From Paenibacillus albus (GTDB lineage Bacteria > Bacillota > Bacilli > Paenibacillales > Paenibacillaceae), in contig NZ_CP034437.1 in NCBI RefSeq assembly GCF_003952225.1, forward strand, positions 3,470,001 through 3,534,000: a DNA stretch of 64,000 bases. The letters run 5' to 3'. Made by a program: the position numbers and the translations under genes. Below, piece after piece: positions 1 to 64,000 of this stretch; within the stretch, counting starts at the first letter, position 1; each line of letters opens with the position of its first letter. Under the pieces are notes generated by a model. The model was not told the origin of the DNA. It did no database searches and saw only the letters and a program-made list of their open reading frames with translations.

Positions 1-2293
<2,293 letters not shown>

Positions 2294-2363
2294 TAAGTTA
2301 AAATCAGCTAATGCAAGAGACCTTCGCAAAGGTTCGTATCCAGTTTTCAAGGCGTAAATAATG

Positions 2364-2394
2364 AAAACCCTTGCTATCGAGCAAGGGTTTTTTC
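2364..2394 (+). terminator. Rho-independent terminator of the rRNA operon
   Basis: A perfect stem, AAACCCTTGC and GCAAGGGTTT with loop TATCGA, is followed by a T run. It lies about 70 bases after the 23S end. The space between is too short for a 5S gene and holds the CAGTTTTCAAGG element often seen around Bacillales rRNA genes. Confidence 0.9.
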
Positions 2395-2520
2395 TATTAC
2401 TTTCGATTAATCTGTCGCCTGTAAGGTCCAGAATGTACTTGTAATTATTTACATTTCATGGCATAGTGATTTCAAATGGAGAAACTAAGTTTCACTAATT
2501 GAAACTGAGGAGTGATCTAT

Positions 2521-3300
2521 ATGCCAATAAACTTTCATGATGAACGAAACCGAACGACATATACAACAAGAATTGCTGATGAATCATGGGTTAATTGTAT
2601 GGAGGAGCATGTTGTTATCTCAAATAAACATATTGCTGATATTGGCTGCGGCGGCGGTATCTATTCAAAAGCACTAGCGGATATGGGGGCAGCGTCCGTT
2701 ACAGGTGTTGATTTTTCGGAAGAGATGTTAAAAGGGGCTATTGAGAACTGTAAGGATATTAATCATGTATCGTTTTTGCTTGGCGATGCTTACCATACAA
2801 ATATGCCGGCAAATCGTTTTGATATCGTATTGGAAAGGGCACTAATACATCATTTAAATGATTTAAATGAGTGTTTTCAGGAAGCAGCTCGCATTTTGAA
2901 GAAGGACGGACTCTTAATCGTCCAAGACAGGACACCTCAAGATTGTTCATTTCCTGGGGATGAAAACCATATACGAGGATATTTCCATACGAAGTATCCT
3001 AAGTTAATTGAGAAAGAAATGACTCGAAGACACCAATCAATCGATGTGCGAAATGCTCTTGAATCCAATGGGTTTAGAGTGTCAGAAGAAGTGCAGTTAT
3101 GGGAAACGAGACGCGTATACGACAGTTTGGATGCACTAAAAGCTGACCTATTAATGAGAACAGGACGTTCAATTCTTCATGAGCTAACGGATGATGAGCT
3201 CCACGAACTGGTTCTGTTTATCTTGGGCCAGTTAAAAGGTATCACAAATCCGATCGTTGAAAAAGATTGTTGGACAGTGTGGTTTGCCATTAAAAATTAA
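2521..3300 (+). CDS. Class I SAM-dependent methyltransferase
   Basis: A soluble 259-residue methyltransferase that would move a methyl group from S-adenosylmethionine to an unknown acceptor. Motif I, IADIGCGGG, is at residues 38-46, and the acidic residue that binds the SAM ribose is Asp64 in TGVDFS. A post-I region, VLERALIHHL, follows. It belongs to the broad UbiE/Methyltransf_11 group. ATG at 2521 is preferred over an in-frame GTG at 2512 because GAGGAG at 2507-2512 sits 8 bases before it. Its stop overlaps by four bases the stop of the convergent MraY-like gene, with no terminator between. The substrate cannot be read from sequence. Confidence 0.85.
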   Translation: MPINFHDERNRTTYTTRIADESWVNCMEEHVVISNKHIADIGCGGGIYSKALADMGAASVTGVDFSEEMLKGAIENCKDINHVSFLLGDAYHTNMPANRFDIVLERALIHHLNDLNECFQEAARILKKDGLLIVQDRTPQDCSFPGDENHIRGYFHTKYPKLIEKEMTRRHQSIDVRNALESNGFRVSEEVQLWETRRVYDSLDALKADLLMRTGRSILHELTDDELHELVLFILGQLKGITNPIVEKDCWTVWFAIKN

Positions 3301-4246
3301 AAAGCATATTTCCAAATTAGCCAAGAAATAAGTGAAGATGCCCATGAAATGAAACCAAAAACCATGACAATCGTGTTCTCGCTCCAGCCGTATTTTAAAC
3401 TGAAATGATAATGAATCGGAGCCATTCTGAATAGGCGTAATTTCGTGCGTTTGTAGTACCAGACTTGCAGAATGACAGAGAATTGTTCAACCAGGTATAC
3501 CGAGAACAAGATGGGAATCAATAATTCAACCTTCTCGACGATCGCCAAGATGGCTAGCGAACCTCCGATGGCAAGTGACCCGGTGTCGCCCATGAAAGCT
3601 TTTGCAGGGAAAATGTTATAGATAAATAAGCCAAGCAAACAAGCGATCATAATAAGCGAGAAGGCTTGAACCTCAAGCTTGTCCGAGATGAGAAAAAAGA
3701 AAAAATACGTTGGAATGGCAACATTAATCAATAATCCGTCCAGACCATCCGTGAAGTTGATCGCATTGGCAGATCCGACAACGAATAATGAGACGATGAT
3801 GATGTAGACATAGACGGGCAAGTGAAGCTGAAAGCCGTTAAACATTGCAATATCGCTAGTCAGTTCAAATGAACGGAATAACGTAATGAAGAGTGCACCT
3901 GTAATCGCGAATTGAAACACCAATTTTGTCCGGCTGGAAATGCCAGATGGATCTTGCCATGCGGCTTTCTTCAAATCATCCATGAAGCCGACCGAGCTGA
4001 ATAACAGAAACGTAGCGCTTAAAAAACCATTAGGGGCTCTGGAGAGAAGTTTAAGGATGCTAAGACCCCAATCAACAAAATAAGGCCGGCCATCAGAGGC
4101 GTTCCTCGTTTGGCTTGATGGTCGGGAGGCAATTCGGCGCGGATAGGCTGAGTCAGCTTCAGGGAGCGAAGCCCCCATATGAGCAGTGGTGTCAGTAATG
4201 CGACGAGCATAAAAGCAATACCTGAAATCCCTAAGATTCCATTCAT
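3297..4246 (-). pseudogene. MraY-like phospho-N-acetylmuramoyl-pentapeptide transferase, split by one missing base
   Basis: This is a polytopic membrane enzyme of the MraY/WecA superfamily, which moves a sugar-phosphate from a UDP-sugar to undecaprenyl phosphate. The N-terminal part carries RAELPPDHQAKRGTPLMAG. The C-terminal part carries FMDDLKK, NFTDGLDGL, FMGDTGSLA and FRMAPIHYHF, which correspond to MraY signatures (MraY normally has HHHF in the last). The two parts are in different frames: the first stops at TAA inside ATGGTTTTTTAAGC (complement of 4019-4032). One more T would join them into a protein of about 316 residues, near the usual MraY length. Start ATG at 4246 has AAAGGAG 8 bases upstream. 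It is outside any cell-wall cluster, so it is a second, stand-alone copy. It may be an intact gene with an assembly error, a pseudogene, or (less likely) a programmed frameshift. Confidence 0.85.
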
Positions 4247-4577
4247 GCCAAAGACTCCTTTACCGTGTATATTTACATGAGAGCTTCTGAATACTGTGAC
4301 GCTTGTACTCAACTTTACCGAAGTATTGTATATCTTTAAATGGAAGGTTTTTTTAGCTTTATTTCATATTTTGGTAAGCTTGTTGTTAAGCATCCAGAAT
4401 TAGCAACAGTCGGAACGCGTTAGATTCGTATAAAGGAAGGAGCAGCTGCGCCGGCAGCGGGCTCCTTATTTTTTTGTAGGTATATGAAGTTCTAATTAAA
4501 AATATTTATATAGTGCATAAATAATGTTAACTTTTGTTTATTGATATCTCATGCTACCATAGCATTATCTGGAAGAG
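4247..4577. other. Divergent intergenic region with an orphan hairpin
   Basis: About 330 bases separate the MraY-like gene on the minus strand from the DUF2332 gene on the plus strand. It holds the ribosome site of the former, an AT-rich stretch at 4490-4570 suited to a plus-strand promoter, and a terminator-like hairpin at 4434-4477. No coding potential was seen. Confidence 0.5.
4434..4477 (+). terminator. Terminator-like hairpin without an upstream plus-strand gene
   Basis: AAGGAGC pairs with GCTCCTT across a G+C-rich loop and is followed by TATTTTTTT. No plus-strand gene lies upstream between 3300 and this point, so it could end a small RNA or a readthrough transcript. Confidence 0.5.
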
Positions 4578-5612
4578 GTGGTGGTCGATGTGGATTTCAG
4601 TCGGTTATCGGAACGGTTTAAGGCTTTTGCAGAAAGGGAATGTAAGGGCTCGAGCCCTCTGTATGAACATCTTGCTAGAAGTATTGCCGAAGACGAGAAG
4701 CTGCTCGAGCTGGCGGCGCGTTCGACGCCTGGACAGCCTGTGCCTAATCTCTTCTTAGGAGCCGTTCATTATCTTCTATTAAGCGGGAAAGAACATGACT
4801 TAGCTCATTATTATGCCAGTATTGTAAAGGAGCCAGGTGAGCCAGGCGAGGCGATTCAACACTTCAATGATTTTTGCAGGGAGTTCGAGTATGAAATAAT
4901 CCAGCTTCTGGAGAACAAGCTAGTTCAAACAAACGAGGTGAGACGCTGCGGATACCTCTACCCTAGCTTTTGCCGCATTTATCAAATAACGCAAAAACCG
5001 TTAGCGCTCATCGAACTAGGCACTAGCGCAGGCTTGCAGCTCATGTGGGACCAATACTGTTACGCCTATACACCAAATGAGAAGTACGGAGCGATCCATT
5101 CGACTCTTGAAATAAGTGCAGAGATTAAAGGGGACAAAACACCTTTCTTATTAAAATATAGTCCGCCAGTTTCGCGCCGAATTGGCTTAGATTTAAACGT
5201 AATTGACCTGAATGATCCTGAAGATTCTTTATGGCTAAAAGCATTGATTTGGCCGGAACATCATGAACGCAGTTCCTACTTCGAGAAGGCTGCTGATTGC
5301 CTGAAAAACCATCCTTTAGAATTAGTAGAGGGGGATGGCGTTTCCTTGCTTCCGGAGATCGTTTCAACGATTTCTGAGGATTCAACAATTTGCATTTTTC
5401 ACACCCATGTCGCCAATCAGATCCCTACCGATGCAAAAATAATATTGAAGGAATATATTAAATCTTTGGGTGAAAGAAGAGATGTGTTTCACTTGTATAA
5501 CAATATGTGGGACCTCGACCTTCATCTTGATTACTACTTGAATGGAAATGAACACTGCGAAACATTGGCTGAGACGGATGGCCACGGTCGTTGGTTTAAC
5601 TGGAAATTATAA
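4578..5612 (+). CDS. DUF2332 family protein
   Basis: A soluble protein of about 340 residues that matches the DUF2332 family by its overall pattern: an N-terminal helical part with FAERECKGSSPLYEHLA, a central IELGTSAGLQLMWDQY, then a LIWPEHHERSS block and FHTHVANQIP near the C-terminus. The ELGTSAGL stretch resembles the SAM-binding glycine motif of methyltransferases, so a methyltransferase-like fold is possible, but no activity is established to my knowledge. Several GTG starts are available (4578, 4581, 4590); AGGTGG at 4576-4581 favours 4590. The following gene begins 22 bases after its stop. Confidence 0.8.
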   Translation: MVVDVDFSRLSERFKAFAERECKGSSPLYEHLARSIAEDEKLLELAARSTPGQPVPNLFLGAVHYLLLSGKEHDLAHYYASIVKEPGEPGEAIQHFNDFCREFEYEIIQLLENKLVQTNEVRRCGYLYPSFCRIYQITQKPLALIELGTSAGLQLMWDQYCYAYTPNEKYGAIHSTLEISAEIKGDKTPFLLKYSPPVSRRIGLDLNVIDLNDPEDSLWLKALIWPEHHERSSYFEKAADCLKNHPLELVEGDGVSLLPEIVSTISEDSTICIFHTHVANQIPTDAKIILKEYIKSLGERRDVFHLYNNMWDLDLHLDYYLNGNEHCETLAETDGHGRWFNWKL

Positions 5613-5634
5613 ATCATTCTTGGGGGGGAACGCG

Positions 5635-6156
5635 ATGGAAAGGATCGATTTAGCGAAAGCCATATATAATACGGCACATTTAAGAGGGACTTTTAAGCTC
5701 AGGTCTGGAAAAGTGTCCAACGATTATTTTGATAAATATTTGTTTGAATCGAACCCTATACTCTTGAATCAGATTGCGGATTATTTATCGGAATTCATCC
5801 CAAGTGGTACAGAGGTATTGGCAGGTCTAGAAATGGGAGGAATCCCGATTGCGACAGCTCTATCGTTGAAGACAGGTATTCCCGCTGTGTTTGTTCGAAA
5901 GAAAGCGAAGGAATATGGAACCTGCAAATTGGCTGAGGGTATAGATATTCAAGGTAAAAAAGTTTGTATTATCGAAGATGTGGTAACGACTGGCGGTCAA
6001 ATCTTATTAAGCGCGCAAGATCTAAAAGAATGCGGTGCTATTGTAAACCATGTGTTATGCGTCATTGAGCGCGAGCAACAAGGCCGAGATAATCTGGAAA
6101 GGTCAGGGTTGGAATTCCGGTCACTGTTTAAGATGGAAGAACTGCTGGTTCATTAA
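5635..6156 (+). CDS. pyrE: Orotate phosphoribosyltransferase-like protein
   Basis: A 173-residue type I phosphoribosyltransferase. The PRPP-binding loop IIEDVVTTGGQ is at residues 112-122, and RKKAKEYGT at 88-96 matches the OPRT-specific lysine-rich loop (KxKxYGT). OPRT makes orotidine 5'-monophosphate from orotate and PRPP in pyrimidine synthesis. It is shorter than Bacillus PyrE (about 210 residues) and is not in a pyr operon, so it may be a second copy or act on another base. The ATG at 5635 follows a G-rich site (TGGGGGGGAA). The C-terminus overlaps the convergent kinase gene by four bases. Confidence 0.75.
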   Translation: MERIDLAKAIYNTAHLRGTFKLRSGKVSNDYFDKYLFESNPILLNQIADYLSEFIPSGTEVLAGLEMGGIPIATALSLKTGIPAVFVRKKAKEYGTCKLAEGIDIQGKKVCIIEDVVTTGGQILLSAQDLKECGAIVNHVLCVIEREQQGRDNLERSGLEFRSLFKMEELLVH

Positions 6157-7391
6157 TTCAATGGAAGCGTGATGAAATACGTAGTACCGGCGCCTACTTT
6201 GCTGCGGACATCGAGCTTGCCATGCATTCCTCGAATGACACTGAAGATAACCATGGTACCGAGACCGGTGCCTTTGTCTTTGGTCGTGTAATAAGGCGCC
6301 CCAAGCCGTTTAAGTTGATCCTCGTTCATGCCGATGCCGGTATCCGAGATTGTGATGGTGACGGTTCGGTTAGGTTCGTTGACCGTGTAAGCTAAGGTTA
6401 GAATCCCTCCGCTAGGCATTGCCTCGATAGCATTCTTACCGATATTGATGATGGCTTGCCTGAACTTGGACTTGCTGCCGTATACCGTTGCGGGAAGCTT
6501 AACATCCGTGATAATTTCTACGTTCTGCAAATGCGCGTAGGAGCTCAGAATTTGAGACGCCTTGGTGAGTGACTCCCCCAGTAGGATTGGTTCGAGCTTC
6601 TCGCTCTGTGGCTTGGCGAGGGATAAGTAATCGGAAATAATAGCTTCTGCACGGTCCAGCTCCTCGAGCGTAATGGCTGAGAATTCTTTGCGCTTCCGCT
6701 CGCTCAGTACAGGGTCGGACATTAGCTGGATAAAGCCGCGAACGGACGTTAAGGGATTACGGACTTCGTGCGCGACGGAAGCTGCGATTTCGCTGACGAC
6801 CTTCATTTTTTCCGCTTGAATGATATCTTCTTGCATCCGATTTTGCGTGCGGATCATCTCTATCATGAACACCAGCATCACTGCCATGATGCATTGCACG
6901 ACAATTAAAGGCAGACTTGGAAGGAACGAGTCCATAAAGAAAGAAGTCTTGCCTTCAAGCAGGGCATACAGATTGACAACCGTCACACGCAAAAAGAAAC
7001 AAACGCCGGAAACAAGCAGCATCCTCTTCTTGGCACTGGCTGTCTCGAACATTACGAACAGGAACTTCAGAAGAATGATTGTGGGCAACAAGGAAAGGGA
7101 GTAATGAAACAGATCGATGGCACCTAAGATTTGGCGGTACCCAAGCAAGCTGGCGAATAAGAGCAGCATGGTATAAACGCCGCCATAGAGGGAGCCGATC
7201 ACGAGCGGAATCGCTCTTAAGTCGAGCACCGAGTCGAAGATTCTGACGGGAAAGGTCATTGTAATGATCATCGGAATCAAGAAAAGAACGTACATGAAGA
7301 GAGGGTGCTTGTTTTTATAGAAAGGACGGTAAAAAATCAAGGGCAGGAAAATAATGAACGCATTAAGGATAAAGTCGGAATGAGAGGGCAT
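6153..7391 (-). CDS. KinB-like sensor histidine kinase with 5TMR-LYT membrane domain
   Basis: A 412-residue membrane kinase. About six hydrophobic helices fill residues 1-180, with DLRAIPLVIGSLYGG at 57-71 matching the 5TMR-LYT sensor domain. The HisKA region carries the phosphorylated His208 in HEVRNPLTS. N box NIGKNAIEAM, G1 box SDTGIGM and G2 box GTGLGT follow, so the kinase looks complete. The layout resembles KinB/KinC-type kinases that feed the sporulation phosphorelay. No response regulator gene is adjacent, which also fits an orphan phosphorelay kinase. The signal sensed is unknown. Confidence 0.85.
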   Translation of the reverse strand: MPSHSDFILNAFIIFLPLIFYRPFYKNKHPLFMYVLFLIPMIITMTFPVRIFDSVLDLRAIPLVIGSLYGGVYTMLLLFASLLGYRQILGAIDLFHYSLSLLPTIILLKFLFVMFETASAKKRMLLVSGVCFFLRVTVVNLYALLEGKTSFFMDSFLPSLPLIVVQCIMAVMLVFMIEMIRTQNRMQEDIIQAEKMKVVSEIAASVAHEVRNPLTSVRGFIQLMSDPVLSERKRKEFSAITLEELDRAEAIISDYLSLAKPQSEKLEPILLGESLTKASQILSSYAHLQNVEIITDVKLPATVYGSKSKFRQAIINIGKNAIEAMPSGGILTLAYTVNEPNRTVTITISDTGIGMNEDQLKRLGAPYYTTKDKGTGLGTMVIFSVIRGMHGKLDVRSKVGAGTTYFITLPLN

Positions 7392-7470
7392 GGGTTGTTC
7401 CTTTCATGTTTACTTGACATTGTTTTCGAGAAAGGGCCTGCCAATTCCTTCACGGTGAGGGAGTTATTTT

Positions 7471-7517
7471 AACATGATTCGACTGCCTTTGTTCAACTAA
7501 AGGGCAGTCTTTTTTGT
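7471..7517 (+). terminator. Terminator-like hairpin between divergent genes
   Basis: GACTGCCTTT pairs with AAAGGGCAGTC around a short loop and is followed by TTTTTT on the plus strand. It lies between the promoter side of the KinB-like gene and the start of the next plus-strand gene, so no plus-strand gene precedes it. Confidence 0.5.
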
Positions 7518-7605
7518 GGTCCGCTTGTAACGATAAAGGATTTGAATCGTATTACATCTATAACCTTCGACGTATAGAAAGCCAAACAAGAAGGAGCGTG
7601 TGATA

Positions 7606-8285
7606 GTGATTGCAGACTGGAAGCAAGTCGAGGAAGCGTTGAGCCATATCGAGATTATTGGACATGACAACAATAAGCCGGTTTCGGTCATCGGTTGTGC
7701 TGAAGATTTGCGCTGCATCGGCATCGGAACGGATGCTGCGGTCTTTTATTATCCAAACACCCCAAGGTATGCATATAAAGTGTACTCCAATCAGGCAGTA
7801 GAGAAAAAGAAGTGGAGGAAACGATATACAGCCGATTACAAGAATCAGAGTATTTTCCCCGATGTTATGGTGCTGGCGACAACTATTTGGTGCTGAGCTA
7901 CGAACAAGGAATTACGCTATATGATTGTCTTCTACAAGGAATTCGCGTGCCAGAGCAAATTATACAAGACGTTGAAGATGCAAGGGCTTTTGTCCGTAGT
8001 CAGGGACTAAACCCAAGGGATATCCACCTCAAAAACGTGCTTCTGCAAGATGGGCGCGGCAAAGTTCTTGACGTCTCGGAATATATCAAAGAAGGCAACG
8101 ATAGCCGCTGGGAGCATCTTGCATGGACATACAAGCATTTCTATCCTTTGATAAATGAGGTTCAAGTCCCTTTATGGATTTTGGAAACGATATCGAGCGG
8201 CTACAACCGTATGGATATGGCGAGTTTTCGGATTGAAGATTTCTCGAAACGCATGAGTCAGCTTTTATTTGGGAAACGAAAATAA
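7606..8285 (+). pseudogene. Protein-kinase-like protein (YrzF type), split by one missing base
   Basis: The joined product would be about 226 residues with a protein-kinase-like fold. IGIGTDAAVFYY looks like the nucleotide loop and YAYKVYS carries the probable ATP-anchoring Lys. After the break come RDIHLKNVLL, matching the catalytic loop HxDxxxxN pattern in altered form, and DVSEY at the DFG position. The frame is lost at a run of five A (7804-7808); one more A restores EKKEVEETIYSRL. The GTG at 7606 is chosen because AAGGAG lies 9 bases before it; the GTG at 7600 is too close. It most resembles the small Ser/Thr-kinase-like proteins of Bacillus (YrzF). Confidence 0.7.
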
Positions 8286-8296
8286 TCGTAAGCGTT

Positions 8297-8336
8297 GAGA
8301 AGAAGGTTGCTACGCCTAATAGGCGCTGTGACCTTC
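8297..8336 (+). terminator. Rho-independent terminator after the kinase-like gene
   Basis: AGAAGGT and ACCTTCT close an outer stem, with an inner stem around CTAATAG. TTGTTATTT follows. It stands 12 bases after the stop codon. Confidence 0.75.
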
Positions 8337-8426
8337 TTGTTATTTCCAGTTTTTTCAGAGACTGCTATAATGGATAGAAATTCTGGCGGCGGCAACATAT
8401 TTGAGGTTAGAGATGGAGGAACAACA

Positions 8427-9062
8427 ATGCTTAAACCCTTCTTTAACGATATCGTTCATACGGAAGAGGAGCTTCGTTCGATGTTGGGTCATCCCAGCGA
8501 GCTCGTTCGAAATAAGGTCGTAACAAGGCTCGATCGGCACTGCAAAGCGTTTATTGCGGAAGTGCCAATCGTCTTCGTCGCAACGAGTAATGCTTCTGGT
8601 GCTTGCGATGTGTCTCCGCGCGGGGATGCGGCGGGATTCGTGGCGGTGCTCGATGAAACCCACCTTCTAATCCCGGAGCGACCAGGCAATAAGCGAATGG
8701 ATACACTTCGGAATATTATCGAGAATCCACACATCGGACTGATATTTGTAATACCGGGCCTTGAAGAAACATTGCGGATTAACGGCCGCGCCTGTATTAT
8801 CAAGGATCAAGAACGGTTGCAGCTGATGGAAGTACGCGGCAAGGCGCCGCTCCTCGGGATCGGCGTAGAGATGGAGGAAGGCTTCATCCATTGCGCCAAA
8901 GCGTTCAAACGCTCGAAGCTGTGGGAGCCGGCAAGCTGGCCTCAGCAGGATGCACATCCGAATCCGGCACGGATACTGGCCGATCATGCAAGTAAGCTTG
9001 GCAAGACGGAAGAAGAGATTGCTTCCGCGCTGCGAGATAGTTACGAGAAAAGACTATATTAA
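8427..9062 (+). CDS. Pyridoxamine 5'-phosphate oxidase-family FMN-binding protein
   Basis: A 211-residue protein of the split-barrel flavin family, similar to the MSMEG_1061-type PPOX group. FVATSNASGACDVSPRGD and a later NKRMDTLRNIIENPHIGLIF make the FMN-binding part, and a C-terminal tail carries HCAKAFKRSKLW. Members use FMN or F420 in unknown redox steps. The ATG at 8427 has GGAGGA 6 bases upstream; the open frame reaches further back, but only through the preceding terminator. First gene of the long plus-strand train. Confidence 0.8.
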   Translation: MLKPFFNDIVHTEEELRSMLGHPSELVRNKVVTRLDRHCKAFIAEVPIVFVATSNASGACDVSPRGDAAGFVAVLDETHLLIPERPGNKRMDTLRNIIENPHIGLIFVIPGLEETLRINGRACIIKDQERLQLMEVRGKAPLLGIGVEMEEGFIHCAKAFKRSKLWEPASWPQQDAHPNPARILADHASKLGKTEEEIASALRDSYEKRLY

Positions 9063-9145
9063 TATTAATATAAATAGAGATAAGAGTTGGTTCATCATGA
9101 TTATGGTATTCGATGAATCTCAATCACATAGAGGAGATGCCGCAA

Positions 9146-9592
9146 TTGATTAGACAAGCAACAGCAGATGAAATAGCAACCATAGTAGAGCTGAAGTTAA
9201 GGATGTTCGAAGAAGCCGGCATCAAGCATTATTTAAAAGCAGAGGCATCCGCCGAGATTCATGCGACATATGCCGAGATGTACCGTAACCTTCTTGCTAT
9301 TCATTTCGTCTTGGAAGAAGAAGGAAGTATCGTTGCGTGCGCTGGCGCTTTCTTGAAATCAGATATTCCGTACTGCTTTTATGAAACGGATTGTTATGGT
9401 TTCATTGGAGACGTCTATGTCATGCCGGAGTACCGGAATCGCGGTTATGCGCGCCGATTAACGGAAGAAGCAATCAGCTGGCTTCAAGCTGGCGGTGTGA
9501 AGACGATTCGGCTGCTAGCTTCCCCTGCAGGCAGGCATTTGTATGAAACGATGGGCTTCAAGCCGACGCACGAGATGGAACTTAAGCTGTAA
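9146..9592 (+). CDS. GNAT family N-acetyltransferase
   Basis: A 148-residue acetyl-CoA-dependent acetyltransferase. The acetyl-CoA loop is VMPEYRNRGYARRL (Q/RxxGxG/A type), and the C-terminal LYETMGFKP is the usual GNAT ending. The TTG at 9146 is preferred because GAGGAG at 9131-9136 is 9 bases away and the protein then starts MIRQATADE, as is normal for the family; an ATG at 9113 lacks a site. The acceptor is unknown. Confidence 0.85.
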   Translation: MIRQATADEIATIVELKLRMFEEAGIKHYLKAEASAEIHATYAEMYRNLLAIHFVLEEEGSIVACAGAFLKSDIPYCFYETDCYGFIGDVYVMPEYRNRGYARRLTEEAISWLQAGGVKTIRLLASPAGRHLYETMGFKPTHEMELKL

Positions 9593-9637
9593 CGAAGGCT
9601 TGAGCACGGACAGCTACACTTAAGGAGGCGGTTTGAA

Positions 9638-10312
9638 TTGCCTTGGCCGATGGTTCATTTTGGTATTGCAGAGAAATTGTATAAAGGACAGCCCTCCCCA
9701 AGCTTCCTTCTCGGCAGCATTGCACCGGATGCGATCCACGTGAGGGGACAAGTGACACGTGCGGAGAAAGGGGCAACGCATTTCGTTACAGGAGATCGAT
9801 TCCCAAGTGTCGAGCAGTTGAAATATCATTGCTTGCACCACCTAAGTCATGTTAGCGAAACGGAGCAGGCAGACTTTGTTCGCGGATATATCGCTCATGT
9901 ATACGCTGATATGAGGTGGACCGAAACGATCTATGCGAGATTTGAGCAGGATTTCAACAATGAGGGGCATAAGCAGAGTCGAGGCATCCGCGATGTCTAT
10001 AATGAAGAAATGAGTCAGACGGAATTTACACTGCTGCGGACGCAAACATGGGCGGGAGAATTGCTGAATATGCTGCGGGAATCTTCGGTTAATGGTCTGG
10101 AGCCACTCGTCTCGGAGCATGAAGTATGCCGCTATCGAGAGCTGAAGCTGGATTGGTTAAACGAACCTGATAACGAGCCCTGTATTGAGCCGCTGTATTT
10201 CTCTGTTGAAGCGGTGCTTGCGTTCATCGTACAAACTGCCGACGAGCTGCAGCAATTGTTCCTTGAATGGAATGCGATTGAGGCTGAGTTGCGCGGAGTG
10301 AGAATGCTATGA
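9638..10312 (+). CDS. Zinc-dependent phospholipase C-like protein
   Basis: A 224-residue protein that fits the bacterial zinc-dependent phospholipase C/S1-P1 nuclease-like group (PF00882 type). It has an N-terminal MVHFGIAEKL, LGSIAPDAIH, a THF motif, and GYIAHVYADMRW, whose His and Asp residues match the usual metal ligands. There is no signal peptide, so it is probably cytoplasmic, unlike secreted phospholipases C. Start is TTG at 9638 with AAGGAGG 9 bases before it. Its stop overlaps the start of the next gene (ATGA). Confidence 0.75.
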   Translation: MPWPMVHFGIAEKLYKGQPSPSFLLGSIAPDAIHVRGQVTRAEKGATHFVTGDRFPSVEQLKYHCLHHLSHVSETEQADFVRGYIAHVYADMRWTETIYARFEQDFNNEGHKQSRGIRDVYNEEMSQTEFTLLRTQTWAGELLNMLRESSVNGLEPLVSEHEVCRYRELKLDWLNEPDNEPCIEPLYFSVEAVLAFIVQTADELQQLFLEWNAIEAELRGVRML

Positions 10313-10644
10313 AGCTGTCCCTAATTAAACGGGCAGGCTATTCGGCTAGTTTGTTGGCAATGTTGATATGGATGCTGCTCGTTTGGCAAGGTCCGTATTT
10401 TGATGGGATGACGAAATTCAGTCCTGCTCATTCGTTCGTGATGATCGTGCTGCCAGCCTGCTTGTTTGTACTAGGCTTATTGCAATCGCGTGTAATTCCT
10501 CTCATAATCGCGTTCCTCTGGAGCGTACCATATGGCGTAGTGATGCTATCGTCTTCGAGCATTTATTGCCTCGTTGGGGTTGTAACTATCGTCTATTTAA
10601 TAAGTTTGATGCTGTGCCGGTATAAGAGAATGAGATACTGGTAG
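10309..10644 (+). CDS. Small membrane protein of unknown function
   Basis: A 111-residue hydrophobic protein with about four predicted helices (around residues 11-28, 43-58, 62-80 and 84-102). It overlaps the previous stop codon by four bases, so the two are translationally coupled. I recognise no family. The PLC-like protein next to it may need this partner at the membrane, but that is only inference. Confidence 0.65.
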   Translation: MKLSLIKRAGYSASLLAMLIWMLLVWQGPYFDGMTKFSPAHSFVMIVLPACLFVLGLLQSRVIPLIIAFLWSVPYGVVMLSSSSIYCLVGVVTIVYLISLMLCRYKRMRYW

Positions 10645-10744
10645 AGTGAATTAGAATTAATACGGAGTAACCAAAGTTTACTGCTGCATATGGATGCATA
10701 TGGTAAAATAGTTCTCTAACATTAATCAGCCGAGGTGAAGCAGC

Positions 10745-11554
10745 TTGTACGAAACAACGATTCAGACCGCTAGATTGCTGGCAGAGACTGTGATTCGCGA
10801 GGCCGGTCAAATCTGTAAAGGGAAATTCGATCATTTTGCCGAGCTGAGGACGAAGGATGAGTTTGGCGATGTCGTAACGGAAGTAGATTTGATGGCAGAA
10901 GAAGTCATCATTAAGCGAATTCGGGAAGCCTTCCCCGAGCATCAAATTCATAGCGAAGAAGCGGGTATCATTGGTGTGGAGAATGATTGGCTGTGGATGA
11001 TTGATCCGCTCGATGGAACGAATAATTTTGCGATTGGACTGCCGGTTTTCTCGTCATCGATCACTTTAATACATAAGCGTGAACCAGTACTCGGAATCAT
11101 CTATGAGCCTTTGACCGATCGGTTATTCGTCTCCGTACGAGGAGAAGGCGCCTTCTGCAATGGCGTTCAGATCAAGGTAAAGCCTATCGCTAACTTGTCT
11201 CGTGGAAATATTGGATGGATTCAAGGACATGGCGTTCAGAATGATCTAGCGGCCGTCGCGCTCAGGCAGCACATTGATACTAGCTTTAAGAGAATGCTTC
11301 GTCTCTGGGCGCCGACCCTGCTCTGGTGCATGCTGGCAAAAGGAAACCTGGATGGCATTGTACTCTACAACTCCGAAGGTGACGATCTGTATTCGGGGCT
11401 CCTCATGGTGAAGGAAGCCGGCGGAGTCGTTGTTGATTTTGACGGCAATCCATTTACGGGCATGAAGAATGAACCCTATATCATCGCATGCCATCCTGAT
11501 CACAAAGAGCAGCTGCTTGAGGTTGTTAGAGCGGGGCTTGGGAATCATAGATGA
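10745..11554 (+). CDS. Inositol monophosphatase family protein
   Basis: A 269-residue Mg2+-dependent sugar or inositol phosphatase. TEVDLMAEE, HSEEAG (metal-binding Glu) and IDPLDGTNNF (two metal-binding Asp) give the three N-terminal metal motifs. The C-terminal motif reads GDDLYSGLLMVKEAGG rather than the usual WDxAAGxLLxxEAGG, so specificity may differ. Start is TTG at 10745, with GAGGTG 7 bases upstream. Its stop overlaps the next start (ATGA). Confidence 0.85.
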   Translation: MYETTIQTARLLAETVIREAGQICKGKFDHFAELRTKDEFGDVVTEVDLMAEEVIIKRIREAFPEHQIHSEEAGIIGVENDWLWMIDPLDGTNNFAIGLPVFSSSITLIHKREPVLGIIYEPLTDRLFVSVRGEGAFCNGVQIKVKPIANLSRGNIGWIQGHGVQNDLAAVALRQHIDTSFKRMLRLWAPTLLWCMLAKGNLDGIVLYNSEGDDLYSGLLMVKEAGGVVVDFDGNPFTGMKNEPYIIACHPDHKEQLLEVVRAGLGNHR

Positions 11555-12015
11555 ATGATGCGCTCGTTGTTAATTTGTGTACAATTGAAGATATCGGTAT
11601 TCTTGCTTCATTAAATAAACAGCTCATCGAGGATGAGCAGCATGACAATCCGATGAATGCAGAGCAGCTGAAAGCGAGAATGGGCGTCTTCATTAGCTCG
11701 GAATATAACGCATATTTATTCAACGAACAGGGAGTGGTAAAGGGCTATGCCCTTGTCAAACACGCAAGGCAGCCTCTCTATCTCAGGCAGTTCTTTATAT
11801 GTAGAGAGAGCCGGAGGCAGGGGCTTGGGAAGGTCGCCTTTGCTAAGCTCCTCGATTATCTGGGCACGGATACGATTGATCTGGAAGTCATGTTCTGGAA
11901 TGAACGAGGCAAGCAGTTCTGGAGATCGCTGGGATTTCAGGAACGAAGCCTATATCTGAGACGGGAACAAGGCGTAATAGAGCCGGAGAGGAAGGGATTG
12001 CATGAAGACAGTTAG
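11551..12015 (+). CDS. GNAT family N-acetyltransferase
   Basis: A 154-residue GNAT. The acetyl-CoA loop is RESRRQGLGKVAF and the C-terminal part has FWNERGKQFWRSLGFQ. It overlaps the phosphatase stop by four bases, and its own end overlaps the next gene by 14 bases, so these three are one translational unit. The acceptor is unknown. Confidence 0.85.
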   Translation: MNDALVVNLCTIEDIGILASLNKQLIEDEQHDNPMNAEQLKARMGVFISSEYNAYLFNEQGVVKGYALVKHARQPLYLRQFFICRESRRQGLGKVAFAKLLDYLGTDTIDLEVMFWNERGKQFWRSLGFQERSLYLRREQGVIEPERKGLHEDS

Positions 12016-12301
12016 AATGATTCTGTCTGTTGTCTCGATTCTGGTCGGAGTCATTATTATTGCTGTTTCCAAGGTAGTTGAAGCATTTACGGTGAAGCTG
12101 GGCTTTGCTGCTTTTCAAGCGGCGGCTGCAGGATCGTATACCCCTGATAACTATAGGCTTGATTTATCGCTAAATTATTGGCTCGGAGCGCTGTGCATCA
12201 TCGCCGGGGCTATCTTTGCACTGCTTGACCCGATAAAATCAATCTTGAATAAAGTTAAAGAGATGAATAAAGAGTACGATCAACAGAACAAGGACGTGTA
12301 A
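12002..12301 (+). CDS. Two-helix membrane protein of unknown function
   Basis: A 99-residue protein with helices at about residues 7-25 and 60-76, separated by an extracytoplasmic loop containing GSYTPDNYRLDLS, and ending in a charged tail rich in Lys, Glu and Gln. No family recognised. It is coupled to the GNAT before it and lies 4 bases from the GNAT after it. Confidence 0.7.
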   Translation: MKTVRMILSVVSILVGVIIIAVSKVVEAFTVKLGFAAFQAAAAGSYTPDNYRLDLSLNYWLGALCIIAGAIFALLDPIKSILNKVKEMNKEYDQQNKDV

Positions 12302-12305
12302 ACGA

Positions 12306-12761
12306 ATGGATGTTCAACTGGAGAAAGTAACGACAGATCATGCGGATTTTGTTTATTTGATCGAGCTGCTCGATCGGGATTTGTGGGCTAGATACCCGGA
12401 TACGCAGCAATTCTTCCACGGCTTCAATCAAGTGAAATTGGGTGCCAAAGCGATCGTAGCTTATGTGGACAATAAGCCTGCAGGCTGCGGCTGTTATCGG
12501 GAAGCTGAAGAAGCAGGCGTCGTCGAGATGAAGCGAATGTTTGTATTGGAAGAGGTACGAGGCAGAGGCGTTGCCCGAACGATTATGAATGAGCTCGAGC
12601 AATGGGCAAAGCGCGAAGGCAATCGAAGAGCGATTCTGGAGACTGGCACAGGACAGCCGGAAGCAATTGCGCTCTATACGAAGCTCGGCTATGAACAAAT
12701 CGAGAACTATGAGCCGTATATCGGCAGCGAAGATAGTGTTTGCATGGGGAAGGATTTGTAG
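12306..12761 (+). CDS. GNAT family N-acetyltransferase
   Basis: A 151-residue GNAT. The acetyl-CoA loop is EEVRGRGVARTIM, followed by ILETGTGQPEAIALYTKLGY, a very regular GNAT C-terminal half. GCGCYREAEEAGVVEMKRMFV is the strand before the loop. It sits tightly between small genes of the same strand. Confidence 0.88.
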   Translation: MDVQLEKVTTDHADFVYLIELLDRDLWARYPDTQQFFHGFNQVKLGAKAIVAYVDNKPAGCGCYREAEEAGVVEMKRMFVLEEVRGRGVARTIMNELEQWAKREGNRRAILETGTGQPEAIALYTKLGYEQIENYEPYIGSEDSVCMGKDL

Positions 12762-12765
12762 GGAG

Positions 12766-13302
12766 ATGTCTTATAAGCTGTTCCATTATTACGAAGAGGC
12801 CATCGGTCCTTTTCGTAATTTATCAAGCTTGCCAAGTGAAGAAGCGGATCGGATCATGAGCCGCATTCGGATGGACGGCAATCAATTTGCAAGTCGGCGC
12901 TCACCGGATTATATGTCCATTCGGCGTGAAGTGGAGAGCTTGGCGAGGAAGCGGTTCATCGTTAAAGGCGGACAACCAAGAAGCTTATTCCCGCATTACT
13001 TTACTTTGGATGCTTGTGAATGGCTTGAATCTTGGTACTCGAAGCCACGTAAGCTTAGGATCGGTTTGGATGAGCTGCCTGATGATTGTGTCAGCTTTAC
13101 TTACGGAGATTTGTTTCCGACTATGCGCTATGATGATGGCAAGCCCTATCGTAAACAAGTCTATTTGAAATCAGAGATAGCTGAAGTCATCCGTCAATAT
13201 GGTTGGCCGCAAATATGGAACAGTGACGGAAGCAATGGACCTGAGCGATACATTGAAGTCCAAGTATGGGATGATAACATCATTGATCGGTTCGTTAGAT
13301 GA
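12766..13302 (+). CDS. Conserved-looking protein of unknown function
   Basis: A 178-residue soluble protein rich in aromatic residues (Tyr, Phe, Trp). I recognise no family. SFTYGDLFPTMRYDDGKPY and a C-terminal ERYIEVQVWDDNIIDRF are the most distinctive parts. ATG at 12766 follows AAGGA by 11 bases; upstream in-frame codons overlap the previous GNAT and are not credible. Its last codons overlap the next gene by four bases. Confidence 0.65.
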   Translation: MSYKLFHYYEEAIGPFRNLSSLPSEEADRIMSRIRMDGNQFASRRSPDYMSIRREVESLARKRFIVKGGQPRSLFPHYFTLDACEWLESWYSKPRKLRIGLDELPDDCVSFTYGDLFPTMRYDDGKPYRKQVYLKSEIAEVIRQYGWPQIWNSDGSNGPERYIEVQVWDDNIIDRFVR

Positions 13303-13715
13303 TCAAATATAGGACGAAGGAGCGACACTTGAAAAGAGCGATATTGTTTATATGCGTAGCGATAGTCGCATTCTTCGCCGTCATGATCGTCGTTGATTAT
13401 GATCATGGCGGTTTCCAAATTACGATAAAGAATAATTTGGACAAGGATGTGCGTCACTTATCCATCAATTATCCTGGAGGGCCTAAGGTTATCACAGTGA
13501 GTGCCCATTCTACCAAGCGAGTCCATATTGTCCCTGACACGCGTGGAGAAGCAAGTATTGTGCTTGTTTATGAGACGGGAAACGGTAAGCAGCAAGCTGA
13601 TATTTTCGGATATATCGAGCCCGGCTATAAAGGTGAGGCCATCATTTACATTGATTCTTTAAAAGATAATGGTGAACTTGGCTTAACGGTAGATGAGAAA
13701 TTGAACGTTTATTAG
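13299..13715 (+). CDS. Membrane-anchored extracytoplasmic protein of unknown function
   Basis: A 138-residue protein. A basic N-terminus (KYRTKERHLKR) leads into one helix at about residues 13-31, so the rest should lie outside the cytoplasm. The exported part looks all-beta, with FQITIKNNLDKDVRHLSINY and repeated short strands. No lipobox was seen. It overlaps the previous gene (ATGA). Function unknown. Confidence 0.65.
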   Translation: MIKYRTKERHLKRAILFICVAIVAFFAVMIVVDYDHGGFQITIKNNLDKDVRHLSINYPGGPKVITVSAHSTKRVHIVPDTRGEASIVLVYETGNGKQQADIFGYIEPGYKGEAIIYIDSLKDNGELGLTVDEKLNVY

Positions 13716-13792
13716 TTGTAATATCGGAAGTTAGCGCTTAACGATTGGTCATTGCTAGATAATAGAAGGTTAACCTAGAAGGGAGAGTCAGC

Positions 13793-14401
13793 ATGTATAT
13801 TCCAAAACATACGCTTATGGACGACGAAGAGACACTGTTCGCTCATATGGAGCGATACAGCTTTGCGACTCTGTTCTCGACAAGCGGTGGTCATCCGACG
13901 GTGACACATTTGCCACTCATATTGGACCGGGAGAACAAGTGCCTGATCGGACACTTTGCGAGAGCGAACCGGCAGTGGGCGGATATTAGCGGGCAAGAGG
14001 TGCTGGGTGTCTTTCAAGGGCCGCACAGCTATATTTCCTCCTCATGGTATGAAACGAACCAGTCTGTACCGACTTGGAATTATACAGCTGTTCATGCATA
14101 TGGTCAGGTCCAGCTGATCGAAGACGAAGAAGAGCTGCTGCGATGCTTGAACCAAATGATCGTAATCTACGAGGAGCCGGGAAGCGGTTATCATATTGAC
14201 GGCTCGAACAGAGAAGTTATAGACGGACTGATGAAGGGGATCGTTGGGTTCCGGCTGCCTATAGATCGTTTGGAAGGCAAATGGAAGCTTAGCCAAAATC
14301 ATTCCAAGGAACGTCAAGCGCTCGTCATCAATAAGCTGGAGCAGTCTTCGAGCTCGAACGCGAAGGAGATCGCACGGCTGATGCGAGGTAATAAAGAATG
14401 A
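13793..14401 (+). CDS. paiB: PaiB-type FMN-binding negative transcriptional regulator
   Basis: A 202-residue member of the FMN_bind_2/PaiB family. The start MYIPKHTLMDDEE, the block THLPLIL, then WADISGQEVLGVFQGPHSYIS and WYETNQSVPTWNYTAVHAYG are all characteristic. In B. subtilis, PaiB works with PaiA, an N-acetyltransferase of polyamines, to reduce sporulation and protease genes. No neighbouring GNAT can be singled out as PaiA from sequence. The ATG at 13793 has AAGGGAGAG upstream. Overlaps the next gene (ATGA). Confidence 0.88.
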   Translation: MYIPKHTLMDDEETLFAHMERYSFATLFSTSGGHPTVTHLPLILDRENKCLIGHFARANRQWADISGQEVLGVFQGPHSYISSSWYETNQSVPTWNYTAVHAYGQVQLIEDEEELLRCLNQMIVIYEEPGSGYHIDGSNREVIDGLMKGIVGFRLPIDRLEGKWKLSQNHSKERQALVINKLEQSSSSNAKEIARLMRGNKE

Positions 14402-14823
14402 GCGCGGCTTGTCTAGGTTGCAGCATTGCGAATAGTTGGCAGGAATGCCAGGTGGTTTACGAAGATGATTACGTCACATGCGTACTCGACATTGCGCCTC
14501 TTAATGAGGGGCACACGCTCATTCTCCCTAAGCGGCATTACGCAGAGCTCGTGGAGATGGACCCGGCTGTGCTTGAGGCCGTCATGGAGGCATCCGTTCA
14601 TGTAAGTAAAGCTCTATCGGCTGTTTATAAACCCGATGGCATCAGTGTCATTCAGAATGGCGGGCAATTCAATGACCTCGGGCATTATCATATGCATGTG
14701 TTCCCGAGATATCAAGGGGATGGGTTCGGCTGGAAGGAACCAGAGCAAGCTGCGAATCCAGAACAACCCGGGCTAGTAAAAGACAAGCTACAGCAAGTCA
14801 TCCAGGCCCTATTGAATCCGTAG
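14398..14823 (+). CDS. HIT family nucleotide-binding hydrolase
   Basis: A 141-residue histidine-triad protein. The active-site motif HYHMHVF is near residue 98, and GHTLILPKRHYAEL is the family's N-terminal half. HIT proteins cleave AMP-lysine, AMP-alkoxide or dinucleoside polyphosphates. An N-terminal CLGCSIAN pair of cysteines could hold zinc, as in Hint-like proteins, although no matching second pair is obvious. Confidence 0.9.
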   Translation: MSAACLGCSIANSWQECQVVYEDDYVTCVLDIAPLNEGHTLILPKRHYAELVEMDPAVLEAVMEASVHVSKALSAVYKPDGISVIQNGGQFNDLGHYHMHVFPRYQGDGFGWKEPEQAANPEQPGLVKDKLQQVIQALLNP

Positions 14824-14836
14824 GAGGTATCCTGAA

Positions 14837-15364
14837 GTGAATCGCATTCTCATCATAGGCTCTCCGGGGTCTGGCAAATCGACGCTCGCGCAGCAGCTTG
14901 GCCGTACTTGGTTACTTCCGGTGATCCATCTTGATACCTATTTCTGGAAACCGAACTGGGTGATGACAGAGGATGAGGAATGGGACCGAATCATAGCGCA
15001 ATTAACGATGCAAGAGCAATGGATCATTGATGGGAACTATTCACGCACGATGGATAAGCGAATTGAACGCGCTGATTTGGTTATTTTGCTGGATTTGCCT
15101 AGGTGGCTGTGCATGTATCGCATCTTCAAACGCAGAGTGATGTTCCACAAGAAGACGCGGCCGGATATGAATGAAGGCTGCCAAGAGAAGATCGACTGGG
15201 CATTCGTCAAATTCGTGTGGAGCTATCCGCGGCGGAGCCGGATGAAAACGCTGAGCAGGATGGAGTATGCTGCTGCGCAAGGAAAGCAAGTGATGATCCT
15301 ACAAACGAGAAAACAAGTAAAGGAACTGCTGCATGATCAAATACAATATCGGCTTCATACATAG
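14837..15364 (+). CDS. P-loop kinase-like protein (DNA topology modulation/FlaR-like)
   Basis: A 175-residue adenylate-kinase-like P-loop protein. Walker A is GSPGSGKST at residues 8-16. HLDTYFWKPNW follows, then WIIDGNYSRTMDKRIERADLVILLDLP, the usual signature of the group named after FlaR. The start is GTG at 14837 with TAGGAGGT upstream. The real substrate is unknown, and a role in DNA topology rests only on the family name. Its 3' end overlaps the NUDIX gene by 32 bases in another frame. Confidence 0.8.
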   Translation: MNRILIIGSPGSGKSTLAQQLGRTWLLPVIHLDTYFWKPNWVMTEDEEWDRIIAQLTMQEQWIIDGNYSRTMDKRIERADLVILLDLPRWLCMYRIFKRRVMFHKKTRPDMNEGCQEKIDWAFVKFVWSYPRRSRMKTLSRMEYAAAQGKQVMILQTRKQVKELLHDQIQYRLHT

Positions 15365-15887
15365 AAATGATCAAATTCTGTTGCTAAATCGAGAGAAGTC
15401 GTCTTGGATGGGCGCTTGGAACGGGGTTGGCGGCAAGCTGGAAGAAGGGGAATCGACGCGGGACTCGATTGAACGCGAGATCTACGAGGAAACTGGCATT
15501 AAATCTGGTGATCTGCGGATAACCTTCAAGGGGCTTGTGACGTGGCAGGTGGACGCGGATTATTTTGGCGGCATGTATTTGTATACAGCTGAGCTCGCTG
15601 CCGATTATCCATACTCGACACCAGTGAAGACGGACGAAGGTATTCTTGATTGGAAAGATATTGCATGGATTATGCATCCTGACAATGTTGGGGTCGCGAC
15701 ACATTTGCCCAAATATTTGCCTTATATGCTTGAGCGGCAAACCTGCTACAACCATTATTCAGTATTTAAGAACGGCGTTCTCGTTAGCGTCACTTCTTAC
15801 CCCGTGAGCGAAGAGATCGAATGGGATCGAGAGCTGCTGCTGGCGGAGCTTGATCAATTGAGAATAGGCGGGACGATGAAGCGATGA
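15333..15887 (+). CDS. NUDIX hydrolase (MutT/8-oxo-dGTPase-like)
   Basis: A 184-residue NUDIX enzyme that cleaves nucleoside diphosphate derivatives. The NUDIX box runs from GGKLEEGE to REIYEETGI, with the spacing GX5EX7REUXEEXGU met in full at about residues 31-53. The first residues MIKYNIGFIHRNDQILLLNRE are typical of the 8-oxo-dGTP diphosphatase branch. It has an extended C-terminal part (ERQTCYNHYSVFKNG). Overlaps the next gene (ATGA). Confidence 0.88.
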   Translation: MIKYNIGFIHRNDQILLLNREKSSWMGAWNGVGGKLEEGESTRDSIEREIYEETGIKSGDLRITFKGLVTWQVDADYFGGMYLYTAELAADYPYSTPVKTDEGILDWKDIAWIMHPDNVGVATHLPKYLPYMLERQTCYNHYSVFKNGVLVSVTSYPVSEEIEWDRELLLAELDQLRIGGTMKR

Positions 15888-16219
15888 AATCTTTTTCACT
15901 GAGCAATCTATTAAGTGCCATCATTATTGCAGCATCGATACTTGGAGGCTGTTATCTGTTGCAAGACAAGCATCATACTGATGACGCGATTCAGTACGGC
16001 CCAGTTATGAACCTTGCTGAGACGGCGGCATATCTGCATCTTACTGTGGATGAGATTAACACCATTATTACGCTCGAAGAGACGGTGCTAGAGTCGACAG
16101 GCAGCTATACGGGCAAAATGTTCCCCTACTTCAAGATTGACAAGGAAATCTATGTGAGCCGGGACGAGCTTGCTGCTTGGATTAAAGAGGCGGCAACGAA
16201 TCGCATGCAATATCAATAA
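15884..16219 (+). CDS. Membrane- or lipid-anchored protein with excisionase-like helix-turn-helix domain
   Basis: A 111-residue protein. Residues 7-27 are a hydrophobic segment that ends in SILGGC, which fits a lipobox with Cys23 but could also be an uncleaved helix. Residues 40-105 look like an excisionase/HTH_17 fold: [17 protein letters not shown], then [24 protein letters not shown]. This domain normally binds DNA in the cytoplasm, so the anchor is odd. It overlaps the NUDIX stop by four bases. It could be a membrane-bound regulator or a domain put to other use outside the cell. Confidence 0.65.
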
Positions 16220-16245
16220 CAAACTCGGGGAGGAGTGACAGCTCC

Positions 16246-16671
16246 ATGAAGCTTTCTAGTTTAAATCATCTCTGCTTCTCCGTGTCTGATCTACAGAAAT
16301 CAATCACCTTCTACGAGCAAGTATTAGGCGCGAAGCTGCTTGTTGTCGGCAGATCGCTGGCATATTTTGACCTGGACGGGCTGTGGATTGCATTGAACGA
16401 AGAGAAGGATATACCGCGAGACGAGATTCATAAATCGTATACCCATATGGCGTTTACAATTGCGGAGTCGGAGTTTGCTGCTTGGCTGAGTAAGCTGGAT
16501 GACCTCGGTGTGAATATTCTGTCCGGGCGTGAGCGGGCGGAGGCGGACCGGAAATCGATTTATTTTGCAGATCCAGATGGACATAAGTTTGAGCTGCATA
16601 CAGGCAGCCTGCAGGATAGGCTTGCTTACTACCGGGAGACAAAACCGCATATGACATTCTATGAAGAGTAA
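16246..16671 (+). CDS. fosB: FosB metallothiol transferase (fosfomycin resistance)
   Basis: A 141-residue enzyme that opens the fosfomycin epoxide with bacillithiol. The sequence follows FosB along its whole length. Metal ligands are His8 (LNHLCF), His67 (SYTHMAF) and Glu116 (HKFELHTG), and Cys10 matches the conserved Cys of Fos[18 protein letters not shown] and the end [20 protein letters not shown] are also FosB-specific. GGGGAGGAG lies before ATG 16246. It looks intact and functional. Confidence 0.95.
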
Positions 16672-16696
16672 GATAGCAGAGGAGACCTGAGCGACC

Positions 16697-17242
16697 TTGA
16701 CGGATCCGATCATCGTAGTACCGTACGACCCGAACTGGGCACGTGAATTCGAAGAGATCGGCGCGCGGATGCGTCAGTCGCTTGGCAATCTAGCAACGCG
16801 AATCGATCATATCGGCTCGACTGCCATAGCAGGGCTCGCAGCCAAGCCTGTCATCGATATTCAGATATCTGTTCGCGAATTAGAGCCTGTAATCATCTAT
16901 CAGCAGCCATTGGAATCACTCGGCTATGTGTATAGAGCGGGCAATGGTGAACGGACGAAGAGGTATTTTCGAGAAGGTGAGGGCATGCGAAGAATTCATG
17001 TTCACGTAAGGGAAGAAGGGAGCTTCGGCCAGCAGTTTGCGTTGTTATTTCGCGATTATGTGCGAGCGATGCCGGATGAAGCGAAATATTACGAAGAGGT
17101 CAAAATCCGTCTTATGGCGCAGTATCGGGACGACCGAGAGCGCTATGTGGACGAGAAAGAGCCTTATATCTGGGACATTATGCGAAGAGCAAGCAGCTGG
17201 AGTCAAGTAAATGGATGGCGACCTGGAAAGTCAGATATGTAG
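16697..17242 (+). CDS. GrpB/UPF0157 family nucleotidyltransferase-fold protein
   Basis: A 181-residue GrpB-type protein. The block RIDHIGSTAIAGLAAKPVIDIQISV is the family signature: GSTAIxGLxAKPxxDI with a nucleotidyltransferase-type Asp. HVHV follows. Members occur alone or fused to CoaE; no activity is proven to my knowledge. TTG at 16697 is the best start (MTDPIIVVPYDPNW), with GGAG 12 bases upstream, a little far. Confidence 0.85.
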   Translation: MTDPIIVVPYDPNWAREFEEIGARMRQSLGNLATRIDHIGSTAIAGLAAKPVIDIQISVRELEPVIIYQQPLESLGYVYRAGNGERTKRYFREGEGMRRIHVHVREEGSFGQQFALLFRDYVRAMPDEAKYYEEVKIRLMAQYRDDRERYVDEKEPYIWDIMRRASSWSQVNGWRPGKSDM

Positions 17243-17259
17243 CTGCAAGGGGGAGAGCG

Positions 17260-17717
17260 ATGATTACAATTGAGGCCTTACAAGAGCAGCCCCGCGCGTT
17301 TATCGAGCGGGCTATTCACTATATATGGACCCAGTGGGGAACAGAGCATAATCTGGATTTCTACCGAGATTGTATCGAACATTCGCTTACAGGAGAGGCG
17401 GATTTGCCAAAATTTCATGTCGCGATAGAAGCTGACCGTTTCGTCGGTATGTGTGCGCTGCTGCGAAATGATCTCATTAGCCGGCAGGACTTATGTCCGT
17501 GGCTAGCTTGCCTATTCGTTGATCCTGATTATCGGGGAAGCAGCTCGGAAGCCGGCTGATGGAGCATGTCCAGAACGAAGCCGCGGCGAGAGGGTATGGC
17601 GCGGTCTATCTGAGCACGATGCTTGACGGTTACTATGAGCGATATGACTGGGTTTACGAGGGAAATGGCTATTATATGGATGGCAGTGAGACGAAAATCT
17701 ACAAGAAGTGCTTGTGA
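17260..17717 (+). pseudogene. GNAT family N-acetyltransferase, split by one missing base
   Basis: The frame from ATG 17260 runs through CLFVDPDYRG and then meets a stop. Adding one G to the run of four G at 17534-17537 restores a normal acetyl-CoA loop (YRGKQLGSRLMEHV) and a normal C-terminus (YYERYDWVYEGNGYYM) that ends at TGA 17715-17717. The joined protein would be about 152 residues. AAGGGGGA gives a good ribosome site. Confidence 0.85.
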
Positions 17718-17738
17718 GGCTAGGGGGAGGGATATGCC

Positions 17739-18257
17739 ATGAATATTGAGATTAAGCTCATTACTCCAGATGAGGTGGAAGCCTACTGGCAGCTGCGGCT
17801 GCAAGCGCTGCAAGACAGTCCGGAAGCATTCGGCGCAACCTACGAGGATTCGGTCGGGACGCCGCTCGAAGCGGTACGGGATCGCATCCAGACTGCGGCG
17901 GATAATTTCATTCTTGGCGCCTATACGGAGGAGGGCGAGTTGGTCGGCTTGGTCGGTTTTCGGAGGTATGACGGGACGAAGGTGCAGCACAAGGGCTTCG
18001 TCTGGGGCATGTATGTAAGTCCGAAGGCAAGGAAGCAAAGTGTTGGAAGAAGACTGTTAGAGCAAGTCTTGGAGCGAGTCGAAGGTGTAGAGGGGCTGGA
18101 CCAAGTTACGCTTATGGTCGTTACCAGCAATGAGCAAGCGCGGCAGCTGTACTTGTCGCTTGGTTTTGAAGTGTACGGCTTGGAGCGTCGCGCTCTGAAA
18201 TATAAAGGCGTCTATTATGATGAAGAGCTTATGGTGTATGAGCTGAATCGGAGCTAA
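17739..18257 (+). CDS. GNAT family N-acetyltransferase
   Basis: A 172-residue GNAT. It begins with LITPDEVEAYWQLRLQALQDSP, followed by an FGATYED block often seen in this subgroup. The acetyl-CoA loop is VSPKARKQSVGRRLL and the C-terminal part is TSNEQARQLYLSLGFEVYG. AGGGGGAGGG precedes ATG 17739. Acceptor unknown. Confidence 0.9.
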   Translation: MNIEIKLITPDEVEAYWQLRLQALQDSPEAFGATYEDSVGTPLEAVRDRIQTAADNFILGAYTEEGELVGLVGFRRYDGTKVQHKGFVWGMYVSPKARKQSVGRRLLEQVLERVEGVEGLDQVTLMVVTSNEQARQLYLSLGFEVYGLERRALKYKGVYYDEELMVYELNRS

Positions 18258-18276
18258 AAGACAGGGGGCAAGCAGG

Positions 18277-18714
18277 ATGGTGGAGGTACGAGCTTATCGG
18301 GAGACGGATTTGGAAGGGCTGGCGGCATTAATGGTCGAGCTTGGCTCGCCAACCTCGGTGTTGGATATGCAGCTGCGAATGGAACGGATATCGGCAACTC
18401 CGAATTATTACACCTTCGTTGCCGTACTTGAAGAAACAATTGTGGGCATGATCGGCTTACGGATGCAGCACAGTTATGTGAGCAATGATCTGAAGACGCA
18501 GGTTTCCTCGCTTGCCGTAAAGTCGGGGATGCAAGGGAAGGGTATCGGCAAAGCGCTTCTAGCACATGCAGAGGAGTGGGCGAAGCAGCAAGGCTCTTAT
18601 TTCGTCTATATCAACAGCGGCATTAAAGAAGAACGTACGGATGCACATGCTTTCTATAAGAAGCGCGGCTATGCGGTGACAGGCTACCGGTTTGCGAAGA
18701 AGCTGAATAACTAA
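18277..18714 (+). CDS. GNAT family N-acetyltransferase
   Basis: A 145-residue GNAT of the aminoglycoside/phosphinothricin-like superfamily. The acetyl-CoA loop is KSGMQGKGIGKALLAHAEEWA, and the end is HAFYKKRGYAVTGYRFAKKL. YVSNDLKTQVSSLAV is the central strand. Real substrate unknown. The gene lies 19 bases after the previous stop. Confidence 0.9.
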   Translation: MVEVRAYRETDLEGLAALMVELGSPTSVLDMQLRMERISATPNYYTFVAVLEETIVGMIGLRMQHSYVSNDLKTQVSSLAVKSGMQGKGIGKALLAHAEEWAKQQGSYFVYINSGIKEERTDAHAFYKKRGYAVTGYRFAKKLNN

Positions 18715-18726
18715 GGGGGGCTTAGG

Positions 18727-19397
18727 ATGGAGCAGCCTAAAGCGGTTATTTTTGATCTGGACAATACGCTGCTGGATCGGACACATACCTTTTCAAGGTT
18801 CGCACAAGCTTTCGTTAATCAGTATTTCAGTCATGTAGAGGATGTTCAGCCCTTGTACGAACGGATTATTCAGCTCGATGAGGATGGTTTAAGGCTAAGA
18901 GCATGCTGTTCACCGAGCTGCTTGACGAGCTGCCATGGAGTACTGAAACGGGAAAGCCTGCGCCTGACTCGCTAATGGCCTACTATGAGGATCAATACAT
19001 AAGTCATTCCGTGCTCATGCATGAGGCGAATGAGGTCATCGCCCATGTGCGCACGAAATATAAGGTCGGCATGATTACCAACGGTCGGACGTTGATTCAA
19101 CAAGGGAAGATCGATAGGCTCGGGATTCGCGAACTGTTCGACTTTATCATCGTCTCTGAGGAGGCTGGCGTGAAGAAACCGAACCCGCAAATCTTCGAGC
19201 TCGCCGCAAGCAAGCTAGGGCTTCGCACGGCGGAATGTCTGTACATCGGCGATCACCCGGTAAATGATATCGAGGGCGCTTCCAAAGCGGGAATGGCGAC
19301 GATTTGGATGAAAGTGAATCAGCCTTGGCGGGATGAGCTGGAGGCGAAACCGCTTCATACCATTAGTCAGTTGAATGAGCTTCTTCGGCTGATCTAG
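18727..19397 (+). pseudogene. HAD-superfamily hydrolase, split by one missing base
   Basis: The N-terminal part has motif I, VIFDLDNTLLD, with the nucleophile Asp. The frame then fails at GGTTTAAG (T run 18898-18900); one more T gives GFKAKSMLFTELLDELPW and continues to a normal C-terminal half with TNGRTLIQQGKID (motif II), KKPNPQIFELA (motif III Lys) and YIGDHPVNDIEGASKAG (motif IV). The joined protein would be about 223 residues, normal for a Cof/YjjG-like phosphatase. Ribosome site AAGGGGGG. Confidence 0.85.
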
Positions 19398-19445
19398 CGG
19401 GAGGGTTGAGGGCTGGCTCCATTACGAAAGGCGTGGTTAGAAAGT

Positions 19446-19922
19446 ATGGCGATTATAATCAGGCAGCTGCGCAAGGATGAGCCGCTGCCTTATGAGCTGC
19501 TCCTGCTGGCAGATCCTGAGCGGCAAGCCATTGATGCTTACGCCGGGCGAAGCCTATGTATCGTAGCGGAAGAGGCCGAGGGAGAACCAGGTGGGAAGTT
19601 CGTCGGCACGTATATGCTGCTGGCCACTCGTCCGCAGACGGTTGAGATTATGAATATAGCCGTTCGAGAGGACAAGCAAGGCCTTGGGCTTGGAAGGCGC
19701 ATGCTAGAGCATGCGATATTAAACAGTAAAGAACAAGGGTACAGTCTGCTTGAGATTGGAACAGGCAATTCCAGTCTCGGACAGCTCGGGCTGTATCAGA
19801 AATGCGGGTTTCGTATCGTCGGCATCGAGTCGGACTACTTCGTGAAGCATTATTCAGAGCCTATCATCGAGAATGGAATTCCGTGCCGGGATATGATTCG
19901 GCTGCGTATGGAGCTGAACTAG
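19446..19922 (+). CDS. GNAT family N-acetyltransferase
   Basis: A 158-residue GNAT. The acetyl-CoA loop is REDKQGLGLGRRMLEHA and the C-terminal half has IGTGNSSLGQLGLYQKCGFRI. Its end, IIENGIPCRDMIRLRMEL, matches YvbK-like acetyltransferases of Bacillus. Substrate unknown. It is the last of seven GNAT genes (one frameshifted) in the train. Confidence 0.88.
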   Translation: MAIIIRQLRKDEPLPYELLLLADPERQAIDAYAGRSLCIVAEEAEGEPGGKFVGTYMLLATRPQTVEIMNIAVREDKQGLGLGRRMLEHAILNSKEQGYSLLEIGTGNSSLGQLGLYQKCGFRIVGIESDYFVKHYSEPIIENGIPCRDMIRLRMELN

Positions 19923-20022
19923 CGTTCTCTATGGCTGTGGGATTTTATACTATGGATTGATTGATACGATGGCATGAATTATGATAGTAGTCACACTCTT
20001 GAGCTAGAGGAAGGCATTATTT

Positions 20023-21303
20023 ATGTGGAAGTACACAGCAGGTTTAGTACAGGATCTATCACCAGGGGTCAAAAGATTCATCGCAACAGAAAGCCTATTC
20101 GGAATCGGAGCGGGCATATTCAGTCTTATTCTGAACTTGCATCTGCTCGCGCTTGGTTTCTCGGAAGGGGTCATCGGGCAGATTACGTCGCTTGGAGCGC
20201 TCACCGTCGGATTAACCAGCCTTCCAGCCGGCCTAATTGTCAAGCATGTCGGCCGTAAACGGATGCTGATCATCGGTATCATGCTGGCTTGCATCTCGCT
20301 TATCGTGTTCGGCTTCGGCACGAGCAGGGGAGAGATAACCGTCGCTCAGCTCATCTGGTCGCTCGGCGTTACCGCGATTGTGAATTCGGAAATTCAACTG
20401 ATTTTCCAATATTGCCGAACTAAGAAAGAAGAGACGAGTGCTTACTCGCTGCTCTTTGCCATCTTCACGCTATTCACCGGAGTCGGCACGATGCTCGGCG
20501 GGTTTCTGCCAGACTGGATTGGCGGGTCGACGACCGTGTATCAGAATGCTTTCTTCGTAGCGGCAGGCTGTTTCGCGATAATGGCATTACTGCGAGGATT
20601 GCTTCTTCCCTCTTCAAGCGGCATCGGCAAGTTTGCTGGTGCTGGTGTCAAAGTAATCGGAGAGCGACAAGCTGCGGCTGAATCTGGAGAGCATGAGAAA
20701 AGTAAGAAGCGGCATGCCTTCTACTTCCTGCTTATGCTGTCGCTGCTGATCTTTAGCAATGGGTTTACATATGGACTCGTCAGCCCGTTCCTGAATGTCA
20801 TCTTGAAGTTCCGCTTTGATATGAGCGATGGCTCGATCTCGAGCTTACTCGCGCTCTCCGGCGTATTCTTCTTCATCGGTTCGATGATTGTGCCTTACTT
20901 CGTCGATAGGTGGGGTAGCCGGCGGACGTTTATGATCATATTCGTGTGCAACATCGTGCTTGCCTGTCTGATGGCGATTATCATGCCGGCTGCATCATTC
21001 ACGGTGCTGCTGATGATTAGAGGCACAGGCATCACGATGCTGAACAATCTCATCGACAGCGAATCGATGTCCGCTGTATCCGAAGAGGACCGCAATCTGT
21101 TCGCCGGAATGCGCACCGTATCGAGAAGCATCGGCAATACGATTGCGTCGTATTGGGCAGGGTATATACTGGCGGGCGGACATTATTCGCTGCCGTTCCT
21201 GCTTACCGCCGCGGCATTGCTGGCTGGCTTCCTCATCTATATCTGGGTGGTGCAAGGCAAGCTGGATCAGAGGCTGAAGCAGAAGGAACTCGCGTCATCT
21301 TAG
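20023..21303 (+). CDS. Major facilitator superfamily transporter
   Basis: A 426-residue membrane protein with about 12 helices in two halves joined by a polar loop near residues 205-230 (ESGEHEKSKKR). KHVGRKRMLIIGI matches the MFS loop 2-3 motif, and a second copy, DRWGSRRTFMII, occurs in the C-terminal half. Substrate unknown; a drug or metabolite exporter is likely from the neighbours. AGAGGAAGG precedes ATG 20023. A strong terminator follows. Confidence 0.88.
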   Translation: MWKYTAGLVQDLSPGVKRFIATESLFGIGAGIFSLILNLHLLALGFSEGVIGQITSLGALTVGLTSLPAGLIVKHVGRKRMLIIGIMLACISLIVFGFGTSRGEITVAQLIWSLGVTAIVNSEIQLIFQYCRTKKEETSAYSLLFAIFTLFTGVGTMLGGFLPDWIGGSTTVYQNAFFVAAGCFAIMALLRGLLLPSSSGIGKFAGAGVKVIGERQAAAESGEHEKSKKRHAFYFLLMLSLLIFSNGFTYGLVSPFLNVILKFRFDMSDGSISSLLALSGVFFFIGSMIVPYFVDRWGSRRTFMIIFVCNIVLACLMAIIMPAASFTVLLMIRGTGITMLNNLIDSESMSAVSEEDRNLFAGMRTVSRSIGNTIASYWAGYILAGGHYSLPFLLTAAALLAGFLIYIWVVQGKLDQRLKQKELASS

Positions 21304-21312
21304 TCGATTACC

Positions 21313-21362
21313 TTAACACGAAGAAAGCAGTGACCGATGGGGTCACTGCTTTCTTCGTGTAT
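21313..21362. terminator. Bidirectional terminator between convergent genes
   Basis: A stem of about 20 pairs: ACACGAAGAAAGCAGTGACC and its complement, with a loop around GATG. It sits between the MFS gene and the convergent winged-helix gene and can serve both. Confidence 0.85.
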
Positions 21363-21377
21363 ACTCTTGAATTCTCC

Positions 21378-21836
21378 TCAGTTCGCAATCCGCTTCAACT
21401 CTGGAAATTCATCCAGATAACCGGAATGCTTCAGCTCTTGCAAAGCAAGGCTCACGCTGTTCTCGTCTTCGCTGGATTGATCGGATAACGCGAGCAGCTC
21501 ATCCAGACTCGCGTTTGGATGTGCTTTGAAATAGGTGAGCAGCCCTTTGGCTGCCCAAGAGAGGCGGTCGTCGTTAAACTCGCCGACGAGATGCTTGAAC
21601 ATTTTGTGCGAGATGAGCTTGTGGTCGGAGAGTTCCCGAGTCGCTTTAATGACTTGCTTCACGGACATCCGTCCTTTGCTCGCCATTTCGGACAAGCTGA
21701 GTGACATCGAATCCGCAGCGCTTGAGCTGAGGACGATATAAATCATTTGCGAGTAAATATCTAGATGAGGATTCGTGAAAATTTCAGTTGATACAGTAAA
21801 ATTGCGAGCCGCAGCTGCAGCTGATTCGGTAGCCAT
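21378..21836 (-). CDS. Winged-helix domain protein
   Basis: A 152-residue protein that reads as a winged helix-turn-helix. LDIYSQMIYIVLSS is followed by LSLSEMASKGRMSVKQVIKATRELSDHKLI, a helix-turn-helix pattern with a recognition helix. A second helical unit carries AKGLLTYFKAHPNASLDELLAL and a further ALQELKHSGYLDE, so there may be two winged helices in tandem, as in replication-initiator or DnaD-like proteins. Function unknown. GGAGGGAG precedes ATG 21836 on the minus strand. Confidence 0.7.
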   Translation of the reverse strand: MATESAAAAARNFTVSTEIFTNPHLDIYSQMIYIVLSSSAADSMSLSLSEMASKGRMSVKQVIKATRELSDHKLISHKMFKHLVGEFNDDRLSWAAKGLLTYFKAHPNASLDELLALSDQSSEDENSVSLALQELKHSGYLDEFPELKRIAN

Positions 21837-21917
21837 TGGACGATTCTCCCTCCACTTCGGTACTATCCTTATAGAATACGAGATGGCGGCTCCGATTCAG
21901 GGGTTTATGAAGAGTTT

Positions 21918-22472
21918 CTAACCTTTGCCAATCGCCTTCCGCGCCGCATTGTGCGCGAGCCGGTGCAGCGGATTGCCTTTCTTATGCTTGCCGATATACT
22001 TGACTTCGACCTGAATGGTTGGATATTTCTCTTTCAGCTGCTCGCATTCGGCTATGATTGCCGCTCTAGCTTCTTCGTAATAGGCATTCGTAAAGCTTGG
22101 CCTCGACATAAGCTTCATGATCGCATGGCAATCGGAGTATACGACGGCACTCTTAGGCAAGGCGGCTTCCTCGAGCGTCAGCTGTTCCAACAATTCTGCA
22201 AGAAGCTTAACCCCGAACGCGATCGCAAGCATTTCCCCGTAATTAGAGCCTAGTTCATAATCATGTGTCAGCTGCCGGCCACTCACGTACATACTTCGGT
22301 TATATGCTAGGCAGCAGCCAGCGCCATGAACAGCCTCACCGGCTGCGCCGGAATAATCGCCGTAGATCGAGACGACCGTGGAATTGACGAGATGTGCCCG
22401 GACGGATGGGGTTTCGTAGGCTTGTTTGAGATAAGAATTAGACCTCTTATGTTGATCCGTAAGCAGTAGCAA
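21918..22472 (-). CDS. RNase H-like (reverse-transcriptase-like) protein
   Basis: A 184-residue protein of the RNase H fold. The first strand has IYGDYSGAAGE with the catalytic Asp, the second acidic site is the Glu in SNYGEMLAIAFG, and the third is the Asp in VVYSDCHAIM. The fourth site, normally Asp in NxxADxLA, here reads NPLHRLAHNAARKA, with His instead. It may cut RNA-DNA hybrids or only bind them. Start is TTG 22472 with AAGGAGG 7 bases upstream on the minus strand. Confidence 0.75.
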   Translation of the reverse strand: MLLLTDQHKRSNSYLKQAYETPSVRAHLVNSTVVSIYGDYSGAAGEAVHGAGCCLAYNRSMYVSGRQLTHDYELGSNYGEMLAIAFGVKLLAELLEQLTLEEAALPKSAVVYSDCHAIMKLMSRPSFTNAYYEEARAAIIAECEQLKEKYPTIQVEVKYIGKHKKGNPLHRLAHNAARKAIGKG

Positions 22473-22557
22473 CCTTTTTCCTCCTTGATAGTTACATAGA
22501 AGCTAGCATTGACCATTATAGAATGAATCAGACAACAGAAGCGAGCGGAAATAGTCA

Positions 22558-22621
22558 TTGACGAGCTGTAATAAACCTCATACAATAATGTTTAGAAAAA
22601 GTTGCGCAAAAAATTGCGCAA
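22558..22621 (+). promoter_or_regulatory. Promoter with two tandem TTGCGCAA operators, upstream of GH31 gene
   Basis: A sigma-A type promoter: -35 TTGACG at 22558-22563, a 17-base spacer and -10 TACAAT at 22581-22586. Two perfect palindromes TTGCGCAA lie at 22602-22609 and 22614-22621, centres 12 bases apart and just after the expected transcription start. The central CpG suits a LacI-family repressor, and such a gene follows GH31. Confidence 0.75.
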
Positions 22622-22652
22622 ATGCAGAAAAAAGAAAGCTGGTGCAGCTCAC

Positions 22653-24206
22653 ATGAACAAATGGATAGAATTTGATTTGCTCCCAGGGGAGGTATGGTGG
22701 GGCGGTGCCGTACATGACGGTCCGCGCATGCCTTATGGTCAACAAACAGAAGCACCAGTAGGAGCAGATCTCCGAAACTTGCTGGAAAATTCAGGTGCAC
22801 CGTTGCTCGTATCGAATCGCGGAAGATATGTTTGGCTTCATCGTCCTTTTACTTTTCAATTTCAAACAGGCCGCTTAAAGCTGGAGACAGAAGGGGAGTT
22901 CGATCAACTTGATCCCTTAGAGGAAGGGCACGGCGATCTGAAAGGCGCCTATCTTCATGCATCCCGGAACTATTTTCCGGCTCAAGGCCGTATGCCTGAT
23001 CCAATGGCGTTCACTACGCCGCAATACTGTACTTGGATGGAAATGCACTACGAGCCGACCCAAGAGAAAACGATTGCCTATGCCAGGGAGATTATTCGCA
23101 ATGGTTTTCCGCCTGGCGTGCTGATTATCGACGACAACTGGATGAAGGATTATGGGACATGGGAGTTCCACGCGGAGCGGTTCCCGGATCCGAAGCAGAT
23201 GATCGACACGCTGCACGAGATGGGCTTCAAGATTATGTTGTGGGTTTGCCCTTACGTGAGCCCTGACAGCCAAACTGCTCGCGCGCTTGCGAAACAAGGG
23301 CTGCTTGTACAAGATGCGGAAGGGCGAACTGCGCTTCGCCGCTGGTGGAATGGCTGCAGCGCCGTGCTTGATTACACATATTCGCCGGCTTTGGCTTGGT
23401 TCAAGGAGAAGCTGGATCTGCTCGTGCAGCGATACGGTGTAGACGGCTTCAAATTCGATGCAGGCGATCCAACCGGAAACGATCCTGAGGCATGGGTGAC
23501 GAGCTATACATGGAGAAGCTCAAACGTTCCTAATGAGGACTGCGCGGCATATAGCACACTTGGGCAGCATTACCCGTTGAGCGAATATCGAGCGAGCTGG
23601 AAGGCAGGCGGAGCCCCGCTCATGCAGCGGCTTCGCGATAAGCCGCATTCATGGGGGAAAGACGGGCTGAATTCGCTCATCCCGAACGCAATTGCCCAGG
23701 GGCTGATGGGTTATCCGTTCAATTGTCCGGATATGGTTGGCGGCGGCTGGGACGGTGATCTGCAAGCAACGCCATTCGATGCGGAGCTATTCGTTAGATA
23801 TGCCCAGTGCGCGGCTTTGTTCCCCATGATGCAGTTCTCGACCGCTCCATGGAATGTGCTGGACGCGTCCCACTTAGAATATTGTCAAGCAGCGGTTCGG
23901 CTGCGCACGGAGCTCGGACCGGAGATCGCAAAGCTAGCTGAACATGCAGGTACGACGGGGGAACCCGTACTTAGGCCGATGGCCTACGAGTTCCCGAATC
24001 ACAACTGGGAGACGGTAAGCGATCAATTCATGCTCGGTTCTTCCATTATGGTGGCGCCGGTGCTGGAAAAAGGAGCAGAGGAGCGTATCGTTCGCTTCCC
24101 AGAAGGCGCGTGGAGGGGACAAGATGGCACTCTCGTAACAGGTCCTTGCACGATAACGGCAGCTGCACCGCTCTCAACTTTGCCGTGGTACCGATTGGAA
24201 AAATAA
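22653..24206 (+). CDS. Glycoside hydrolase family 31 enzyme (NET37/MYORG-like branch)
   Basis: A 517-residue cytoplasmic glycosidase with a retaining mechanism. The nucleophile is Asp269 in GFKFDAGDP; the acid/base is probably an Asp in the later PDMVGGGWDGD. IIDDNWMKDYGTWEF and AALFPMMQFSTAPW are strong GH31 marks. The KFDAGD and MQFSxxPW motifs resemble the NET37/MYORG group, for which alpha-galactosidase activity is known, rather than classic alpha-glucosidases or xylosidases. No signal peptide, so the substrate is imported first. Start ATG 22653 has only a weak ribosome site. Predicted to be repressed by the LacI protein that follows. Confidence 0.85.
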   Translation: MNKWIEFDLLPGEVWWGGAVHDGPRMPYGQQTEAPVGADLRNLLENSGAPLLVSNRGRYVWLHRPFTFQFQTGRLKLETEGEFDQLDPLEEGHGDLKGAYLHASRNYFPAQGRMPDPMAFTTPQYCTWMEMHYEPTQEKTIAYAREIIRNGFPPGVLIIDDNWMKDYGTWEFHAERFPDPKQMIDTLHEMGFKIMLWVCPYVSPDSQTARALAKQGLLVQDAEGRTALRRWWNGCSAVLDYTYSPALAWFKEKLDLLVQRYGVDGFKFDAGDPTGNDPEAWVTSYTWRSSNVPNEDCAAYSTLGQHYPLSEYRASWKAGGAPLMQRLRDKPHSWGKDGLNSLIPNAIAQGLMGYPFNCPDMVGGGWDGDLQATPFDAELFVRYAQCAALFPMMQFSTAPWNVLDASHLEYCQAAVRLRTELGPEIAKLAEHAGTTGEPVLRPMAYEFPNHNWETVSDQFMLGSSIMVAPVLEKGAEERIVRFPEGAWRGQDGTLVTGPCTITAAAPLSTLPWYRLEK

Positions 24207-24208
24207 AT

Positions 24209-24237
24209 TTGACTCCTTTTTGCGCAAATTTTACACT
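24209..24237 (+). promoter_or_regulatory. Promoter with TTGCGCAA operator, upstream of lacI-type gene
   Basis: -35 TTGACT at 24209-24214, a 17-base spacer and -10 TACACT at 24232-24237. The palindrome TTGCGCAA at 24220-24227 lies inside the spacer, so bound repressor would block polymerase. This suggests autoregulation. Confidence 0.7.
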
Positions 24238-24271
24238 ATAGATAAAGCTTTGCTTGAAAGGAGCCGCATCT

Positions 24272-25288
24272 ATGAAATTGAAAGAGATTGCTGCGAAGGC
24301 GAATGTATCGGTCAGCACGGTTTCGCGCATTATTAACAATCAAGGCAACTTCAGCGAAGATACGAGACGCAAGGTAATGGAGGTCGCCAAGCAGTATTTA
24401 AAGCCAGGTGCGACACCTGAGAAGCTGACAGGAATTAGCTATACTTTTGCCGTATTCGTGCCGGAAGTGCATGATTTTGTAGATAATGATCCTGCTACCT
24501 CAGCGGACTTGAATCACTTGAAAGAAGAGTGTGAAGCAAGCGGTCATCAGTTTATGATGGCGACTCGTTCCCGTGGCAATCACAGCGCAAGCTCAGCCTA
24601 TCGGCTGCTGACGGAGAACAAGATCGACGCTGCGATCGTATTCGATCCATATGTTGATGATAATCTGGTCGATGAGCTGATCGCGAGGCGCATCCCTTAT
24701 CTTGTGACCAACGGCAGAAGCTATGATCGGCGTCAAAATTATATCGATTACGATAATCGAAGAGGCGCATATGAAGTTATCCAGCACTTGTATCGACTTG
24801 GCCATCGCCGTATCGGTCTACTTACCGGACCCGAGGATCATCTGGTCAGCATGAACCGGCTCGATGGCTGTAAGGATGCTTTCCGAGATTTATTGCTGGA
24901 CTGGGATGAACAGAACGTAAGGATGGGCGCATTCGATCCTTCGCACGGTTATCAGGCGGCCAAGGAGCTGTTCGGACAGCCAAGCGGCAATACCGCCTTG
25001 TTCGCTTTCAATGACATGATCGCCTTCGGCGCCATGAAAGCACTCGCGGAATTGAAGCTTAAAATTCCGAAGGACGTCTCGTTAGTCGGCTTCGACGATC
25101 TGAAGATGTCGGAATACATGACGCCGCCGTTAACGACGGTTAAGCGATTTCGTTACGACATCAGCGGACTCATCGTAAAGATGCTCACAGAGCTCGTAAC
25201 GAATCCGACGATCTCAGAAGTGAATATTAGTCTGAAGACAGAACTCATTGAGCGCGACTCCTGTGCGGCAGTGCATGCGAGAGCCTGA
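24272..25288 (+). CDS. LacI family transcriptional regulator
   Basis: A 338-residue repressor. The helix-turn-helix, LKEIAAKANVSVSTVSRIIN, opens the protein, followed by a hinge region and a periplasmic-binding-like effector domain (AAIVFDPYVD, LGHRRIGLLTG, FAFNDMIAFGAMKAL, VSLVGFDDLKMSEYMTPPLTTV). The last block is a standard LacI/GalR signature. AAAGGAG stands 8 bases before ATG 24272. It sits directly behind the GH31 gene and in front of the sensor module; TTGCGCAA sites near both and before the transporter operon suggest it controls all of them, with a sugar as inducer. A terminator follows. Confidence 0.9.
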   Translation: MKLKEIAAKANVSVSTVSRIINNQGNFSEDTRRKVMEVAKQYLKPGATPEKLTGISYTFAVFVPEVHDFVDNDPATSADLNHLKEECEASGHQFMMATRSRGNHSASSAYRLLTENKIDAAIVFDPYVDDNLVDELIARRIPYLVTNGRSYDRRQNYIDYDNRRGAYEVIQHLYRLGHRRIGLLTGPEDHLVSMNRLDGCKDAFRDLLLDWDEQNVRMGAFDPSHGYQAAKELFGQPSGNTALFAFNDMIAFGAMKALAELKLKIPKDVSLVGFDDLKMSEYMTPPLTTVKRFRYDISGLIVKMLTELVTNPTISEVNISLKTELIERDSCAAVHARA

Positions 25289-25336
25289 CAAGAAGAAGCA
25301 AGTCGGCGAATGTGACCGGCTTGCTTCTTTTTAGTA
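25289..25336 (+). terminator. Rho-independent terminator after the lacI-type gene
   Basis: GAAGCAAGTCGG pairs with CCGGCTTGCTTC (one G-U pair), loop around CGAATGTGA, followed by TTTTT. It separates the regulator from the sensor operon. Confidence 0.85.
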
Positions 25337-25491
25337 TCCACACATTAAAATTTGGTCCAATATCTTTAATTCTCGGCATCGCATTCATCTGAGCTGCCAT
25401 GACAAAATGAAAGAGCGCGAGTACGGTTCATTTTTCAGAGATGCCGTGGTATCGTGGTAAGGTCAAGTTACTCTAGTCCGGAGGCTTCCAG

Positions 25492-27039
25492 ATGACCAGT
25501 CGAACGATTTACCTGTTTGCAGTAACTGCACTCCTTGCGCTGATTATTCTATATGGAGCTTGGAAGGGCATAGGTCCTTTCACCTCAGGCACAACTAAAG
25601 ATTCCAAAGAAGCATCTGCCTCGTATGAAGCCGCTGATGGCGGGCCGCTTATTACGCTAAAGATGATAATGCCCGGCGATGAATCGGCTCGCATGCGGGA
25701 ATTCGTAGATAATGAACTAAACACTCGTATGGCAAAAGAATTGAAGCTAAAGCTAGAGATCACTTATATTCCATGGTCCGATTATCAATCGAAGCTGGAG
25801 CTTGCGCTGTCGACCGGACAAGACTACGATTTGTTCTGGTATGGTACGCCGTTTGTCGCCGACTATAAGGCGAAGGGGTACTTGAAGCCGCTGGACGCTC
25901 TGCTGCATCAATTCGGGCATGCTTTGACAGCTAACATTCCGGCTGACAACTTCAAGCTCGATGAAATCGACGGCAAGCTGTGGGCGATTCCTTCCCAAGC
26001 TTTCACTTCGGCAGGCAAGTTTACATCCGTCATGGTACGGCAGGATTTGCTCGAGTCGGTTGGAATGGAGACGATTCGAACGATCGCTGACTTGGAAGCG
26101 TTTTATACGAAGATGCATGCCATTGATCCGAGTTATTACGGGTATTTGGAGACGGACCGGGGGCAGGATGTTCTATGGCGCGAGCTGTCGGAATCGCCTC
26201 TCACTTTCCTTGATGAGAACCAGATGTTCGCCGTCGACGAGCAGACCGGCAAGCTTGTCAGCTATCTTGAATCCGAGCTGTATAAGAAGGTGGCGGAAGT
26301 TCGGCAGCGGTGGGTTCGCATGGGTCTGATCGACAAGAGACTCATTGGCAATTTGGCGGCTAATATCGATCAAGAAGATGCGGGCAAGCTGCTGTTTCGC
26401 GTCGGCGCGGTTTCCCGGGCGATGGAGAACTTGCAGACCGCGCAGAATGCGAATGCGTCGGCTAAGCTTAGGGAGTACTATCTCTCGCCGGAGAAGCCCA
26501 AGTATATCGCGGCGCCTTCCAATGAAGCATATATGATTCCGAAGAATGCTCAGCATCCCGAGCAAGCGATGCAGTTTATGAACTGGATCCTGCAAAGCAA
26601 GGAGCATTATAACTTCATTATCTACGGCGTCGAAGGGAAGGATTACCGGACAGAGAACGGTAAAATCAAGCTGCTGACGAACGATCAGTTGATGTATGAG
26701 TGGATGTGGCGCAACAGCAATTATTTCATGGCGCCGGACAGCGCCCCTAACTCTGTCGTGAGCGATATGCTGCATAACGATGATAATGCGCGAATCTCGC
26801 GATTGTTCGGATTCCATTTCAATCAGGAGCCGGTAAAGAACGAATACGCCAAATTGCTCGCGGTATATAACGAGAAATTCGTTCCCATTAATGTGGGTAT
26901 CGTCAGCTACGCCGATCATTATAAAGCTGCCATTGCTGCTCTGAAGACGGCGGGTTATGACAAGGTTTGGGCTGAGCTTCAGAAGCAGTATGCCGCATTC
27001 AGGGCGAGTCAGTCAGCTGCTGCGGATGAGGAGGAATAA
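25492..27039 (+). CDS. Membrane-anchored sugar solute-binding protein, likely sensor subunit
   Basis: A 515-residue family 1 extracellular solute-binding protein. The N-terminus has a helix at about residues 5-22 but no lipobox Cys, so it is anchored by an uncleaved helix. The binding fold has GQDYDLFWYGTPFVADY, GYLKPLDALL, GKLWAIPSQAF and NEAYMIPKNAQHPEQAMQFMNWI. It is followed directly by a LytS-type kinase and YesN regulator (2-base gap), while the transporter genes lie 3.5 kb on with their own lipoprotein. This order is like XylFII-LytS-YesN of clostridia, where the binding protein senses xylose for the kinase. I infer a sensor role here. CGGAGG precedes ATG 25492. Confidence 0.8.
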   Translation: MTSRTIYLFAVTALLALIILYGAWKGIGPFTSGTTKDSKEASASYEAADGGPLITLKMIMPGDESARMREFVDNELNTRMAKELKLKLEITYIPWSDYQSKLELALSTGQDYDLFWYGTPFVADYKAKGYLKPLDALLHQFGHALTANIPADNFKLDEIDGKLWAIPSQAFTSAGKFTSVMVRQDLLESVGMETIRTIADLEAFYTKMHAIDPSYYGYLETDRGQDVLWRELSESPLTFLDENQMFAVDEQTGKLVSYLESELYKKVAEVRQRWVRMGLIDKRLIGNLAANIDQEDAGKLLFRVGAVSRAMENLQTAQNANASAKLREYYLSPEKPKYIAAPSNEAYMIPKNAQHPEQAMQFMNWILQSKEHYNFIIYGVEGKDYRTENGKIKLLTNDQLMYEWMWRNSNYFMAPDSAPNSVVSDMLHNDDNARISRLFGFHFNQEPVKNEYAKLLAVYNEKFVPINVGIVSYADHYKAAIAALKTAGYDKVWAELQKQYAAFRASQSAAADEEE

Positions 27040-27040
27040 G

Positions 27041-28756
27041 GTGCGCTCCAGCATTTTTACAAACATGGTTATTGCTTTGCTGCTGCTATTGACCCCGATT
27101 ATTATGCTGTACGCTTATTCGAACCGAACGAGCTCCCGTGTCCTGACAGAGGAGATCGTCAAGGCGAAGCGCACGCAGGTTGAAACTTTCGTCGGCCAGC
27201 TCGGCCAAATGTTCGCGCAATTCGATTCCTATCAGAAAATGCTCTATGAAAGCACGGAAGTCCGCAACCTGGCCTACCCCGATCTGCTCGGTGACGATCT
27301 CCTCCATTACCGGACGTTGAAGACGGTGTCCGAGGAAATCAATCGGCTGGCGGGGTCCGGCAGGTGGAAGGGGATTATTGCGGTCGTCTACCCGAAGACA
27401 GGGATGATCATTAAGAGCAATTCCAGCTTAAACGCGATGCCGCCTGCGCTGCCAGATAAGGATGCATTCTGGTCCTACCAGAAACGGGTGAATGGCGAGC
27501 CGTATTTCATTGAGACGATCTCGAGCCCTGCCAAAACCGCGAAGGCCGAGGAATCGGACCTGACAGTCATTGCGAAAGTGGATGAAGGCGAAATAAAGAG
27601 CGATCTGTCCGATATGAAGAACAAAGGGCTGGAGGATCCTTTTCTCTATAAGCCCGGGTTTACGCCGATCTACAACTACACGGCCAATAAAGCACTAATT
27701 GAGCAGATGCTGCCTGATCTGCTGCCGAGCGAACATAGTGACGAGAGCAGCTATAAGCCGCTTCTCATGCAGACCGAGAATGGCGCTTACCAGGTTCATA
27801 TGGAGGTCGTTCAGCCTTTGGGCTGGTATTTGGTCGATTATGTGCCGATTGACAAAATAATGGCGCCGATCAAACGAAATCAGACGACCTTCTACATTAT
27901 AAGCGGCATGATGCTGTTCATGGCGTGCATTCTAGGCTTTATTCTGTACCGGAGTATTCGAATTCCTTTCCGTAAGCTGATGCAGGGGATGAATTTCATT
28001 GAGAAGGGCATATATACAAGCCGCATGAAGGACCCGCCAAGAGGCGAATTCCGGTATTTATATCAACGATTCAACTCGATGGCGACGCGAATCGAGGAGC
28101 TGATCGAGGATGTGCTCAAGGAACAGATCCGGACGAAGGAAGCGAACGTCAAGCAGCTGCAATCACAGATTAACCCGCATTTCCTCTACAATACTCTAGC
28201 CTACATCAAGAGCATGGTGGAGCTTGGCGAGAGGGAAGCGGCGGTGTCGATGACGATGAATTTGAGCAAATATTACCGTTATACAACGAAGACTAGCCGC
28301 AGCTTAGCGACGCTCGGGGAAGAGCTGGAGCTTGTCGTCAACTATCTGGACATTCACCGGATGCTGACCGACGACTTTGAATATGAGATCGATATTGAAC
28401 CGGCAGTGCTGGAGATGGAGATCCCGAGGCTGACGCTGCAGCCGCTTGTCGAGAATGTGATCCTGCATGCGTTCCGCAAGCCTGTCCAGTATGGCATCGT
28501 CCGTATCCGAGGAAGCGTCGAAGCAGGCATCGCGAGAATCGTCGTCGAGGACAATGGACCTGGCATTCCGCCTGTGCAATTGGAACAGATGATGTCGAGG
28601 ATTCGCAATGCAGCGAGCGGGGAGATCGATTCCGGCTTGCAAAATGTACACCAGCGGCTGGTGCTGCTCTATGGCGGCGGCTCGGGACTTATGCTCCGCA
28701 TGTCCGAGTGGGGCGGATTAAGCGCAGAGATGAGCTGGTTTGTTCAAGATGAATGA
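27041..28756 (+). CDS. LytS/YesM-type sensor histidine kinase
   Basis: A 571-residue membrane kinase. The first helix is at residues 6-25, an extracytoplasmic sensor domain extends to about residue 280, the second helix is at 285-307 and a HAMP-like linker follows. The His_kinase block is QSQINPHFLYNTLAYIK, with phosphorylated His; the ATPase has VVEDNGPGIP. Start is GTG 27041, where GAGGAGG lies 6 bases upstream. The gene sits 2 bases after the solute-binding gene and 15 before the regulator gene. It probably receives sugar status through the binding protein. Confidence 0.88.
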   Translation: MRSSIFTNMVIALLLLLTPIIMLYAYSNRTSSRVLTEEIVKAKRTQVETFVGQLGQMFAQFDSYQKMLYESTEVRNLAYPDLLGDDLLHYRTLKTVSEEINRLAGSGRWKGIIAVVYPKTGMIIKSNSSLNAMPPALPDKDAFWSYQKRVNGEPYFIETISSPAKTAKAEESDLTVIAKVDEGEIKSDLSDMKNKGLEDPFLYKPGFTPIYNYTANKALIEQMLPDLLPSEHSDESSYKPLLMQTENGAYQVHMEVVQPLGWYLVDYVPIDKIMAPIKRNQTTFYIISGMMLFMACILGFILYRSIRIPFRKLMQGMNFIEKGIYTSRMKDPPRGEFRYLYQRFNSMATRIEELIEDVLKEQIRTKEANVKQLQSQINPHFLYNTLAYIKSMVELGEREAAVSMTMNLSKYYRYTTKTSRSLATLGEELELVVNYLDIHRMLTDDFEYEIDIEPAVLEMEIPRLTLQPLVENVILHAFRKPVQYGIVRIRGSVEAGIARIVVEDNGPGIPPVQLEQMMSRIRNAASGEIDSGLQNVHQRLVLLYGGGSGLMLRMSEWGGLSAEMSWFVQDE

Positions 28757-28771
28757 GGGAGCGTAAACCGC

Positions 28772-30388
28772 ATGTATGAAATATTGATCGTGGACGATCA
28801 TACGCACTTGGTGGACAGCTTGGCAAGCGGATTGCCTTGGGAGCAAATGGGCATCTCTGCCGTTCATAAAGCCTATTCCGGCGAGGAAGCGCTGGAGCTG
28901 CTGCAATATCATGATATCGACCTGATCGTGACCGACATACAGATGACGGGAATAAGCGGTCTCGAGCTCATCTCGGTCGTAAGGGAAAAGTGGGCTAAGA
29001 TTAGGTCCGTCATCTTAACGGGTCATGATGAATTCCAATATGCGCAGGAAGCGATTCGAACAGGTATTTGCGATTATCTTCTGAAGCCAGTGTCCAATGA
29101 GGAGCTGGAAAAGACGATCCGTGCGTTAATCGTGGAGCTGGAGCTTGAAGGGGAGCAGTTGGTCAATCAGCAGAAGCTGTCGTATCTGTTCCGGGAAAGT
29201 ATGCCGAAGCTGCGCGAGTCCTTGCTTCGGGAGCTGATCGCGGGTAAGCTGCCGCCGCACTCCGTGCTTCGTGACAAGCTGAATCTCTATGAGCTGTCCT
29301 TTCATGAACAGAATCCGATTCTCATGTTCTGCATGCGCATCGAAGAGGATTTTATCGGGACGGATCTATACAGCGTGTCGCTGCTTGAATATGCACTGAC
29401 GAATATTGCCGATGAGATTTTCTCCCCGCGATTCCATATTTGGAACTGCAAGGACGACCATGACTATCAGGTCTTTCTCGCTTGTCCTAAGCAGTTCTCC
29501 GAAGGCACGGGCAAGGATTGGATGGAGGAAGCGGAACGATTGGCCCGGCTTGTGCAACATCAGATCAAACGATTTCTGCGAATCAAAGTATCGCTCGTTA
29601 TGAGCAATTGGAGCTCGTTTCCGTCTGAGGTGCCAGCGGTTTATCATACGATGCTGGCGCTGTTCACGGACTATATTGGATTCCAGACGGAGAGCTTCTT
29701 CCACGATCTCCAGGAAAGAAGCTTCGAAGAAATACGCCCATTATCTGAGCTTTACGTAGCCCCTACCTTCATGCAATTGTTGGAGGTTGAACAGTGGAGC
29801 GCTGCTGAGGAGAAGATGAAGCGGGTGTTCGAGGAGTTGACGAGCAGGGAGAATCGTACGAAAGAGCATATGTTCGAGGTATACATTACGCTCATGCAAG
29901 CCTTCTCCTATTACGTGCATAAGAAGGGGAAACGGTTCTACGATATTTATGGTCGGGAAGCGGATAAAATGCTGAAGCTCGATGCGGGATGGAGTATGGA
30001 GCCTTTACGGGAATGGTCGATGCAGAGTCTGCAGCAGCTGAAGTCCTACAGCGGCAGCTTGTCCGACAACCTGCGGGGCGATATCATCAAGCGAATCATC
30101 CGCTTCGCTAACGAGCAGGTGAAGGATGTGACACTGCAATCCGCAGCGGATTATGTCCATCTGCATCCGGTGTATGTCTCTAACCTGTTCAAGGCAGAGA
30201 CAGGTGAGAACTTCTCGAACTACGTGCTTCGCGTTCGGATGGATGCCGCTTTGCAGCACCTGAAGCAGACGGATTTGAAGATTAGTCAGATTGCTCAGGA
30301 GGTCGGTTATCAGAAGCCGCAATATTTTATTAAGCTGTTCAAGAATCACTTCGGCATGACGCCGCAGGAATATAGGAGCGGGCTCTAG
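28772..30388 (+). CDS. YesN/AraC-type response regulator
   Basis: A 538-residue regulator. The receiver domain has IVDDH at the start, phosphoacceptor Asp55 in VTDIQM, LTGHDEF and DYLLKP. The middle part is a long helical domain typical of YesN proteins. The C-terminal AraC domain carries YVHLHPVYVSNLFKAETGENFSNYV and IAQEVGYQKPQYFIKLFKNHFGMTPQEYR. It would activate the transporter operon that follows. Target sites were not defined. Confidence 0.9.
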   Translation: MYEILIVDDHTHLVDSLASGLPWEQMGISAVHKAYSGEEALELLQYHDIDLIVTDIQMTGISGLELISVVREKWAKIRSVILTGHDEFQYAQEAIRTGICDYLLKPVSNEELEKTIRALIVELELEGEQLVNQQKLSYLFRESMPKLRESLLRELIAGKLPPHSVLRDKLNLYELSFHEQNPILMFCMRIEEDFIGTDLYSVSLLEYALTNIADEIFSPRFHIWNCKDDHDYQVFLACPKQFSEGTGKDWMEEAERLARLVQHQIKRFLRIKVSLVMSNWSSFPSEVPAVYHTMLALFTDYIGFQTESFFHDLQERSFEEIRPLSELYVAPTFMQLLEVEQWSAAEEKMKRVFEELTSRENRTKEHMFEVYITLMQAFSYYVHKKGKRFYDIYGREADKMLKLDAGWSMEPLREWSMQSLQQLKSYSGSLSDNLRGDIIKRIIRFANEQVKDVTLQSAADYVHLHPVYVSNLFKAETGENFSNYVLRVRMDAALQHLKQTDLKISQIAQEVGYQKPQYFIKLFKNHFGMTPQEYRSGL

Positions 30389-30423
30389 GTTTAGGGGGCC
30401 TGCTTTTTTATTTGGACAAATAG

Positions 30424-30452
30424 TTGCGCAAATTCAAGTAAAATCATATTAA
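30424..30452 (+). promoter_or_regulatory. Probable promoter with TTGCGCAA operator, upstream of sugar transporter operon
   Basis: TTGCGCAA at 30424-30431 overlaps a -35-like TTGCGC; TATTAA at 30447-30452 is 17 bases on and could be the -10. A second near-match, ATGCGCAA, is at 30553-30560, which could allow looping. No other plausible promoter was seen. The regulator gene upstream ends at 30388. Confidence 0.6.
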
Positions 30453-30552
30453 ATCTTGGGCTTAAATCTTAAAATCAGGGCATTTAACCGCGATTCTCCT
30501 TCGGGTATGATGAAATCACAAGGTTAACTTGTGCAGCAGAGCTTGAGAAAAT

Positions 30553-30560
30553 ATGCGCAA
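30553..30560 (+). promoter_or_regulatory. Second TTGCGCAA-like operator before the transporter lipoprotein
   Basis: ATGCGCAA, one mismatch from the palindrome, with the core TGCGCA intact. It is about 130 bases after the first site and 49 before the start codon. Confidence 0.5.
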
Positions 30561-30608
30561 ATTTTTCTTGGTGCTGCGATTTCATAACGAACTCAAGGGG
30601 GAAATACA

Positions 30609-31967
30609 ATGGCATTTCGTAATAAAGCTTGGATCTCCGCAATGAGCTTGGTGATTGTCTCCACAATGGCGCTGACCGGCTGTGGCAGCAACAACAACTC
30701 GTCAGACAGTACGAACAATGCTTCGAATTCATCAGGCGGCAATAATACAGCTTCGAACAACAAGTCAAGCAACACCTCTGATGCTCCTAAAGAAAATGTC
30801 ATCCTCACGTACACGATTTGGGACCAGCTGCAGCAGCCTGCAATGGAAGCGATAGGCAAAGAATTCACCGCTCAGAACCCGAACATTAAAGTGAAAGTCG
30901 AAGTAATTCCTTGGGGCGATTACTGGACGAAGATGTCTGCAGCCGCACCGGCTGGTACGCTGCCAGATGTGTTCTGGATGCATAGCGGACAATTCGTGAA
31001 ATATGCTTCGGGCAAATTCCTGGAGCCGATTACGGACAGAGTGACGAATGGCGAGCTTGATCTGAATAACTACGCATCGAACCTCGGCTCGATCTATACG
31101 CTGGACGGGCAAAACTATGCGGTCCCGAAGGATTTTGACACGATCGGTCTTGCTTATAATAAAGATCTGTTCGATCAAGCGGGCATCCCTTATCCGGATG
31201 ACACATGGGATTATGCAAAACTAGCTGATACAGCGAAGAAGCTGAGTCAGCCAGATAAAGGCATCTATGGCTTCGCAGCGAAAATGGATACGCAAACCGG
31301 CTATTGGAACGATATGCTGGCGAACGGCGGCTCGATTCTGACTGCGGACGGTACGAAGTCCGGCTATGATGATCCGGCATCGATCGAAGCGCTGAAAGCC
31401 CGTTATCAGATGATTGTCGATAAAGCATCGCCGACGCATCAGCAAATGACGGATACGGATTCGACGGAAATGTTCAAGTCCGGCAAAGTGGCGATGGTGT
31501 TCGAAGGCGACTGGAGAACGACAGACATCGACAGCAGCGATATCGTGAAGGGCAAATGGAATTGGGCGAAGCTGCCTAAAGGCAAAGTGAAGCGCGGCAA
31601 CATCATCAACGGTCTTGGCAACGTGATGTCGGCTTCGGGCAAGCATAAAGCAGAAGCATGGGAGTTCCTGAAGTTCCTCGGCTCGAAGCGCGCAGCGGAA
31701 ATTACCGCAGAAATGGGCGCAGCGATTCCAGCCTTCAAAGATACGCAAGCAGCTTGGGTGAAATCGAAGCCGGAGCTGAATCTGCAAGTATTCATTGATC
31801 AAACGGCTGACGCGATCCCGTATCCTGCAGGCTCGAAAGCATATCCGGTTTGGTTCCCGAAAGAAGCGGAAATTATGGCACAGGCTTGGGGCGGCCAAAT
31901 CTCCATTGAAGACGGAGCAAAGCAAGTCGCTGAGATGATGAATCAAGCGATTGCCGACAACAAATAA
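30609..31967 (+). CDS. Sugar ABC transporter substrate-binding lipoprotein
   Basis: A 452-residue family 1 solute-binding protein. The signal peptide ends in the lipobox LTGC with Cys25, followed by a Ser/Asn-rich linker. The fold has LTYTIWDQLQQPAMEAIGKEF, PDVFWMHSGQFVKYA and NYAVPKDFDTIGLAYNKDLF, like MalE/UgpB proteins. It delivers a sugar to the two permeases behind it. AAGGGGGAA precedes ATG 30609. A hairpin after the stop probably protects this mRNA part. Confidence 0.92.
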   Translation: MAFRNKAWISAMSLVIVSTMALTGCGSNNNSSDSTNNASNSSGGNNTASNNKSSNTSDAPKENVILTYTIWDQLQQPAMEAIGKEFTAQNPNIKVKVEVIPWGDYWTKMSAAAPAGTLPDVFWMHSGQFVKYASGKFLEPITDRVTNGELDLNNYASNLGSIYTLDGQNYAVPKDFDTIGLAYNKDLFDQAGIPYPDDTWDYAKLADTAKKLSQPDKGIYGFAAKMDTQTGYWNDMLANGGSILTADGTKSGYDDPASIEALKARYQMIVDKASPTHQQMTDTDSTEMFKSGKVAMVFEGDWRTTDIDSSDIVKGKWNWAKLPKGKVKRGNIINGLGNVMSASGKHKAEAWEFLKFLGSKRAAEITAEMGAAIPAFKDTQAAWVKSKPELNLQVFIDQTADAIPYPAGSKAYPVWFPKEAEIMAQAWGGQISIEDGAKQVAEMMNQAIADNK

Positions 31968-31991
31968 GCAAGTAAGCGTTGATAGAAAGAA

Positions 31992-32028
31992 GCCTGAGGC
32001 ATTCCGTTTGTAGCGGGATGCCTCAGGC
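31992..32028 (+). other. Strong intercistronic hairpin without T tract
   Basis: GCCTGAGGCAT and ATGCCTCAGGC form a near-perfect stem of 11 or more pairs. No T run follows, so it is not a standard terminator. It lies between the lipoprotein and the permease genes, where such hairpins often raise the ratio of binding protein to permease by stabilising the upstream mRNA. Confidence 0.7.
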
Positions 32029-32049
32029 AAATGATAGGGAGGGTAGGCC

Positions 32050-32919
32050 ATGAATTCGAGAAGCAGGTATGTATGGGCATATGCCATGATCGCACCTACC
32101 TTGATCGGCACGGTCTTATTCTGGAGCTGGCCGGCTATCTACTCGATATATCTTAGTTTTTTGAAATCCGAAAACTTCGGGATGATTAATCATTGGATCG
32201 GGCTTGCGAATTACGAGAAGCTGTTCAAGGATAAGGAGTTTTGGAAAAACTTACGGAACACGCTCTACTACACGGTGCTGTTCGTACCGGTAACGCTTGT
32301 GTTCTCGACGCTCTTTGCGGTTCTGCTCAATGCGAAGATCAAAGGGCAGTCCGTGTATCGCGTCATCTTCTTCCTGCCTCAAGTGACAATGCCTGCGGCT
32401 GCGGCTATGGTGTGGATCGTGCTGTTCGCGCATGATTATGGGCTGATCAACTTCGTGCTTGGCACGGATGTCGCCTGGATCTCCGATAAGCATTTTGCAA
32501 TGATCGCTCTTGTTATCGTTGGGGTGTGGGGGGCAATTGGTTTCAATATGCTGCTCATCCTGGCTGGCTTGCAAGGCATACCAAGATCGCTGTACGAAGC
32601 TGGAGAAATCGACGGTGCGGTTGGGCTTCGCAAGTTTCGTTACATTACACTTCCGTTGTTAACGCCGACGCTGTTCTTCACAACTGTCGTGCTGATGATC
32701 GGCGCCACGCAAATCTTTGATTCCATCTACTTATTAATCGGCAAGACGAATGTTGCGCTGCCTGCCGTACGCTCGCTCGTGTATGCGTATTATCAGAATT
32801 CCTTCGTTTATTATGATCAGAATTATGGCGCGGCGATTGTAGATATTTTGCTCATCATTAACTTGATTCTAACAGGGGTTCAGTTTGCATTTCAGAAGAA
32901 ATGGGTCGTCTACGACTGA
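32050..32919 (+). CDS. Sugar ABC transporter permease (MalF-like)
   Basis: A 289-residue membrane protein with six helices. The EAA loop that docks the ATPase is SLYEAGEIDGAVGLRKFRYITLP at about residues 178-200. It begins with AMIAPTLIGTVLFWSWPAIYSI, usual for MalF-type subunits of family 1 sugar importers. It pairs with the next gene. No ATPase gene is nearby. Confidence 0.92.
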   Translation: MNSRSRYVWAYAMIAPTLIGTVLFWSWPAIYSIYLSFLKSENFGMINHWIGLANYEKLFKDKEFWKNLRNTLYYTVLFVPVTLVFSTLFAVLLNAKIKGQSVYRVIFFLPQVTMPAAAAMVWIVLFAHDYGLINFVLGTDVAWISDKHFAMIALVIVGVWGAIGFNMLLILAGLQGIPRSLYEAGEIDGAVGLRKFRYITLPLLTPTLFFTTVVLMIGATQIFDSIYLLIGKTNVALPAVRSLVYAYYQNSFVYYDQNYGAAIVDILLIINLILTGVQFAFQKKWVVYD

Positions 32920-32933
32920 GGAGGGGATAAGGA

Positions 32934-33818
32934 ATGACAAGCTCAAGCTCAACCATAAGCCCAAGCACGCGCATAAACGCAAACGCAAGCAAACAAAGCC
33001 ATTCGCGCAGCTCGAATTGGATCATTCACGTGGTGCTCATTGCGGCTTCCATTATCATGATTATCCCCTTCGGTTGGATGATCCTGACTTCGTTCAAGAC
33101 CGTGACCGAAGCGACGCAAATTCCGGTCGTCATCTTCCCGGCACATCCCGATTGGAGCAGCTACGCGAAGGCATTCGAGAAATCGGATTTCACGCACTAT
33201 TATTTGAACACTGCGTTTGCAGCGCTGATGAAGACGTTGTTTCCAGTCATCTTTAGCTCGATGGCCGCTTATGCTTTCGCTAGAATTCGGTTTCCCGGAA
33301 GGACGCTGCTATTCTTTATCATCATCTCGGTCATGATGGTGCCTAACCCGGTCTTCTACACGCCTCAATATTTGCTCATGAGCAAATGGGGCTTAGTTAA
33401 TACGGTGACTGCGCTGTGGATCTGTTCATTAGTCAGTCCGTTTGCTACATTCATGCTCAGGCAATTCTTTCTTGGCATTTCCAAAGAGCTGGAGGAAGCT
33501 GCGATTCTGGATGGCTGCAATCCGTTCCAGACGTTCCGATATATTATGCTGCCTTTAGTTAAATCGGCGCTCGTAGCCATCGTCATTATCCAATTACTAT
33601 GGTCGTGGAATGAGCTGCAATGGCCGCTCATTATCAATAGCTCGCCTGACAAGCTGACATTATCCTCTGGGCTTGCAACGTTGGTTTCCATGTTCGGAAC
33701 GAACTATCCCGTGTTGATGGCTGGTGCGATCATGGCAGTCATTCCGATGATTCTGTTGTTCTTTATTTTCCAGAAGCGATTTATTGAAGGCGTTGCATTT
33801 AGCGCGCATAAAGGATAA
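32934..33818 (+). CDS. Carbohydrate ABC transporter permease (MalG-like)
   Basis: A 294-residue six-helix permease. The EAA loop is ELEEAAILDGCNPFQTFRYIMLP near residue 185. MIIPFGWMILTSFKTVTEA and the C-terminal FQKRFIEGVAFSAHKG are marks of MalG-type subunits. The first 25 residues are unusually rich in Ser and Asn. It lies 14 bases after the other permease gene. A terminator follows. Confidence 0.92.
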   Translation: MTSSSSTISPSTRINANASKQSHSRSSNWIIHVVLIAASIIMIIPFGWMILTSFKTVTEATQIPVVIFPAHPDWSSYAKAFEKSDFTHYYLNTAFAALMKTLFPVIFSSMAAYAFARIRFPGRTLLFFIIISVMMVPNPVFYTPQYLLMSKWGLVNTVTALWICSLVSPFATFMLRQFFLGISKELEEAAILDGCNPFQTFRYIMLPLVKSALVAIVIIQLLWSWNELQWPLIINSSPDKLTLSSGLATLVSMFGTNYPVLMAGAIMAVIPMILLFFIFQKRFIEGVAFSAHKG

Positions 33819-33852
33819 TCACCTCCGTTCGGGGGATAGGTATCGCTCATTA

Positions 33853-33890
33853 CCTTGATGACCAACTCACTTGGTCTTCAAGGTTTTTCT
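33853..33890 (+). terminator. Rho-independent terminator after the sugar permeases
   Basis: CCTTGATGACCAA and TTGGTCTTCAAGG make a stem of about 13 pairs with one mismatch, loop CTCAC, followed by TTTTT. Confidence 0.8.
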
Positions 33891-34013
33891 ATGTTTTCTA
33901 ATAGTTTTAGACTATGAGTAAGGATGCTGTGCACCAGAAGCTATTGCGGACTTGTTCGGCGGCATAGTATGTTTAGCTTACAGCACCATATGAGCGCTTG
34001 GAGGAGGCTAAGC

Positions 34014-35636
34014 ATGTGGAACGTCATGATCGTTGAAGACGAGATGCTCGTCCGTTTAGGCTTCAAAAATTCCGTGCAGTGGGAGCATTATGGGATGGCG
34101 GTATGCGCAGATGCGGCCAATGGCAGGGAAGCTTGGGACTATTATAGCCGCGAAGTAAAGCCGGATGTCATCATTACCGATCTGCGCATGCCGATTATGG
34201 GTGGAATTGAACTGATTAAGAAAATTCGCGAGCAGGATGCCCAGACGCGAATTGTTATTCTCTCCTGTATGGAGGACTTCGATCTGATCCGCCAGGCGAT
34301 GCAGCTTGGCATCTCGAATTATATTTTGAAATTAACGATGACGGAAGAAGAGATCCACAATGTGCTGATGCGGGTACGAGAGGAGCTGGGCACCCAGCAA
34401 ACCATCGGAACCTCAAAAGGCATCATTTACAACCCCGACTCCCTGAAAGAGAATATCATCAAAAACTTCGTATTCTACCACCTCTACTCCAAAGAAGAAT
34501 TTGCCCGCCATATTGATCAGTTAAAGCTAAGACTTCATCCTGAGCGGCTCGTCGTCTGTATGATGGAGATCAACCATTTCGAGCAAGTCCAGACGAAATT
34601 TAATGATGAAAAGGGCGAGCTCATTCGCGTCACGTTCTTGAATGTTCTAAGCGAGCTGCTGTCGCATTCGGGACGCGGTGAGGTCGTATCGGATGAAGAT
34701 AAGCGGTATTTGTTCCTGTTCAGCTTCCGTGATATCGCGAGTGAGTACCAAATTCGTGAAGAACTGACTGCGACCATGACGCAGATCCAGAAGGTGCTGA
34801 AGCGCTTCTTCAATATTTCGGCGACTTTCGGTGTCAGCAGCATGAAGAGCGGGTATGCTTCCCTCCATGCGTTGTATCTTGAGAGCGAGAAGGCGGTCCG
34901 GCAGAAGTTTTACTACGGATCGGAGCGTATACTCTATCTGCGTGAAACCGAGCTTGAAACGGGCGATAGCGTGGTGAGGACGAGGCTGCAGCAGTTCCAT
35001 GAAAAATGGTCCATGATCGAGGAAGGCGCACAGCGAGATGTGGAAGCGATTGTACAAACATTTCTTGCAACCGGCAGGCTGCGGAATGAGCAGGACATCC
35101 GTAATCTATTCGTACGGCTTCTGCACATCCCTTCGGTAACAGCAGCGCTGAACGAGACGGAATTCATGCTGCTGATCTCGTCCTACGGCGAGGAGATGCA
35201 GCGAGCTGAGACGCTTGAAGAATGCGCAGGTATTTACAGCCGGTTTCTGGCGGAGGTGCTAACGACGGGAGGAACGAAGAAGCAGCTGAATAAAGATATT
35301 GCGAAGACGGTCCAGTATGTGCAGGATCGGTTCAACGAAGAGATCTCCTTGCAGCAGATTGCCGAATATCTCGAGCTCTCGCCGAACTATCTAAGCGTCC
35401 TCTTCAAGAAAGAGCTGCAGCTGAACTTCACCGAGTATTTGAACCGGATACGTCTGGAGAAAGCGAAGGAGCTGCTTCTTGGAACCAATCTGAAGTCATA
35501 CGAGATTGCGCAGATGGTCGGATTCACGGACGACAGCTACTTCAGCCGCGCATTCAAGAAGCATACCGGTGTCAGGCCGAACGGCTTTCGCCGGCTGTGG
35601 GTCAATGACTGGACGGGAGTGGCTGAGGACCGATGA
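34014..35636 (+). CDS. YesN/AraC-type response regulator
   Basis: A 540-residue regulator. The receiver has MIVEDE and the phosphoacceptor Asp56 in ITDLRMP. The end of the receiver is NYILKLTMTEEE, without the usual Lys-Pro. The C-terminal AraC domain has YLELSPNYLSVLFKKELQLNFTEYL and IAQMVGFTDDSYFSRAFKKHTGVRPNGFR. ATG 34014 is supported by GGAGGAGGC. Its stop overlaps the kinase start by four bases (ATGA). It likely controls the two solute-binding genes and permeases that follow. Confidence 0.9.
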   Translation: MWNVMIVEDEMLVRLGFKNSVQWEHYGMAVCADAANGREAWDYYSREVKPDVIITDLRMPIMGGIELIKKIREQDAQTRIVILSCMEDFDLIRQAMQLGISNYILKLTMTEEEIHNVLMRVREELGTQQTIGTSKGIIYNPDSLKENIIKNFVFYHLYSKEEFARHIDQLKLRLHPERLVVCMMEINHFEQVQTKFNDEKGELIRVTFLNVLSELLSHSGRGEVVSDEDKRYLFLFSFRDIASEYQIREELTATMTQIQKVLKRFFNISATFGVSSMKSGYASLHALYLESEKAVRQKFYYGSERILYLRETELETGDSVVRTRLQQFHEKWSMIEEGAQRDVEAIVQTFLATGRLRNEQDIRNLFVRLLHIPSVTAALNETEFMLLISSYGEEMQRAETLEECAGIYSRFLAEVLTTGGTKKQLNKDIAKTVQYVQDRFNEEISLQQIAEYLELSPNYLSVLFKKELQLNFTEYLNRIRLEKAKELLLGTNLKSYEIAQMVGFTDDSYFSRAFKKHTGVRPNGFRRLWVNDWTGVAEDR

Positions 35637-37462
35637 TACGACTAGCCAGATCTTCTTTCAAGCTGGCCGGCATCTCGCTTCGGGCACAGCTTATCTTCTC
35701 CTTCATGGCCGTCACGCTGCTCGTGCTCTCCATCAGCTCGTATTACAGCTATGTCAAAACCCTCGATATCTTAAAGAAACGTACGCAAGAGACGACATTC
35801 TCGCAATTTCGCCAGATTGAAATGAATACGCTTACACTTCTTCATGAGGTCGATAAGCTGTCAAACACCTTCCTCATGGAGAGCAAAGTACAATCCTTCC
35901 TGCAGAGCGACCAGCTGACAAACCTCGAATTTATTTCGCTCGAACGCGATATTATGGAGCGAATCAATCAATATTTGACCACCTACGATTACTTGGATTC
36001 CATCTATATCTTCACCGAGAACGGCACTGTTATCGGCGGCACGCTATCGCAGAACCAGAGCGCTTATGAGATTGGCCGCGGTTACGAGTTCTACAACACC
36101 GACTTATATAACAAAGTTAAGACAAGCTTCCCTCAGTCCATATGGACAGGAGGTTTAACGACAAGCGACTTCATGCGAAGCTCCATTCCGAATGGGCTGA
36201 CGAATTCGCGCCTTATCTCTTCGATTCGCGGTGTGAGATGGATCGGAGGGAGCCGGATGAGCGCGGAGCTCGTGCTGAACGTGAATGAGCGATATTTGGG
36301 TGCCGGCTATGGCAGCTTGCAGAGCTTGCCCGGCGGCTCCATTCATATTATCGATGGCAGCGGAAAGGTGATTTCCAGCACGGACGAGAAGGCGATTAAT
36401 GCACCATATTTGTTTGAATCACACATCAAGCCAGCGTTAAATCTCGGTTCCTTCTCCTCAGATCGGGACGGCTCGCATGAGCAAATCATCTATTACCGGA
36501 TGAATGAAACCGGCTGGATCTTGGTCAATGAAGTGCCAACCGAGCTGTATACGAAGGATGTTGTCGTTATCGGACGGTTCATCGCTGCGATTTTCTTGCT
36601 GTCACTTGTGTTGATCGTTGCGTTGTCTTCGCTTTGGATGAACCGGATTATGAGCTCATTTCATCAGCTGATCAAGGGGATGAGGTTTATCGGACGAGGC
36701 AAAATCGGCCATACGCTGCCGAAGGCATCGAACCGGGAGATGGGGCAGCTTATTGATCAGTTCAACCATATGTCCACGGGCATTCTGGAGCTGATGCAGC
36801 AGAACGAAGAGACGGAGAAGACGAAGCGGCAGCTGGAGATTGAGGCGCTGCAGTCGCAGATTAATCCGCATTTTCTATACAATACGCTCAATACGGTGAA
36901 GTGGATGGCGGCAGTCGCCAAAGCGCCGAACATTATGGAATGTATGACAAGCCTTGGTAATATGCTGCGGCCGATTTACTACGATCCGTCGCCGCTATGG
37001 TCGATTAAGGAAGAGCTGGAGTTCGTCCGTAACTATATCAACATTATGAATTATCGTTATGGTGAGGAGCTGAAGTTTGAGTTCGATGTGCCGGAGCAGC
37101 TGCTTGGCTGTCAAACGCTGCGATTCATGATTCAGCCATCCATCGAGAATGCGCTTATTCACGGGGAGCTGCATCAAGGGGTTATTCAAGTGTCTGCCCG
37201 AGAGCTGAACGGGGATCTCCAGGTTATAGTTAAGGATACTTGCGGCGGCATGACACCGAGCAAAGCATTCGAAGTGAATCAGCGGATTAAGGAGCAGCAG
37301 CCTGCTGAAAGGCCGGCAAAAGGGATTGGACTCAGCAATGTGAACAAGCGGATTCAGCTGCATTTTGGCGAACGGTATGGGATTGAGGTGCACAGCAGCG
37401 AAGGCGTCGAGACCCAGGTCTATATGATGATTCCGATCATTGCAGGCAGTGAAGCGTCCTAG
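35633..37462 (+). CDS. LytS/YesM-type sensor histidine kinase
   Basis: A 609-residue membrane kinase. Helix one is at about residues 17-38, an extracytoplasmic sensor (dCache-like by its length) extends to about 310, helix two is at 315-337, and HAMP follows. QSQINPHFLYNTLNTVKWM holds the phosphorylated His. The ATP-binding G1 box reads VKDTCGGMTP instead of DNGxGM, so one glycine-rich position is altered; the G2 region, GIGLSNVNKRI, is normal. Coupled to the regulator gene by overlap. Confidence 0.88.
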   Translation: MIRLARSSFKLAGISLRAQLIFSFMAVTLLVLSISSYYSYVKTLDILKKRTQETTFSQFRQIEMNTLTLLHEVDKLSNTFLMESKVQSFLQSDQLTNLEFISLERDIMERINQYLTTYDYLDSIYIFTENGTVIGGTLSQNQSAYEIGRGYEFYNTDLYNKVKTSFPQSIWTGGLTTSDFMRSSIPNGLTNSRLISSIRGVRWIGGSRMSAELVLNVNERYLGAGYGSLQSLPGGSIHIIDGSGKVISSTDEKAINAPYLFESHIKPALNLGSFSSDRDGSHEQIIYYRMNETGWILVNEVPTELYTKDVVVIGRFIAAIFLLSLVLIVALSSLWMNRIMSSFHQLIKGMRFIGRGKIGHTLPKASNREMGQLIDQFNHMSTGILELMQQNEETEKTKRQLEIEALQSQINPHFLYNTLNTVKWMAAVAKAPNIMECMTSLGNMLRPIYYDPSPLWSIKEELEFVRNYINIMNYRYGEELKFEFDVPEQLLGCQTLRFMIQPSIENALIHGELHQGVIQVSARELNGDLQVIVKDTCGGMTPSKAFEVNQRIKEQQPAERPAKGIGLSNVNKRIQLHFGERYGIEVHSSEGVETQVYMMIPIIAGSEAS

Positions 37463-37478
37463 AGAGGGGGAGAGCATA

Positions 37479-39182
37479 CTGGAGCTCATTCGTAGTCGAA
37501 AATGGATATTGCGGTGTTCCCTTTCAGTGGCGTTGTTCGTGCTGTCAGGCTGTAATTCAGCGAATATAGCCTCAACCCGTAATGCCGAGAACAATAATGC
37601 GCCTGCTATTGCGTCTGCGGAGCCGATCACGCTGAAGGTGCAGGTTAGCAGTACGGGGAAGGATTTTGAGAATACGGATGTATACAACGAGATTAAGCGG
37701 ATCACTGGCGTGACGATGAATCTGGAGACGTATGACGAGCAGAAGTTCAAGGTTCAGCTAGCCGGAGGTGATCTGCCCGACATTATTCAGGTGCCGAATA
37801 AGAATATTAAAGAGCTGATTGAGGGCAACAACATTATCCCGCTCGATGAGCTGGTGAAGACGGATGGTCCTGACATCTTGAAGCCGGTCTACGACAAGAG
37901 CTTGGCGTATATCCGTAAGTTCTGGAGCGATGACACGAATAAGCTGTATATGATTCCCGTTCAGACCGGGTCGAGCAGCTTCGGCTTCGAGCAGCAGATT
38001 GGATTCAACGTCAGGTGGGATTACTACAAGGAGCTCGGTTATCCGAAAATTGGCAGCATCGACGATATGGTGAACGTGCTCACGGAGATGGTAGAGCGAC
38101 ATCCATTAACGAAGGATGGCAAGAAAGTGTACGGCGTCAGCATGTGGAACGATTGGGGCTCGCTTGGAACGTGGGGGCTTCGCAGTATGGGGCTCATAAC
38201 CGGCAATGGCTTGTTTAATGTGAACACGGGGCAGCTTGTGAATGAATATACGGACCCGGATAAAAGCGGCATCTGGGATACGGCGAGGTTTATGTTCATG
38301 GCGCAGCAGAACGGAATTCTCGACCCGGATGCGTTCACTGCGAAGTATAACGATATTGTGGCAAAAGGGTCCGAGGGCACGCTGCTATCTAGTATCGCAA
38401 CTTGGCCGTTCGCCGCTGCCAATGCGGAGCTGCTCAAGGAGGGACCGGACAAGGGCTTCGTCACGATCCCGCTGGAATGGGGCTTTACCAACATTGGAGG
38501 TACGACCATCGCAGGGTGGAGCGACCGAGCATGGGCGATATCTTCGAATTGCAAGAACCCGCAGCGAGCGATGGATTTGATTGATTTTCTCGTTTCCGAG
38601 CAAGGGTCGCGCCTGATCGAGAGCGGTATCGAAGGCACGCATTGGGATGTGGTCGATGGCAAGCCCGCTATGAATATGGATACGGTGAAGCTTGCGGCAG
38701 CGGGCGGCGACAGCTGGAAGAAGACCGGTATCGGCCAGATGGCGAACCAGCAGGGCTTCTCCGATCATACTCGCCTAAGCGACGGCGGGTTCGTCAATTT
38801 GTTCAATACGCCGGAAGTCTACGCGACGAAGGTGAATTCGCTTAATCAAGATTATGACGCTTATTATGGCGTCTCTTATCCTGCCGAAGCTTACCAGAAA
38901 TATGCGGAGCAAGGCAAAGTGAAAACGCTGGACCAAATGCCGCAGGATGTGATGAACGCGATGCCTCCTCAGCCTGATGCGATTAAGCGAATTGTCGCGA
39001 AGGTCGATGAGCTGCTTGTGAAAGGAATGCCGATTGTCGTGTTAGGTTCGAAGACGGATGCGGAGTTTAAAGAGAATCAGACGGCGCTCATCCAAAAGCT
39101 GGTTGAAGCTGGCGCAGATACGTATTTTGACTGGTATAAGCAGGCGTTCGAGGAGACGAAGGCGAAGCTAGGGCAGGGGTAG
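37479..39182 (+). CDS. LplA-type sugar-binding lipoprotein (copy 1)
   Basis: About 567 residues, a family 1 solute-binding lipoprotein of the LplA/YtcQ group. The lipobox is VLSGC (Cys25 from CTG 37479). The mature part has NTDVYNEIKRITGV, FKVQLAGGDLPDIIQV and WDYYKELGYPK, and near-identical blocks occur in the lipoprotein at 41803. No ATG start exists; TTG 37440 or GTG 37449 overlap the kinase gene, while CTG 37479 lies 6 bases after GAGGGGGAG and gives the best signal peptide. A base error at the start is also possible. Confidence 0.85.
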   Translation: MELIRSRKWILRCSLSVALFVLSGCNSANIASTRNAENNNAPAIASAEPITLKVQVSSTGKDFENTDVYNEIKRITGVTMNLETYDEQKFKVQLAGGDLPDIIQVPNKNIKELIEGNNIIPLDELVKTDGPDILKPVYDKSLAYIRKFWSDDTNKLYMIPVQTGSSSFGFEQQIGFNVRWDYYKELGYPKIGSIDDMVNVLTEMVERHPLTKDGKKVYGVSMWNDWGSLGTWGLRSMGLITGNGLFNVNTGQLVNEYTDPDKSGIWDTARFMFMAQQNGILDPDAFTAKYNDIVAKGSEGTLLSSIATWPFAAANAELLKEGPDKGFVTIPLEWGFTNIGGTTIAGWSDRAWAISSNCKNPQRAMDLIDFLVSEQGSRLIESGIEGTHWDVVDGKPAMNMDTVKLAAAGGDSWKKTGIGQMANQQGFSDHTRLSDGGFVNLFNTPEVYATKVNSLNQDYDAYYGVSYPAEAYQKYAEQGKVKTLDQMPQDVMNAMPPQPDAIKRIVAKVDELLVKGMPIVVLGSKTDAEFKENQTALIQKLVEAGADTYFDWYKQAFEETKAKLGQG

Positions 39183-39226
39183 TTAGATAAGGTAGGTAAG
39201 GGAACATGAATGCGGGAGGCTAAGGT

Positions 39227-39595
39227 ATGATTGTATGTCCCTATTGCGATCATGAGGTTGAGATTCACGGCGGAAGATGTCCGGAATGCAAGGAGTATCT
39301 GCATGAAGTGACGGATGAAGATTTCGCGGAGGATCGCGAGACGACGGGGATGAGCGTGAACGAGCTGATCGAGCATCGGTTCAAGTGCGCGAAGTGCCAG
39401 TCGAACGCAGGCCGGGTGAAGGAAGTATCAATGACAGGCGCAGGTCTTAGCAAGCTGCTCGATATCGAGCATAATCATTTCTTGTTCGTCTCGTGCCAAA
39501 ATTGCGGCTTCGTCGAAGTCTATGACCCGAATGTGCTGCACGGGAAGAAGGCGGGAAGCGTCGGCACGATATTGGATATTCTGTTTGGGAATTGA
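39227..39595 (+). CDS. Zinc-ribbon nucleic-acid-binding protein (DUF2082-like)
   Basis: A 122-residue protein with four CxxC pairs: CPYC, CPEC, CAKC and CQNC. The first two make one ribbon and the last two frame a GRVKEVSMTGAGLSKLLDIEHNHFLFVSC segment that matches the DUF2082 nucleic-acid-binding Zn-ribbon family. It sits between a lipoprotein gene and the permeases of the same transporter, 44 bases after the former, but no link in function is evident. GGAGG precedes ATG 39227. Confidence 0.8.
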   Translation: MIVCPYCDHEVEIHGGRCPECKEYLHEVTDEDFAEDRETTGMSVNELIEHRFKCAKCQSNAGRVKEVSMTGAGLSKLLDIEHNHFLFVSCQNCGFVEVYDPNVLHGKKAGSVGTILDILFGN

Positions 39596-39665
39596 TTGCT
39601 GCAGCGTACCTGCTGATTTGCACTGCGACAACCTTTACCGTTCAACCGAATTGTAAACAAAGCAG

Positions 39666-39697
39666 CCCTATTACCTGAAATGGTAATGGGGTTTTTG
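39666..39697 (+). terminator. Rho-independent terminator after the zinc-ribbon gene
   Basis: CCCTATTACC and GGTAATGGGG pair with one G-U, loop TGAAAT, followed by TTTTTG. It implies that the permease genes downstream have a promoter of their own. Confidence 0.8.
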
Positions 39698-39719
39698 TGT
39701 TGGACAGGTGAGAAGGGAT

Positions 39720-39836
39720 TTCGTTTCGCGCAAATCCGTTTCGCCGTATGAGGGGAACAGTGGATTTCGTTTTAGAATCACGCAAATCCATTTCGCCGTT
39801 TGAGGCGAACAGTGGATTTCGTTTTAGTCCAAAAAT
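39720..39836. repeat. Two-copy 52-base tandem repeat
   Basis: A 52-base unit beginning CGCAAATCC at 39729 recurs at 39781. Both copies contain TTTCGCCGT, GAACAGTGGATTTCGTTTTAG and a shared TGAGG core with a few substitutions. A partial unit (GGATTTCGTTTCG) precedes the first. It lies in the gap 39596-39916, after the terminator and before the permease promoter region. No protein is credible here. Confidence 0.8.
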
Positions 39837-39873
39837 CGTAGATTTCTCCATATTTTCGGCTTATCGCGTTCCG

Positions 39874-39879
39874 TATACT
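39874..39879 (+). promoter_or_regulatory. Possible -10 box of the LplB/LplC-type operon
   Basis: TATACT stands 38 bases before the permease start. No good -35 lies 17 bases upstream, which is common at promoters that need an AraC-type activator. Confidence 0.35.
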
Positions 39880-39916
39880 TGGACTAGAAATAGAATCCCA
39901 GGTGGAGTGATTAACG

Positions 39917-40822
39917 ATGAAGCTAAAAGCTAACCGCGTCACGCTGTTTCTCATGGTAATTCCGTTCGTCATTCTCGTGTTCCTCTTCAACTACATTCCG
40001 CTCTTCGGCTGGCTCTACGCGTTCTACGATTATAAGCCCGGCATTCCGCTGTCGCAGACCGAGTTCGTCGGGCTGAAGTTTTTTCGCTGGGCGATTGAGG
40101 AGAAGGAAGACCTTCTCCGCGTGCTCACGAATACGCTGGCGCTCTCTTTTCTCTCTATCCTCGCCTCTCCGTTATCCGCGATCTTCGCCATTTTGCTGAA
40201 TGAGCTGAACAGCAAGCGATTTCGCAAAGTCGTCCAAACGCTTACAACGCTGCCGAACTTCATTAGCTGGATCATCGTATACTCGCTGGCGACGTTCATG
40301 TTCTCCTCCGGAGGATTGCTGAACGAGGTGCTGATGAAGCTGCACTTGATCGAGGAGCCGACAACGATACTCGGCAACTCCGGTGCGACTTGGTGGTTTC
40401 AAACTGCGATTACCGTATGGAAAAGCCTTGGCTGGGGGGCCATCATCTACTTGGCCGCTATAGCCGGGATCGATACCGAGCTGTACGATGCCGCGAAGGT
40501 AGACGGAGCGGGGAGATTCCAACGCATCCTTGCCATTACGGTTCCGGGAATCATGCCAACGTTCTTCGTCCTGCTGCTTCTGAACATTGCGAGCGTTCTC
40601 TCGAACGGCGCTTCCGGCTTCGAGCAGAATTTCGTCTTCTACAACTCGCAGGTGGGAGATAAGATCGAAGCGCTCGACTACTACGTGTACCGCGTCGGCA
40701 TCGCGACAGGCGATGTGTCCTTCGGTACGGCAATCGGCATCGCGAAGACGCTGGTCAGCGTCATTTTGCTGTTCTCGATGAATGCGCTATCCAAGCGAGT
40801 GAGAGGGCATTCGGTATTTTAG
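39917..40822 (+). CDS. LplB-type ABC sugar permease
   Basis: A 301-residue six-helix permease. The start VIPFVILVFLFNYIPLFGWLYAFYDY is the mark of the LplB/YtcP-partner group. The EAA loop is ELYDAAKVDGAGRFQRILAITVPGI. With the next permease and an LplA-type lipoprotein it makes a complete importer lacking only its ATPase. AGGTGGAG precedes ATG 39917. Confidence 0.92.
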   Translation: MKLKANRVTLFLMVIPFVILVFLFNYIPLFGWLYAFYDYKPGIPLSQTEFVGLKFFRWAIEEKEDLLRVLTNTLALSFLSILASPLSAIFAILLNELNSKRFRKVVQTLTTLPNFISWIIVYSLATFMFSSGGLLNEVLMKLHLIEEPTTILGNSGATWWFQTAITVWKSLGWGAIIYLAAIAGIDTELYDAAKVDGAGRFQRILAITVPGIMPTFFVLLLLNIASVLSNGASGFEQNFVFYNSQVGDKIEALDYYVYRVGIATGDVSFGTAIGIAKTLVSVILLFSMNALSKRVRGHSVF

Positions 40823-40842
40823 CGAAGGAGGCACTTTATCCG

Positions 40843-41721
40843 ATGAAGAGAGATTCGTCGATCTGGTTCGACATCGTGAACTATACGATTCAAGCGCTGT
40901 TCACGCTGCTCTGCGTTTACCCGTTCTATTACATCTTCATCTACTCCATTAGCGATCCGCAGCAAGCGCTGAAAGGCGTGTTCCTGCTGCCGACCGGCTT
41001 CACCATCGTGAACTACACGCACATTTTCCGGTTAGATAACATGATACATTCGTTCTTCATCTCCTTGCTGAGAACGGTGATCGGCACGGTGGTTACGATT
41101 GCGTGCAGCTCTTGGCTTGCTTATGCGGTCACGAAGAATGAGCTTTACTTCCGCAAGACGATCTACCGCTTCGTCGTCATTACGATGTACTTCAATGCCG
41201 GCCTCATTCCGTGGTACATCACGATGAAGCAATTGGGGCTGAAAAACAACTTCATGCTGTACATTCTGCCTGTCGCGGTCGTCGCTTACTACGTCGTACT
41301 GCTCAAAACCTTCATCGAACAGCTGCCGCAAGCGCTCGAGGAGTCAGCGATGATGGACGGAGCGGGGTTCTTCAAAATTTTCACGCACGTCATCTTCCCA
41401 TTGTCCATGCCGATTATCGCGACGATCGCCGTGTTCGCTTCAGTTGGGCAGTGGAACACCTGGTATGACAACTATTTTCTCGTCTCGGACGACCGATTGC
41501 AAACCCTTCAGCTCATTCTCTACAACTACTTGACCGACGCGCAGCGTATTGTCTCTAGCAGCAATTTGCAGGATCTCAACCGAGGCCTCGCTACGAAAAT
41601 CTCGCCGGATTCTATCCGCATCACAGTGACGATGGTCGTTACCATTCCAGTCTTACTCGTGTATCCGTTCCTGCAGCGCTTCTTCGTCAAAGGGTTAATG
41701 CTTGGCGCCATTAAGGGCTAG
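40843..41721 (+). CDS. LplC/YtcP-type ABC sugar permease
   Basis: A 292-residue six-helix permease. The EAA loop is ALEESAMMDGAGFFKIFTHVIFPL. The Trp-Asn-Thr-Trp-Tyr block GQWNTWYDNYFLV and the end FVKGLMLGAIKG are typical of LplC/YtcP proteins. It lies 20 bases after the LplB-like gene and has AAGGAGG before ATG 40843. Confidence 0.92.
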   Translation: MKRDSSIWFDIVNYTIQALFTLLCVYPFYYIFIYSISDPQQALKGVFLLPTGFTIVNYTHIFRLDNMIHSFFISLLRTVIGTVVTIACSSWLAYAVTKNELYFRKTIYRFVVITMYFNAGLIPWYITMKQLGLKNNFMLYILPVAVVAYYVVLLKTFIEQLPQALEESAMMDGAGFFKIFTHVIFPLSMPIIATIAVFASVGQWNTWYDNYFLVSDDRLQTLQLILYNYLTDAQRIVSSSNLQDLNRGLATKISPDSIRITVTMVVTIPVLLVYPFLQRFFVKGLMLGAIKG

Positions 41722-41802
41722 CGCTCACATCTCACGGATGCAATAGCTCTCTCGCCGGAAGCTATCATCATAGGAGTACTAAAAATAACAGGAGGTCATG
41801 GT

Positions 41803-43590
41803 ATGAAGAGAAAGCAGGCTCTGAAAGGATCGGCTGCCTTACTGCTAGCAACGACGATGGTCGTCGTAGCTGGTTGCGGCGGCAACAATGCGAATACTTC
41901 CTCGAACGACTCCACCAAGACGAATAATACAGCTTCGACGACGACGAACAATACGAGCACGGCTGCGGACAACAGCACGAAGACAGATAATAGCGCGACA
42001 ACCAATAACAGCGCGGCGACCAACAATACGAGCACCAACGAGCCTGCGGCACCTGCCAAAGAACCGATCACCTTCAAAGTGCAAATGGCGGCGACAACGA
42101 ATGAACTGGAGAACACCGACGTCTATAACGAGATCGTAAAACAAACCGGTGTCACGATGAAGATCGAAACATTCGACGAAGAGAAGTTCAAGGTTCAACT
42201 GGCTGGCGGAGATCTTCCCGACATTATTCAAGTGCAGAGCAAGTATTTAAAGCAATTGATTGATGGCAAGCTCATCATTCCGCTCGACGATCTCGTGACA
42301 TCGAACGGAGCGGAGATTCAGAAACCCGGCTTCGAGAAAAGCCTTGCATACAGTAAGCAATTCTGGAGCAATGATACGGGCAAGCTTTACGAAATTCCGG
42401 TTCAAGTGGGGCAGAAGGGCTGGGGCTTCGAGCAAACAACCGGCTTTACAGTCCGCTGGGATTATTACAAAGAGCTCGGCTATCCGAAGGTCGAGAGCAT
42501 CGACGATATGGTGAACGTGCTGGCGGACATGGTTGCGAAGCATCCGAAATCGGCCGATGGCAAGAAAGTATACGGTACTGCGATTTGGAACGACTGGGGC
42601 ACATGGGGTCTCAGCAGCATGGGACTTATGATTAATGACGGCTCGCCTGTCGTGAACAACTACACGGATACGGCGAAGAGCGGCATTTGGGCGACTTCCG
42701 AGTTCATGTACAAAGCCAAGCAGAAGGGCATTCTCGATCCGGATGCTTTTACGGCCAAATATGATGACATCGTCACCAAAGCCAGCCAAGGCACGCTACT
42801 GAATTCCATTGCCACTTGGCCTTTCCAGAATGTGAACGCAGAGCTGCTCAAAGAAGGTCCGGACAAAGGCTTCGTGACACTTCCTCTGGATTGGGGCTTC
42901 GCATGGGCTGCCGGCAATACGATTGCAGGCTGGGCTGACCGCGGCTGGGCGATTACTGCGAACTGTAAAGATCCGGCTCGTGCGATGGATCTAATCAACT
43001 TCCTATCCTCGGAGCAAGGCTCGCGCCTGATGGAAAGCGGCATTCAAGGCGTTCAATGGGATATGGTGGATGGCAAGCCGCAGATGAAGCCTGAAACGGT
43101 CGAGCTGTCCAAAGCCGGCGGCGATGCGTGGAAGAAGACGGGGATTGGCATGATGGCGAATCAGCAAGGTCTATCTGATGATACCGTGCTCAGCGACGGC
43201 GGTCCGGTTAATCTGTTCAATACGCCGGAAGTGTTCACGACGAAGCTGAATACGCTGAATAAAGACTACTCGGACCACTTCGGCGTGGCGTATCCGGCAG
43301 CAGCCTATAAGAAGTATGAAGATTCGGGTCAAGTGAAGTCGCTCAATTCCATGCCGCAGGATGTGCAAGCCGCGATGCCTCAGGCTCCGGACGATATGAA
43401 GCGAATACAGACCAAGCTCGACGATCTCATTACGAAGGGTATCCCGGACATTGTCCTCCACGCGAAGAACGATGCGGATTACAAGGACAGACAGCAGAAG
43501 CTGATCGATAAGCTGAACAAAGCAGGCGCTGAAGAATTCTATCAATGGCAGCTGAAGGCGTTCGACGACACGAATAAGAAATTCCAATAA
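41803..43590 (+). CDS. LplA-type sugar-binding lipoprotein (copy 2)
   Basis: A 595-residue lipoprotein. The signal peptide ends in VAGC (Cys25). A linker of about 45 residues made almost only of Asn, Thr, Ser, Ala and Asp follows. The binding domain repeats most blocks of the lipoprotein at 37479: FKVQLAGGDLPDIIQV, WDYYKELGYPK, IDDMVNVL, SIATWPF, LLKEGPDKGFVT. The two are clear paralogues. As it sits with the permeases it is the likely transport subunit, while the other copy, next to the kinase, may sense. AGGAGGT precedes ATG 41803. Confidence 0.92.
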   Translation: MKRKQALKGSAALLLATTMVVVAGCGGNNANTSSNDSTKTNNTASTTTNNTSTAADNSTKTDNSATTNNSAATNNTSTNEPAAPAKEPITFKVQMAATTNELENTDVYNEIVKQTGVTMKIETFDEEKFKVQLAGGDLPDIIQVQSKYLKQLIDGKLIIPLDDLVTSNGAEIQKPGFEKSLAYSKQFWSNDTGKLYEIPVQVGQKGWGFEQTTGFTVRWDYYKELGYPKVESIDDMVNVLADMVAKHPKSADGKKVYGTAIWNDWGTWGLSSMGLMINDGSPVVNNYTDTAKSGIWATSEFMYKAKQKGILDPDAFTAKYDDIVTKASQGTLLNSIATWPFQNVNAELLKEGPDKGFVTLPLDWGFAWAAGNTIAGWADRGWAITANCKDPARAMDLINFLSSEQGSRLMESGIQGVQWDMVDGKPQMKPETVELSKAGGDAWKKTGIGMMANQQGLSDDTVLSDGGPVNLFNTPEVFTTKLNTLNKDYSDHFGVAYPAAAYKKYEDSGQVKSLNSMPQDVQAAMPQAPDDMKRIQTKLDDLITKGIPDIVLHAKNDADYKDRQQKLIDKLNKAGAEEFYQWQLKAFDDTNKKFQ

Positions 43591-43941
43591 AGATAAACTT
43601 AAGCTGCGGGCCGTGGATATGGGGCGACTCGCAGCTCTTCGATTTCTACAAAGGTAGAGGCATTAGAAACGTGATGAAAGCTCCTTTGAAAAGTTCAAAG
43701 CTATGTTGAAATATGATCATATGGGTGTTGGAAATCAGATTATTGATGTTCAATTATGTTGGTTTTTGATCATTTAAGCGCTCCTTATTATGAATAGCGA
43801 TTGAAATGATAACAAGGGTCTCATTTCAATATTTTTAATAAACTTAATTAAGTTTGTAAAAAAATATAGCAATTGAGAAGCAAATGTGTTAGTTTAGGAG
43901 TTGTAAGAAACATACGAAGACGAAAACTTGAGGTGATTTAG
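43591..43941. other. Intergenic region with inverted repeats
   Basis: About 350 bases, AT-rich towards its end. A hairpin, AGCTGCG with CGCAGCT, near 43601-43640 may end the transporter operon, although only a weak T run follows. A second inverted repeat, TGAAATGA/TCATTTCA, is at 43802-43828, and a 16-base palindrome is at 43840-43855. No gene seen. Confidence 0.5.
43840..43855 (+). promoter_or_regulatory. Perfect 16-base palindrome, possible operator
   Basis: AAACTTAATTAAGTTT is perfectly self-complementary and stands 87 bases before the dioxygenase start, in the likely promoter region. The shape suits a MarR- or TetR-type dimer. No matching regulator gene is adjacent. Confidence 0.45.
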
Positions 43942-44784
43942 GTGAATTTGAAAGTCAGTCAAGAAGAATTGGATACACTAACACTTAAACCGGAAACAAT
44001 TGAGCTAGCCGCTAACCTGGTTAAGATTAACGGCTATGTTATTATTGAGAACGCTGTTCCTAAAGAGAAAGTATCGGAGCTGTTCACGTCATTTAAGAAG
44101 GCGATGGACTGGTTCATTGAGAAGCATGGTCATGATGTTTATCTGAAGGCGAAAGGCTTCAACGAAGGCACGAACCACCTCGGCATCTTCCTTCCGTTCG
44201 AAGCTCCGTTCAACGATTCGCTTGTTATTGAGCATCCGTTTGCAATGGCAATCATCGACAAGGTGCTTGGTCCTGAGTACAGCGTAACGTTGTTCTCGTC
44301 TAACACTTCGCTGCCAGGCGGACAGAAGACACAACCGGTTCACGCTGACTACGGCGCTCGCTTCGGCGATCAATGCCAAGTGTCGCTGCCGATTACGGAT
44401 CTTGTATTCAACATTCCGCTTGTTGACGTACACGATGGCAATGGCCCAATGGAAATTTGGCCAGGTGGAACACACTTGATGCCGGACAGCTGGTACGGCC
44501 CGAACGCGCCGAAGCCGGAAGATCTTGCGCAATACATGCAATCGATGAAAGTGCATATGCCTGCAGGCTCCATCCTGATCCGCGACGTTCGTATGTGGCA
44601 CAGAGGAACGCCTAACAAAGGCAACGAAATTCGTCCGAATATCGCACTCATCTACAGCTCTGTAGACCGCGACAACCGGGTACAAATTCCGCAAGAGACG
44701 TACGACAACATGTCGCCGCGCGCTAAGAAGCTGTTCCGTTGGCAGAAGATTGGCTTCCCGGCAATCGAGCCTACGCACGAGTAA
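43942..44784 (+). CDS. Phytanoyl-CoA dioxygenase (PhyH) family protein
   Basis: A 280-residue Fe(II)/2-oxoglutarate oxygenase. The iron triad is in HADYG (His and Asp) and MWHRGTPN (His), and the Arg in NEIRPNIALIY fits 2-oxoglutarate binding. GPMEIWPGGTHLMP is the conserved turn. Members hydroxylate small molecules; the substrate is unknown. Start is GTG 43942 with GAGGTG upstream. A strong terminator follows. Confidence 0.88.
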   Translation: MNLKVSQEELDTLTLKPETIELAANLVKINGYVIIENAVPKEKVSELFTSFKKAMDWFIEKHGHDVYLKAKGFNEGTNHLGIFLPFEAPFNDSLVIEHPFAMAIIDKVLGPEYSVTLFSSNTSLPGGQKTQPVHADYGARFGDQCQVSLPITDLVFNIPLVDVHDGNGPMEIWPGGTHLMPDSWYGPNAPKPEDLAQYMQSMKVHMPAGSILIRDVRMWHRGTPNKGNEIRPNIALIYSSVDRDNRVQIPQETYDNMSPRAKKLFRWQKIGFPAIEPTHE

Positions 44785-44792
44785 AATTGTCA

Positions 44793-44829
44793 CAAGAACT
44801 ACAAGGCTGCGGCTTTGTAGTTCTTTTTA
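44793..44829 (+). terminator. Rho-independent terminator after the dioxygenase gene
   Basis: AAGAACTACAA and TTGTAGTTCTT form a perfect 11-pair stem, loop GGCTGCGGC, followed by TTTATTTT. Confidence 0.9.
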
Positions 44830-44887
44830 TTTTCCAATTCTAGGACTATAATGGGAGACATCTAACGGCTAATTGGAGGTGGGCAGC

Positions 44888-45451
44888 ATGAAGGATCGTA
44901 TGCCGCGACAGCTGTCGCGACGAGCTTTTCTAGGGACAACCGGCAAAATCGCTTTAGGTGTTACAGCTGCCTTGACGGGTACAACAGGACTATTCTATTA
45001 CGGCGCAAAGACGCATAAGAGCAATGCGGAATCGGAAGCGAAAGTCGAGCAGCGGCCGGGAAACATTGCAGATTTAGGCAGCCATGAAGAGTTGGCGGCG
45101 CTAACTGAGATGACAAAAATCCATTATGAAGCCGAATATGTGGATGCTTGGTATACGAAGCCGCTTAGGGGATTCGTATATGTGACAAAGGATGAGAACG
45201 GACAGCTTCTTATTTTGTCGCCTGCTTGCACGCATCTGGGCTGCTCGGTTGAGCCTGCTACAACGGGACAGCGCGCGAAGACGAAGGGTTTGGTGCTTTT
45301 CTGCCCATGCCACGGCGCAGAGTTTGGCAAGTTTGGGGAAACGGTCAGCACCGTCGTGCCGCGAGGACTTGATACATTCGAGCCAATTATTGCCGGCGGT
45401 CGCGTATATTTTGATGCCATGCAGCCGATTCAGAGAAGCGAATCTACATAA
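44888..45451 (+). CDS. Rieske [2Fe-2S] protein with a Tat-like signal
   Basis: A 187-residue protein. The N-terminus, LSRRAFLGTTGK, followed by a hydrophobic stretch, is a twin-arginine signal or anchor, as in QcrA. The cluster motifs are CTHLGC and CPCHGAEF, complete with two Cys and two His. It is a membrane-attached electron carrier facing outwards. No cytochrome b or c gene is adjacent, so it is not part of a full bc complex here. ATG 44888 has GGAGGTG 6 bases upstream. Confidence 0.88.
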   Translation: MKDRMPRQLSRRAFLGTTGKIALGVTAALTGTTGLFYYGAKTHKSNAESEAKVEQRPGNIADLGSHEELAALTEMTKIHYEAEYVDAWYTKPLRGFVYVTKDENGQLLILSPACTHLGCSVEPATTGQRAKTKGLVLFCPCHGAEFGKFGETVSTVVPRGLDTFEPIIAGGRVYFDAMQPIQRSEST

Positions 45452-45455
45452 ATAA

Positions 45456-45494
45456 TTGAGAAGCGCCGGATAAATTGCCGGTGCTTCTTCTATG
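45456..45494 (+). terminator. Rho-independent terminator after the Rieske gene
   Basis: GAAGCGCCGG and CCGGTGCTTC pair with one G-U, loop ATAAATTG, followed by a short T-rich stretch. Confidence 0.7.
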
Positions 45495-45570
45495 AAACCG
45501 ATAACATTGCTTCTCCAATCCGTATGGAGTACGATTTATATATTGTCAAAGAGAGGAATGATTGTGAGCG

Positions 45571-46623
45571 ATGGCGGATTCCATTCAAGATATTAAATTA
45601 ACTTCTTATTCGAGCAAAGGCGGCTGCGGCTGCAAAATCGGCCCTGCTGATCTAGCGGCGGTACTCCGCAATCTGCCTGCTGCGAAACCGGACCCAAACC
45701 TGCTTGTCGGTCTCGACACGAGCGATGATGCAGGCGTTTATAAGCTAACAGACGAGCTCGCACTTGTGCAGACGCTCGACTTCTTCACGCCGATTGTCGA
45801 TAATCCGTACGACTTCGGCCAAATCGCGGCAGCTAACGCGATTAGCGATATTTATGCGATGGGCGGCAAGCCGCTGACGGTCCTAAATATCGTCGCGTTC
45901 CCAATCTCGACGCTTGATAAACGCGTACTTAGCGAGATTCTGCGCGGTGCGGCAGATAAGGTGGAGGAAGCCGGGGCTACGCTTGTAGGCGGCCATTCGA
46001 TAGATGATAAAGAACCGAAGTTCGGTCTTGCCGTGACCGGACTTGTCCATCCTAATAAAGTGCGCGCGAATGCAGGCGCGAAGCCTGGCGACCGGTTGAT
46101 TCTGACGAAGCCGATCGGAGTTGGCATTCTGACGACCTCGATCAAGAAAGACCAGCTCACGCCGGATGAGACGGAGCGGCTAACGAAGGTAATGGCGACG
46201 CTCAACAAGACAGCAGCTGAGACGATGGAGCCGTTCGATGTGCATGGCTGTACGGATGTGACGGGCTTTGGTTTAGTCGGCCACGCGCTGGAGATGGCAA
46301 AGGGCAGCAAGGTAAGCGTGCATATTCAGAAGCAGAGCGTGCCGCTGCTGCCGAGAGTTCGTGAGCTGGCGGAGCAAGGTTTCGTGCCGGGCGGAACGAA
46401 AAATAACTTCGCGCATGTCCAAGATGACGTAACTTTTGCGGATGAAATCGATCAGATCGACCGTTATATTTTGTGTGACGCCGTAACTTCAGGCGGGCTG
46501 CTCATTGCAATTGCAGGCGAGCAAGCGGAGGCACTGCTAGATGCGCTGAAGGAGAAGGGCGTCGAAGCAAGCTTAATCGGCGAAGTGACCGACGAGCGTC
46601 CTGGACATATTTTCGTACAATAA
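45571..46623 (+). CDS. selD: Selenide, water dikinase
   Basis: A 350-residue enzyme that makes selenophosphate from selenide and ATP. The active-site loop is KGGCGCKIGP, where the catalytic position is Cys rather than selenocysteine, and the Lys after it is conserved. LVGLDTSDDAGVY, AANAISDIYAMGGKP and HGCTDVTGFGL are further SelD blocks. The next gene is mnmH, so selenophosphate is used at least for tRNA selenouridine. No selA, selB or selC is in the window. Confidence 0.95.
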   Translation: MADSIQDIKLTSYSSKGGCGCKIGPADLAAVLRNLPAAKPDPNLLVGLDTSDDAGVYKLTDELALVQTLDFFTPIVDNPYDFGQIAAANAISDIYAMGGKPLTVLNIVAFPISTLDKRVLSEILRGAADKVEEAGATLVGGHSIDDKEPKFGLAVTGLVHPNKVRANAGAKPGDRLILTKPIGVGILTTSIKKDQLTPDETERLTKVMATLNKTAAETMEPFDVHGCTDVTGFGLVGHALEMAKGSKVSVHIQKQSVPLLPRVRELAEQGFVPGGTKNNFAHVQDDVTFADEIDQIDRYILCDAVTSGGLLIAIAGEQAEALLDALKEKGVEASLIGEVTDERPGHIFVQ

Positions 46624-46643
46624 TTATTCGAGGGGTAACGGCG

Positions 46644-47684
46644 ATGTTTCAAGATATTGCAATTGAAGATTTATCGGCACTACGACAAGCTGGAAGCCTC
46701 GTTACGATAGACGTAAGGTCGCCATCCGAATATGCGGACGCTACGATTCCCGGGAGCTTGAACATCCCGCTGTTTAATGATGAAGAACGCGCCGAGATTG
46801 GTACGATCTATAAGCAGGTGAGCGTGCAGGCTGCGAAAGAACGCGGTCTGGAGATTGCATCGGCGAAGCTGCCAGCATTCATTAAGGAGTTCTCGCAAAT
46901 CCCAGGCAAGAAAGCGGTGTTCTGCTGGCGCGGGGGGATGCGGAGCAAGACGAGCGCAACCGTGCTCGATCTAATGGGGATACGCACGTACCGAATTGAA
47001 GGCGGTTATCGAGCTTATCGCCAGTGGGTTGTTAGTCGCTTAGAGGAGCTAGAGCTTACGGCACCCGCCTATGTGCTGCATGGCAACACAGGAACGGGGA
47101 AGACGGCTATACTGCGCAAGCTGCAGGAGCAGTCCTATCCGGTGCTGGATATTGAACATTTGGCTGGCCATCGCGGCTCGATCTTCGGCAACATTGGAAT
47201 GAAATCTCACAATCAGAAGACATTCGACGCGCTGTTCTCTGATGAACTGATTCGGCTTGAATCCGCACCGTATTTTCTAATGGAAGCAGAGAGCAAGAGA
47301 GTCGGCAAGGTTGTATTGCCAGAGAAGCTTGTGGCGAAGAAAGAAGCGGGCAAGCATATTTGGCTGGAGCTTCCGCTTGAAGCGCGTGTGTCGAATTTGA
47401 TAAATGACTATAAGCCGTGGGAGCATCAAGAAGCTTGCCTGCAATCGTTCCGGTTAATCAAATCGCGCATTCATACCCCGATTGCCGCTGAAATCGAGTG
47501 GGCGCTGAAGCATGAAGAGTACCGCATGGCGATTGAGCTGCTGCTAATTCACTATTATGATCAGCGCTACTCGCATTCGAATACAAGCTATGATCTGGAG
47601 AATCGTTCCGTCATTAAGGCAAGCTCGGTGGATGAAGCTGTGCTTGCGATTCGTGAGCTTTTGGAAGGAGAGTCCAAGAAATGA
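46644..47684 (+). CDS. mnmH: tRNA 2-selenouridine synthase
   Basis: A 346-residue protein (also called SelU/YbbB) that turns 2-thiouridine at the wobble base of Lys, Glu and Gln tRNAs into 2-selenouridine using selenophosphate. The rhodanese domain has [18 protein letters not shown] and the catalytic Cys in [13 protein letters not shown]. The P-loop is HGNTGTGKT. Both domains look complete. It lies 20 bases after selD and overlaps the next start (ATGA). Confidence 0.95.
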
Positions 47685-48571
47685 ATAATAGGAAGAGCGA
47701 AGAAGGATTCGTAGACGTTCCCGGCGGAAAAGTGTGGTATACGCGGCTTACCGAAGACGGGGGCAATGGAACTCCACTTGTGGTGCTTCATGGTGGTCCC
47801 GGCAATACGCACTTTGCACTGAAGCATGCGCTTGGCGCGCTCGCGAATGAGCGGCCGGTCATCTTCTACGATCAGCTTGGATCAGGAAATTCCGAGCGGC
47901 CCACGGATGTATCGCTCTGGCAAACAGAACGTTTCATAGATGAATTGGCATGTATTCGCGAGGCTCTTGGGATTGCAGAGCTGCATCTGCTCGGACATTC
48001 CTGGGGCACGATGCTTGCGGCTTCGTACTTAATCGAACGCAAGCCGGAGGGCGTTCGCAGCGTTATTTTCTCCAGTCCATGCCTGAGCAGTGAGCTCTGG
48101 AAGAAGGATGCAGACAGACTCATCACACAGCTGCCTGTTGAAGTGCAGCAGACGATCACTCTTCATGAGGAACAAGGCACGACGGATTCCGAGGAATATC
48201 AAGCGGCGATGAAGGTGTATTATGATCGGCATGTGCTAAGGCTTGATCCGGTTCCGGAAATCGTTAAGCTCAGCAGGCCAAAAGGGAATAAAGAGGTTTA
48301 CATGACGATGTGGGGACCTTCTGAATTTTGCCCAACTGGTAATTTGAAGACGTATGATGTGACACCGCAGCTTCATGAGATCACGGCTCCATCACTATTC
48401 TTATGTGGTCGTTACGATGAGGCAACTCCAGAGGCGACGGAGCACTACCAATCGCTTGTTCCAGAAGCAGAGCTTCACGTGTTCGAGGAAAGCTCGCATA
48501 TGAGCTACATGGAAGAGACGGATGCTTATTTGATGACAGTAAGGAAGTTTCTTCATCAGGTGGAGGGGTAA
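47681..48571 (+). CDS. Alpha/beta hydrolase, proline iminopeptidase-like
   Basis: A 296-residue hydrolase. The nucleophile elbow is GHSWGTM with the Ser, and the oxyanion loop is [10 protein letters not shown], typical of proline iminopeptidase and tricorn-factor types. RYDEATPE carries the acid and SSHMSYME the His. It likely cleaves N-terminal Pro from peptides. It overlaps the mnmH stop by four bases but is not known as a selenium gene. Confidence 0.85.
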
Positions 48572-48572
48572 C

Positions 48573-49382
48573 GTGGAACGAGTGAATGAGTCAGCATGGC
48601 CGGTGACACGGAATTCGCTCGCAGATGATCTGACAGCGCTCGGCGTCACTAAAGGGATGACGATCATCGTGCATTCCTCGCTGAAATCCATGAACCGCTG
48701 GATTGTTGGCGGTGCAAGCGCGGTCGTAATGGCGCTCGAGGATGCCATTGGCGAAGCAGGAACGCTTGTCATGCCGACTCATAGCGGCGACTTGTCCGAT
48801 CCTGCACCGTGGCAATACCCGCCTGTGCCGGAAGCGTGGTGGCCGCTGATTCGCGAGGAGATGCCTGCGTTTCAGCCGGATCTGACTCCTACGCGCGGAA
48901 TGGGCGCAGTTGTGGAATGCTTCCGTAAGCAGGAAGGGACGATGCGGAGCTATCATCCGCAGGTGTCTTTTGCAGCGAGAGGTCCTCAGGCGGCTTACCT
49001 TACGGCGGGACATTCACTTGCGTTTGGGCTTGGCGAACAGTCGCCGCTTGCAAAGCTGTATGAAAGAGGGGCCTCGGTGCTCCTCTTCGGCGTTGATCAT
49101 AGCAATAATACATCCCTTCATCTCGCCGAATACCGCGCAAGCTATGCGAGCAAGCAGCAGGTGACCAATTATTCGCCTATTCTGGTTAATGGCAGACGAG
49201 AGTGGACGGCGTACGAGGATGTTAATGTGAACTCGGATGACTTTGATGTACTCGGGCTGGCATTCGAAGAAGAGACAGGCTGTGTGAAGCTTGGACAAAT
49301 TGGCGATGCGGTGATCCGCTTAGTACCGGTTCGTGAGCTGGTTGATTATGGTGTGAAATGGCTGGAAGCGAATCGGAAGTAA
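48573..49382 (+). CDS. AAC(3)-type aminoglycoside N-acetyltransferase family protein
   Basis: A 269-residue member of the Antibiotic_NAT family. VHSSLKSMNRWIVGGASAVV, TLVMPTHSGDLSDP, TPTRGMGAVVECFRK and LLFGVDHSNNTSLHLAEYRA cover the family's conserved sites. Related proteins acetylate the 3-amino group of aminoglycosides, but many chromosomal copies (YokD-like) act on other amines. Start is GTG 48573 with AGGTGGAGGGG upstream, overlapping the hydrolase end. Confidence 0.88.
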   Translation: MERVNESAWPVTRNSLADDLTALGVTKGMTIIVHSSLKSMNRWIVGGASAVVMALEDAIGEAGTLVMPTHSGDLSDPAPWQYPPVPEAWWPLIREEMPAFQPDLTPTRGMGAVVECFRKQEGTMRSYHPQVSFAARGPQAAYLTAGHSLAFGLGEQSPLAKLYERGASVLLFGVDHSNNTSLHLAEYRASYASKQQVTNYSPILVNGRREWTAYEDVNVNSDDFDVLGLAFEEETGCVKLGQIGDAVIRLVPVRELVDYGVKWLEANRK

Positions 49383-49421
49383 AAAAGGAAGCATTGAGGC
49401 ATTGAGGCAGGTTGGCAAGTA

Positions 49422-49607
49422 GGGCTAACGAATCGTATAGCGCTTATTTAGCCTATTTCGGCTGAGGTAATCGGGTAACGAACTGAGGGTGCGCTATTGC
49501 CTCGATTTTGCCGCCCAAAAGGCTCAAATGCAAGGAATAACGTTGCCTGAGTTCGTTAGCGTTTTAAACTTGCGTTATTTGCTCAAATAACGTCACCTGA
49601 GTTCGTA
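49422..49607. repeat. Inverted and direct intergenic repeats
   Basis: Four related blocks with a shared TAACGAACTGAGG-type core: about 49423-49450, 49474-49505, and in reverse orientation 49536-49559 and 49586-49607. Each carries CGTTATT or a variant. They fill most of the gap between the AAC(3)-type gene and the convergent YcaQ-like gene (49383-49673). No coding potential. Confidence 0.65.
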
Positions 49608-49635
49608 AAAGGGGATTTCGAGAAGTGCTTATACC

Positions 49636-49660
49636 AAGCCGCTCCATTAGGGGGCGGCTT
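49636..49660. terminator. Possible terminator between convergent genes
   Basis: AAGCCGC and GCGGCTT form a stem with loop around ATTAG. T runs are short on both sides, so it is weak. It lies between two convergent genes. Confidence 0.45.
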
Positions 49661-49673
49661 TAGATTTGTACAT

Positions 49674-50852
49674 TTATGCAAAGCTGGAACGATCAAATGT
49701 CGTTCCAAGATACGCGGCAAACCGCTCCAAGCACTCCACAACGGTGTCGCGCATCGCTGCGTCCACTGTCAAATCGCGTTCCCACCACCAATTGAGTATC
49801 GTAAGCGGTGATTTTTTGCGCTGGTTAGCAAACTCGACCCGTGCGACGAGCTGATCGCCGTATACGACGGGCAGCACGTAGTAGCCGTACTCACGTTCCG
49901 CCGCAGGCTTGTAAACTTCCCACCGATACTCGAAGTCGAACAGTTCCTTAATAAGCGCCCGATCCCACATGAAATTATCAAGTGGAGCTAGCAGGCTCGT
50001 ACGCTTCATACTATCATCGCTTACTTCCATTGATCGCTCAAACAATCCAAGATCGCGAGCACGGATGTAGAGGGGGTATGCAACTCCTTCAACATGTACC
50101 TCGATGAGCTGTCCGCTTGCGAGCAGCTGCTTGAATGCGTCGTTACGATTGCGGCTCTTCATCCCCCGAATGCCGATCCAAGCGTCGCTTGGCCGGTTCC
50201 ATAGGAGGCCAATACTGCCAACCCGCCGAAGTACATTCCATGCAAAATACTGCTCGTCCGCTTCGATCGGATCGGACTCAGCATAGAGCGTCTCAGGAAT
50301 ACATCGCTTCGCAAGATCGTAGAATCTGCGCGTGCCGACTTTATGGTGAACGACAAGTGAGCCAGCATAATACATCCCTTCCAGCGCTGCGCGTGACAGC
50401 CTCGTCGGACCCCAGCCCCAATCGACCTTCTCCGCATAGTCCAGATCGCTCGAGCAGAGAGGGCCGCGAGTCTCAATCTCCGAATAAACCTGATTCACGG
50501 TGTCTTGATTGGAGCTGCACCATGCTTCGTGCTGCCTGCGGAAGCGTGCAAAATACGGCCAATCCGTAACCGGAACTATCGACATACACTTATCCCACTG
50601 ATCAAACAGCAGTCGATCTTCATAGAGCAGCTGCCTGAGCATTGCTCGGTCAAATTGCGGAATGCGCGCTTGGAGGACAAGCTCATGGTTCATTCCTACC
50701 ACATTGAGCGGATCAAACTGAATGCTGCCGACACGTTCAATGAAAGCCATAATGCCTGCTTTGCCTTCCAAGTCGGAATTTTTCTCGCTAAGCCCATGAT
50801 AATATGTCAGGAATCGTCTTGCCTGCTGCTTCGTAATCGTTAGGTTCGCCAT
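49674..50852 (-). CDS. YcaQ/AlkX-like winged-helix DNA glycosylase family protein
   Basis: A 392-residue protein of the HTH_42 (PF06224) family. SIQFDPLNVVGMNHELVLQAR contains the Q-Phe-Asp signature that matches the QxD motif of the AlkX/YcaQ branch (AlkZ has QxQ). Those enzymes remove alkylated bases and open interstrand crosslinks. Further blocks are WDKCMSIVPV, AALEGMYYAGSLVVHHKVGTRRFY and the C-terminal FEYRWEVYKPAAEREYGYYVLPVVYGDQLVAR. ATG 50852 has AGGTGA upstream on the minus strand; the longer open frame is not supported. Confidence 0.85.
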   Translation of the reverse strand: MANLTITKQQARRFLTYYHGLSEKNSDLEGKAGIMAFIERVGSIQFDPLNVVGMNHELVLQARIPQFDRAMLRQLLYEDRLLFDQWDKCMSIVPVTDWPYFARFRRQHEAWCSSNQDTVNQVYSEIETRGPLCSSDLDYAEKVDWGWGPTRLSRAALEGMYYAGSLVVHHKVGTRRFYDLAKRCIPETLYAESDPIEADEQYFAWNVLRRVGSIGLLWNRPSDAWIGIRGMKSRNRNDAFKQLLASGQLIEVHVEGVAYPLYIRARDLGLFERSMEVSDDSMKRTSLLAPLDNFMWDRALIKELFDFEYRWEVYKPAAEREYGYYVLPVVYGDQLVARVEFANQRKKSPLTILNWWWERDLTVDAAMRDTVVECLERFAAYLGTTFDRSSFA

Positions 50853-51192
50853 CTGTTCACCTGCCTGAATATTAGATGTAGTCTCTTTATTAAAGAGGAT
50901 AACGCTGTAAAAGTCCATGCCGTGTGTGAAGGAAATTGAATTTCGACTAAAGGCGCTCTAGATGGAGCGTCTTTTTTAGCTGCCTCTCGTTCAGTGAAAG
51001 CGCTCGTACAAAAAAGTTTGCCGTCGTCTGATATAAACGAATGATCGGCTCATAGAAATAAGTATGAAGCTGTCTTACGTAGGAGTGGGAGCGGATGGAG
51101 AAAAGCATATTTTGCAGGAGCACTAATAAAATGTTAGTACCGCATTTTTTCATCACTGCTGCCAATTCATGTGTGGAAAAGGAAGTGTGGCC
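50853..51192. other. Divergent intergenic region with orphan hairpin
   Basis: About 340 bases between the YcaQ-like gene and the FtsH-like gene. A plus-strand terminator-like hairpin at 50951-50978 (GGCGCTC and GGAGCGTC with TTTTTT) has no gene upstream on that strand. The rest shows no coding signal on either strand. Confidence 0.5.
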
Positions 51193-52992
51193 ATGAGGAG
51201 TTATCAATGGATAAGGTGGCGTAAATTTCTCCTCTGGCTGATTGCCCTCGTCATCTTGGTTGTTTATCTGTGGAATGGAGGGCCAAAGGTCCAGAACGTT
51301 GCGCTTACGATTCTCAGTCTGATGTTTCAGCTTTTGTTTGCCGTGTTGTTCATCATTATTCAATTCGTGGCTCTGTTCTGGTTTCTGGCTCGAGGGCGAA
51401 CGTATTGGATATTGCCAGGTGAAACCGGGGCAACCTGGGACGACTATCGAGGAAATCCGGAGATTGTCGAGAACGCGAAGCGTATCGTTCTCCTGCTTAG
51501 AGGCGTACAGGAGTTCAAGCAAATGGGAGGCGAGGTCATCCGAGGCTTCCTGCTGTGCGGACCGCCGGGCACCGGTAAATCCTATCTCGCGCAGGTCATC
51601 GCGAATGAAGCGAAGGTCCCTTTCGCTTATGCATCAGCCCCAAGCTTTCAGAACATGTTCTTTGGGGTTGGGAACCTTAAAGTCATGGGCATCTATAAGA
51701 AGGCGAGAAAGCTCGCACGAATGTATGGCGCCTGCATCATCTTTATTGATGAGATCGATGCGATCGGAATGAAGCGTCAAGGTGGCGGCGGCATGGCGCT
51801 TGGCGGCATGATGGGCATGGGAGGCGGTTCAGGGCTCCTGAACGAGCTGCTCCTGCAGATGGATCCGCCAAACTTGGATAATTCAAAGTTCAAGAAGCTG
51901 TTAAGGCAGCTTGGCCTGCGTCGCAAGAGAGCGGAACGTGAAGCGGTGCTTACGATCGCGGCAACGAACTTGCCGGATGTCCTTGATCCGGCGCTGCTGC
52001 GTCCAGGCCGGTTCGACCGTCAGCTGTGGGTCGATACACCGGATTATGACGGCCGCGTCGACGTCTTCCAATATTATCTCAAAAAAGTAAAGCGAGGCGA
52101 GTCTCTCACCCCAGAGAAAGCAGCGCTTGATACAATCGGCTACAGCCCTGCGCAGATTAAGCATATCGTCAACGAGGCGGTTGTCATTGCGCACCAGCGC
52201 GGCGCGCTTGAAGCCGAATACCAGGATTTCCGCATGGCGATGGAAACTTACGAGTGGGGGCTGAAGCAGCCGCTCCGTTCGATGCGAGACGATGAGAAAC
52301 GGAACGTGGCGTATCATGAAGCAGGCCACGCCGTTGCCCAATATTTGCTGAAGCCGCATGATCGTGTCTGGAAAGTAACGATCATACGCCGCGGCAATGC
52401 GCTCGGGCTAGCTGCGACGAAGCCGACGCACGAGCGATATAACCGAAGCGATAGCGAAATACTCGCTAGCATTCAAGTATGCCTCGCAGCAAGGGCGGTC
52501 GAGGAAGAGTTCCTCGGCAAGAAGTTGAACGGGGTTACCTCCGACCTGCAGCAGGCGACCAACATGGCAGGCGCATTCCTCGGCGCAGTCGGGATGGGCG
52601 ACGAGTTGTTCAGCTGGCTCACGCTCGGGTCAATGGGCGAGGCGCTGCGCTCCTTGCGGCCGAAGATCAATGCGCTGCTCAAAGAGCAAATGGAGATGGT
52701 GAAGAAGCTTATTCTTGCTCATTCTGAATTCGTGCATGCGATTGCGGAGGAGCTGCTAGAGAAGGGCGATCTAACCGGTGAGGAAATCGAACAAATCTAT
52801 ATCCGTCTCTATGGACAGATTCGACCGGAGCCTCCTGTGGTGAAGACAATGATTTTCCTGGAGGAGAACAAGAAAGCTCAGCAGGATGAACAACCGGAGG
52901 AAAAGTCGGATGAACCGTCTGAGGAAGAGCCGCCAATTAAAGAGACAGATGACGAAGAGCTGGGCGGGGAAGAGAAGAAGGAAGACGAGTAG
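51193..52992 (+). CDS. FtsH-like AAA metalloprotease paralogue
   Basis: A 599-residue membrane protein. Two helices lie at about residues 10-30 and 38-66. The AAA domain has Walker A GPPGTGKS at 123-130, Walker B IIFIDEID and PGRFDRQLWVDTPD. The zinc site HEAGH starts at His375, and an Asp in TSDLQQAT is the likely third ligand. Unlike normal FtsH it has a Gly/Met-rich insert (GGGGMALGGMMGMGGGSG) after Walker B and a charged acidic tail of about 50 residues rich in Glu. It is probably not the main FtsH. ATG 51193 has AAGGAAG upstream. Confidence 0.88.
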   Translation: MRSYQWIRWRKFLLWLIALVILVVYLWNGGPKVQNVALTILSLMFQLLFAVLFIIIQFVALFWFLARGRTYWILPGETGATWDDYRGNPEIVENAKRIVLLLRGVQEFKQMGGEVIRGFLLCGPPGTGKSYLAQVIANEAKVPFAYASAPSFQNMFFGVGNLKVMGIYKKARKLARMYGACIIFIDEIDAIGMKRQGGGGMALGGMMGMGGGSGLLNELLLQMDPPNLDNSKFKKLLRQLGLRRKRAEREAVLTIAATNLPDVLDPALLRPGRFDRQLWVDTPDYDGRVDVFQYYLKKVKRGESLTPEKAALDTIGYSPAQIKHIVNEAVVIAHQRGALEAEYQDFRMAMETYEWGLKQPLRSMRDDEKRNVAYHEAGHAVAQYLLKPHDRVWKVTIIRRGNALGLAATKPTHERYNRSDSEILASIQVCLAARAVEEEFLGKKLNGVTSDLQQATNMAGAFLGAVGMGDELFSWLTLGSMGEALRSLRPKINALLKEQMEMVKKLILAHSEFVHAIAEELLEKGDLTGEEIEQIYIRLYGQIRPEPPVVKTMIFLEENKKAQQDEQPEEKSDEPSEEEPPIKETDDEELGGEEKKEDE

Positions 52993-53142
52993 GTAGATGA
53001 GTAAGTAGATGAGTAAGTAGGCTTAAAGGAAGGTGAATTGGAAGATGAGTAGGAAAACGAGTAGAAGGGCTGTTAGGTGGAGATTTTGGTGCGGCAACTT
53101 GAGGTTGCCGTAGGATAGGCCGCCTGATAGCAACTTTGAGCA

Positions 53143-53175
53143 GGGAAGTCGCGCAAGCGACTTCTCTGTTTTTTA
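53143..53175 (+). terminator. Rho-independent terminator downstream of the FtsH-like gene
   Basis: GAAGTCGC and GCGACTTC pair around GCAA, followed by TCTGTTTTTT. It lies 150 bases after the stop codon. Confidence 0.8.
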
Positions 53176-53219
53176 GGTTTGTTGGGGGAAGGAAGGTGCT
53201 TGCCTCGAAGCGCTGAGTT

Positions 53220-53535
53220 GAGTGTCGAGAGAGGGAAAAGCCTCTCTCCACGCACGAAATCAGGCGAATTGTGCTCCGAGAGAGGGAAATGCCTCTCTCG
53301 GAGCAGATATTCGAAGAAAATAGAATAATCATGGGAACGAGAGAGGGAAAAGCCTCTCTTGGCGCACGAAATCAGGCGAATTGTGCTCCGAGAGAGGGAA
53401 ATGCCTCTCTCGGAGCAGATATTCGAAGAAAATAGAATAATCGTGGAACCAAGAGAGGGAAAAGCCTCTCACAGCGCACGAAATCAGGCGAATTGTTACC
53501 CGAGAGAGGAAAAAGCCTCTATTGGCGAGGAGCAA
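53220..53535. repeat. 112-base tandem repeat made of hairpins
   Basis: A unit of 112 bases starts at 53227, 53339 and 53451 (the last copy incomplete). Each unit holds two hairpins: GAGAGAGG-loop-CCTCTCTC, and a longer one GCTCCGAGAGAGG with its complement CCTCTCTCGGAGC (13 pairs, perfect at 53273-53304). Between hairpins the sequence GCACGAAATCAGGCGAATTG is kept. There are about six stem-loops in all. The neighbouring gap 52993-53220 also holds a short direct repeat, GTAGATGAGTAA, near 53000. No gene here; open frames in it are caused by the repeat. Confidence 0.85.
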
Positions 53536-53580
53536 GAGTAAAATCAAAAGGCTGCCCAGCGGCAGCCACTCTGATGTCTT

Positions 53581-53874
53581 TCAGTGCTTATCGTTCGTAC
53601 TGTTCTGGACAATTTTACGTAAATGAATGAGCTCTTCCCTCACCGACAACGCTTGTTCCTCAATCTCGCTGATAAGCTTCAGCAGCGTATATCCAATGAA
53701 TGAGATAATGATTCCGAGCACTGGAAGTACGAATCGTTTCATTCTAAATAGAAGGATGGAATCATCGGATGAGAAATCATGAGAGATTACGTATTGCAGC
53801 AGCCCGTAGATGATTAATAGGACTCCTGCGGTAATCATGCCGTACACAAGCTTCCTTGTTGTGTTGTAATACAT
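53581..53874 (-). CDS. Two-helix membrane protein with C-terminal coiled coil
   Basis: A 97-residue protein. Helices at about residues 8-27 and 46-65 lead to a charged C-terminal helix (ISEIEEQALSVREELIHLRKIV) that looks like a short coiled coil. No family recognised. AGGAGG lies 9 bases before ATG 53874 on the minus strand; a TTG at 53880 is too close to that site. Confidence 0.7.
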   Translation of the reverse strand: MYYNTTRKLVYGMITAGVLLIIYGLLQYVISHDFSSDDSILLFRMKRFVLPVLGIIISFIGYTLLKLISEIEEQALSVREELIHLRKIVQNSTNDKH

Positions 53875-53981
53875 ATGCAATATCCTCCTATGCCACTAGG
53901 TATTTCCATTTATGTGTATACTTCGATGAGCATAAGAAGTTGCGTTATACATACGGCTGCGGAGCAGCTCGCTATTCTCGC

Positions 53982-54650
53982 TTACGATTGCTTACGCAGC
54001 AATGCCCGGAAACAATGAATTCCGCCCCAATATTCCGTCCGGAGCGAGTTGCCGGTCATCGCGGTATCGAAGCTGCTATAAAATTCGAGTCCGGCCTGGC
54101 GGACGATGGAATGAAAATAGCTGAGGTTGACTGCTGGATAATCTAGCGTGATTACAATTACGCCGTCGGCGCGTAAGGTTCGTTCAAATTCCTTAAGCGC
54201 AAGCAGGGCATCTGCAGGTGTCAAATGCTCCAATACGGAGATACAGAAGATTTTGTCAAAGAGCTGATTTTCATAGGGGAGGTCTGTAATGCTCGCTTGG
54301 TTGAGCGTGATGCTGCCTTCTTCATAGGTGGAGGTTACTGCCGCTGCAGCTGCTTCGCCAATGTCCAGAGCGACCTCCTTCAGTATCGATGGGAATGAAG
54401 TAATGCGGGGATCCAAGTCGCACGCGAATGTCCTGCGAGCATGGTTCGCCAGGTGGAATTTGAACGGATGTGAAATCCCGCATGCCGCATCGAGCACGGT
54501 GTCGGTTGGTTCTACAAATAACGAACACCATGCATATTCATAAGGTCTGCTCCACCACTCATAAGGCAAGCTGTAGACAAAATGTCTCAACGCAGCATCG
54601 TCCTTACGCACGAAACGGGACACGTATTGTTCCTCAGTCAGCTGATTCAT
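53982..54650 (-). CDS. Class I SAM-dependent methyltransferase
   Basis: A 222-residue methyltransferase. Motif I is VLDAACGISHPFKF, a variant with AACGIS instead of GxGxG, and the acidic residue is in FACDLDPRI. CISVLEHLTP is motif post-I and VIVITLDYP is strand 5. Substrate unknown. It is on the strand opposite to the epimerase gene, with a divergent gap of 169 bases. Confidence 0.8.
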   Translation of the reverse strand: MNQLTEEQYVSRFVRKDDAALRHFVYSLPYEWWSRPYEYAWCSLFVEPTDTVLDAACGISHPFKFHLANHARRTFACDLDPRITSFPSILKEVALDIGEAAAAAVTSTYEEGSITLNQASITDLPYENQLFDKIFCISVLEHLTPADALLALKEFERTLRADGVIVITLDYPAVNLSYFHSIVRQAGLEFYSSFDTAMTGNSLRTEYWGGIHCFRALLRKQS

Positions 54651-54819
54651 CGATTAGTCTCCTTCATTACGTAATAAATGGCTAGAATCTATTTCAAGTC
54701 TATGAATCGCAATCCGCGTTTATATCACATTCGTTTCGAAAGACTTTCGTTACGGGGCGAGTGGTTGTGATATGATAGCGAGTAGATTGTTATATACTAG
54801 GAGGAGGGCGAAGACGAGG

Positions 54820-55683
54820 ATGAAAGTACTTGTTACAGGAGCTTGCGGCAATGGCGGTCAAGCGGTATGCAGGGAGCTGGTGCAAGCCGGATATGAGGTT
54901 CGTATGGCCGATGTGAATCCGCCGAGCGCAGCAGATCTGCGGGAGCTTGAATTTGTCAGATGCGATACGCGCACTGTTACGGATGTGCAGCAAGCGGTGA
55001 AAGGGGTGGACGGGGTCATCCATCTCGCAGCATGGCATTGCGCGCATCAGCCTCCAATCAGTGACGATTCAATCTTCGCGGTTAACGTCGATGGGACCTA
55101 TCAGGTGCTCGAAGCTTGCCGCAGAGAAGGTATCCAATCCATTGTTTATGCTTCGTCGATGGCTTACGGCTGGGGTTCGGTATATAGCGTGACCAAAGTG
55201 ATTGGGGAAGACTTGTGTCGTTCCTATCACGAGATGACAGGGGCTTCCATCGCGATGCTTCGCTATCATGAATTTATTCCTAGACCGTATCTGGAATTCG
55301 GCTCCAAGCTGCTTCGTAATGGCGTGGATCGGCGTGATGTGGCGCGGGCAACCGTTGCAGCATTGGCTGCAGCGAGCAAACGCGAATTTGGCTTGTTCCG
55401 CACAATCGTACATACGAATCATGGCTTGCCCGAAGAAGTAAGAGCGAACTTCCGCGATCTCGGACCTGATTGGTGCGAAGAGCAAGTGCCGGGAGCTGCC
55501 GCGCTTATCTCCAAATACGGCATCTCACTACCGAATGAAGTGGAGCAGCATGATCTGTCCGAGGCCGCCGATGTGCTCGGATGGACGCCGCAGGTTGGAT
55601 TCGTAGAGTTTCTACGCGATCTGAAGCAGCGCGATGAGCGCGGTGAAGATGTAGCGAGCTTGTTCGTACCTTCGGAGCTATAA
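54820..55683 (+). CDS. NAD(P)-dependent epimerase/dehydratase
   Basis: A 287-residue short-chain (extended SDR) enzyme. The dinucleotide-binding loop is VTGACGNGG at the N-terminus, and the catalytic pair is YSVTK (Tyr and Lys), preceded by YASSMAYGWG with Ser. HLAAWHCAHQP is the strand-4 block. It would act on a nucleotide-sugar or similar hydroxy compound. ATG 54820 is chosen because the SDR fold starts at once; an upstream start would add an unneeded, basic leader. Confidence 0.85.
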   Translation: MKVLVTGACGNGGQAVCRELVQAGYEVRMADVNPPSAADLRELEFVRCDTRTVTDVQQAVKGVDGVIHLAAWHCAHQPPISDDSIFAVNVDGTYQVLEACRREGIQSIVYASSMAYGWGSVYSVTKVIGEDLCRSYHEMTGASIAMLRYHEFIPRPYLEFGSKLLRNGVDRRDVARATVAALAAASKREFGLFRTIVHTNHGLPEEVRANFRDLGPDWCEEQVPGAAALISKYGISLPNEVEQHDLSEAADVLGWTPQVGFVEFLRDLKQRDERGEDVASLFVPSEL

Positions 55684-55800
55684 AATATTTGGAAGACCGC
55701 TACCCAAGCGGTCTTTCTTTGTATGTGGAACTTTTGCTTAACCAGTCACGTCATAGAGGTGGATGATATATCCAACGCTCATAGAGAGGATCCAGTGCAG

Positions 55801-56988
55801 ATGAAACGAATGGTTGTTATCCTCATGACAGCTGCAGCTCTTCTAACGACAAGCTTATACTCTAATGCTGCGCCGGCAGTCCATGCGGAAGCTCAGCTTA
55901 GCGACCCGCAACATGATATAGCGAAGATGTATCGCATTAAGCATCAGCTCCAGATGACCCAGCTAAGCACAAAGGCTTTGCTAGACGGGAAGCCGATTGA
56001 AATTAGTCAACCTCTGGTGAGAGAGGGACGAGTCTTCGTGTCTCTGCGCACGTTGCGTCTATCAGGTGCCGCGAAGAGCGTGAACTGGGACCCGGTGAAG
56101 AGGACGGTCCACATTGTGATGAACAAGGAAGTGGGACCGCCGCTCGGCGAGGTGATTTTCCGAATCGGATCTGATCAAATTTACACTTCGGATGGCATGC
56201 CGATGCGAGATCCCGCGATTGCTAAACCTTTTCTGCAGGAAGGGACTGCATATGTACCTGTTGCAGATTTAACCATGCTTGGGATGTACGCAGAGATGAA
56301 AGGGCAGAGCATTAGCTGGAGCTGGAGCGACAAATTTATTGAGATGTTTACGACGAGGTGGGAGACGGATCAGGAGCAAGTCACCTTTTCGATGCTATAT
56401 CAGAAGGACATGGATCCACCGCAATATTTGCGAATCGAAGACAGTACAAGCGGCTCCGGCGGATCGGGTTATGTGACCGCGAAGAACATTGCCCTGGATG
56501 GCCGCCTTTATTATCGGTATCAATTTACCGTCAAGCTACGGCCGGGCGTGAATCCGCTCATGCTCGCCGCGACAACAACGGTGAGTGGGCATTTCGAGGT
56601 GAAACGGCTGATTGCGGATCCTTCTACCGTGCCCATTCAGAAGCTTGGGCCAGACGGAGAGAATCTGGTATTCACGAAGCCGACTGCAGGCTACGTTCCA
56701 TTGAAGCCGAATGAACCGCTCGCGTTGGAAGGAACGATTACGCAGCTAAATCCGCTCTTCGACAAGCTGACTGCCGAGGTAGAGCAGTATAGGCCGGATG
56801 CAAAAGGAACTTGGCAGATCTATAAGCCGGTTCAGCAGGTAGAGCTGCCGATTGTTGATCAGCGATTTGAAGGCGAGCTTCGCTTCACTGAGAAAGGCTC
56901 GTATATCGTCACGATCATGAGTCCGAAATATATGGGACCGGAGCAGCTAAGGACGCCTTGGGCAAGGCTTATTGTTGAAGTCGAGTAG
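55801..56988 (+). CDS. Exported stalk-domain (copper amine oxidase N-like) protein
   Basis: A 395-residue secreted protein. The signal peptide of about 30 residues probably ends at VHAEA. The next part, with LLDGKPIEISQPLVREGRVFVSLRTL, is the Cu_amine_oxidN1/stalk repeat common in Paenibacillus surface proteins, and a second repeat has LQEGTAYVPVADLTMLG. The C-terminal 200 residues are unfamiliar and beta-rich. ATG 55801 follows AGAGAGGA by 10 bases. Function unknown. Confidence 0.8.
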   Translation: MKRMVVILMTAAALLTTSLYSNAAPAVHAEAQLSDPQHDIAKMYRIKHQLQMTQLSTKALLDGKPIEISQPLVREGRVFVSLRTLRLSGAAKSVNWDPVKRTVHIVMNKEVGPPLGEVIFRIGSDQIYTSDGMPMRDPAIAKPFLQEGTAYVPVADLTMLGMYAEMKGQSISWSWSDKFIEMFTTRWETDQEQVTFSMLYQKDMDPPQYLRIEDSTSGSGGSGYVTAKNIALDGRLYYRYQFTVKLRPGVNPLMLAATTTVSGHFEVKRLIADPSTVPIQKLGPDGENLVFTKPTAGYVPLKPNEPLALEGTITQLNPLFDKLTAEVEQYRPDAKGTWQIYKPVQQVELPIVDQRFEGELRFTEKGSYIVTIMSPKYMGPEQLRTPWARLIVEVE

Positions 56989-57077
56989 CGGCAAGCGGGC
57001 TGAGAACTGAGTAATTCACTCCTAATTTGGAAAATATAAACAACATTGTTTTCTGAATTGCAAAGGAGCCATGACAA

Positions 57078-58385
57078 ATGAAAAGAACGGTATCTGCACC
57101 GTCCCGGCAAGCGGTTATTGAAGAAATACGAAGAGTTTCGAATAAGCTGGATCAGGAACAAGATCTAAGGCCGCTTGCGGAGGCAGCGGGTAGCTCGAAG
57201 ATTGCGCTGCTCGGTGAAGCGAGTCATGGCACAAGTGAATTTTATACATACCGAACCTCGCTTTCGAAGCTGCTCATTGCAGAGCATGGATTTACTTTCA
57301 TCGCAGTAGAAGGTGATTGGCCCTCTTGCTATGAGGTGAATAAATATGTGAAGCATGCGCCAGACGCCAAGGCTTCCATCGAAGAGGTGCTTCAATCCTT
57401 CGACAGATGGCCGACCTGGATGTGGTCGAATGCGGAGACTCGGGATTTGGTCGCTTGGCTTCGTGAATACAATCGCGAATTGCCGGAGGAGAAGCGGGTC
57501 GGTTTCTACGGACTTGATGTATATAGTCTGTGGGAGTCGATGGATGAGATTATTAAACATCTGAAGAAGACGAATTCTCCAGAGCTGCCAGCAGCATTGA
57601 AGGCGTTCGCCTGCTTCGAGCCGCATGGAAGAGAAGGACAGAACTATGGGATGACCGCCGCATTCTTCTCGGAAACCTGCCAAGATGAGGTAATGCAGTT
57701 GCTGGCGCAGCTTGAAGCTAAGCGAAAAGACAGCACAAATGGAAGCGTGGACGTTGGCAGCGGCAAGCATGAATCACTCCTGAATGATGAGATTAACGGC
57801 CTTGTTGCCGTGAATGCGGAGCGATATTATGAGTCGATGGTGAAGGGCGGCCCAGAATCATGGAACATTCGAGATCGGCATATGGTAGAAGCACTTCATC
57901 GGGTCATGAACTTCTATGGTTCTGAGGCAAAAGCAATTGTGTGGGAGCATAACACGCATATTGGAGATGCCCGCGCAACCGACATGCTTGCTGATGAAAT
58001 GGTCAATGTCGGGCAGCTTGTGCGAGAACAGGCCCAGCAGACTGACGACGTGTTCATTATTGGGGCGGGTACATATCGCGGCACCGTTATTGCTGCAAAT
58101 GCATGGGAGTCAAAGCTTGAAGCGATGCGCGTGCCGCCGGCGATGAAGGGCAGCTGGGAGGAGCTTATGCACGAAGCAGGAGCGCATGATCAATGGCTGA
58201 TTTTTAAAGGTGCTGATTCGCCGCTCTTTCATGACACGTATGGGCACAGAGCTATTGGTGTTGTCTATCATCCGCATTACGAGAGGGGCAATTATGTGCC
58301 AAGTGTAATGGCGGAGCGCTACGACGCTTTTGTGTTCATCAATGAATCGCATGCGCTGACACCGCTTGAGCTTGCACTCGTGTAG
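57078..58385 (+). CDS. Erythromycin esterase family protein
   Basis: A 435-residue homologue of the Ere esterases. LLGEASHGTSEFYTYR holds the catalytic His and Glu region, FIAVEGDWPSCYEVN and YGLDVYSLWESMDEI follow, and AIVWEHNTHIGDARATDM contains another conserved His. Ere proteins hydrolyse the macrolide lactone ring, but many Bacillus members of this group are not tested or do not act on erythromycin. AAAGGAG precedes ATG 57078. Confidence 0.88.
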   Translation: MKRTVSAPSRQAVIEEIRRVSNKLDQEQDLRPLAEAAGSSKIALLGEASHGTSEFYTYRTSLSKLLIAEHGFTFIAVEGDWPSCYEVNKYVKHAPDAKASIEEVLQSFDRWPTWMWSNAETRDLVAWLREYNRELPEEKRVGFYGLDVYSLWESMDEIIKHLKKTNSPELPAALKAFACFEPHGREGQNYGMTAAFFSETCQDEVMQLLAQLEAKRKDSTNGSVDVGSGKHESLLNDEINGLVAVNAERYYESMVKGGPESWNIRDRHMVEALHRVMNFYGSEAKAIVWEHNTHIGDARATDMLADEMVNVGQLVREQAQQTDDVFIIGAGTYRGTVIAANAWESKLEAMRVPPAMKGSWEELMHEAGAHDQWLIFKGADSPLFHDTYGHRAIGVVYHPHYERGNYVPSVMAERYDAFVFINESHALTPLELALV

Positions 58386-58426
58386 AGGGACGTATCTTAA
58401 GTTCGGTTAAGGGAGGCGGAACATGG

Positions 58427-59326
58427 ATGATTACTTTTATCCCAATGAGCAAGCTGTCGATCGAACAACTGGTGACGCTGTGGAACCGCGGCTTCGAAGG
58501 ATATTTCACTAACATGACGCTTAGTATGGATCGATATATCGCACGGGTTGCGAGCGAAGGGCTCTCCTTGGAACATTCGTTAGCCGCTTATGACGGTAAC
58601 GAGCCGGTAGGGTTCGTAATGAATGGCTTCCGAATTATTAATGGGAAAAAAGTAGCTTGGAATGGAGGAACCGGGATTTCGCCGGCGTACCGGGGGCAAG
58701 GCTATGGCAAGCAGCTCATGCAGCAGAACGTGCAGCTGTATCGGGATCAAGCGGTAGATATCGCGCTTCTCGAAGCTATGAGCCAGAACGAGCCCGCAAT
58801 CAAGCTTTACACAAGTACGGGTTATCAGATAACGGAGCGGCTCGTCGGCTTGGAGCAGACGGGATCATTGAAGGAGCAGTTTCAGCAGTTTGAGCTTTCT
58901 GCAGAAGCTACTCGCCTCTATTCCATATCGAAGGCGCTCCCGATCGAAGTACAGCAAGTGCCATATTATCGGCAAATGGCCGCTTGGCAGACGCAGTGGG
59001 CTAGTATTAGGGACGGCGAATGTTTGCTCGTAGCGGATCGTACGAATAGTGATGCGGCTATCGGATATGCACTGTTCAGACGGAGCTACAATGTGGACGG
59101 GAGCCTCGCGTCTATTGTTCTATATCAGTGCGAGGCATCCCCAGGTCGAACGGACAGCGAGGAGATCCTGCAAGCTGCGCTCAAGGAGCTCTATTTGCCA
59201 GAACAGACGACTTGCAGACGAATCGCGCTCAACATTAGGGAGAGCAACGGGACACTAATCACGCTGCTGGAAAGACTGGGATTCAGCCGGTTTTTGGAGC
59301 AGGTCCATATGGAGCTCCGATTCTAG
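58427..59326 (+). CDS. GNAT family N-acetyltransferase with two GNAT-like halves
   Basis: A 299-residue protein. The first half is a full GNAT: NGGTGISPAYRGQGYGKQLM is the acetyl-CoA loop and IKLYTSTGYQITERL its end. The second half lacks a clear loop but keeps the ending TLLERLGFSRFLEQVHMEL, so it is likely a decayed second GNAT domain. The acceptor is unknown. GGAGGCGG precedes the start. Confidence 0.85.
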   Translation: MITFIPMSKLSIEQLVTLWNRGFEGYFTNMTLSMDRYIARVASEGLSLEHSLAAYDGNEPVGFVMNGFRIINGKKVAWNGGTGISPAYRGQGYGKQLMQQNVQLYRDQAVDIALLEAMSQNEPAIKLYTSTGYQITERLVGLEQTGSLKEQFQQFELSAEATRLYSISKALPIEVQQVPYYRQMAAWQTQWASIRDGECLLVADRTNSDAAIGYALFRRSYNVDGSLASIVLYQCEASPGRTDSEEILQAALKELYLPEQTTCRRIALNIRESNGTLITLLERLGFSRFLEQVHMELRF

Positions 59327-59415
59327 CAACCTAAACTTGCATCCGTTTTCAATCAATTCTATAATGTGCTTGTACAAGAAGTGAATGCCATTATGAGGAT
59401 GAAGGAGTTGTTGTT

Positions 59416-59979
59416 ATGTTTGACATTGCCATCATCGGTGCTGGACCTGCAGGAGCCAGCGCAGCATTGTTCACTGCAAAGGCGGGCAAGAAGACTTTAC
59501 TCATTGATAGTGATAAGAGTGTTACTAAAAAAGCTTGGATCGAGAACCATTACGGCGTTCCTGGCCTGAAAGGTCCTGAGCTCGTCGATATTGGCAAGCA
59601 GCAGGCGACCAAGTTCGGTGCGGAGCTTGTCGCAGATGCCGTCGTTAATGTTACGAAGCAGGAGAACGGTTTCAAAGTTGAAACGGAGAGCTCGTCGTAC
59701 GAGGCGACTCACGTGGTCTTCGCTACAGGCCTCGGTGCAGATCTTGCAGAGAAAATCGGACTTGAGATCAAGCCTGGTACGGAGCCGCGCATTAAGTCGA
59801 TTATCGCATGTGACGCGAGCGGCAAGACGAACATTGAAGGCATCTGGGCAGCGGGTACGATTGCCGGTGTCAGTATGCATACGATTATTACTGCCGGCGA
59901 CGGCGCGAAAGTGGCCATCAACATTATTAGCGAGCTGAACGGTACTCGTTATGTGGATCATGATTTGCTCACAACTTAA
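59416..59979 (+). CDS. Short NAD(P)/FAD-dependent oxidoreductase
   Basis: A 187-residue flavoprotein related to the FAD-binding half of thioredoxin reductases. The FAD loop is IIGAGPAGASAAL, and near the end GIWAAGTIAGVSMHTIITAGDG matches the C-terminal FAD contact of that family. It lacks the CxxC redox pair and the NADPH domain, so it is half the usual length. It may depend on a partner or have another role. Confidence 0.75.
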   Translation: MFDIAIIGAGPAGASAALFTAKAGKKTLLIDSDKSVTKKAWIENHYGVPGLKGPELVDIGKQQATKFGAELVADAVVNVTKQENGFKVETESSSYEATHVVFATGLGADLAEKIGLEIKPGTEPRIKSIIACDASGKTNIEGIWAAGTIAGVSMHTIITAGDGAKVAINIISELNGTRYVDHDLLTT

Positions 59980-59996
59980 TTTCGCTTAAACAGTGA

Positions 59997-60030
59997 AAGA
60001 GGAGCTGTCCCGATGGGGCAGTTCCTCTTT
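59997..60030. terminator. Bidirectional terminator between convergent genes
   Basis: AAGAGGAGCTGTCCC and GGGGCAGTTCCTCTT pair almost fully around GAT. It serves the oxidoreductase gene and the convergent ABC permease gene. Confidence 0.85.
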
Positions 60031-60047
60031 GTATTTTGCATGAGTAT

Positions 60048-60854
60048 TTATTTGGAAATCCGCCAATTTGCCAGCTTCAAAGTTGCCGAGATGGATACAA
60101 CCGCAAAGCCGAGTAATACGATGCAGTTGATCATAACGTCATGCGTCCAACCGATCAGCATCGAGCCTCGGAGAGCTTCAGCCGCATAGGTGGTCGGGAG
60201 CAAATATGAGATCCATTGAATGGGGAGTGGCAGTTGATCGATCGACACCATGACTGGCGATAAGAACGTAATCAGCATCATGAGCGCTTGAGCGAGCATG
60301 TTCGTGAGCTGGTGATTCGGCGACCAGAAGCCCATGCACACGCCGATACCAACGACGCTTGCTAACGCTAGAATGGCCACGAGCGGAAGTGCCCAGGAGA
60401 AGTGGAACTGAATATCATACATCCACTGACCGAATAAAGCTAGAAGGACGAAGGAAGGCACCGTGCTCATAAGCCCTCTAAGCAGGATGGCAATAACGAA
60501 ATTGAGCTTAGCAATCGGCAGCGAGGCATAGAATGTGAAATGACCATCATGCTTCTGCCACGATATCTCTTGCGCCATCGCATTCAAGCCCATGACGAGC
60601 AAGCCGAAAATCATGTTGCCCGCAATGATCTGAATCATGGCTTCCTTGGTAGGGTTCTCTATGAAGAATCGCATGAATAAGAGTGTCGTTAGCGGGAACA
60701 TCGTTGCCATAAGCACGACCCATACCCATGTGTCTCTAATAATTGCGAACTGGATGCGGAAGAGAATGCTAAGCTCCGTCCATATTCTCGCAGGACTTGG
60801 AGCAATGGAGGATCTCTCTATAGGTTGAAGCTTTGCTTCGGCAGCTGATTTCAT
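60048..60854 (-). CDS. ABC-2 type exporter permease
   Basis: A 268-residue membrane protein with about six helices, such as VLMATMFPLTTLLFMRFF and the last, IVLLGFAVVSISATLKL. MNAMAQEISWQKHDGHFTFYASLP and LPTTYAAEALRG are usual blocks of ABC-2 permeases (the latter before the last helix). It forms an exporter with the ATPase gene, whose stop overlaps its start by four bases. Substrate unknown. Confidence 0.88.
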   Translation of the reverse strand: MKSAAEAKLQPIERSSIAPSPARIWTELSILFRIQFAIIRDTWVWVVLMATMFPLTTLLFMRFFIENPTKEAMIQIIAGNMIFGLLVMGLNAMAQEISWQKHDGHFTFYASLPIAKLNFVIAILLRGLMSTVPSFVLLALFGQWMYDIQFHFSWALPLVAILALASVVGIGVCMGFWSPNHQLTNMLAQALMMLITFLSPVMVSIDQLPLPIQWISYLLPTTYAAEALRGSMLIGWTHDVMINCIVLLGFAVVSISATLKLANWRISK

Positions 60855-61813
60855 AGACCGCTCACCTCATTTTGCGCAGCGTTATCAATATGGAAATAGA
60901 CATCCTCCAAGCTGGAAGGCTTAATCGAATATTCGAGGATCGGCAGCTCCGGGCGGCTCGTTATGAAATCCAGCAGCTCGCTGGCCTCGCGTTTCTCTGC
61001 AAGCAAGAGAAGGCGGTTCTCGGAGAGTACCTGGACGGAGCCGAAGCGGGCTAGCATAGCTTCCATCTCGTCGCGAGTGCCCATCGAAGTGAACAGCTCG
61101 AACTTGAGCCGCGGGTCCACCTGCTGTTTCAGCTTCGCGACCGAATCGATGGCAAGCAGCTTGCCGTGATTGATAACAGCAACGCGGTGCACAACCTGCT
61201 CGGCCTCTAGTACATTATGGGTGACAAGAATAATGGTAGCGCCTTCACGATTTCGCATGTTAATCATGTCCCACACCAGTCGTCGGTTGCGCGGATCCAG
61301 CTCATTCGTAGGCTCATCGAGAATGAGCACAGGCGAATGCCCAATTAAGACTGTTCCAATACCAATCATCCGCTTCTGTCCGCCGGATAGCTGCTTGAGC
61401 TGTTTATCACGGAATTTGCTCATCTCGAATTGCTCGAGCAGCTCCTTCGTTTGGCGCGTTGCGTCATCTCTTGACATTCCTCTTAATCGGCCTGTGAATT
61501 CCAGTGCTTCATGCACCTTTAGTGCAGCTATTGCATGAGGCTCTTGGGCGTAATAGGCGACCATGGATGCGGCTCTCTTCGTCTGCCCTGCAATATTCAT
61601 CCCGTCAAATAACACCTGCCCCTCAGTGGGCTTCAGCAAGCCGACCATTTGCTTAATCAGCGTGGACTTGCCAGCGCCGTTCGGACCGAGAATGCCGAGT
61701 ATCTCGCCTGCAGGAATGTCGAAGGAGATATTGTCATTGGCTTTTACGATGCTGCGTTTCTTGCCTTTGTACACATGACTGACATGGTCGATTTCGTAGA
61801 TTAACCGGCTCAT
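60851..61813 (-). CDS. ABC transporter ATP-binding protein
   Basis: A 320-residue ATPase. Walker A is GPNGAGKST, the signature is LSGGQKRM, Walker B is VLILDEPTNELDP, and the H-loop is LVTHNV. The C-terminal 80 residues belong to the CcmA/drug-exporter type. With the ABC-2 permease it makes a heteromeric exporter, possibly for drugs or lipids. It is the first gene of the two-gene operon. Confidence 0.92.
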   Translation of the reverse strand: MSRLIYEIDHVSHVYKGKKRSIVKANDNISFDIPAGEILGILGPNGAGKSTLIKQMVGLLKPTEGQVLFDGMNIAGQTKRAASMVAYYAQEPHAIAALKVHEALEFTGRLRGMSRDDATRQTKELLEQFEMSKFRDKQLKQLSGGQKRMIGIGTVLIGHSPVLILDEPTNELDPRNRRLVWDMINMRNREGATIILVTHNVLEAEQVVHRVAVINHGKLLAIDSVAKLKQQVDPRLKFELFTSMGTRDEMEAMLARFGSVQVLSENRLLLLAEKREASELLDFITSRPELPILEYSIKPSSLEDVYFHIDNAAQNEVSGL

Positions 61814-62060
61814 TTAAGCTACCCCCTAGACTTGATTAACCTCATTATACATTTTGTTAAAATAAGGAGCATTAGCCTTCGGAAGGGACTTCTGCTCATC
61901 CGCAGGAAGCTCCGGTTACTCGGTCTGAAGACGGAGGTGGAGCGAGGGGACCATTTACAACGGAGATCGCTCTGTGGTACTCTGGTATTCATACTATCGC
62001 TTCAACGCCAAAAAGCGTCAAAGCGTAACCGGACAACATGTGTGAAGGGAGAGGCAAGAA

Positions 62061-62342
62061 ATGACAGTTGACTTGCAGGAACTAAGAGTTCAAATTGATG
62101 CCATTGATAAACAAATGATTGCCTTGCTTGCAGAGCGTTTTCAGCTGACAGAAGAGGTAGGCAAATATAAAGCGGAGCATCAGCTTCCTCCGCAAGATAC
62201 GGTTCGTGAAGCACAGCAGTTTGTGAAGATAGCCGAGTTGTCTGAGCAGCACGGCTTGAATCCTCAATATGCGTCAGAGATATACAGACGTATCATTGAT
62301 ATTGTTATTGCAAACCATCGGGAGCTGCTGGTGAAGGCTTAG
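62061..62342 (+). CDS. aroQ: Chorismate mutase, AroQ type
   Basis: A 93-residue all-helical enzyme that turns chorismate into prephenate for Phe and Tyr synthesis. LRVQIDAIDKQMIALLAERF is the first helix with its catalytic Arg, VGKYKAEHQLPPQD has the active-site Lys, and REAQQF the Arg-Glu pair. It is a stand-alone short domain, not fused to DAHP synthase or prephenate dehydratase. AAGGGAGAGG precedes ATG 62061, and a hairpin terminator follows. Confidence 0.9.
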   Translation: MTVDLQELRVQIDAIDKQMIALLAERFQLTEEVGKYKAEHQLPPQDTVREAQQFVKIAELSEQHGLNPQYASEIYRRIIDIVIANHRELLVKA

Positions 62343-62370
62343 AGGAATATTTCGTGTTAAAGATGAAATG

Positions 62371-62402
62371 ACCTGCCGGAAGGCGAGGTCATTTTTGCTT
62401 TT
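62371..62402 (+). terminator. Rho-independent terminator after chorismate mutase
   Basis: GACCTGCC and GGCGAGGTC pair with one bulge around GGAA, followed by ATTTTTGCTTTTT. Confidence 0.75.
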
Positions 62403-62456
62403 TGCAGGATCGTTTAATGATAATCGAGAAAACAAAAGATGGTAAATCTATGAGGA

Positions 62457-62912
62457 ATGGATGGGATCATCATGGTTTCAATTCGAAGAGCAGCTGAGAA
62501 CGACCTTACAGCTGTTGCAAGACTATCTGAAATATGGACGTCCGAAAATATTACGCATGGTTTAGGCGCAAATAACGAAGAGCTCTTAAGAGGATATATT
62601 GGTGAGTACTTCTGGGTAGCGGAATTGGACTCAGAAATTGTGGGTTATATCACAGGTACCGTTCATGAGAGTGATGGATTGGCTGTCATCGAGAAAGGCG
62701 AGCAATATCTTGAGATCGACGAAGTGTACGTGCTTCCGGAATATCGGAGTATGAAGTTGGGTCATTTATTAGTGGATACCATTCTCCAAACTTCAGAAGA
62801 GAACGGCATTACTCGTTCCGTTGTTTATTCAGCGAGCAAGCAGTGGCAACAAATTGTCGGATTTTACGAGAAGCATGGTTTTAAAATGTGGTTTGTTCAA
62901 ATGTATCGGTAG
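62457..62912 (+). CDS. GNAT family N-acetyltransferase
   Basis: A 151-residue GNAT. The acetyl-CoA loop is LPEYRSMKLGHLLVD, slightly unusual with Ser-Met-Lys in place of the Arg-Gly pair, and the ending is IVGFYEKHGFKMWF. IEKGEQYLEIDEVYV is the central strand. Start is ATG 62457 or ATG 62472, the latter giving the common MVSIRRAAEND start. Acceptor unknown. Confidence 0.82.
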   Translation: MDGIIMVSIRRAAENDLTAVARLSEIWTSENITHGLGANNEELLRGYIGEYFWVAELDSEIVGYITGTVHESDGLAVIEKGEQYLEIDEVYVLPEYRSMKLGHLLVDTILQTSEENGITRSVVYSASKQWQQIVGFYEKHGFKMWFVQMYR

Positions 62913-63011
62913 CTCGATAGGACGAAACTATAAATGAAATAGATATTATATATTTAATGTATAAGTGAAATGGAGTTATGATGTCTTTACCAACTAATGG
63001 GAGATGATAGC

Positions 63012-63779
63012 ATGGACTCTATTCATGTTTGGCAAACCGAGCTGTACGATAAGAAGCTGAATTTTGTTTCTGAATTTGGTAAAGGTGTTGTTGAAGTTTT
63101 AAGCCCTGTCCGTGGAGAGAAAATATTGGATTTGGGATGTGGTACAGGAGATTTGGCGTATGAGATCTCGAAGGCCGGCGCTAATGTGATTGGCATGGAT
63201 TTATCCACACAGATGATTGGTTCTGCAAAAGAGAAATATCCTGAAATTAACTTTTTCGTTGGAGACGCCGAGAACTTCAAGCTTGATGAACAAGTTGATG
63301 CCGTATTCTCAAATGCAGCTTTACATTGGATGAAAAAACCTGAACAGGTCATTAAGTGCGTATGGGACTCGTTAAAACCAGGCGGAAGGTTTGTAGCTGA
63401 ATTCGGTGGTCAAGGAAATGTGGAGACAGTCACAAACGCAGCTAGCCAAGTGCTTGAACGAGATTATGGAATCGACGCATCCCAATTGAATCCCTGGTAC
63501 TTCCCAAGTATCGCGCAGTATAGCGCTCTGTTAGAGCAACAAGGATTTCGGGTTACGTATGCCGTTCATTTCGACAGACCGACAAGAATGCAAGATGGCG
63601 AGAACGGATTGAATATATGGCTAACAGGGTTAGCTGACGACTTATTTAGCGGACTATCTATTGAGCAGAAGGAAGACGCCATTCACAAGATCGAAGCTGA
63701 AGCTCGTGAAGAATTATTCAAAGATGGCGATTGGTATATAGACTACAAACGGATTAGGGTTAAAGCTATTAAACGATAA
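63012..63779 (+). CDS. Class I SAM-dependent methyltransferase
   Basis: A 255-residue methyltransferase similar to trans-aconitate methyltransferase-like enzymes. Motif I is ILDLGCGTGDLAYEI, the acidic residue is in IGMDLS, and FSNAALHWMKKPEQVI is a strong mark of the Tam-like group. FVAEFGGQGNVETV is strand 5. ATG 63012 has GGGAGATG 6 bases upstream; ATG 62997 lies before that site. A terminator follows. Confidence 0.88.
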   Translation: MDSIHVWQTELYDKKLNFVSEFGKGVVEVLSPVRGEKILDLGCGTGDLAYEISKAGANVIGMDLSTQMIGSAKEKYPEINFFVGDAENFKLDEQVDAVFSNAALHWMKKPEQVIKCVWDSLKPGGRFVAEFGGQGNVETVTNAASQVLERDYGIDASQLNPWYFPSIAQYSALLEQQGFRVTYAVHFDRPTRMQDGENGLNIWLTGLADDLFSGLSIEQKEDAIHKIEAEAREELFKDGDWYIDYKRIRVKAIKR

Positions 63780-63814
63780 CGGTTTGAGGCGAGATTGCAG
63801 TATCGAGTCATGTT

Positions 63815-63847
63815 GGCACCTGATTGTAACAATCGGGTGCCTTTTCG
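63815..63847 (+). terminator. Rho-independent terminator after the methyltransferase
   Basis: GGCACCTGATT and AATCGGGTGCC pair with one G-U, loop GTAAC, followed by TTTTC. Confidence 0.85.
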
Positions 63848-63918
63848 ATACCATAAAACAGGAAATATTACTTTATAAGTGGAACTAATTGGTTATAATT
63901 TAAGTGGAAATCTGAAAT

Positions 63919-64000
63919 ATGGGGACTCCCGATCTTCTGATTAGAACAAGCGGCGAGAAAAGGATGAGTAACTTCTTACTTTGGCAATCCGCGGATACGG
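63919..64000 (+). pseudogene. uppS: C-terminal fragment of an undecaprenyl diphosphate synthase (runs off the window)
   Basis: The reading from ATG 63919 gives PDLLIRTSGEKRMSNFLLW, the conserved C-terminal signature of isoprenyl transferases (RTSGExRxSNFLLWQ), with the diphosphate-binding Arg residues. A stop codon (TGA 63913-63915) stands two codons before that ATG, and the region upstream shows no other UppS part. In intact UppS this motif is near residue 190 of about 250, so the N-terminal two thirds are missing. It is thus a decayed copy or remnant; the rest lies past the window edge. Confidence 0.75.

What the first reader, a model, noticed from the sequence alone, without database searches (positions are those of the whole stretch)
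22558..30560. TTGCGCAA palindrome links a GH31 glycosidase, its LacI repressor and a sugar ABC operon
The perfect palindrome TTGCGCAA occurs twice after the glycosidase promoter (22602 and 22614), once between -35 and -10 of the lacI-type gene (24220) and once in the promoter region of the transporter lipoprotein gene (30424), with a near copy at 30553. All lie in control regions of one locus, and the central CpG is normal for LacI-type operators. This predicts one regulon: the repressor controls sugar entry, hydrolysis and itself, while the sensor operon lacks the site and is set separately.
Basis: partly seen in the sequence, partly recalled or inferred. Interest (0 to 1): 0.75.

Follow-up and report, generated by a model that had tools for sequence, protein, structure and literature searches.

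The report
Sugar operon repressor and its operators
A bacterium carries a sugar-use locus in which a LacI-type repressor very probably recognises the DNA word TTGCGCAA in front of a glycosidase gene, its own gene and, less surely, a sugar importer; it is a good new example of a familiar kind of genetic switch.

Summary
Their number in the window is unremarkable (5 found, 2.5 expected). Comparison makes the case. Orthologues of the lacI gene occur in 30 of 394 genomes of the bacterial family. TTGCGCAA lies within 420 bp upstream of GH31 in 24 of 27 copies from lacI+ genomes against 1 of 16 from lacI- genomes and ranks first of 256 palindromic 8-mers in four gene sets. Extra half-sites sit mostly 12-13 bp away, a spacing known for LacI-type operators (PMC4052901). 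So a LacI-type repressor with operator AAWWAWTTGC|GCAAWTWWTT is the best reading. The GH31 enzyme is most like alpha-galactosidases. Corrections: the near copy at 30553 belongs to a leader element also present where this LacI is missing. For the importer (23 of 28 vs 2 of 19) most sites are the divergent GH31 gene's own; only 7 of 28 have one within 100 bp, and 30424 has no positional counterpart in close relatives and lies beside probable response-regulator boxes. The contrasts are few on the tree. No binding was tested.

The parts
22558..22586 (+). promoter of the GH31 gene, TTGACG-17-TACAAT
   Evidence: consensus match only
22602..22609 (.). operator 1 of the GH31 gene (TTGCGCAA), about +13 from the inferred transcription start
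22614..22621 (.). operator 2 of the GH31 gene, centre 12 bp from operator 1, 39 bp before the start codon
   Evidence: 22 of 27 GH31 copies in lacI+ genomes have a site at -36..-42
22653..24203 (+). GH31 glycosidase, probable alpha-galactosidase (517 aa)
   Evidence: Pfam PF01055, PF21365; best solved relative 8j50 GH31 alpha-galactosidase, E 1.7e-141; motif KFDAGD aligned
24209..24237 (+). promoter of the lacI-type gene, TTGACT-17-TACACT
24220..24227 (.). operator of the lacI-type gene, between -35 and -10
   Evidence: 8 of 30 orthologues have an exact upstream site, 22 of 30 one with at most one mismatch within 100 bp
24272..25285 (+). LacI/GalR-family repressor (P0001, 338 aa)
   Evidence: PF00356 51.4 bits, PF13377 104 bits; orthologues in 30 of 394 genomes, the window's included
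25492..27036 (+). solute-binding lipoprotein of the sensor operon (DUF3502/SBP); no exact operator upstream in this genome
26957..28753 (+). sensor histidine kinase (YesM-type; that name is recalled)
   Evidence: PF06580
28772..30385 (+). response regulator, receiver plus AraC-type HTH (YesN-type; that name is recalled)
   Evidence: PF00072, PF12833
30424..30431 (.). candidate operator upstream of the importer operon, 185 bp before the start codon
   Evidence: position not shared by the nearest relatives
30446..30472 (+). direct repeat ATATTAA / ATCTTAA, 20 bp apart: probable response-regulator boxes (inference)
   Evidence: seen, with small changes, in all 9 importer upstreams aligned, lacI+ and lacI-; a relaxed pattern hits 18 of 47 importer upstreams, 0 of 43 GH31, 1 of 30 lacI, 1 of 23 DUF4832, 0 of 14 sensor upstreams and misses the window's own copy
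30484..30511 (+). possible importer promoter TTAACC-16-TATGAT
   Evidence: weak consensus match
30548..30566 (.). leader element AAAATATGCGCAAATTTTT that holds the near copy 30553-30560; not specific to LacI
   Evidence: loose pattern in 13 of 47 importer upstreams, 8 of them in lacI- genomes; 0 of 110 other upstreams
30609..31964 (+). sugar-binding lipoprotein of the ABC importer
   Evidence: PF01547
32050..32916 (+). importer permease A
   Evidence: PF00528
32934..33815 (+). importer permease B
   Evidence: PF00528

Best explanation
The locus is a sugar-use regulon under a LacI/GalR-family repressor. A repressor dimer binds the palindrome TTGC|GCAA with A/T-rich arms (about 20 bp). At the GH31 gene it sits just after the transcription start and blocks it; at its own gene it sits between -35 and -10. 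When the sugar (probably an alpha-galactoside or a product of it) enters and binds the repressor, the repressor lets go, and hydrolase and repressor are made. The ABC importer may also be a target (site at 30424) but keeps a second control, the sensor kinase/response regulator pair next door. Shown: sequence, position, conservation, co-occurrence of site and repressor gene. Inferred: binding, repression, release by sugar, the sugar's identity, dual control of the importer. The confidence given is for repressor, operator, GH31 and lacI; for the importer of this genome I give about 0.6.
For: Co-occurrence: GH31 upstream 24 of 27 (lacI+) vs 1 of 16 (lacI-); importer 23 of 28 vs 2 of 19; DUF4832 gene of relatives 17 of 21 vs 0 of 2. 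By genome 26 of 30 vs 2 of 19 (Fisher p 1e-7, which ignores relatedness and shared sites). TTGCGCAA ranks first of 256 palindromic 8-mers in all four gene sets. Position: -36..-42 from the start codon in 22 of 27 GH31 copies, although these proteins are 53-76% identical to the window's (one fragment 43%). lacI promoters: exact site in 8 of 30 (7 of the 8 just after a -35-like TTTGACT); in other genera TTGTGCAA just after the -10 box; exact or one-mismatch within 100 bp in 22 of 30, shuffles 3.3%. 66 sites symmetrised give a ~20-bp even palindrome with central CG, the usual LacI-type form (PMC4052901, section 9 read). Of 55 extra half-sites within 45 bp, 40 lie 12-13 bp and 4 lie 31-32 bp away (no shuffle control). 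The recognition helix VS[IV]STVSR is unchanged in 29 proteins aligned. In 7 of the 19 lacI- genomes, searched with all candidates scored, the paralogues are only 24-39% identical.
Against: No binding data. On the importer-protein tree lacI changes only 5 times; independent contrasts are 4, going the same way in 2.4 on average and the other way in 0, too few for significance. Two lacI- genomes of one genus (G172, G229) have the site near the importer. Four lacI+ genomes (G309, G008, G027, G037) have no exact site at GH31, importer or DUF4832 genes in the stretches fetched. The 8-mer is not rare: 151 copies. In 17 of the 23 importer hits the site is shared with the divergent GH31 gene, and only 7 of 28 importers have one within 100 bp. 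30424 is not where its relatives have theirs. The absence of the orthologue in 12 of 19 lacI- genomes rests, which scored five candidates per genome.
Confidence: 0.88

Rival explanations
1. GH31 gene and repressor form the regulon, but the importer of this genome is not in it: the copy at 30424 does not work and the importer answers only to the sensor pair. (A narrower version of the best explanation, not exclusive of it.)
For: Site lies upstream of the probable boxes, position not shared by the five closest lacI+ relatives aligned; near copy not LacI-specific; most importer sites elsewhere are shared with GH31.
Against: One exact copy in 420 bp has a chance of about 0.01 from the genome count; 7 of 28 lacI+ importers have a site of their own within 100 bp.
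Confidence: 0.35
2. TTGCGCAA is the site of another regulator that travels with the locus, such as the AraC-type response regulator, and the LacI-type gene is a passenger.
For: Sensor, regulator and importer lie together; the importer promoter has direct repeats of the kind AraC-type regulators use.
Against: All 15 lacI+ genomes of genera g9 and g16 have the site, while their fetched stretches show no relative of this response regulator; in one of them, G237, the stretch ends inside a relative of the kinase (52%), so its regulator would lie outside, and sensors beyond the other stretches cannot be excluded. Two lacI- genomes with close relatives of the response regulator (G305, G316: 81-82%) have no TTGCGCAA in their 19-20 kb stretches. 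A perfect palindrome with central CG suits LacI-type better than AraC-type proteins (general knowledge).
Confidence: 0.05
3. The paired palindrome at 22602/22614 is an RNA hairpin (8-bp stem, 4-base loop) in the GH31 leader, an attenuator rather than an operator.
For: The two copies can pair; the scan lists the pair as terminator-like on the other strand.
Against: The lacI site lies in a promoter spacer, outside the transcript; 18 of the 24 GH31 copies with a site have one only, and the window's is the only pair 12 bp apart among them; presence follows the repressor gene.
Confidence: 0.03
4. Chance: a common 8-mer that happens to fall in three control regions.
For: Window count within chance (8 of 100 shuffles reach it).
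Against: Orthologous positions and the ranking against 255 other palindromes.
Confidence: 0.02

Closest known systems
LacI/GalR-family local sugar regulons (Ravcheev et al. 2014, PMC4052901; passages, section 9)
   Same: Even palindrome with central CG, sites mostly 30-140 bp before the start codon, frequent autoregulation, tandem sites with spacing peaks at 13 and 32 bp, neighbouring sugar genes.
   Different: Conservation here is strongest in the inner 8 bp; I did not find this orthologue group in the passages read (its supplements were not seen); hinge region unusual.
E. coli GntR sites at gntKU (as reported in PMC4052901)
   Same: Overlapping tandem operators about 13 bp apart.
   Different: Other effector and genes; in the DUF4832 promoters of relatives the outer copies often keep only the half that faces the centre.
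B. subtilis IolQ (PMC5504672, passages read)
   Same: LacI-type repressor; its high-affinity footprint, +4 to +30, happens to contain CTTGCGCAAAA.
   Different: The authors' consensus palindrome is AGAAAGCGCTTTCT, not TTGCGCAA; inositol gene.
GH31 alpha-galactosidases 8j50-8j53 and MYORG (PMC9491548, passages read)
   Same: Full-length similarity to 8j50 (E 1.7e-141), motif KFDAGD kept.
   Different: Substrate not tested; MYORG is a membrane-anchored protein and aligns over residues 95-496 only.

Membership tests
LacI/GalR family | N-terminal LacI-type HTH | tested here: met
   PF00356 51.4 bits, cut-off 27
LacI/GalR family | periplasmic-binding-protein-like effector domain | tested here: met
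   PF13377 104 bits, cut-off 26.5
LacI/GalR family | even palindromic operator with central CG | tested here: met
   66 sites symmetrised; sites were chosen by the core word, so only the arms are independent evidence; that this protein binds them is inferred
LacI/GalR family | binds DNA as dimer and is released by a sugar | not testable with these tools
   needs protein
CcpA-like subfamily (sense of PMC2329647, passages read) | hinge with conserved alanine and leucine | tested here: not met
   hinge two residues shorter than in the distant LacI proteins aligned; the leucine place holds L, I, V, M, F, Q or P; residues 44-53 have pLDDT under 50 in the model. Not filed in this subfamily.
GH31 alpha-galactosidase (8j50 type) | GH31 barrel and KFDAGD motif | tested here: met
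GH31 alpha-galactosidase (8j50 type) | activity on alpha-galactosides | not testable with these tools
   needs enzyme

The most novel reading that the evidence does not exclude
The overlapping arrays of this group (CGCAA-N4/5-TTGCGCAA-N4/5-TTGCG, centres 12-13 bp apart, outer copies keeping mainly the inward half), together with a shortened hinge without the conserved leucine, mark a LacI clade that binds overlapping sites in a mode not seen in solved structures, for instance two dimers sharing an A/T spacer. PMC4052901 leaves the mode at 13 bp open: it finds tetramer binding hard to reconcile with the structures and suggests partial unwinding. This clade would be a clean system to settle it.
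Probability: 0.2. Interest if true: 0.6.

Novelty: new member of a known kind. Interest (0 to 1): 0.35.

Why it matters
It gives an operator, a target list and a likely enzyme class for a LacI orthologue group in Cohnella- and Paenibacillus-type bacteria, and suggests one importer/hydrolase cassette that is held by a repressor in some lineages, by a sensor pair in others, and perhaps by both here. Its overlapping operators are a handle on the unexplained 13-bp spacing of LacI-type sites.

Tried and rejected
Rfam search of 20000-40000 gave three matches, all below their gathering scores. The importer leader folds only a little better than shuffles (z about -2), so no riboswitch is claimed. The stricter word WWWTTGCGCAAWWW has 4 places in the genome: the lacI site and three in ORFs. 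Another candidate target in this genome is 4341429, in the leader of another kinase/regulator/ABC operon; its conservation was not tested, so it is left open. Two further non-ORF places of the 12-mer (3158336 before a PrsW-type gene, 5488460 between a GntR-type regulator and an aldolase gene) were not followed. The one DUF4832 gene found in the genome (1729400) has no TTGCGCAA in the 14-kb stretch around it. The repressor model does not resolve the hinge. Literature: exact word with LacI (15 of 70 listed), LacI regulons (12 of 88), overlapping LacI sites (3 of 3), GH31 galactosidases (12 of 51 and 1 of 1), DUF4832 (3 of 3), Cohnella or Paenibacillus with LacI (10 of 62 and 8 of 23), YesN/YesM (8 of 39): no listed title describes this regulon; only open-licence PMC text is searched and most hits beyond the lists were not seen.

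Full report
Observation. The four perfect palindromes and the near copy are present at the stated places. The window holds five exact copies; the fifth, 44525, is inside an ORF. Shuffling gives 2.46 on average and 8 of 100 shuffles reach five, so frequency alone proves nothing. The genome (6,632,345 bp) has 151 copies; 101 are expected from the window's base composition. The flanked form WNTTGCGCAAAW has 19 places, four of them here, while 13 of the other 15 fall in ORFs by a mechanical ORF call. That ORF call also extends the GH31 frame over its two sites through a TTG; I take the start at 22653 because orthologues and the solved relative align from about residue 2-13 onward.

Genes. 22653-24203 is a GH31 enzyme whose closest solved relatives are GH31 alpha-galactosidases (8j50, E 1.7e-141), with the motif KFDAGD kept. 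24272-25285 is a LacI/GalR-family regulator. Then follow a solute-binding lipoprotein, a histidine kinase and a response regulator with AraC-type HTH, and an ABC importer (lipoprotein 30609-31964, two permeases).

Comparison. Orthologues of the regulator (E at most 1e-70) were found in 30 of 394 genomes of the family, the window's own included, and in 14 named loci: 7 Cohnella, 6 Paenibacillus, 1 Gordonibacillus (L065-L078). The importer lipoprotein was found in 47 of 394, of which 28 have the regulator and 19 do not; their surroundings were fetched. Within 420 bp upstream, TTGCGCAA is found for GH31 in 24 of 27 copies (lacI+) against 1 of 16 (lacI-), for the importer in 23 of 28 against 2 of 19, for a secreted DUF4832/CBM protein that belongs to the locus in relatives in 17 of 21 against 0 of 2, for a Gfo/Idh/MocA oxidoreductase in 1 of 21 against 0 of 3, and for the sensor operon in 2 of 11 against 0 of 3. 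GH31 and importer are often divergent and share sites: in 17 of the 23 importer hits the GH31 gene's own site is among them, and only 7 of 28 importers have a site within 100 bp of their start. By genome it is 26 of 30 against 2 of 19. Among all 256 palindromic 8-mers TTGCGCAA comes first in each of four gene sets; the runner-up reaches 8 of 27 (GH31), 8 of 28 (importer), 5 of 30 (lacI) and 4 of 21 (DUF4832). By genus, lacI+ then lacI-: g1 3 of 4 and 0 of 2; g2 8 of 11 and 0 of 8; g9 4 of 4 and 2 of 2; g16 11 of 11 and 0 of 1; g3 and g5 have only lacI- genomes, 0 of 1 and 0 of 5. On a tree of the importer protein both traits change five times; independent contrasts number four, in the same direction in 2.4 on average, never in the opposite one, which cannot reach significance. 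Seven of the 19 lacI- genomes were searched with all candidates scored and hold only paralogues 24-39% identical; the other twelve rest, which scored five candidates each.

Anatomy. GH31 sites lie 36-42 bp before the start codon in 22 of 27 copies, just after the -10 box in those printed. In the DUF4832 promoters of relatives (TTGACG, then TATACT) the array GCGCAA-N5-TTGCGCAA-N5-TTGCG covers the inferred transcription start; 15 of 21 have a site 28-50 bp before the start codon. The lacI gene has an exact site in 8 of 30 orthologues, in 7 of them just after TTTGACT (the window's lies between -35 and -10), and 22 of 30 have an exact or one-mismatch site within 100 bp, against 3.3% of shuffles; in the other genera it is mostly TTGTGCAA just after the -10 box. 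Symmetrising 66 sites gives AAWWAWTTGC|GCAAWTWWTT. Of 55 further half-sites within 45 bp, 40 are 12-13 bp and 4 are 31-32 bp away, over 85 oriented contexts in which shared sites count twice; no shuffle control was made. PMC4052901 (section 9) reports peaks at 13, 22 and 32 bp, central CG in most LacI-type motifs and, elsewhere, autoregulation in 72%; on the 13-bp overlap it finds tetramer binding hard to reconcile with structures and leaves the mode open.

The near copy at 30553 lies in AAAATATGCGCAAATTTTT. A loose pattern of that element is found in 13 of 47 importer upstreams, 8 of them in lacI- genomes, and in 0 of 43 GH31, 0 of 30 lacI, 0 of 23 DUF4832 and 0 of 14 sensor upstreams. In the 10 genomes where both patterns hit, it begins 102 bp after the first copy of a direct repeat ATCTTAA/ATCTTAA in 8, 101 and 105 bp in the other two. 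In the window the repeat is ATATTAA 30446 / ATCTTAA 30466, again 102 bp before the element. In the alignment of nine importer upstreams the repeat is kept with small changes in all, lacI+ and lacI- alike, the element in 7 by the pattern. I read the repeat as response-regulator boxes (inference). The perfect site at 30424 lies just before these boxes; five close lacI+ relatives have a site (1) or a remnant (4) about 50 bp further up, next to a divergent Gfo gene in four of them. So the importer in this genome may be under both systems, with the repressor's part less certain than for GH31.

The regulator itself. The recognition helix VS[IV]STVSR is unchanged in 29 proteins. The hinge region is two residues shorter than in the distant LacI proteins aligned, and the place of the conserved leucine holds L, I, V, M, F, Q or P. 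PMC2329647 (passages) links loss of that leucine to loss of the central CG; here the central CG stays. A model (mean pLDDT 85.7) gives residues 44-53 a pLDDT under 50, so nothing follows from it.

Verdict. A well-supported, ordinary kind of local LacI-type regulon with a newly inferred operator and targets: 0.88 for repressor and operator at GH31 and lacI, about 0.6 for the importer of this genome.

Noticed in passing
30446-30472 and 30548-30566: Direct repeat ATATTAA/ATCTTAA and, 102 bp on, a palindromic leader element with GCGC centre; both also occur upstream of importer genes in genomes without this LacI. What reads the second element is unknown.
   Followed up: partly
24392-24445 (hinge of the LacI-type protein): Short hinge without a conserved leucine in this orthologue group.
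   Followed up: partly
L219:7432 (own genome 4341431): TTGCGCAAAT in the leader of another kinase/regulator/solute-binding/permease operon; possible further target.
   Followed up: partly
L071:9215-12148, L069:9597-12515 and others: DUF4832 protein with carbohydrate-binding and fibronectin III domains, behind a TTGCGCAA site or array in relatives and missing from the window's locus.
   Followed up: partly
33924-39179: A second response regulator, histidine kinase and solute-binding protein follow the importer; no TTGCGCAA there.
   Followed up: no
L175:8668, L176:7790: Two genomes without this LacI have TTGCGCAA in front of the importer; leftover, chance or another LacI-type protein.
   Followed up: partly

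Follow-up and report, generated by a model that had tools for sequence, protein, structure and literature searches.

The window examined here is a stretch of 64,000 nucleotides from the soil bacterium Paenibacillus albus (NZ_CP034437.1, positions 3,470,001-3,534,000), and all positions below are window coordinates. Three adjacent genes on the forward strand encode a solute-binding protein of 515 amino acids (SBPs, 25492-27039), a sensor histidine kinase (HK, 27041-28756) and a YesN/AraC-type response regulator (RR, 28772-30388). On the same strand they are followed by an ABC transporter, with a lipoprotein binding protein of its own (SBPt, 30609-31967, lipobox MALTGCGS) and two permeases (P1, 32050-32919; P2, 32934-33818), and preceded by the gene of a LacI-family repressor (24272-25288) and that of a GH31 glycosidase (22653-24206, where the ORF opens at 22602 and the ATG is at 22653). 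The original prediction, which took the first three genes for a three-part sugar sensor, had also named a YesN regulator, a LacI repressor and a transporter with its own lipoprotein, and all of these are found at the locus; RR matches Response_reg and HTH_18 in Pfam and its Asp55 is present. The predicted 15 bases between HK (stop 28756) and RR (start 28772) are likewise exact. The gap between SBPs and HK had been put at 2 bases; the two genes are indeed that close, but the best HK start, a GTG at 27041 with a GGAGG Shine-Dalgarno at 27030-27034, leaves a single base after the SBPs stop, and another possible start (ATG 27026) would overlap SBPs. A separate SBP dedicated to the transporter, here SBPt, is as seen in SBP-coupled three-component sensors. 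Directly after these genes lies a second group of RR, HK, lipoprotein and permease genes (33951-41721), in which the SBP (37440-39182) is a lipoprotein (LSGCNS) and the kinase has a weak dCache_1 match.

SBPs matches SBP_bac_1 and DUF3502 (PF01547, 48.9 bits, and PF12010, 58.6 bits; curated cut-offs 26 and 24.4). Among solved structures, both the sequence profile and the fold place it closest to the N-glycan-binding protein NgtS of Streptococcus pneumoniae (PDB 5swa, 5swb, 5suo; about 20% identity), which is a transporter binding protein, unlike SBPs, the proposed sensor. The binding protein therefore belongs to family 1 and has a fold unlike XylFII, as predicted; the structure model of SBPs itself, made with 22-23 close homologs, is weak (pLDDT 67). 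SBPt is of another class, and SBPs is not a duplicate of it. Homologs with 30-38% identity to SBPs directly follow a pair of permease genes in 20 of the 20 loci examined and carry lipoboxes wherever the N-terminus was read, with the exception of L074, whose start was not resolved. Since these distant homologs adjoin permeases and bear lipoboxes, the ancestor of SBPs was probably a transport SBP, and the best view of SBPs is that a binding protein of the transport type, from the DUF3502 class, came to be recruited to a kinase. Elsewhere in the same genome (L091:5013-6536) there is a DUF3502-type-like transport SBP that has no lipobox and shows a signal-peptidase-I-like end (ALPVASA).

HK contains His_kinase (PF06580), HATPase_c and HAMP domains (Pfam), and the phospho-acceptor His380 is present. 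It has two transmembrane helices and no match to the five-helix 5TMR_LytS domain, and so is a YesM-type kinase, with two transmembrane helices and HAMP, rather than the LytS-type kinase that had been proposed. Its extracytoplasmic sensor domain (27137-27892, forward strand) falls in no recognised family, as neither a Pfam match nor a relative with a solved structure was detected, and a low-confidence model (pLDDT 52, again with 22-23 close homologs) contains alpha/beta elements in this region. The sensor domain of the LytS that works with XylFII is a four-helix bundle (PMC9769921), and the suggested resemblance of the kinase to LytS is not borne out.

Orthologs were sought in 396 Paenibacillaceae genomes, with cut-offs of at least 60% identity for SBPs and at least 57% for HK. 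The two occur in the same 37 genomes, a count that is not phylogenetically independent; both genes are intact in 35 of these and both are frameshifted in the other 2. The latter, G030 and G044, are Cohnella assemblies that by contig coordinates correspond to the contigs of L063 and L064, and their frameshifts are probably assembly errors. SBPs and HK are neighbours in every one of the 24 named loci and likewise in all 30 loci with orthologs from a second genome set, many of whose genomes are the same as in the named set, while RR is absent next to HK in 5 of the 24. SBPt, on the other hand, is found in 47 genomes, the 37 with SBPs-HK and 10 others that have a different kinase and binding protein, HK' and SBPb. 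SBPs thus follows the kinase and not the transporter, since it is in the same 37 genomes as HK while SBPt is in ten more.

These counts bear on the possibility that SBPs is simply a second transport SBP, serving the same or another permease pair, which happens to neighbour a two-component system whose kinase senses the sugar directly. The distant homologs beside permeases would agree with this, as would the loci in which P1-P2 lie directly upstream of SBPs (L050, L051, L061) and the direct sensing suggested for the kinase CuaS in Ruminiclostridium cellulolyticum (PMC10384115). However, the permeases of the locus already have SBPt, which occurs without SBPs, and SBPs is not found without HK; we therefore consider this explanation unlikely.

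The alternative kinase and binding protein form part of a second trio, RR'-HK'-SBPb, which lies beside the same transporter and a GH31 gene in 7 of the 10 SBPt genomes without SBPs-HK (loci read, L134-L140). SBPb is a family-1 SBP, 21% identical to SBPs, and is present in 11 genomes at 81% identity or more; its N-terminal helix is conserved and has no Cys in any of the eight copies read, one of them from G029. HK' was sought in 27 genomes and is present in exactly the 11 that have SBPb, and RR', sought in the same 27, is in these 11 and in six Cohnella genomes. The six Cohnella genomes have SBPs-HK together with RR', and lack HK', SBPb and the RR ortholog next to HK. The simplest account of this gene content is that SBPs-HK replaced HK'-SBPb while RR' stayed; alternatively, RR was lost and RR' took over. 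Under either account, HK in these six genomes is predicted to signal to RR'. Furthermore, SBPs stays with HK there despite the loss of RR, which again argues against a transport protein that is a neighbour of the kinase by chance. The trio can be seen in L134-L141 (for example L134:12150-17328), with a helix-anchored SBP without Cys. An assignment of the RR' genomes to a plain two-component system proved wrong, the next gene being SBPb. In L105-L109 and L047-L049 (Cohnella, SBPs-HK without RR) an RR' that lacks a kinase of its own lies next to GH31 or the transporter, at a distance of 12-27 kb, and in L047 a highly repetitive, partly masked stretch (11363-12629) lies just downstream of HK, where other genomes have RR.

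The N-terminal anchor of SBPs (25492-25572, forward strand) was compared with that of its relatives. The first 60 residues contain no Cys, and residues 5-23 form a hydrophobic segment with a mean hydropathy of 2.2. Where the lipobox form reads IGAC the window copy has YGAW, so that Trp24 (TGG, 25561-25563) stands in place of the lipobox Cys (TGC) and the -3 residue has changed from Ile to Tyr. The nearest relatives, at 74-79% identity (Gordonibacillus kamchatkensis, P. sacheonensis and several Cohnella), have clear lipoboxes (LIGAC, LISAC, LSSAC), and in a second clade, which includes P. glycanilyticus, P. lupini and P. catalpae, the helix is hydrophobic and has no Cys. The original prediction that the binding protein has no lipobox thus holds for the window copy and fails for the family, and with lipoboxes in the nearest relatives its absence is not a defining trait of the system. 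The helix of the window copy appears to be uncleaved, judging from its sequence alone, as inspection by eye showed no good site for signal peptidase I after it. Lipid anchoring is probably ancestral, because the paralogs are lipoproteins. The tree places at least two changes of anchor state on branches with good support, the loss in the Paenibacillus clade being independent of that in the window; the tree includes one outgroup row (og_L068) that is a wrong ORF, and both changes are on branches inside the ortholog group. If true, repeated replacement of the lipid by a transmembrane helix implies that the sensor needs anchoring and not lipidation, and such a repeated change tests what membrane tethering adds to signalling driven by a binding protein.

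It could also be argued that SBPs in the window is a lipoprotein in decay, with its anchor Cys gone and some or all of its function lost, or that the Trp codon is a sequencing error. The anchor codon is a single transversion, TGC to TGG, from that of the nearest relative, and in the tree no other member of its clade has an end branch as long as that of the window SBPs. Against this, the -3 residue has changed too, the hydrophobic core is intact (2.23 versus 2.28), and helix anchoring without Cys is stable both in an independent clade and in SBPb. Since dN/dS against relatives is about 0.10, indicating purifying selection, and there is no rate excess toward the outgroup, from which the distances are equal, SBPs does not look like a decaying gene; decay or a sequencing error is highly improbable.

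A direct-repeat operator candidate is located before SBPs (TTAAAATTTGGTCCAATATCTTTAATTCTCGGCAT, 25345-25379, forward strand) and another before the transporter (30446-30484, forward strand), the latter next to a -35-like TTAACC (30484-30489) and a -10-like TATGAT (30506-30511). The repeat, of the form ATCTTAA-n5-GG-n6-ATCTTAA-n5/6-GG, starts 163-174 bases upstream of the SBPt start, both in the window and in eight relatives; weaker forms are present upstream of SBPt in other relatives, and in many members of the Paenibacillus clade it goes undetected at this stringency. Perfect matches to its core, TTAAn5GGn6ATCTTWA, number exactly two in the whole 6.6 Mb genome, one before SBPt and one before SBPs, the first being partly by construction, as the pattern was built from orthologous promoters, and the second already seen by eye when the pattern was written. 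All nine genomes tested with SBPs-HK (cassette A) have the repeat, and none of 11 same-genus genomes without this cassette; since most of the 11 also lack the transporter, the comparison shows the repeat to be locus-specific, rather than bound. It also occurs before SBPt in four genomes with RR'-HK'-SBPb (cassette B), which rules it out as a strict marker of cassette A, and at the RR'-HK'-SBPb locus of G029. With the same repeat found beside both cassettes, RR and RR' may read the same operator. Copies precede the gene for a secreted DUF4832 protein with carbohydrate-binding modules in several relatives; large proteins of this kind with CBM13/35/6/11-like modules are encoded close to the locus, at L042:5174-7993, L047:12961-15366 and L048:1462-7881, and the repeat is upstream of those in L042 and L047.

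These observations suggest that SBPs-HK and HK'-SBPb, which are only remotely related, are alternative, exchangeable cassettes, that the swap in one clade of Cohnella kept RR', the operator and the transporter, and that the lipid anchor gave way to a transmembrane helix at least twice; as a whole we favour this reading by a narrow measure. With such a natural swap of binding protein and kinase against an unchanged regulator and transporter, it becomes possible to test which part sets ligand specificity and which sets regulator specificity.

LacI-type operator candidates are found in the lacI promoter (TTTGCGCAAA, 24219-24228), as a pair before the GH31 gene (22601-22622) and downstream of the transporter -10 (AAAATATGCGCAAATTTT, 30548-30565, self-complementary at 16 of 18 positions). 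Palindromes matching TTTGCGCAAA with at most one mismatch lie before lacI, twice before GH31 and around the SBPt promoter; there are nine matches in the window, a number reached in 1 of 100 shuffles. The candidate sites at GH31, lacI and SBPt fit the idea in the original prediction that uptake is set by both an outside and an inside signal. The GH31 protein matches bacterial GH31 alpha-galactosidases (8j50, E 1e-141) and next MYORG, which is an alpha-galactosidase (PMC9491548), and it keeps the catalytic motifs of the putative activity, with FKFDAGD as nucleophile and CPDMVGG as acid/base. Because of this resemblance the signal is probably an alpha-galactoside, although the similarity of SBPs to NgtS leaves glycan fragments open.

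Taken together, the strict pairing of SBPs and HK in the same genomes and at neighbouring positions, the direct-repeat operator candidate and the swap pattern agree with the predicted three-part sensor, and we regard it as very probable that SBPs, HK and RR form one, including the operator and LacI steps that follow. The N-terminal helix would tether SBPs to the outer face of the membrane, where the protein would bind an extracellular oligosaccharide, probably an alpha-galactoside, and would act on the sensor domain of HK; it would not be used for transport. HK would then phosphorylate RR, which would bind the direct repeat immediately before the transporter -35 box and the one before SBPs and switch on both SBPt-P1-P2 and its own sensor, with LacI as a further, intracellular control on GH31, lacI and the transporter. 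What the computation shows is the gene content, the co-occurrence and adjacency, the operator candidates, the purifying selection and how the anchor changed; in this scheme we infer the contact between SBPs and HK, the ligand, the phosphotransfer, the DNA binding and the direction of regulation. It is conceivable that HK-RR regulates the locus with SBPs as a structural partner only, contributing stability or a dimer set point without binding sugar. This would be in line with Streptococcus mutans, where truncated LevT consisting of the transmembrane region only still signals negatively (PMC3043104), but the full SBP fold is conserved in SBPs, with many invariant residues, and a purely structural role seems very unlikely.

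The design of the proposed sensor is known elsewhere. In the CuaD-CuaS-CuaR system of R. cellulolyticum, as here, a second family-1 SBP adjoins a two-TM kinase that, like HK, combines HAMP with an unclassified sensor region (no predicted domain), the regulator CuaR is of YesN/AraC type (538 aa) and the system controls an ABC transporter with its own SBP; the three-component arrangement was shown by two-hybrid and mutants (PMC10384115). The family-1 fold, in which the original prediction saw a possible independent case of this logic, therefore does not make the system in the window the first such case. Compared by description, CuaD differs in being a lipoprotein that binds cellobiose, whereas SBPs is of the DUF3502/NgtS class and is helix-anchored in the window copy; the GH31 alpha-galactosidase-like gene beside the locus is a further difference. 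CuaS without CuaD still responds to cellobiose (PMC10384115), and SBPs could accordingly be a helper and not the sole receptor. XylFII-LytS-YesN of Clostridium beijerinckii likewise serves sugar uptake with a binding protein, a kinase and YesN, and has another SBP for transport, but XylFII can be superposed on ribose/glucose-type monosaccharide-binding proteins (PMC9601137) and SBPs is not of the Peripla_BP type. Helix-anchored sensor binding proteins are also already known: in LevQRST of S. mutans, sugar-binding proteins on N-terminal transmembrane helices sense together with a kinase and a regulator, and LevQ and LevT probably derive from transport SBPs (PMC3043104), as proposed here for SBPs. 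That system differs in having two binding proteins and a kinase with up to five transmembrane domains, and in controlling a PTS with no ABC transporter nearby (PMC3043104).

What is seen here in relatives is a binding protein and kinase that are inherited, and apparently swapped, as one unit. No description was found in the open-access literature, which is weak evidence of absence, of the DUF3502 class as a sensor SBP, of a repeated change from lipid to helix within one ortholog group, or of the apparent exchange of an SBP and kinase as a unit. Paenibacillaceae have very many YesM-YesN pairs, most of which, to our knowledge, have no known signal; those that sense via a binding protein can be told by strict co-inheritance with an SBP. 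Another RR-HK pair in the P. albus genome (672646-687796; L097:4587-12321) has SBP genes on both sides, both of them lipobox-bearing.
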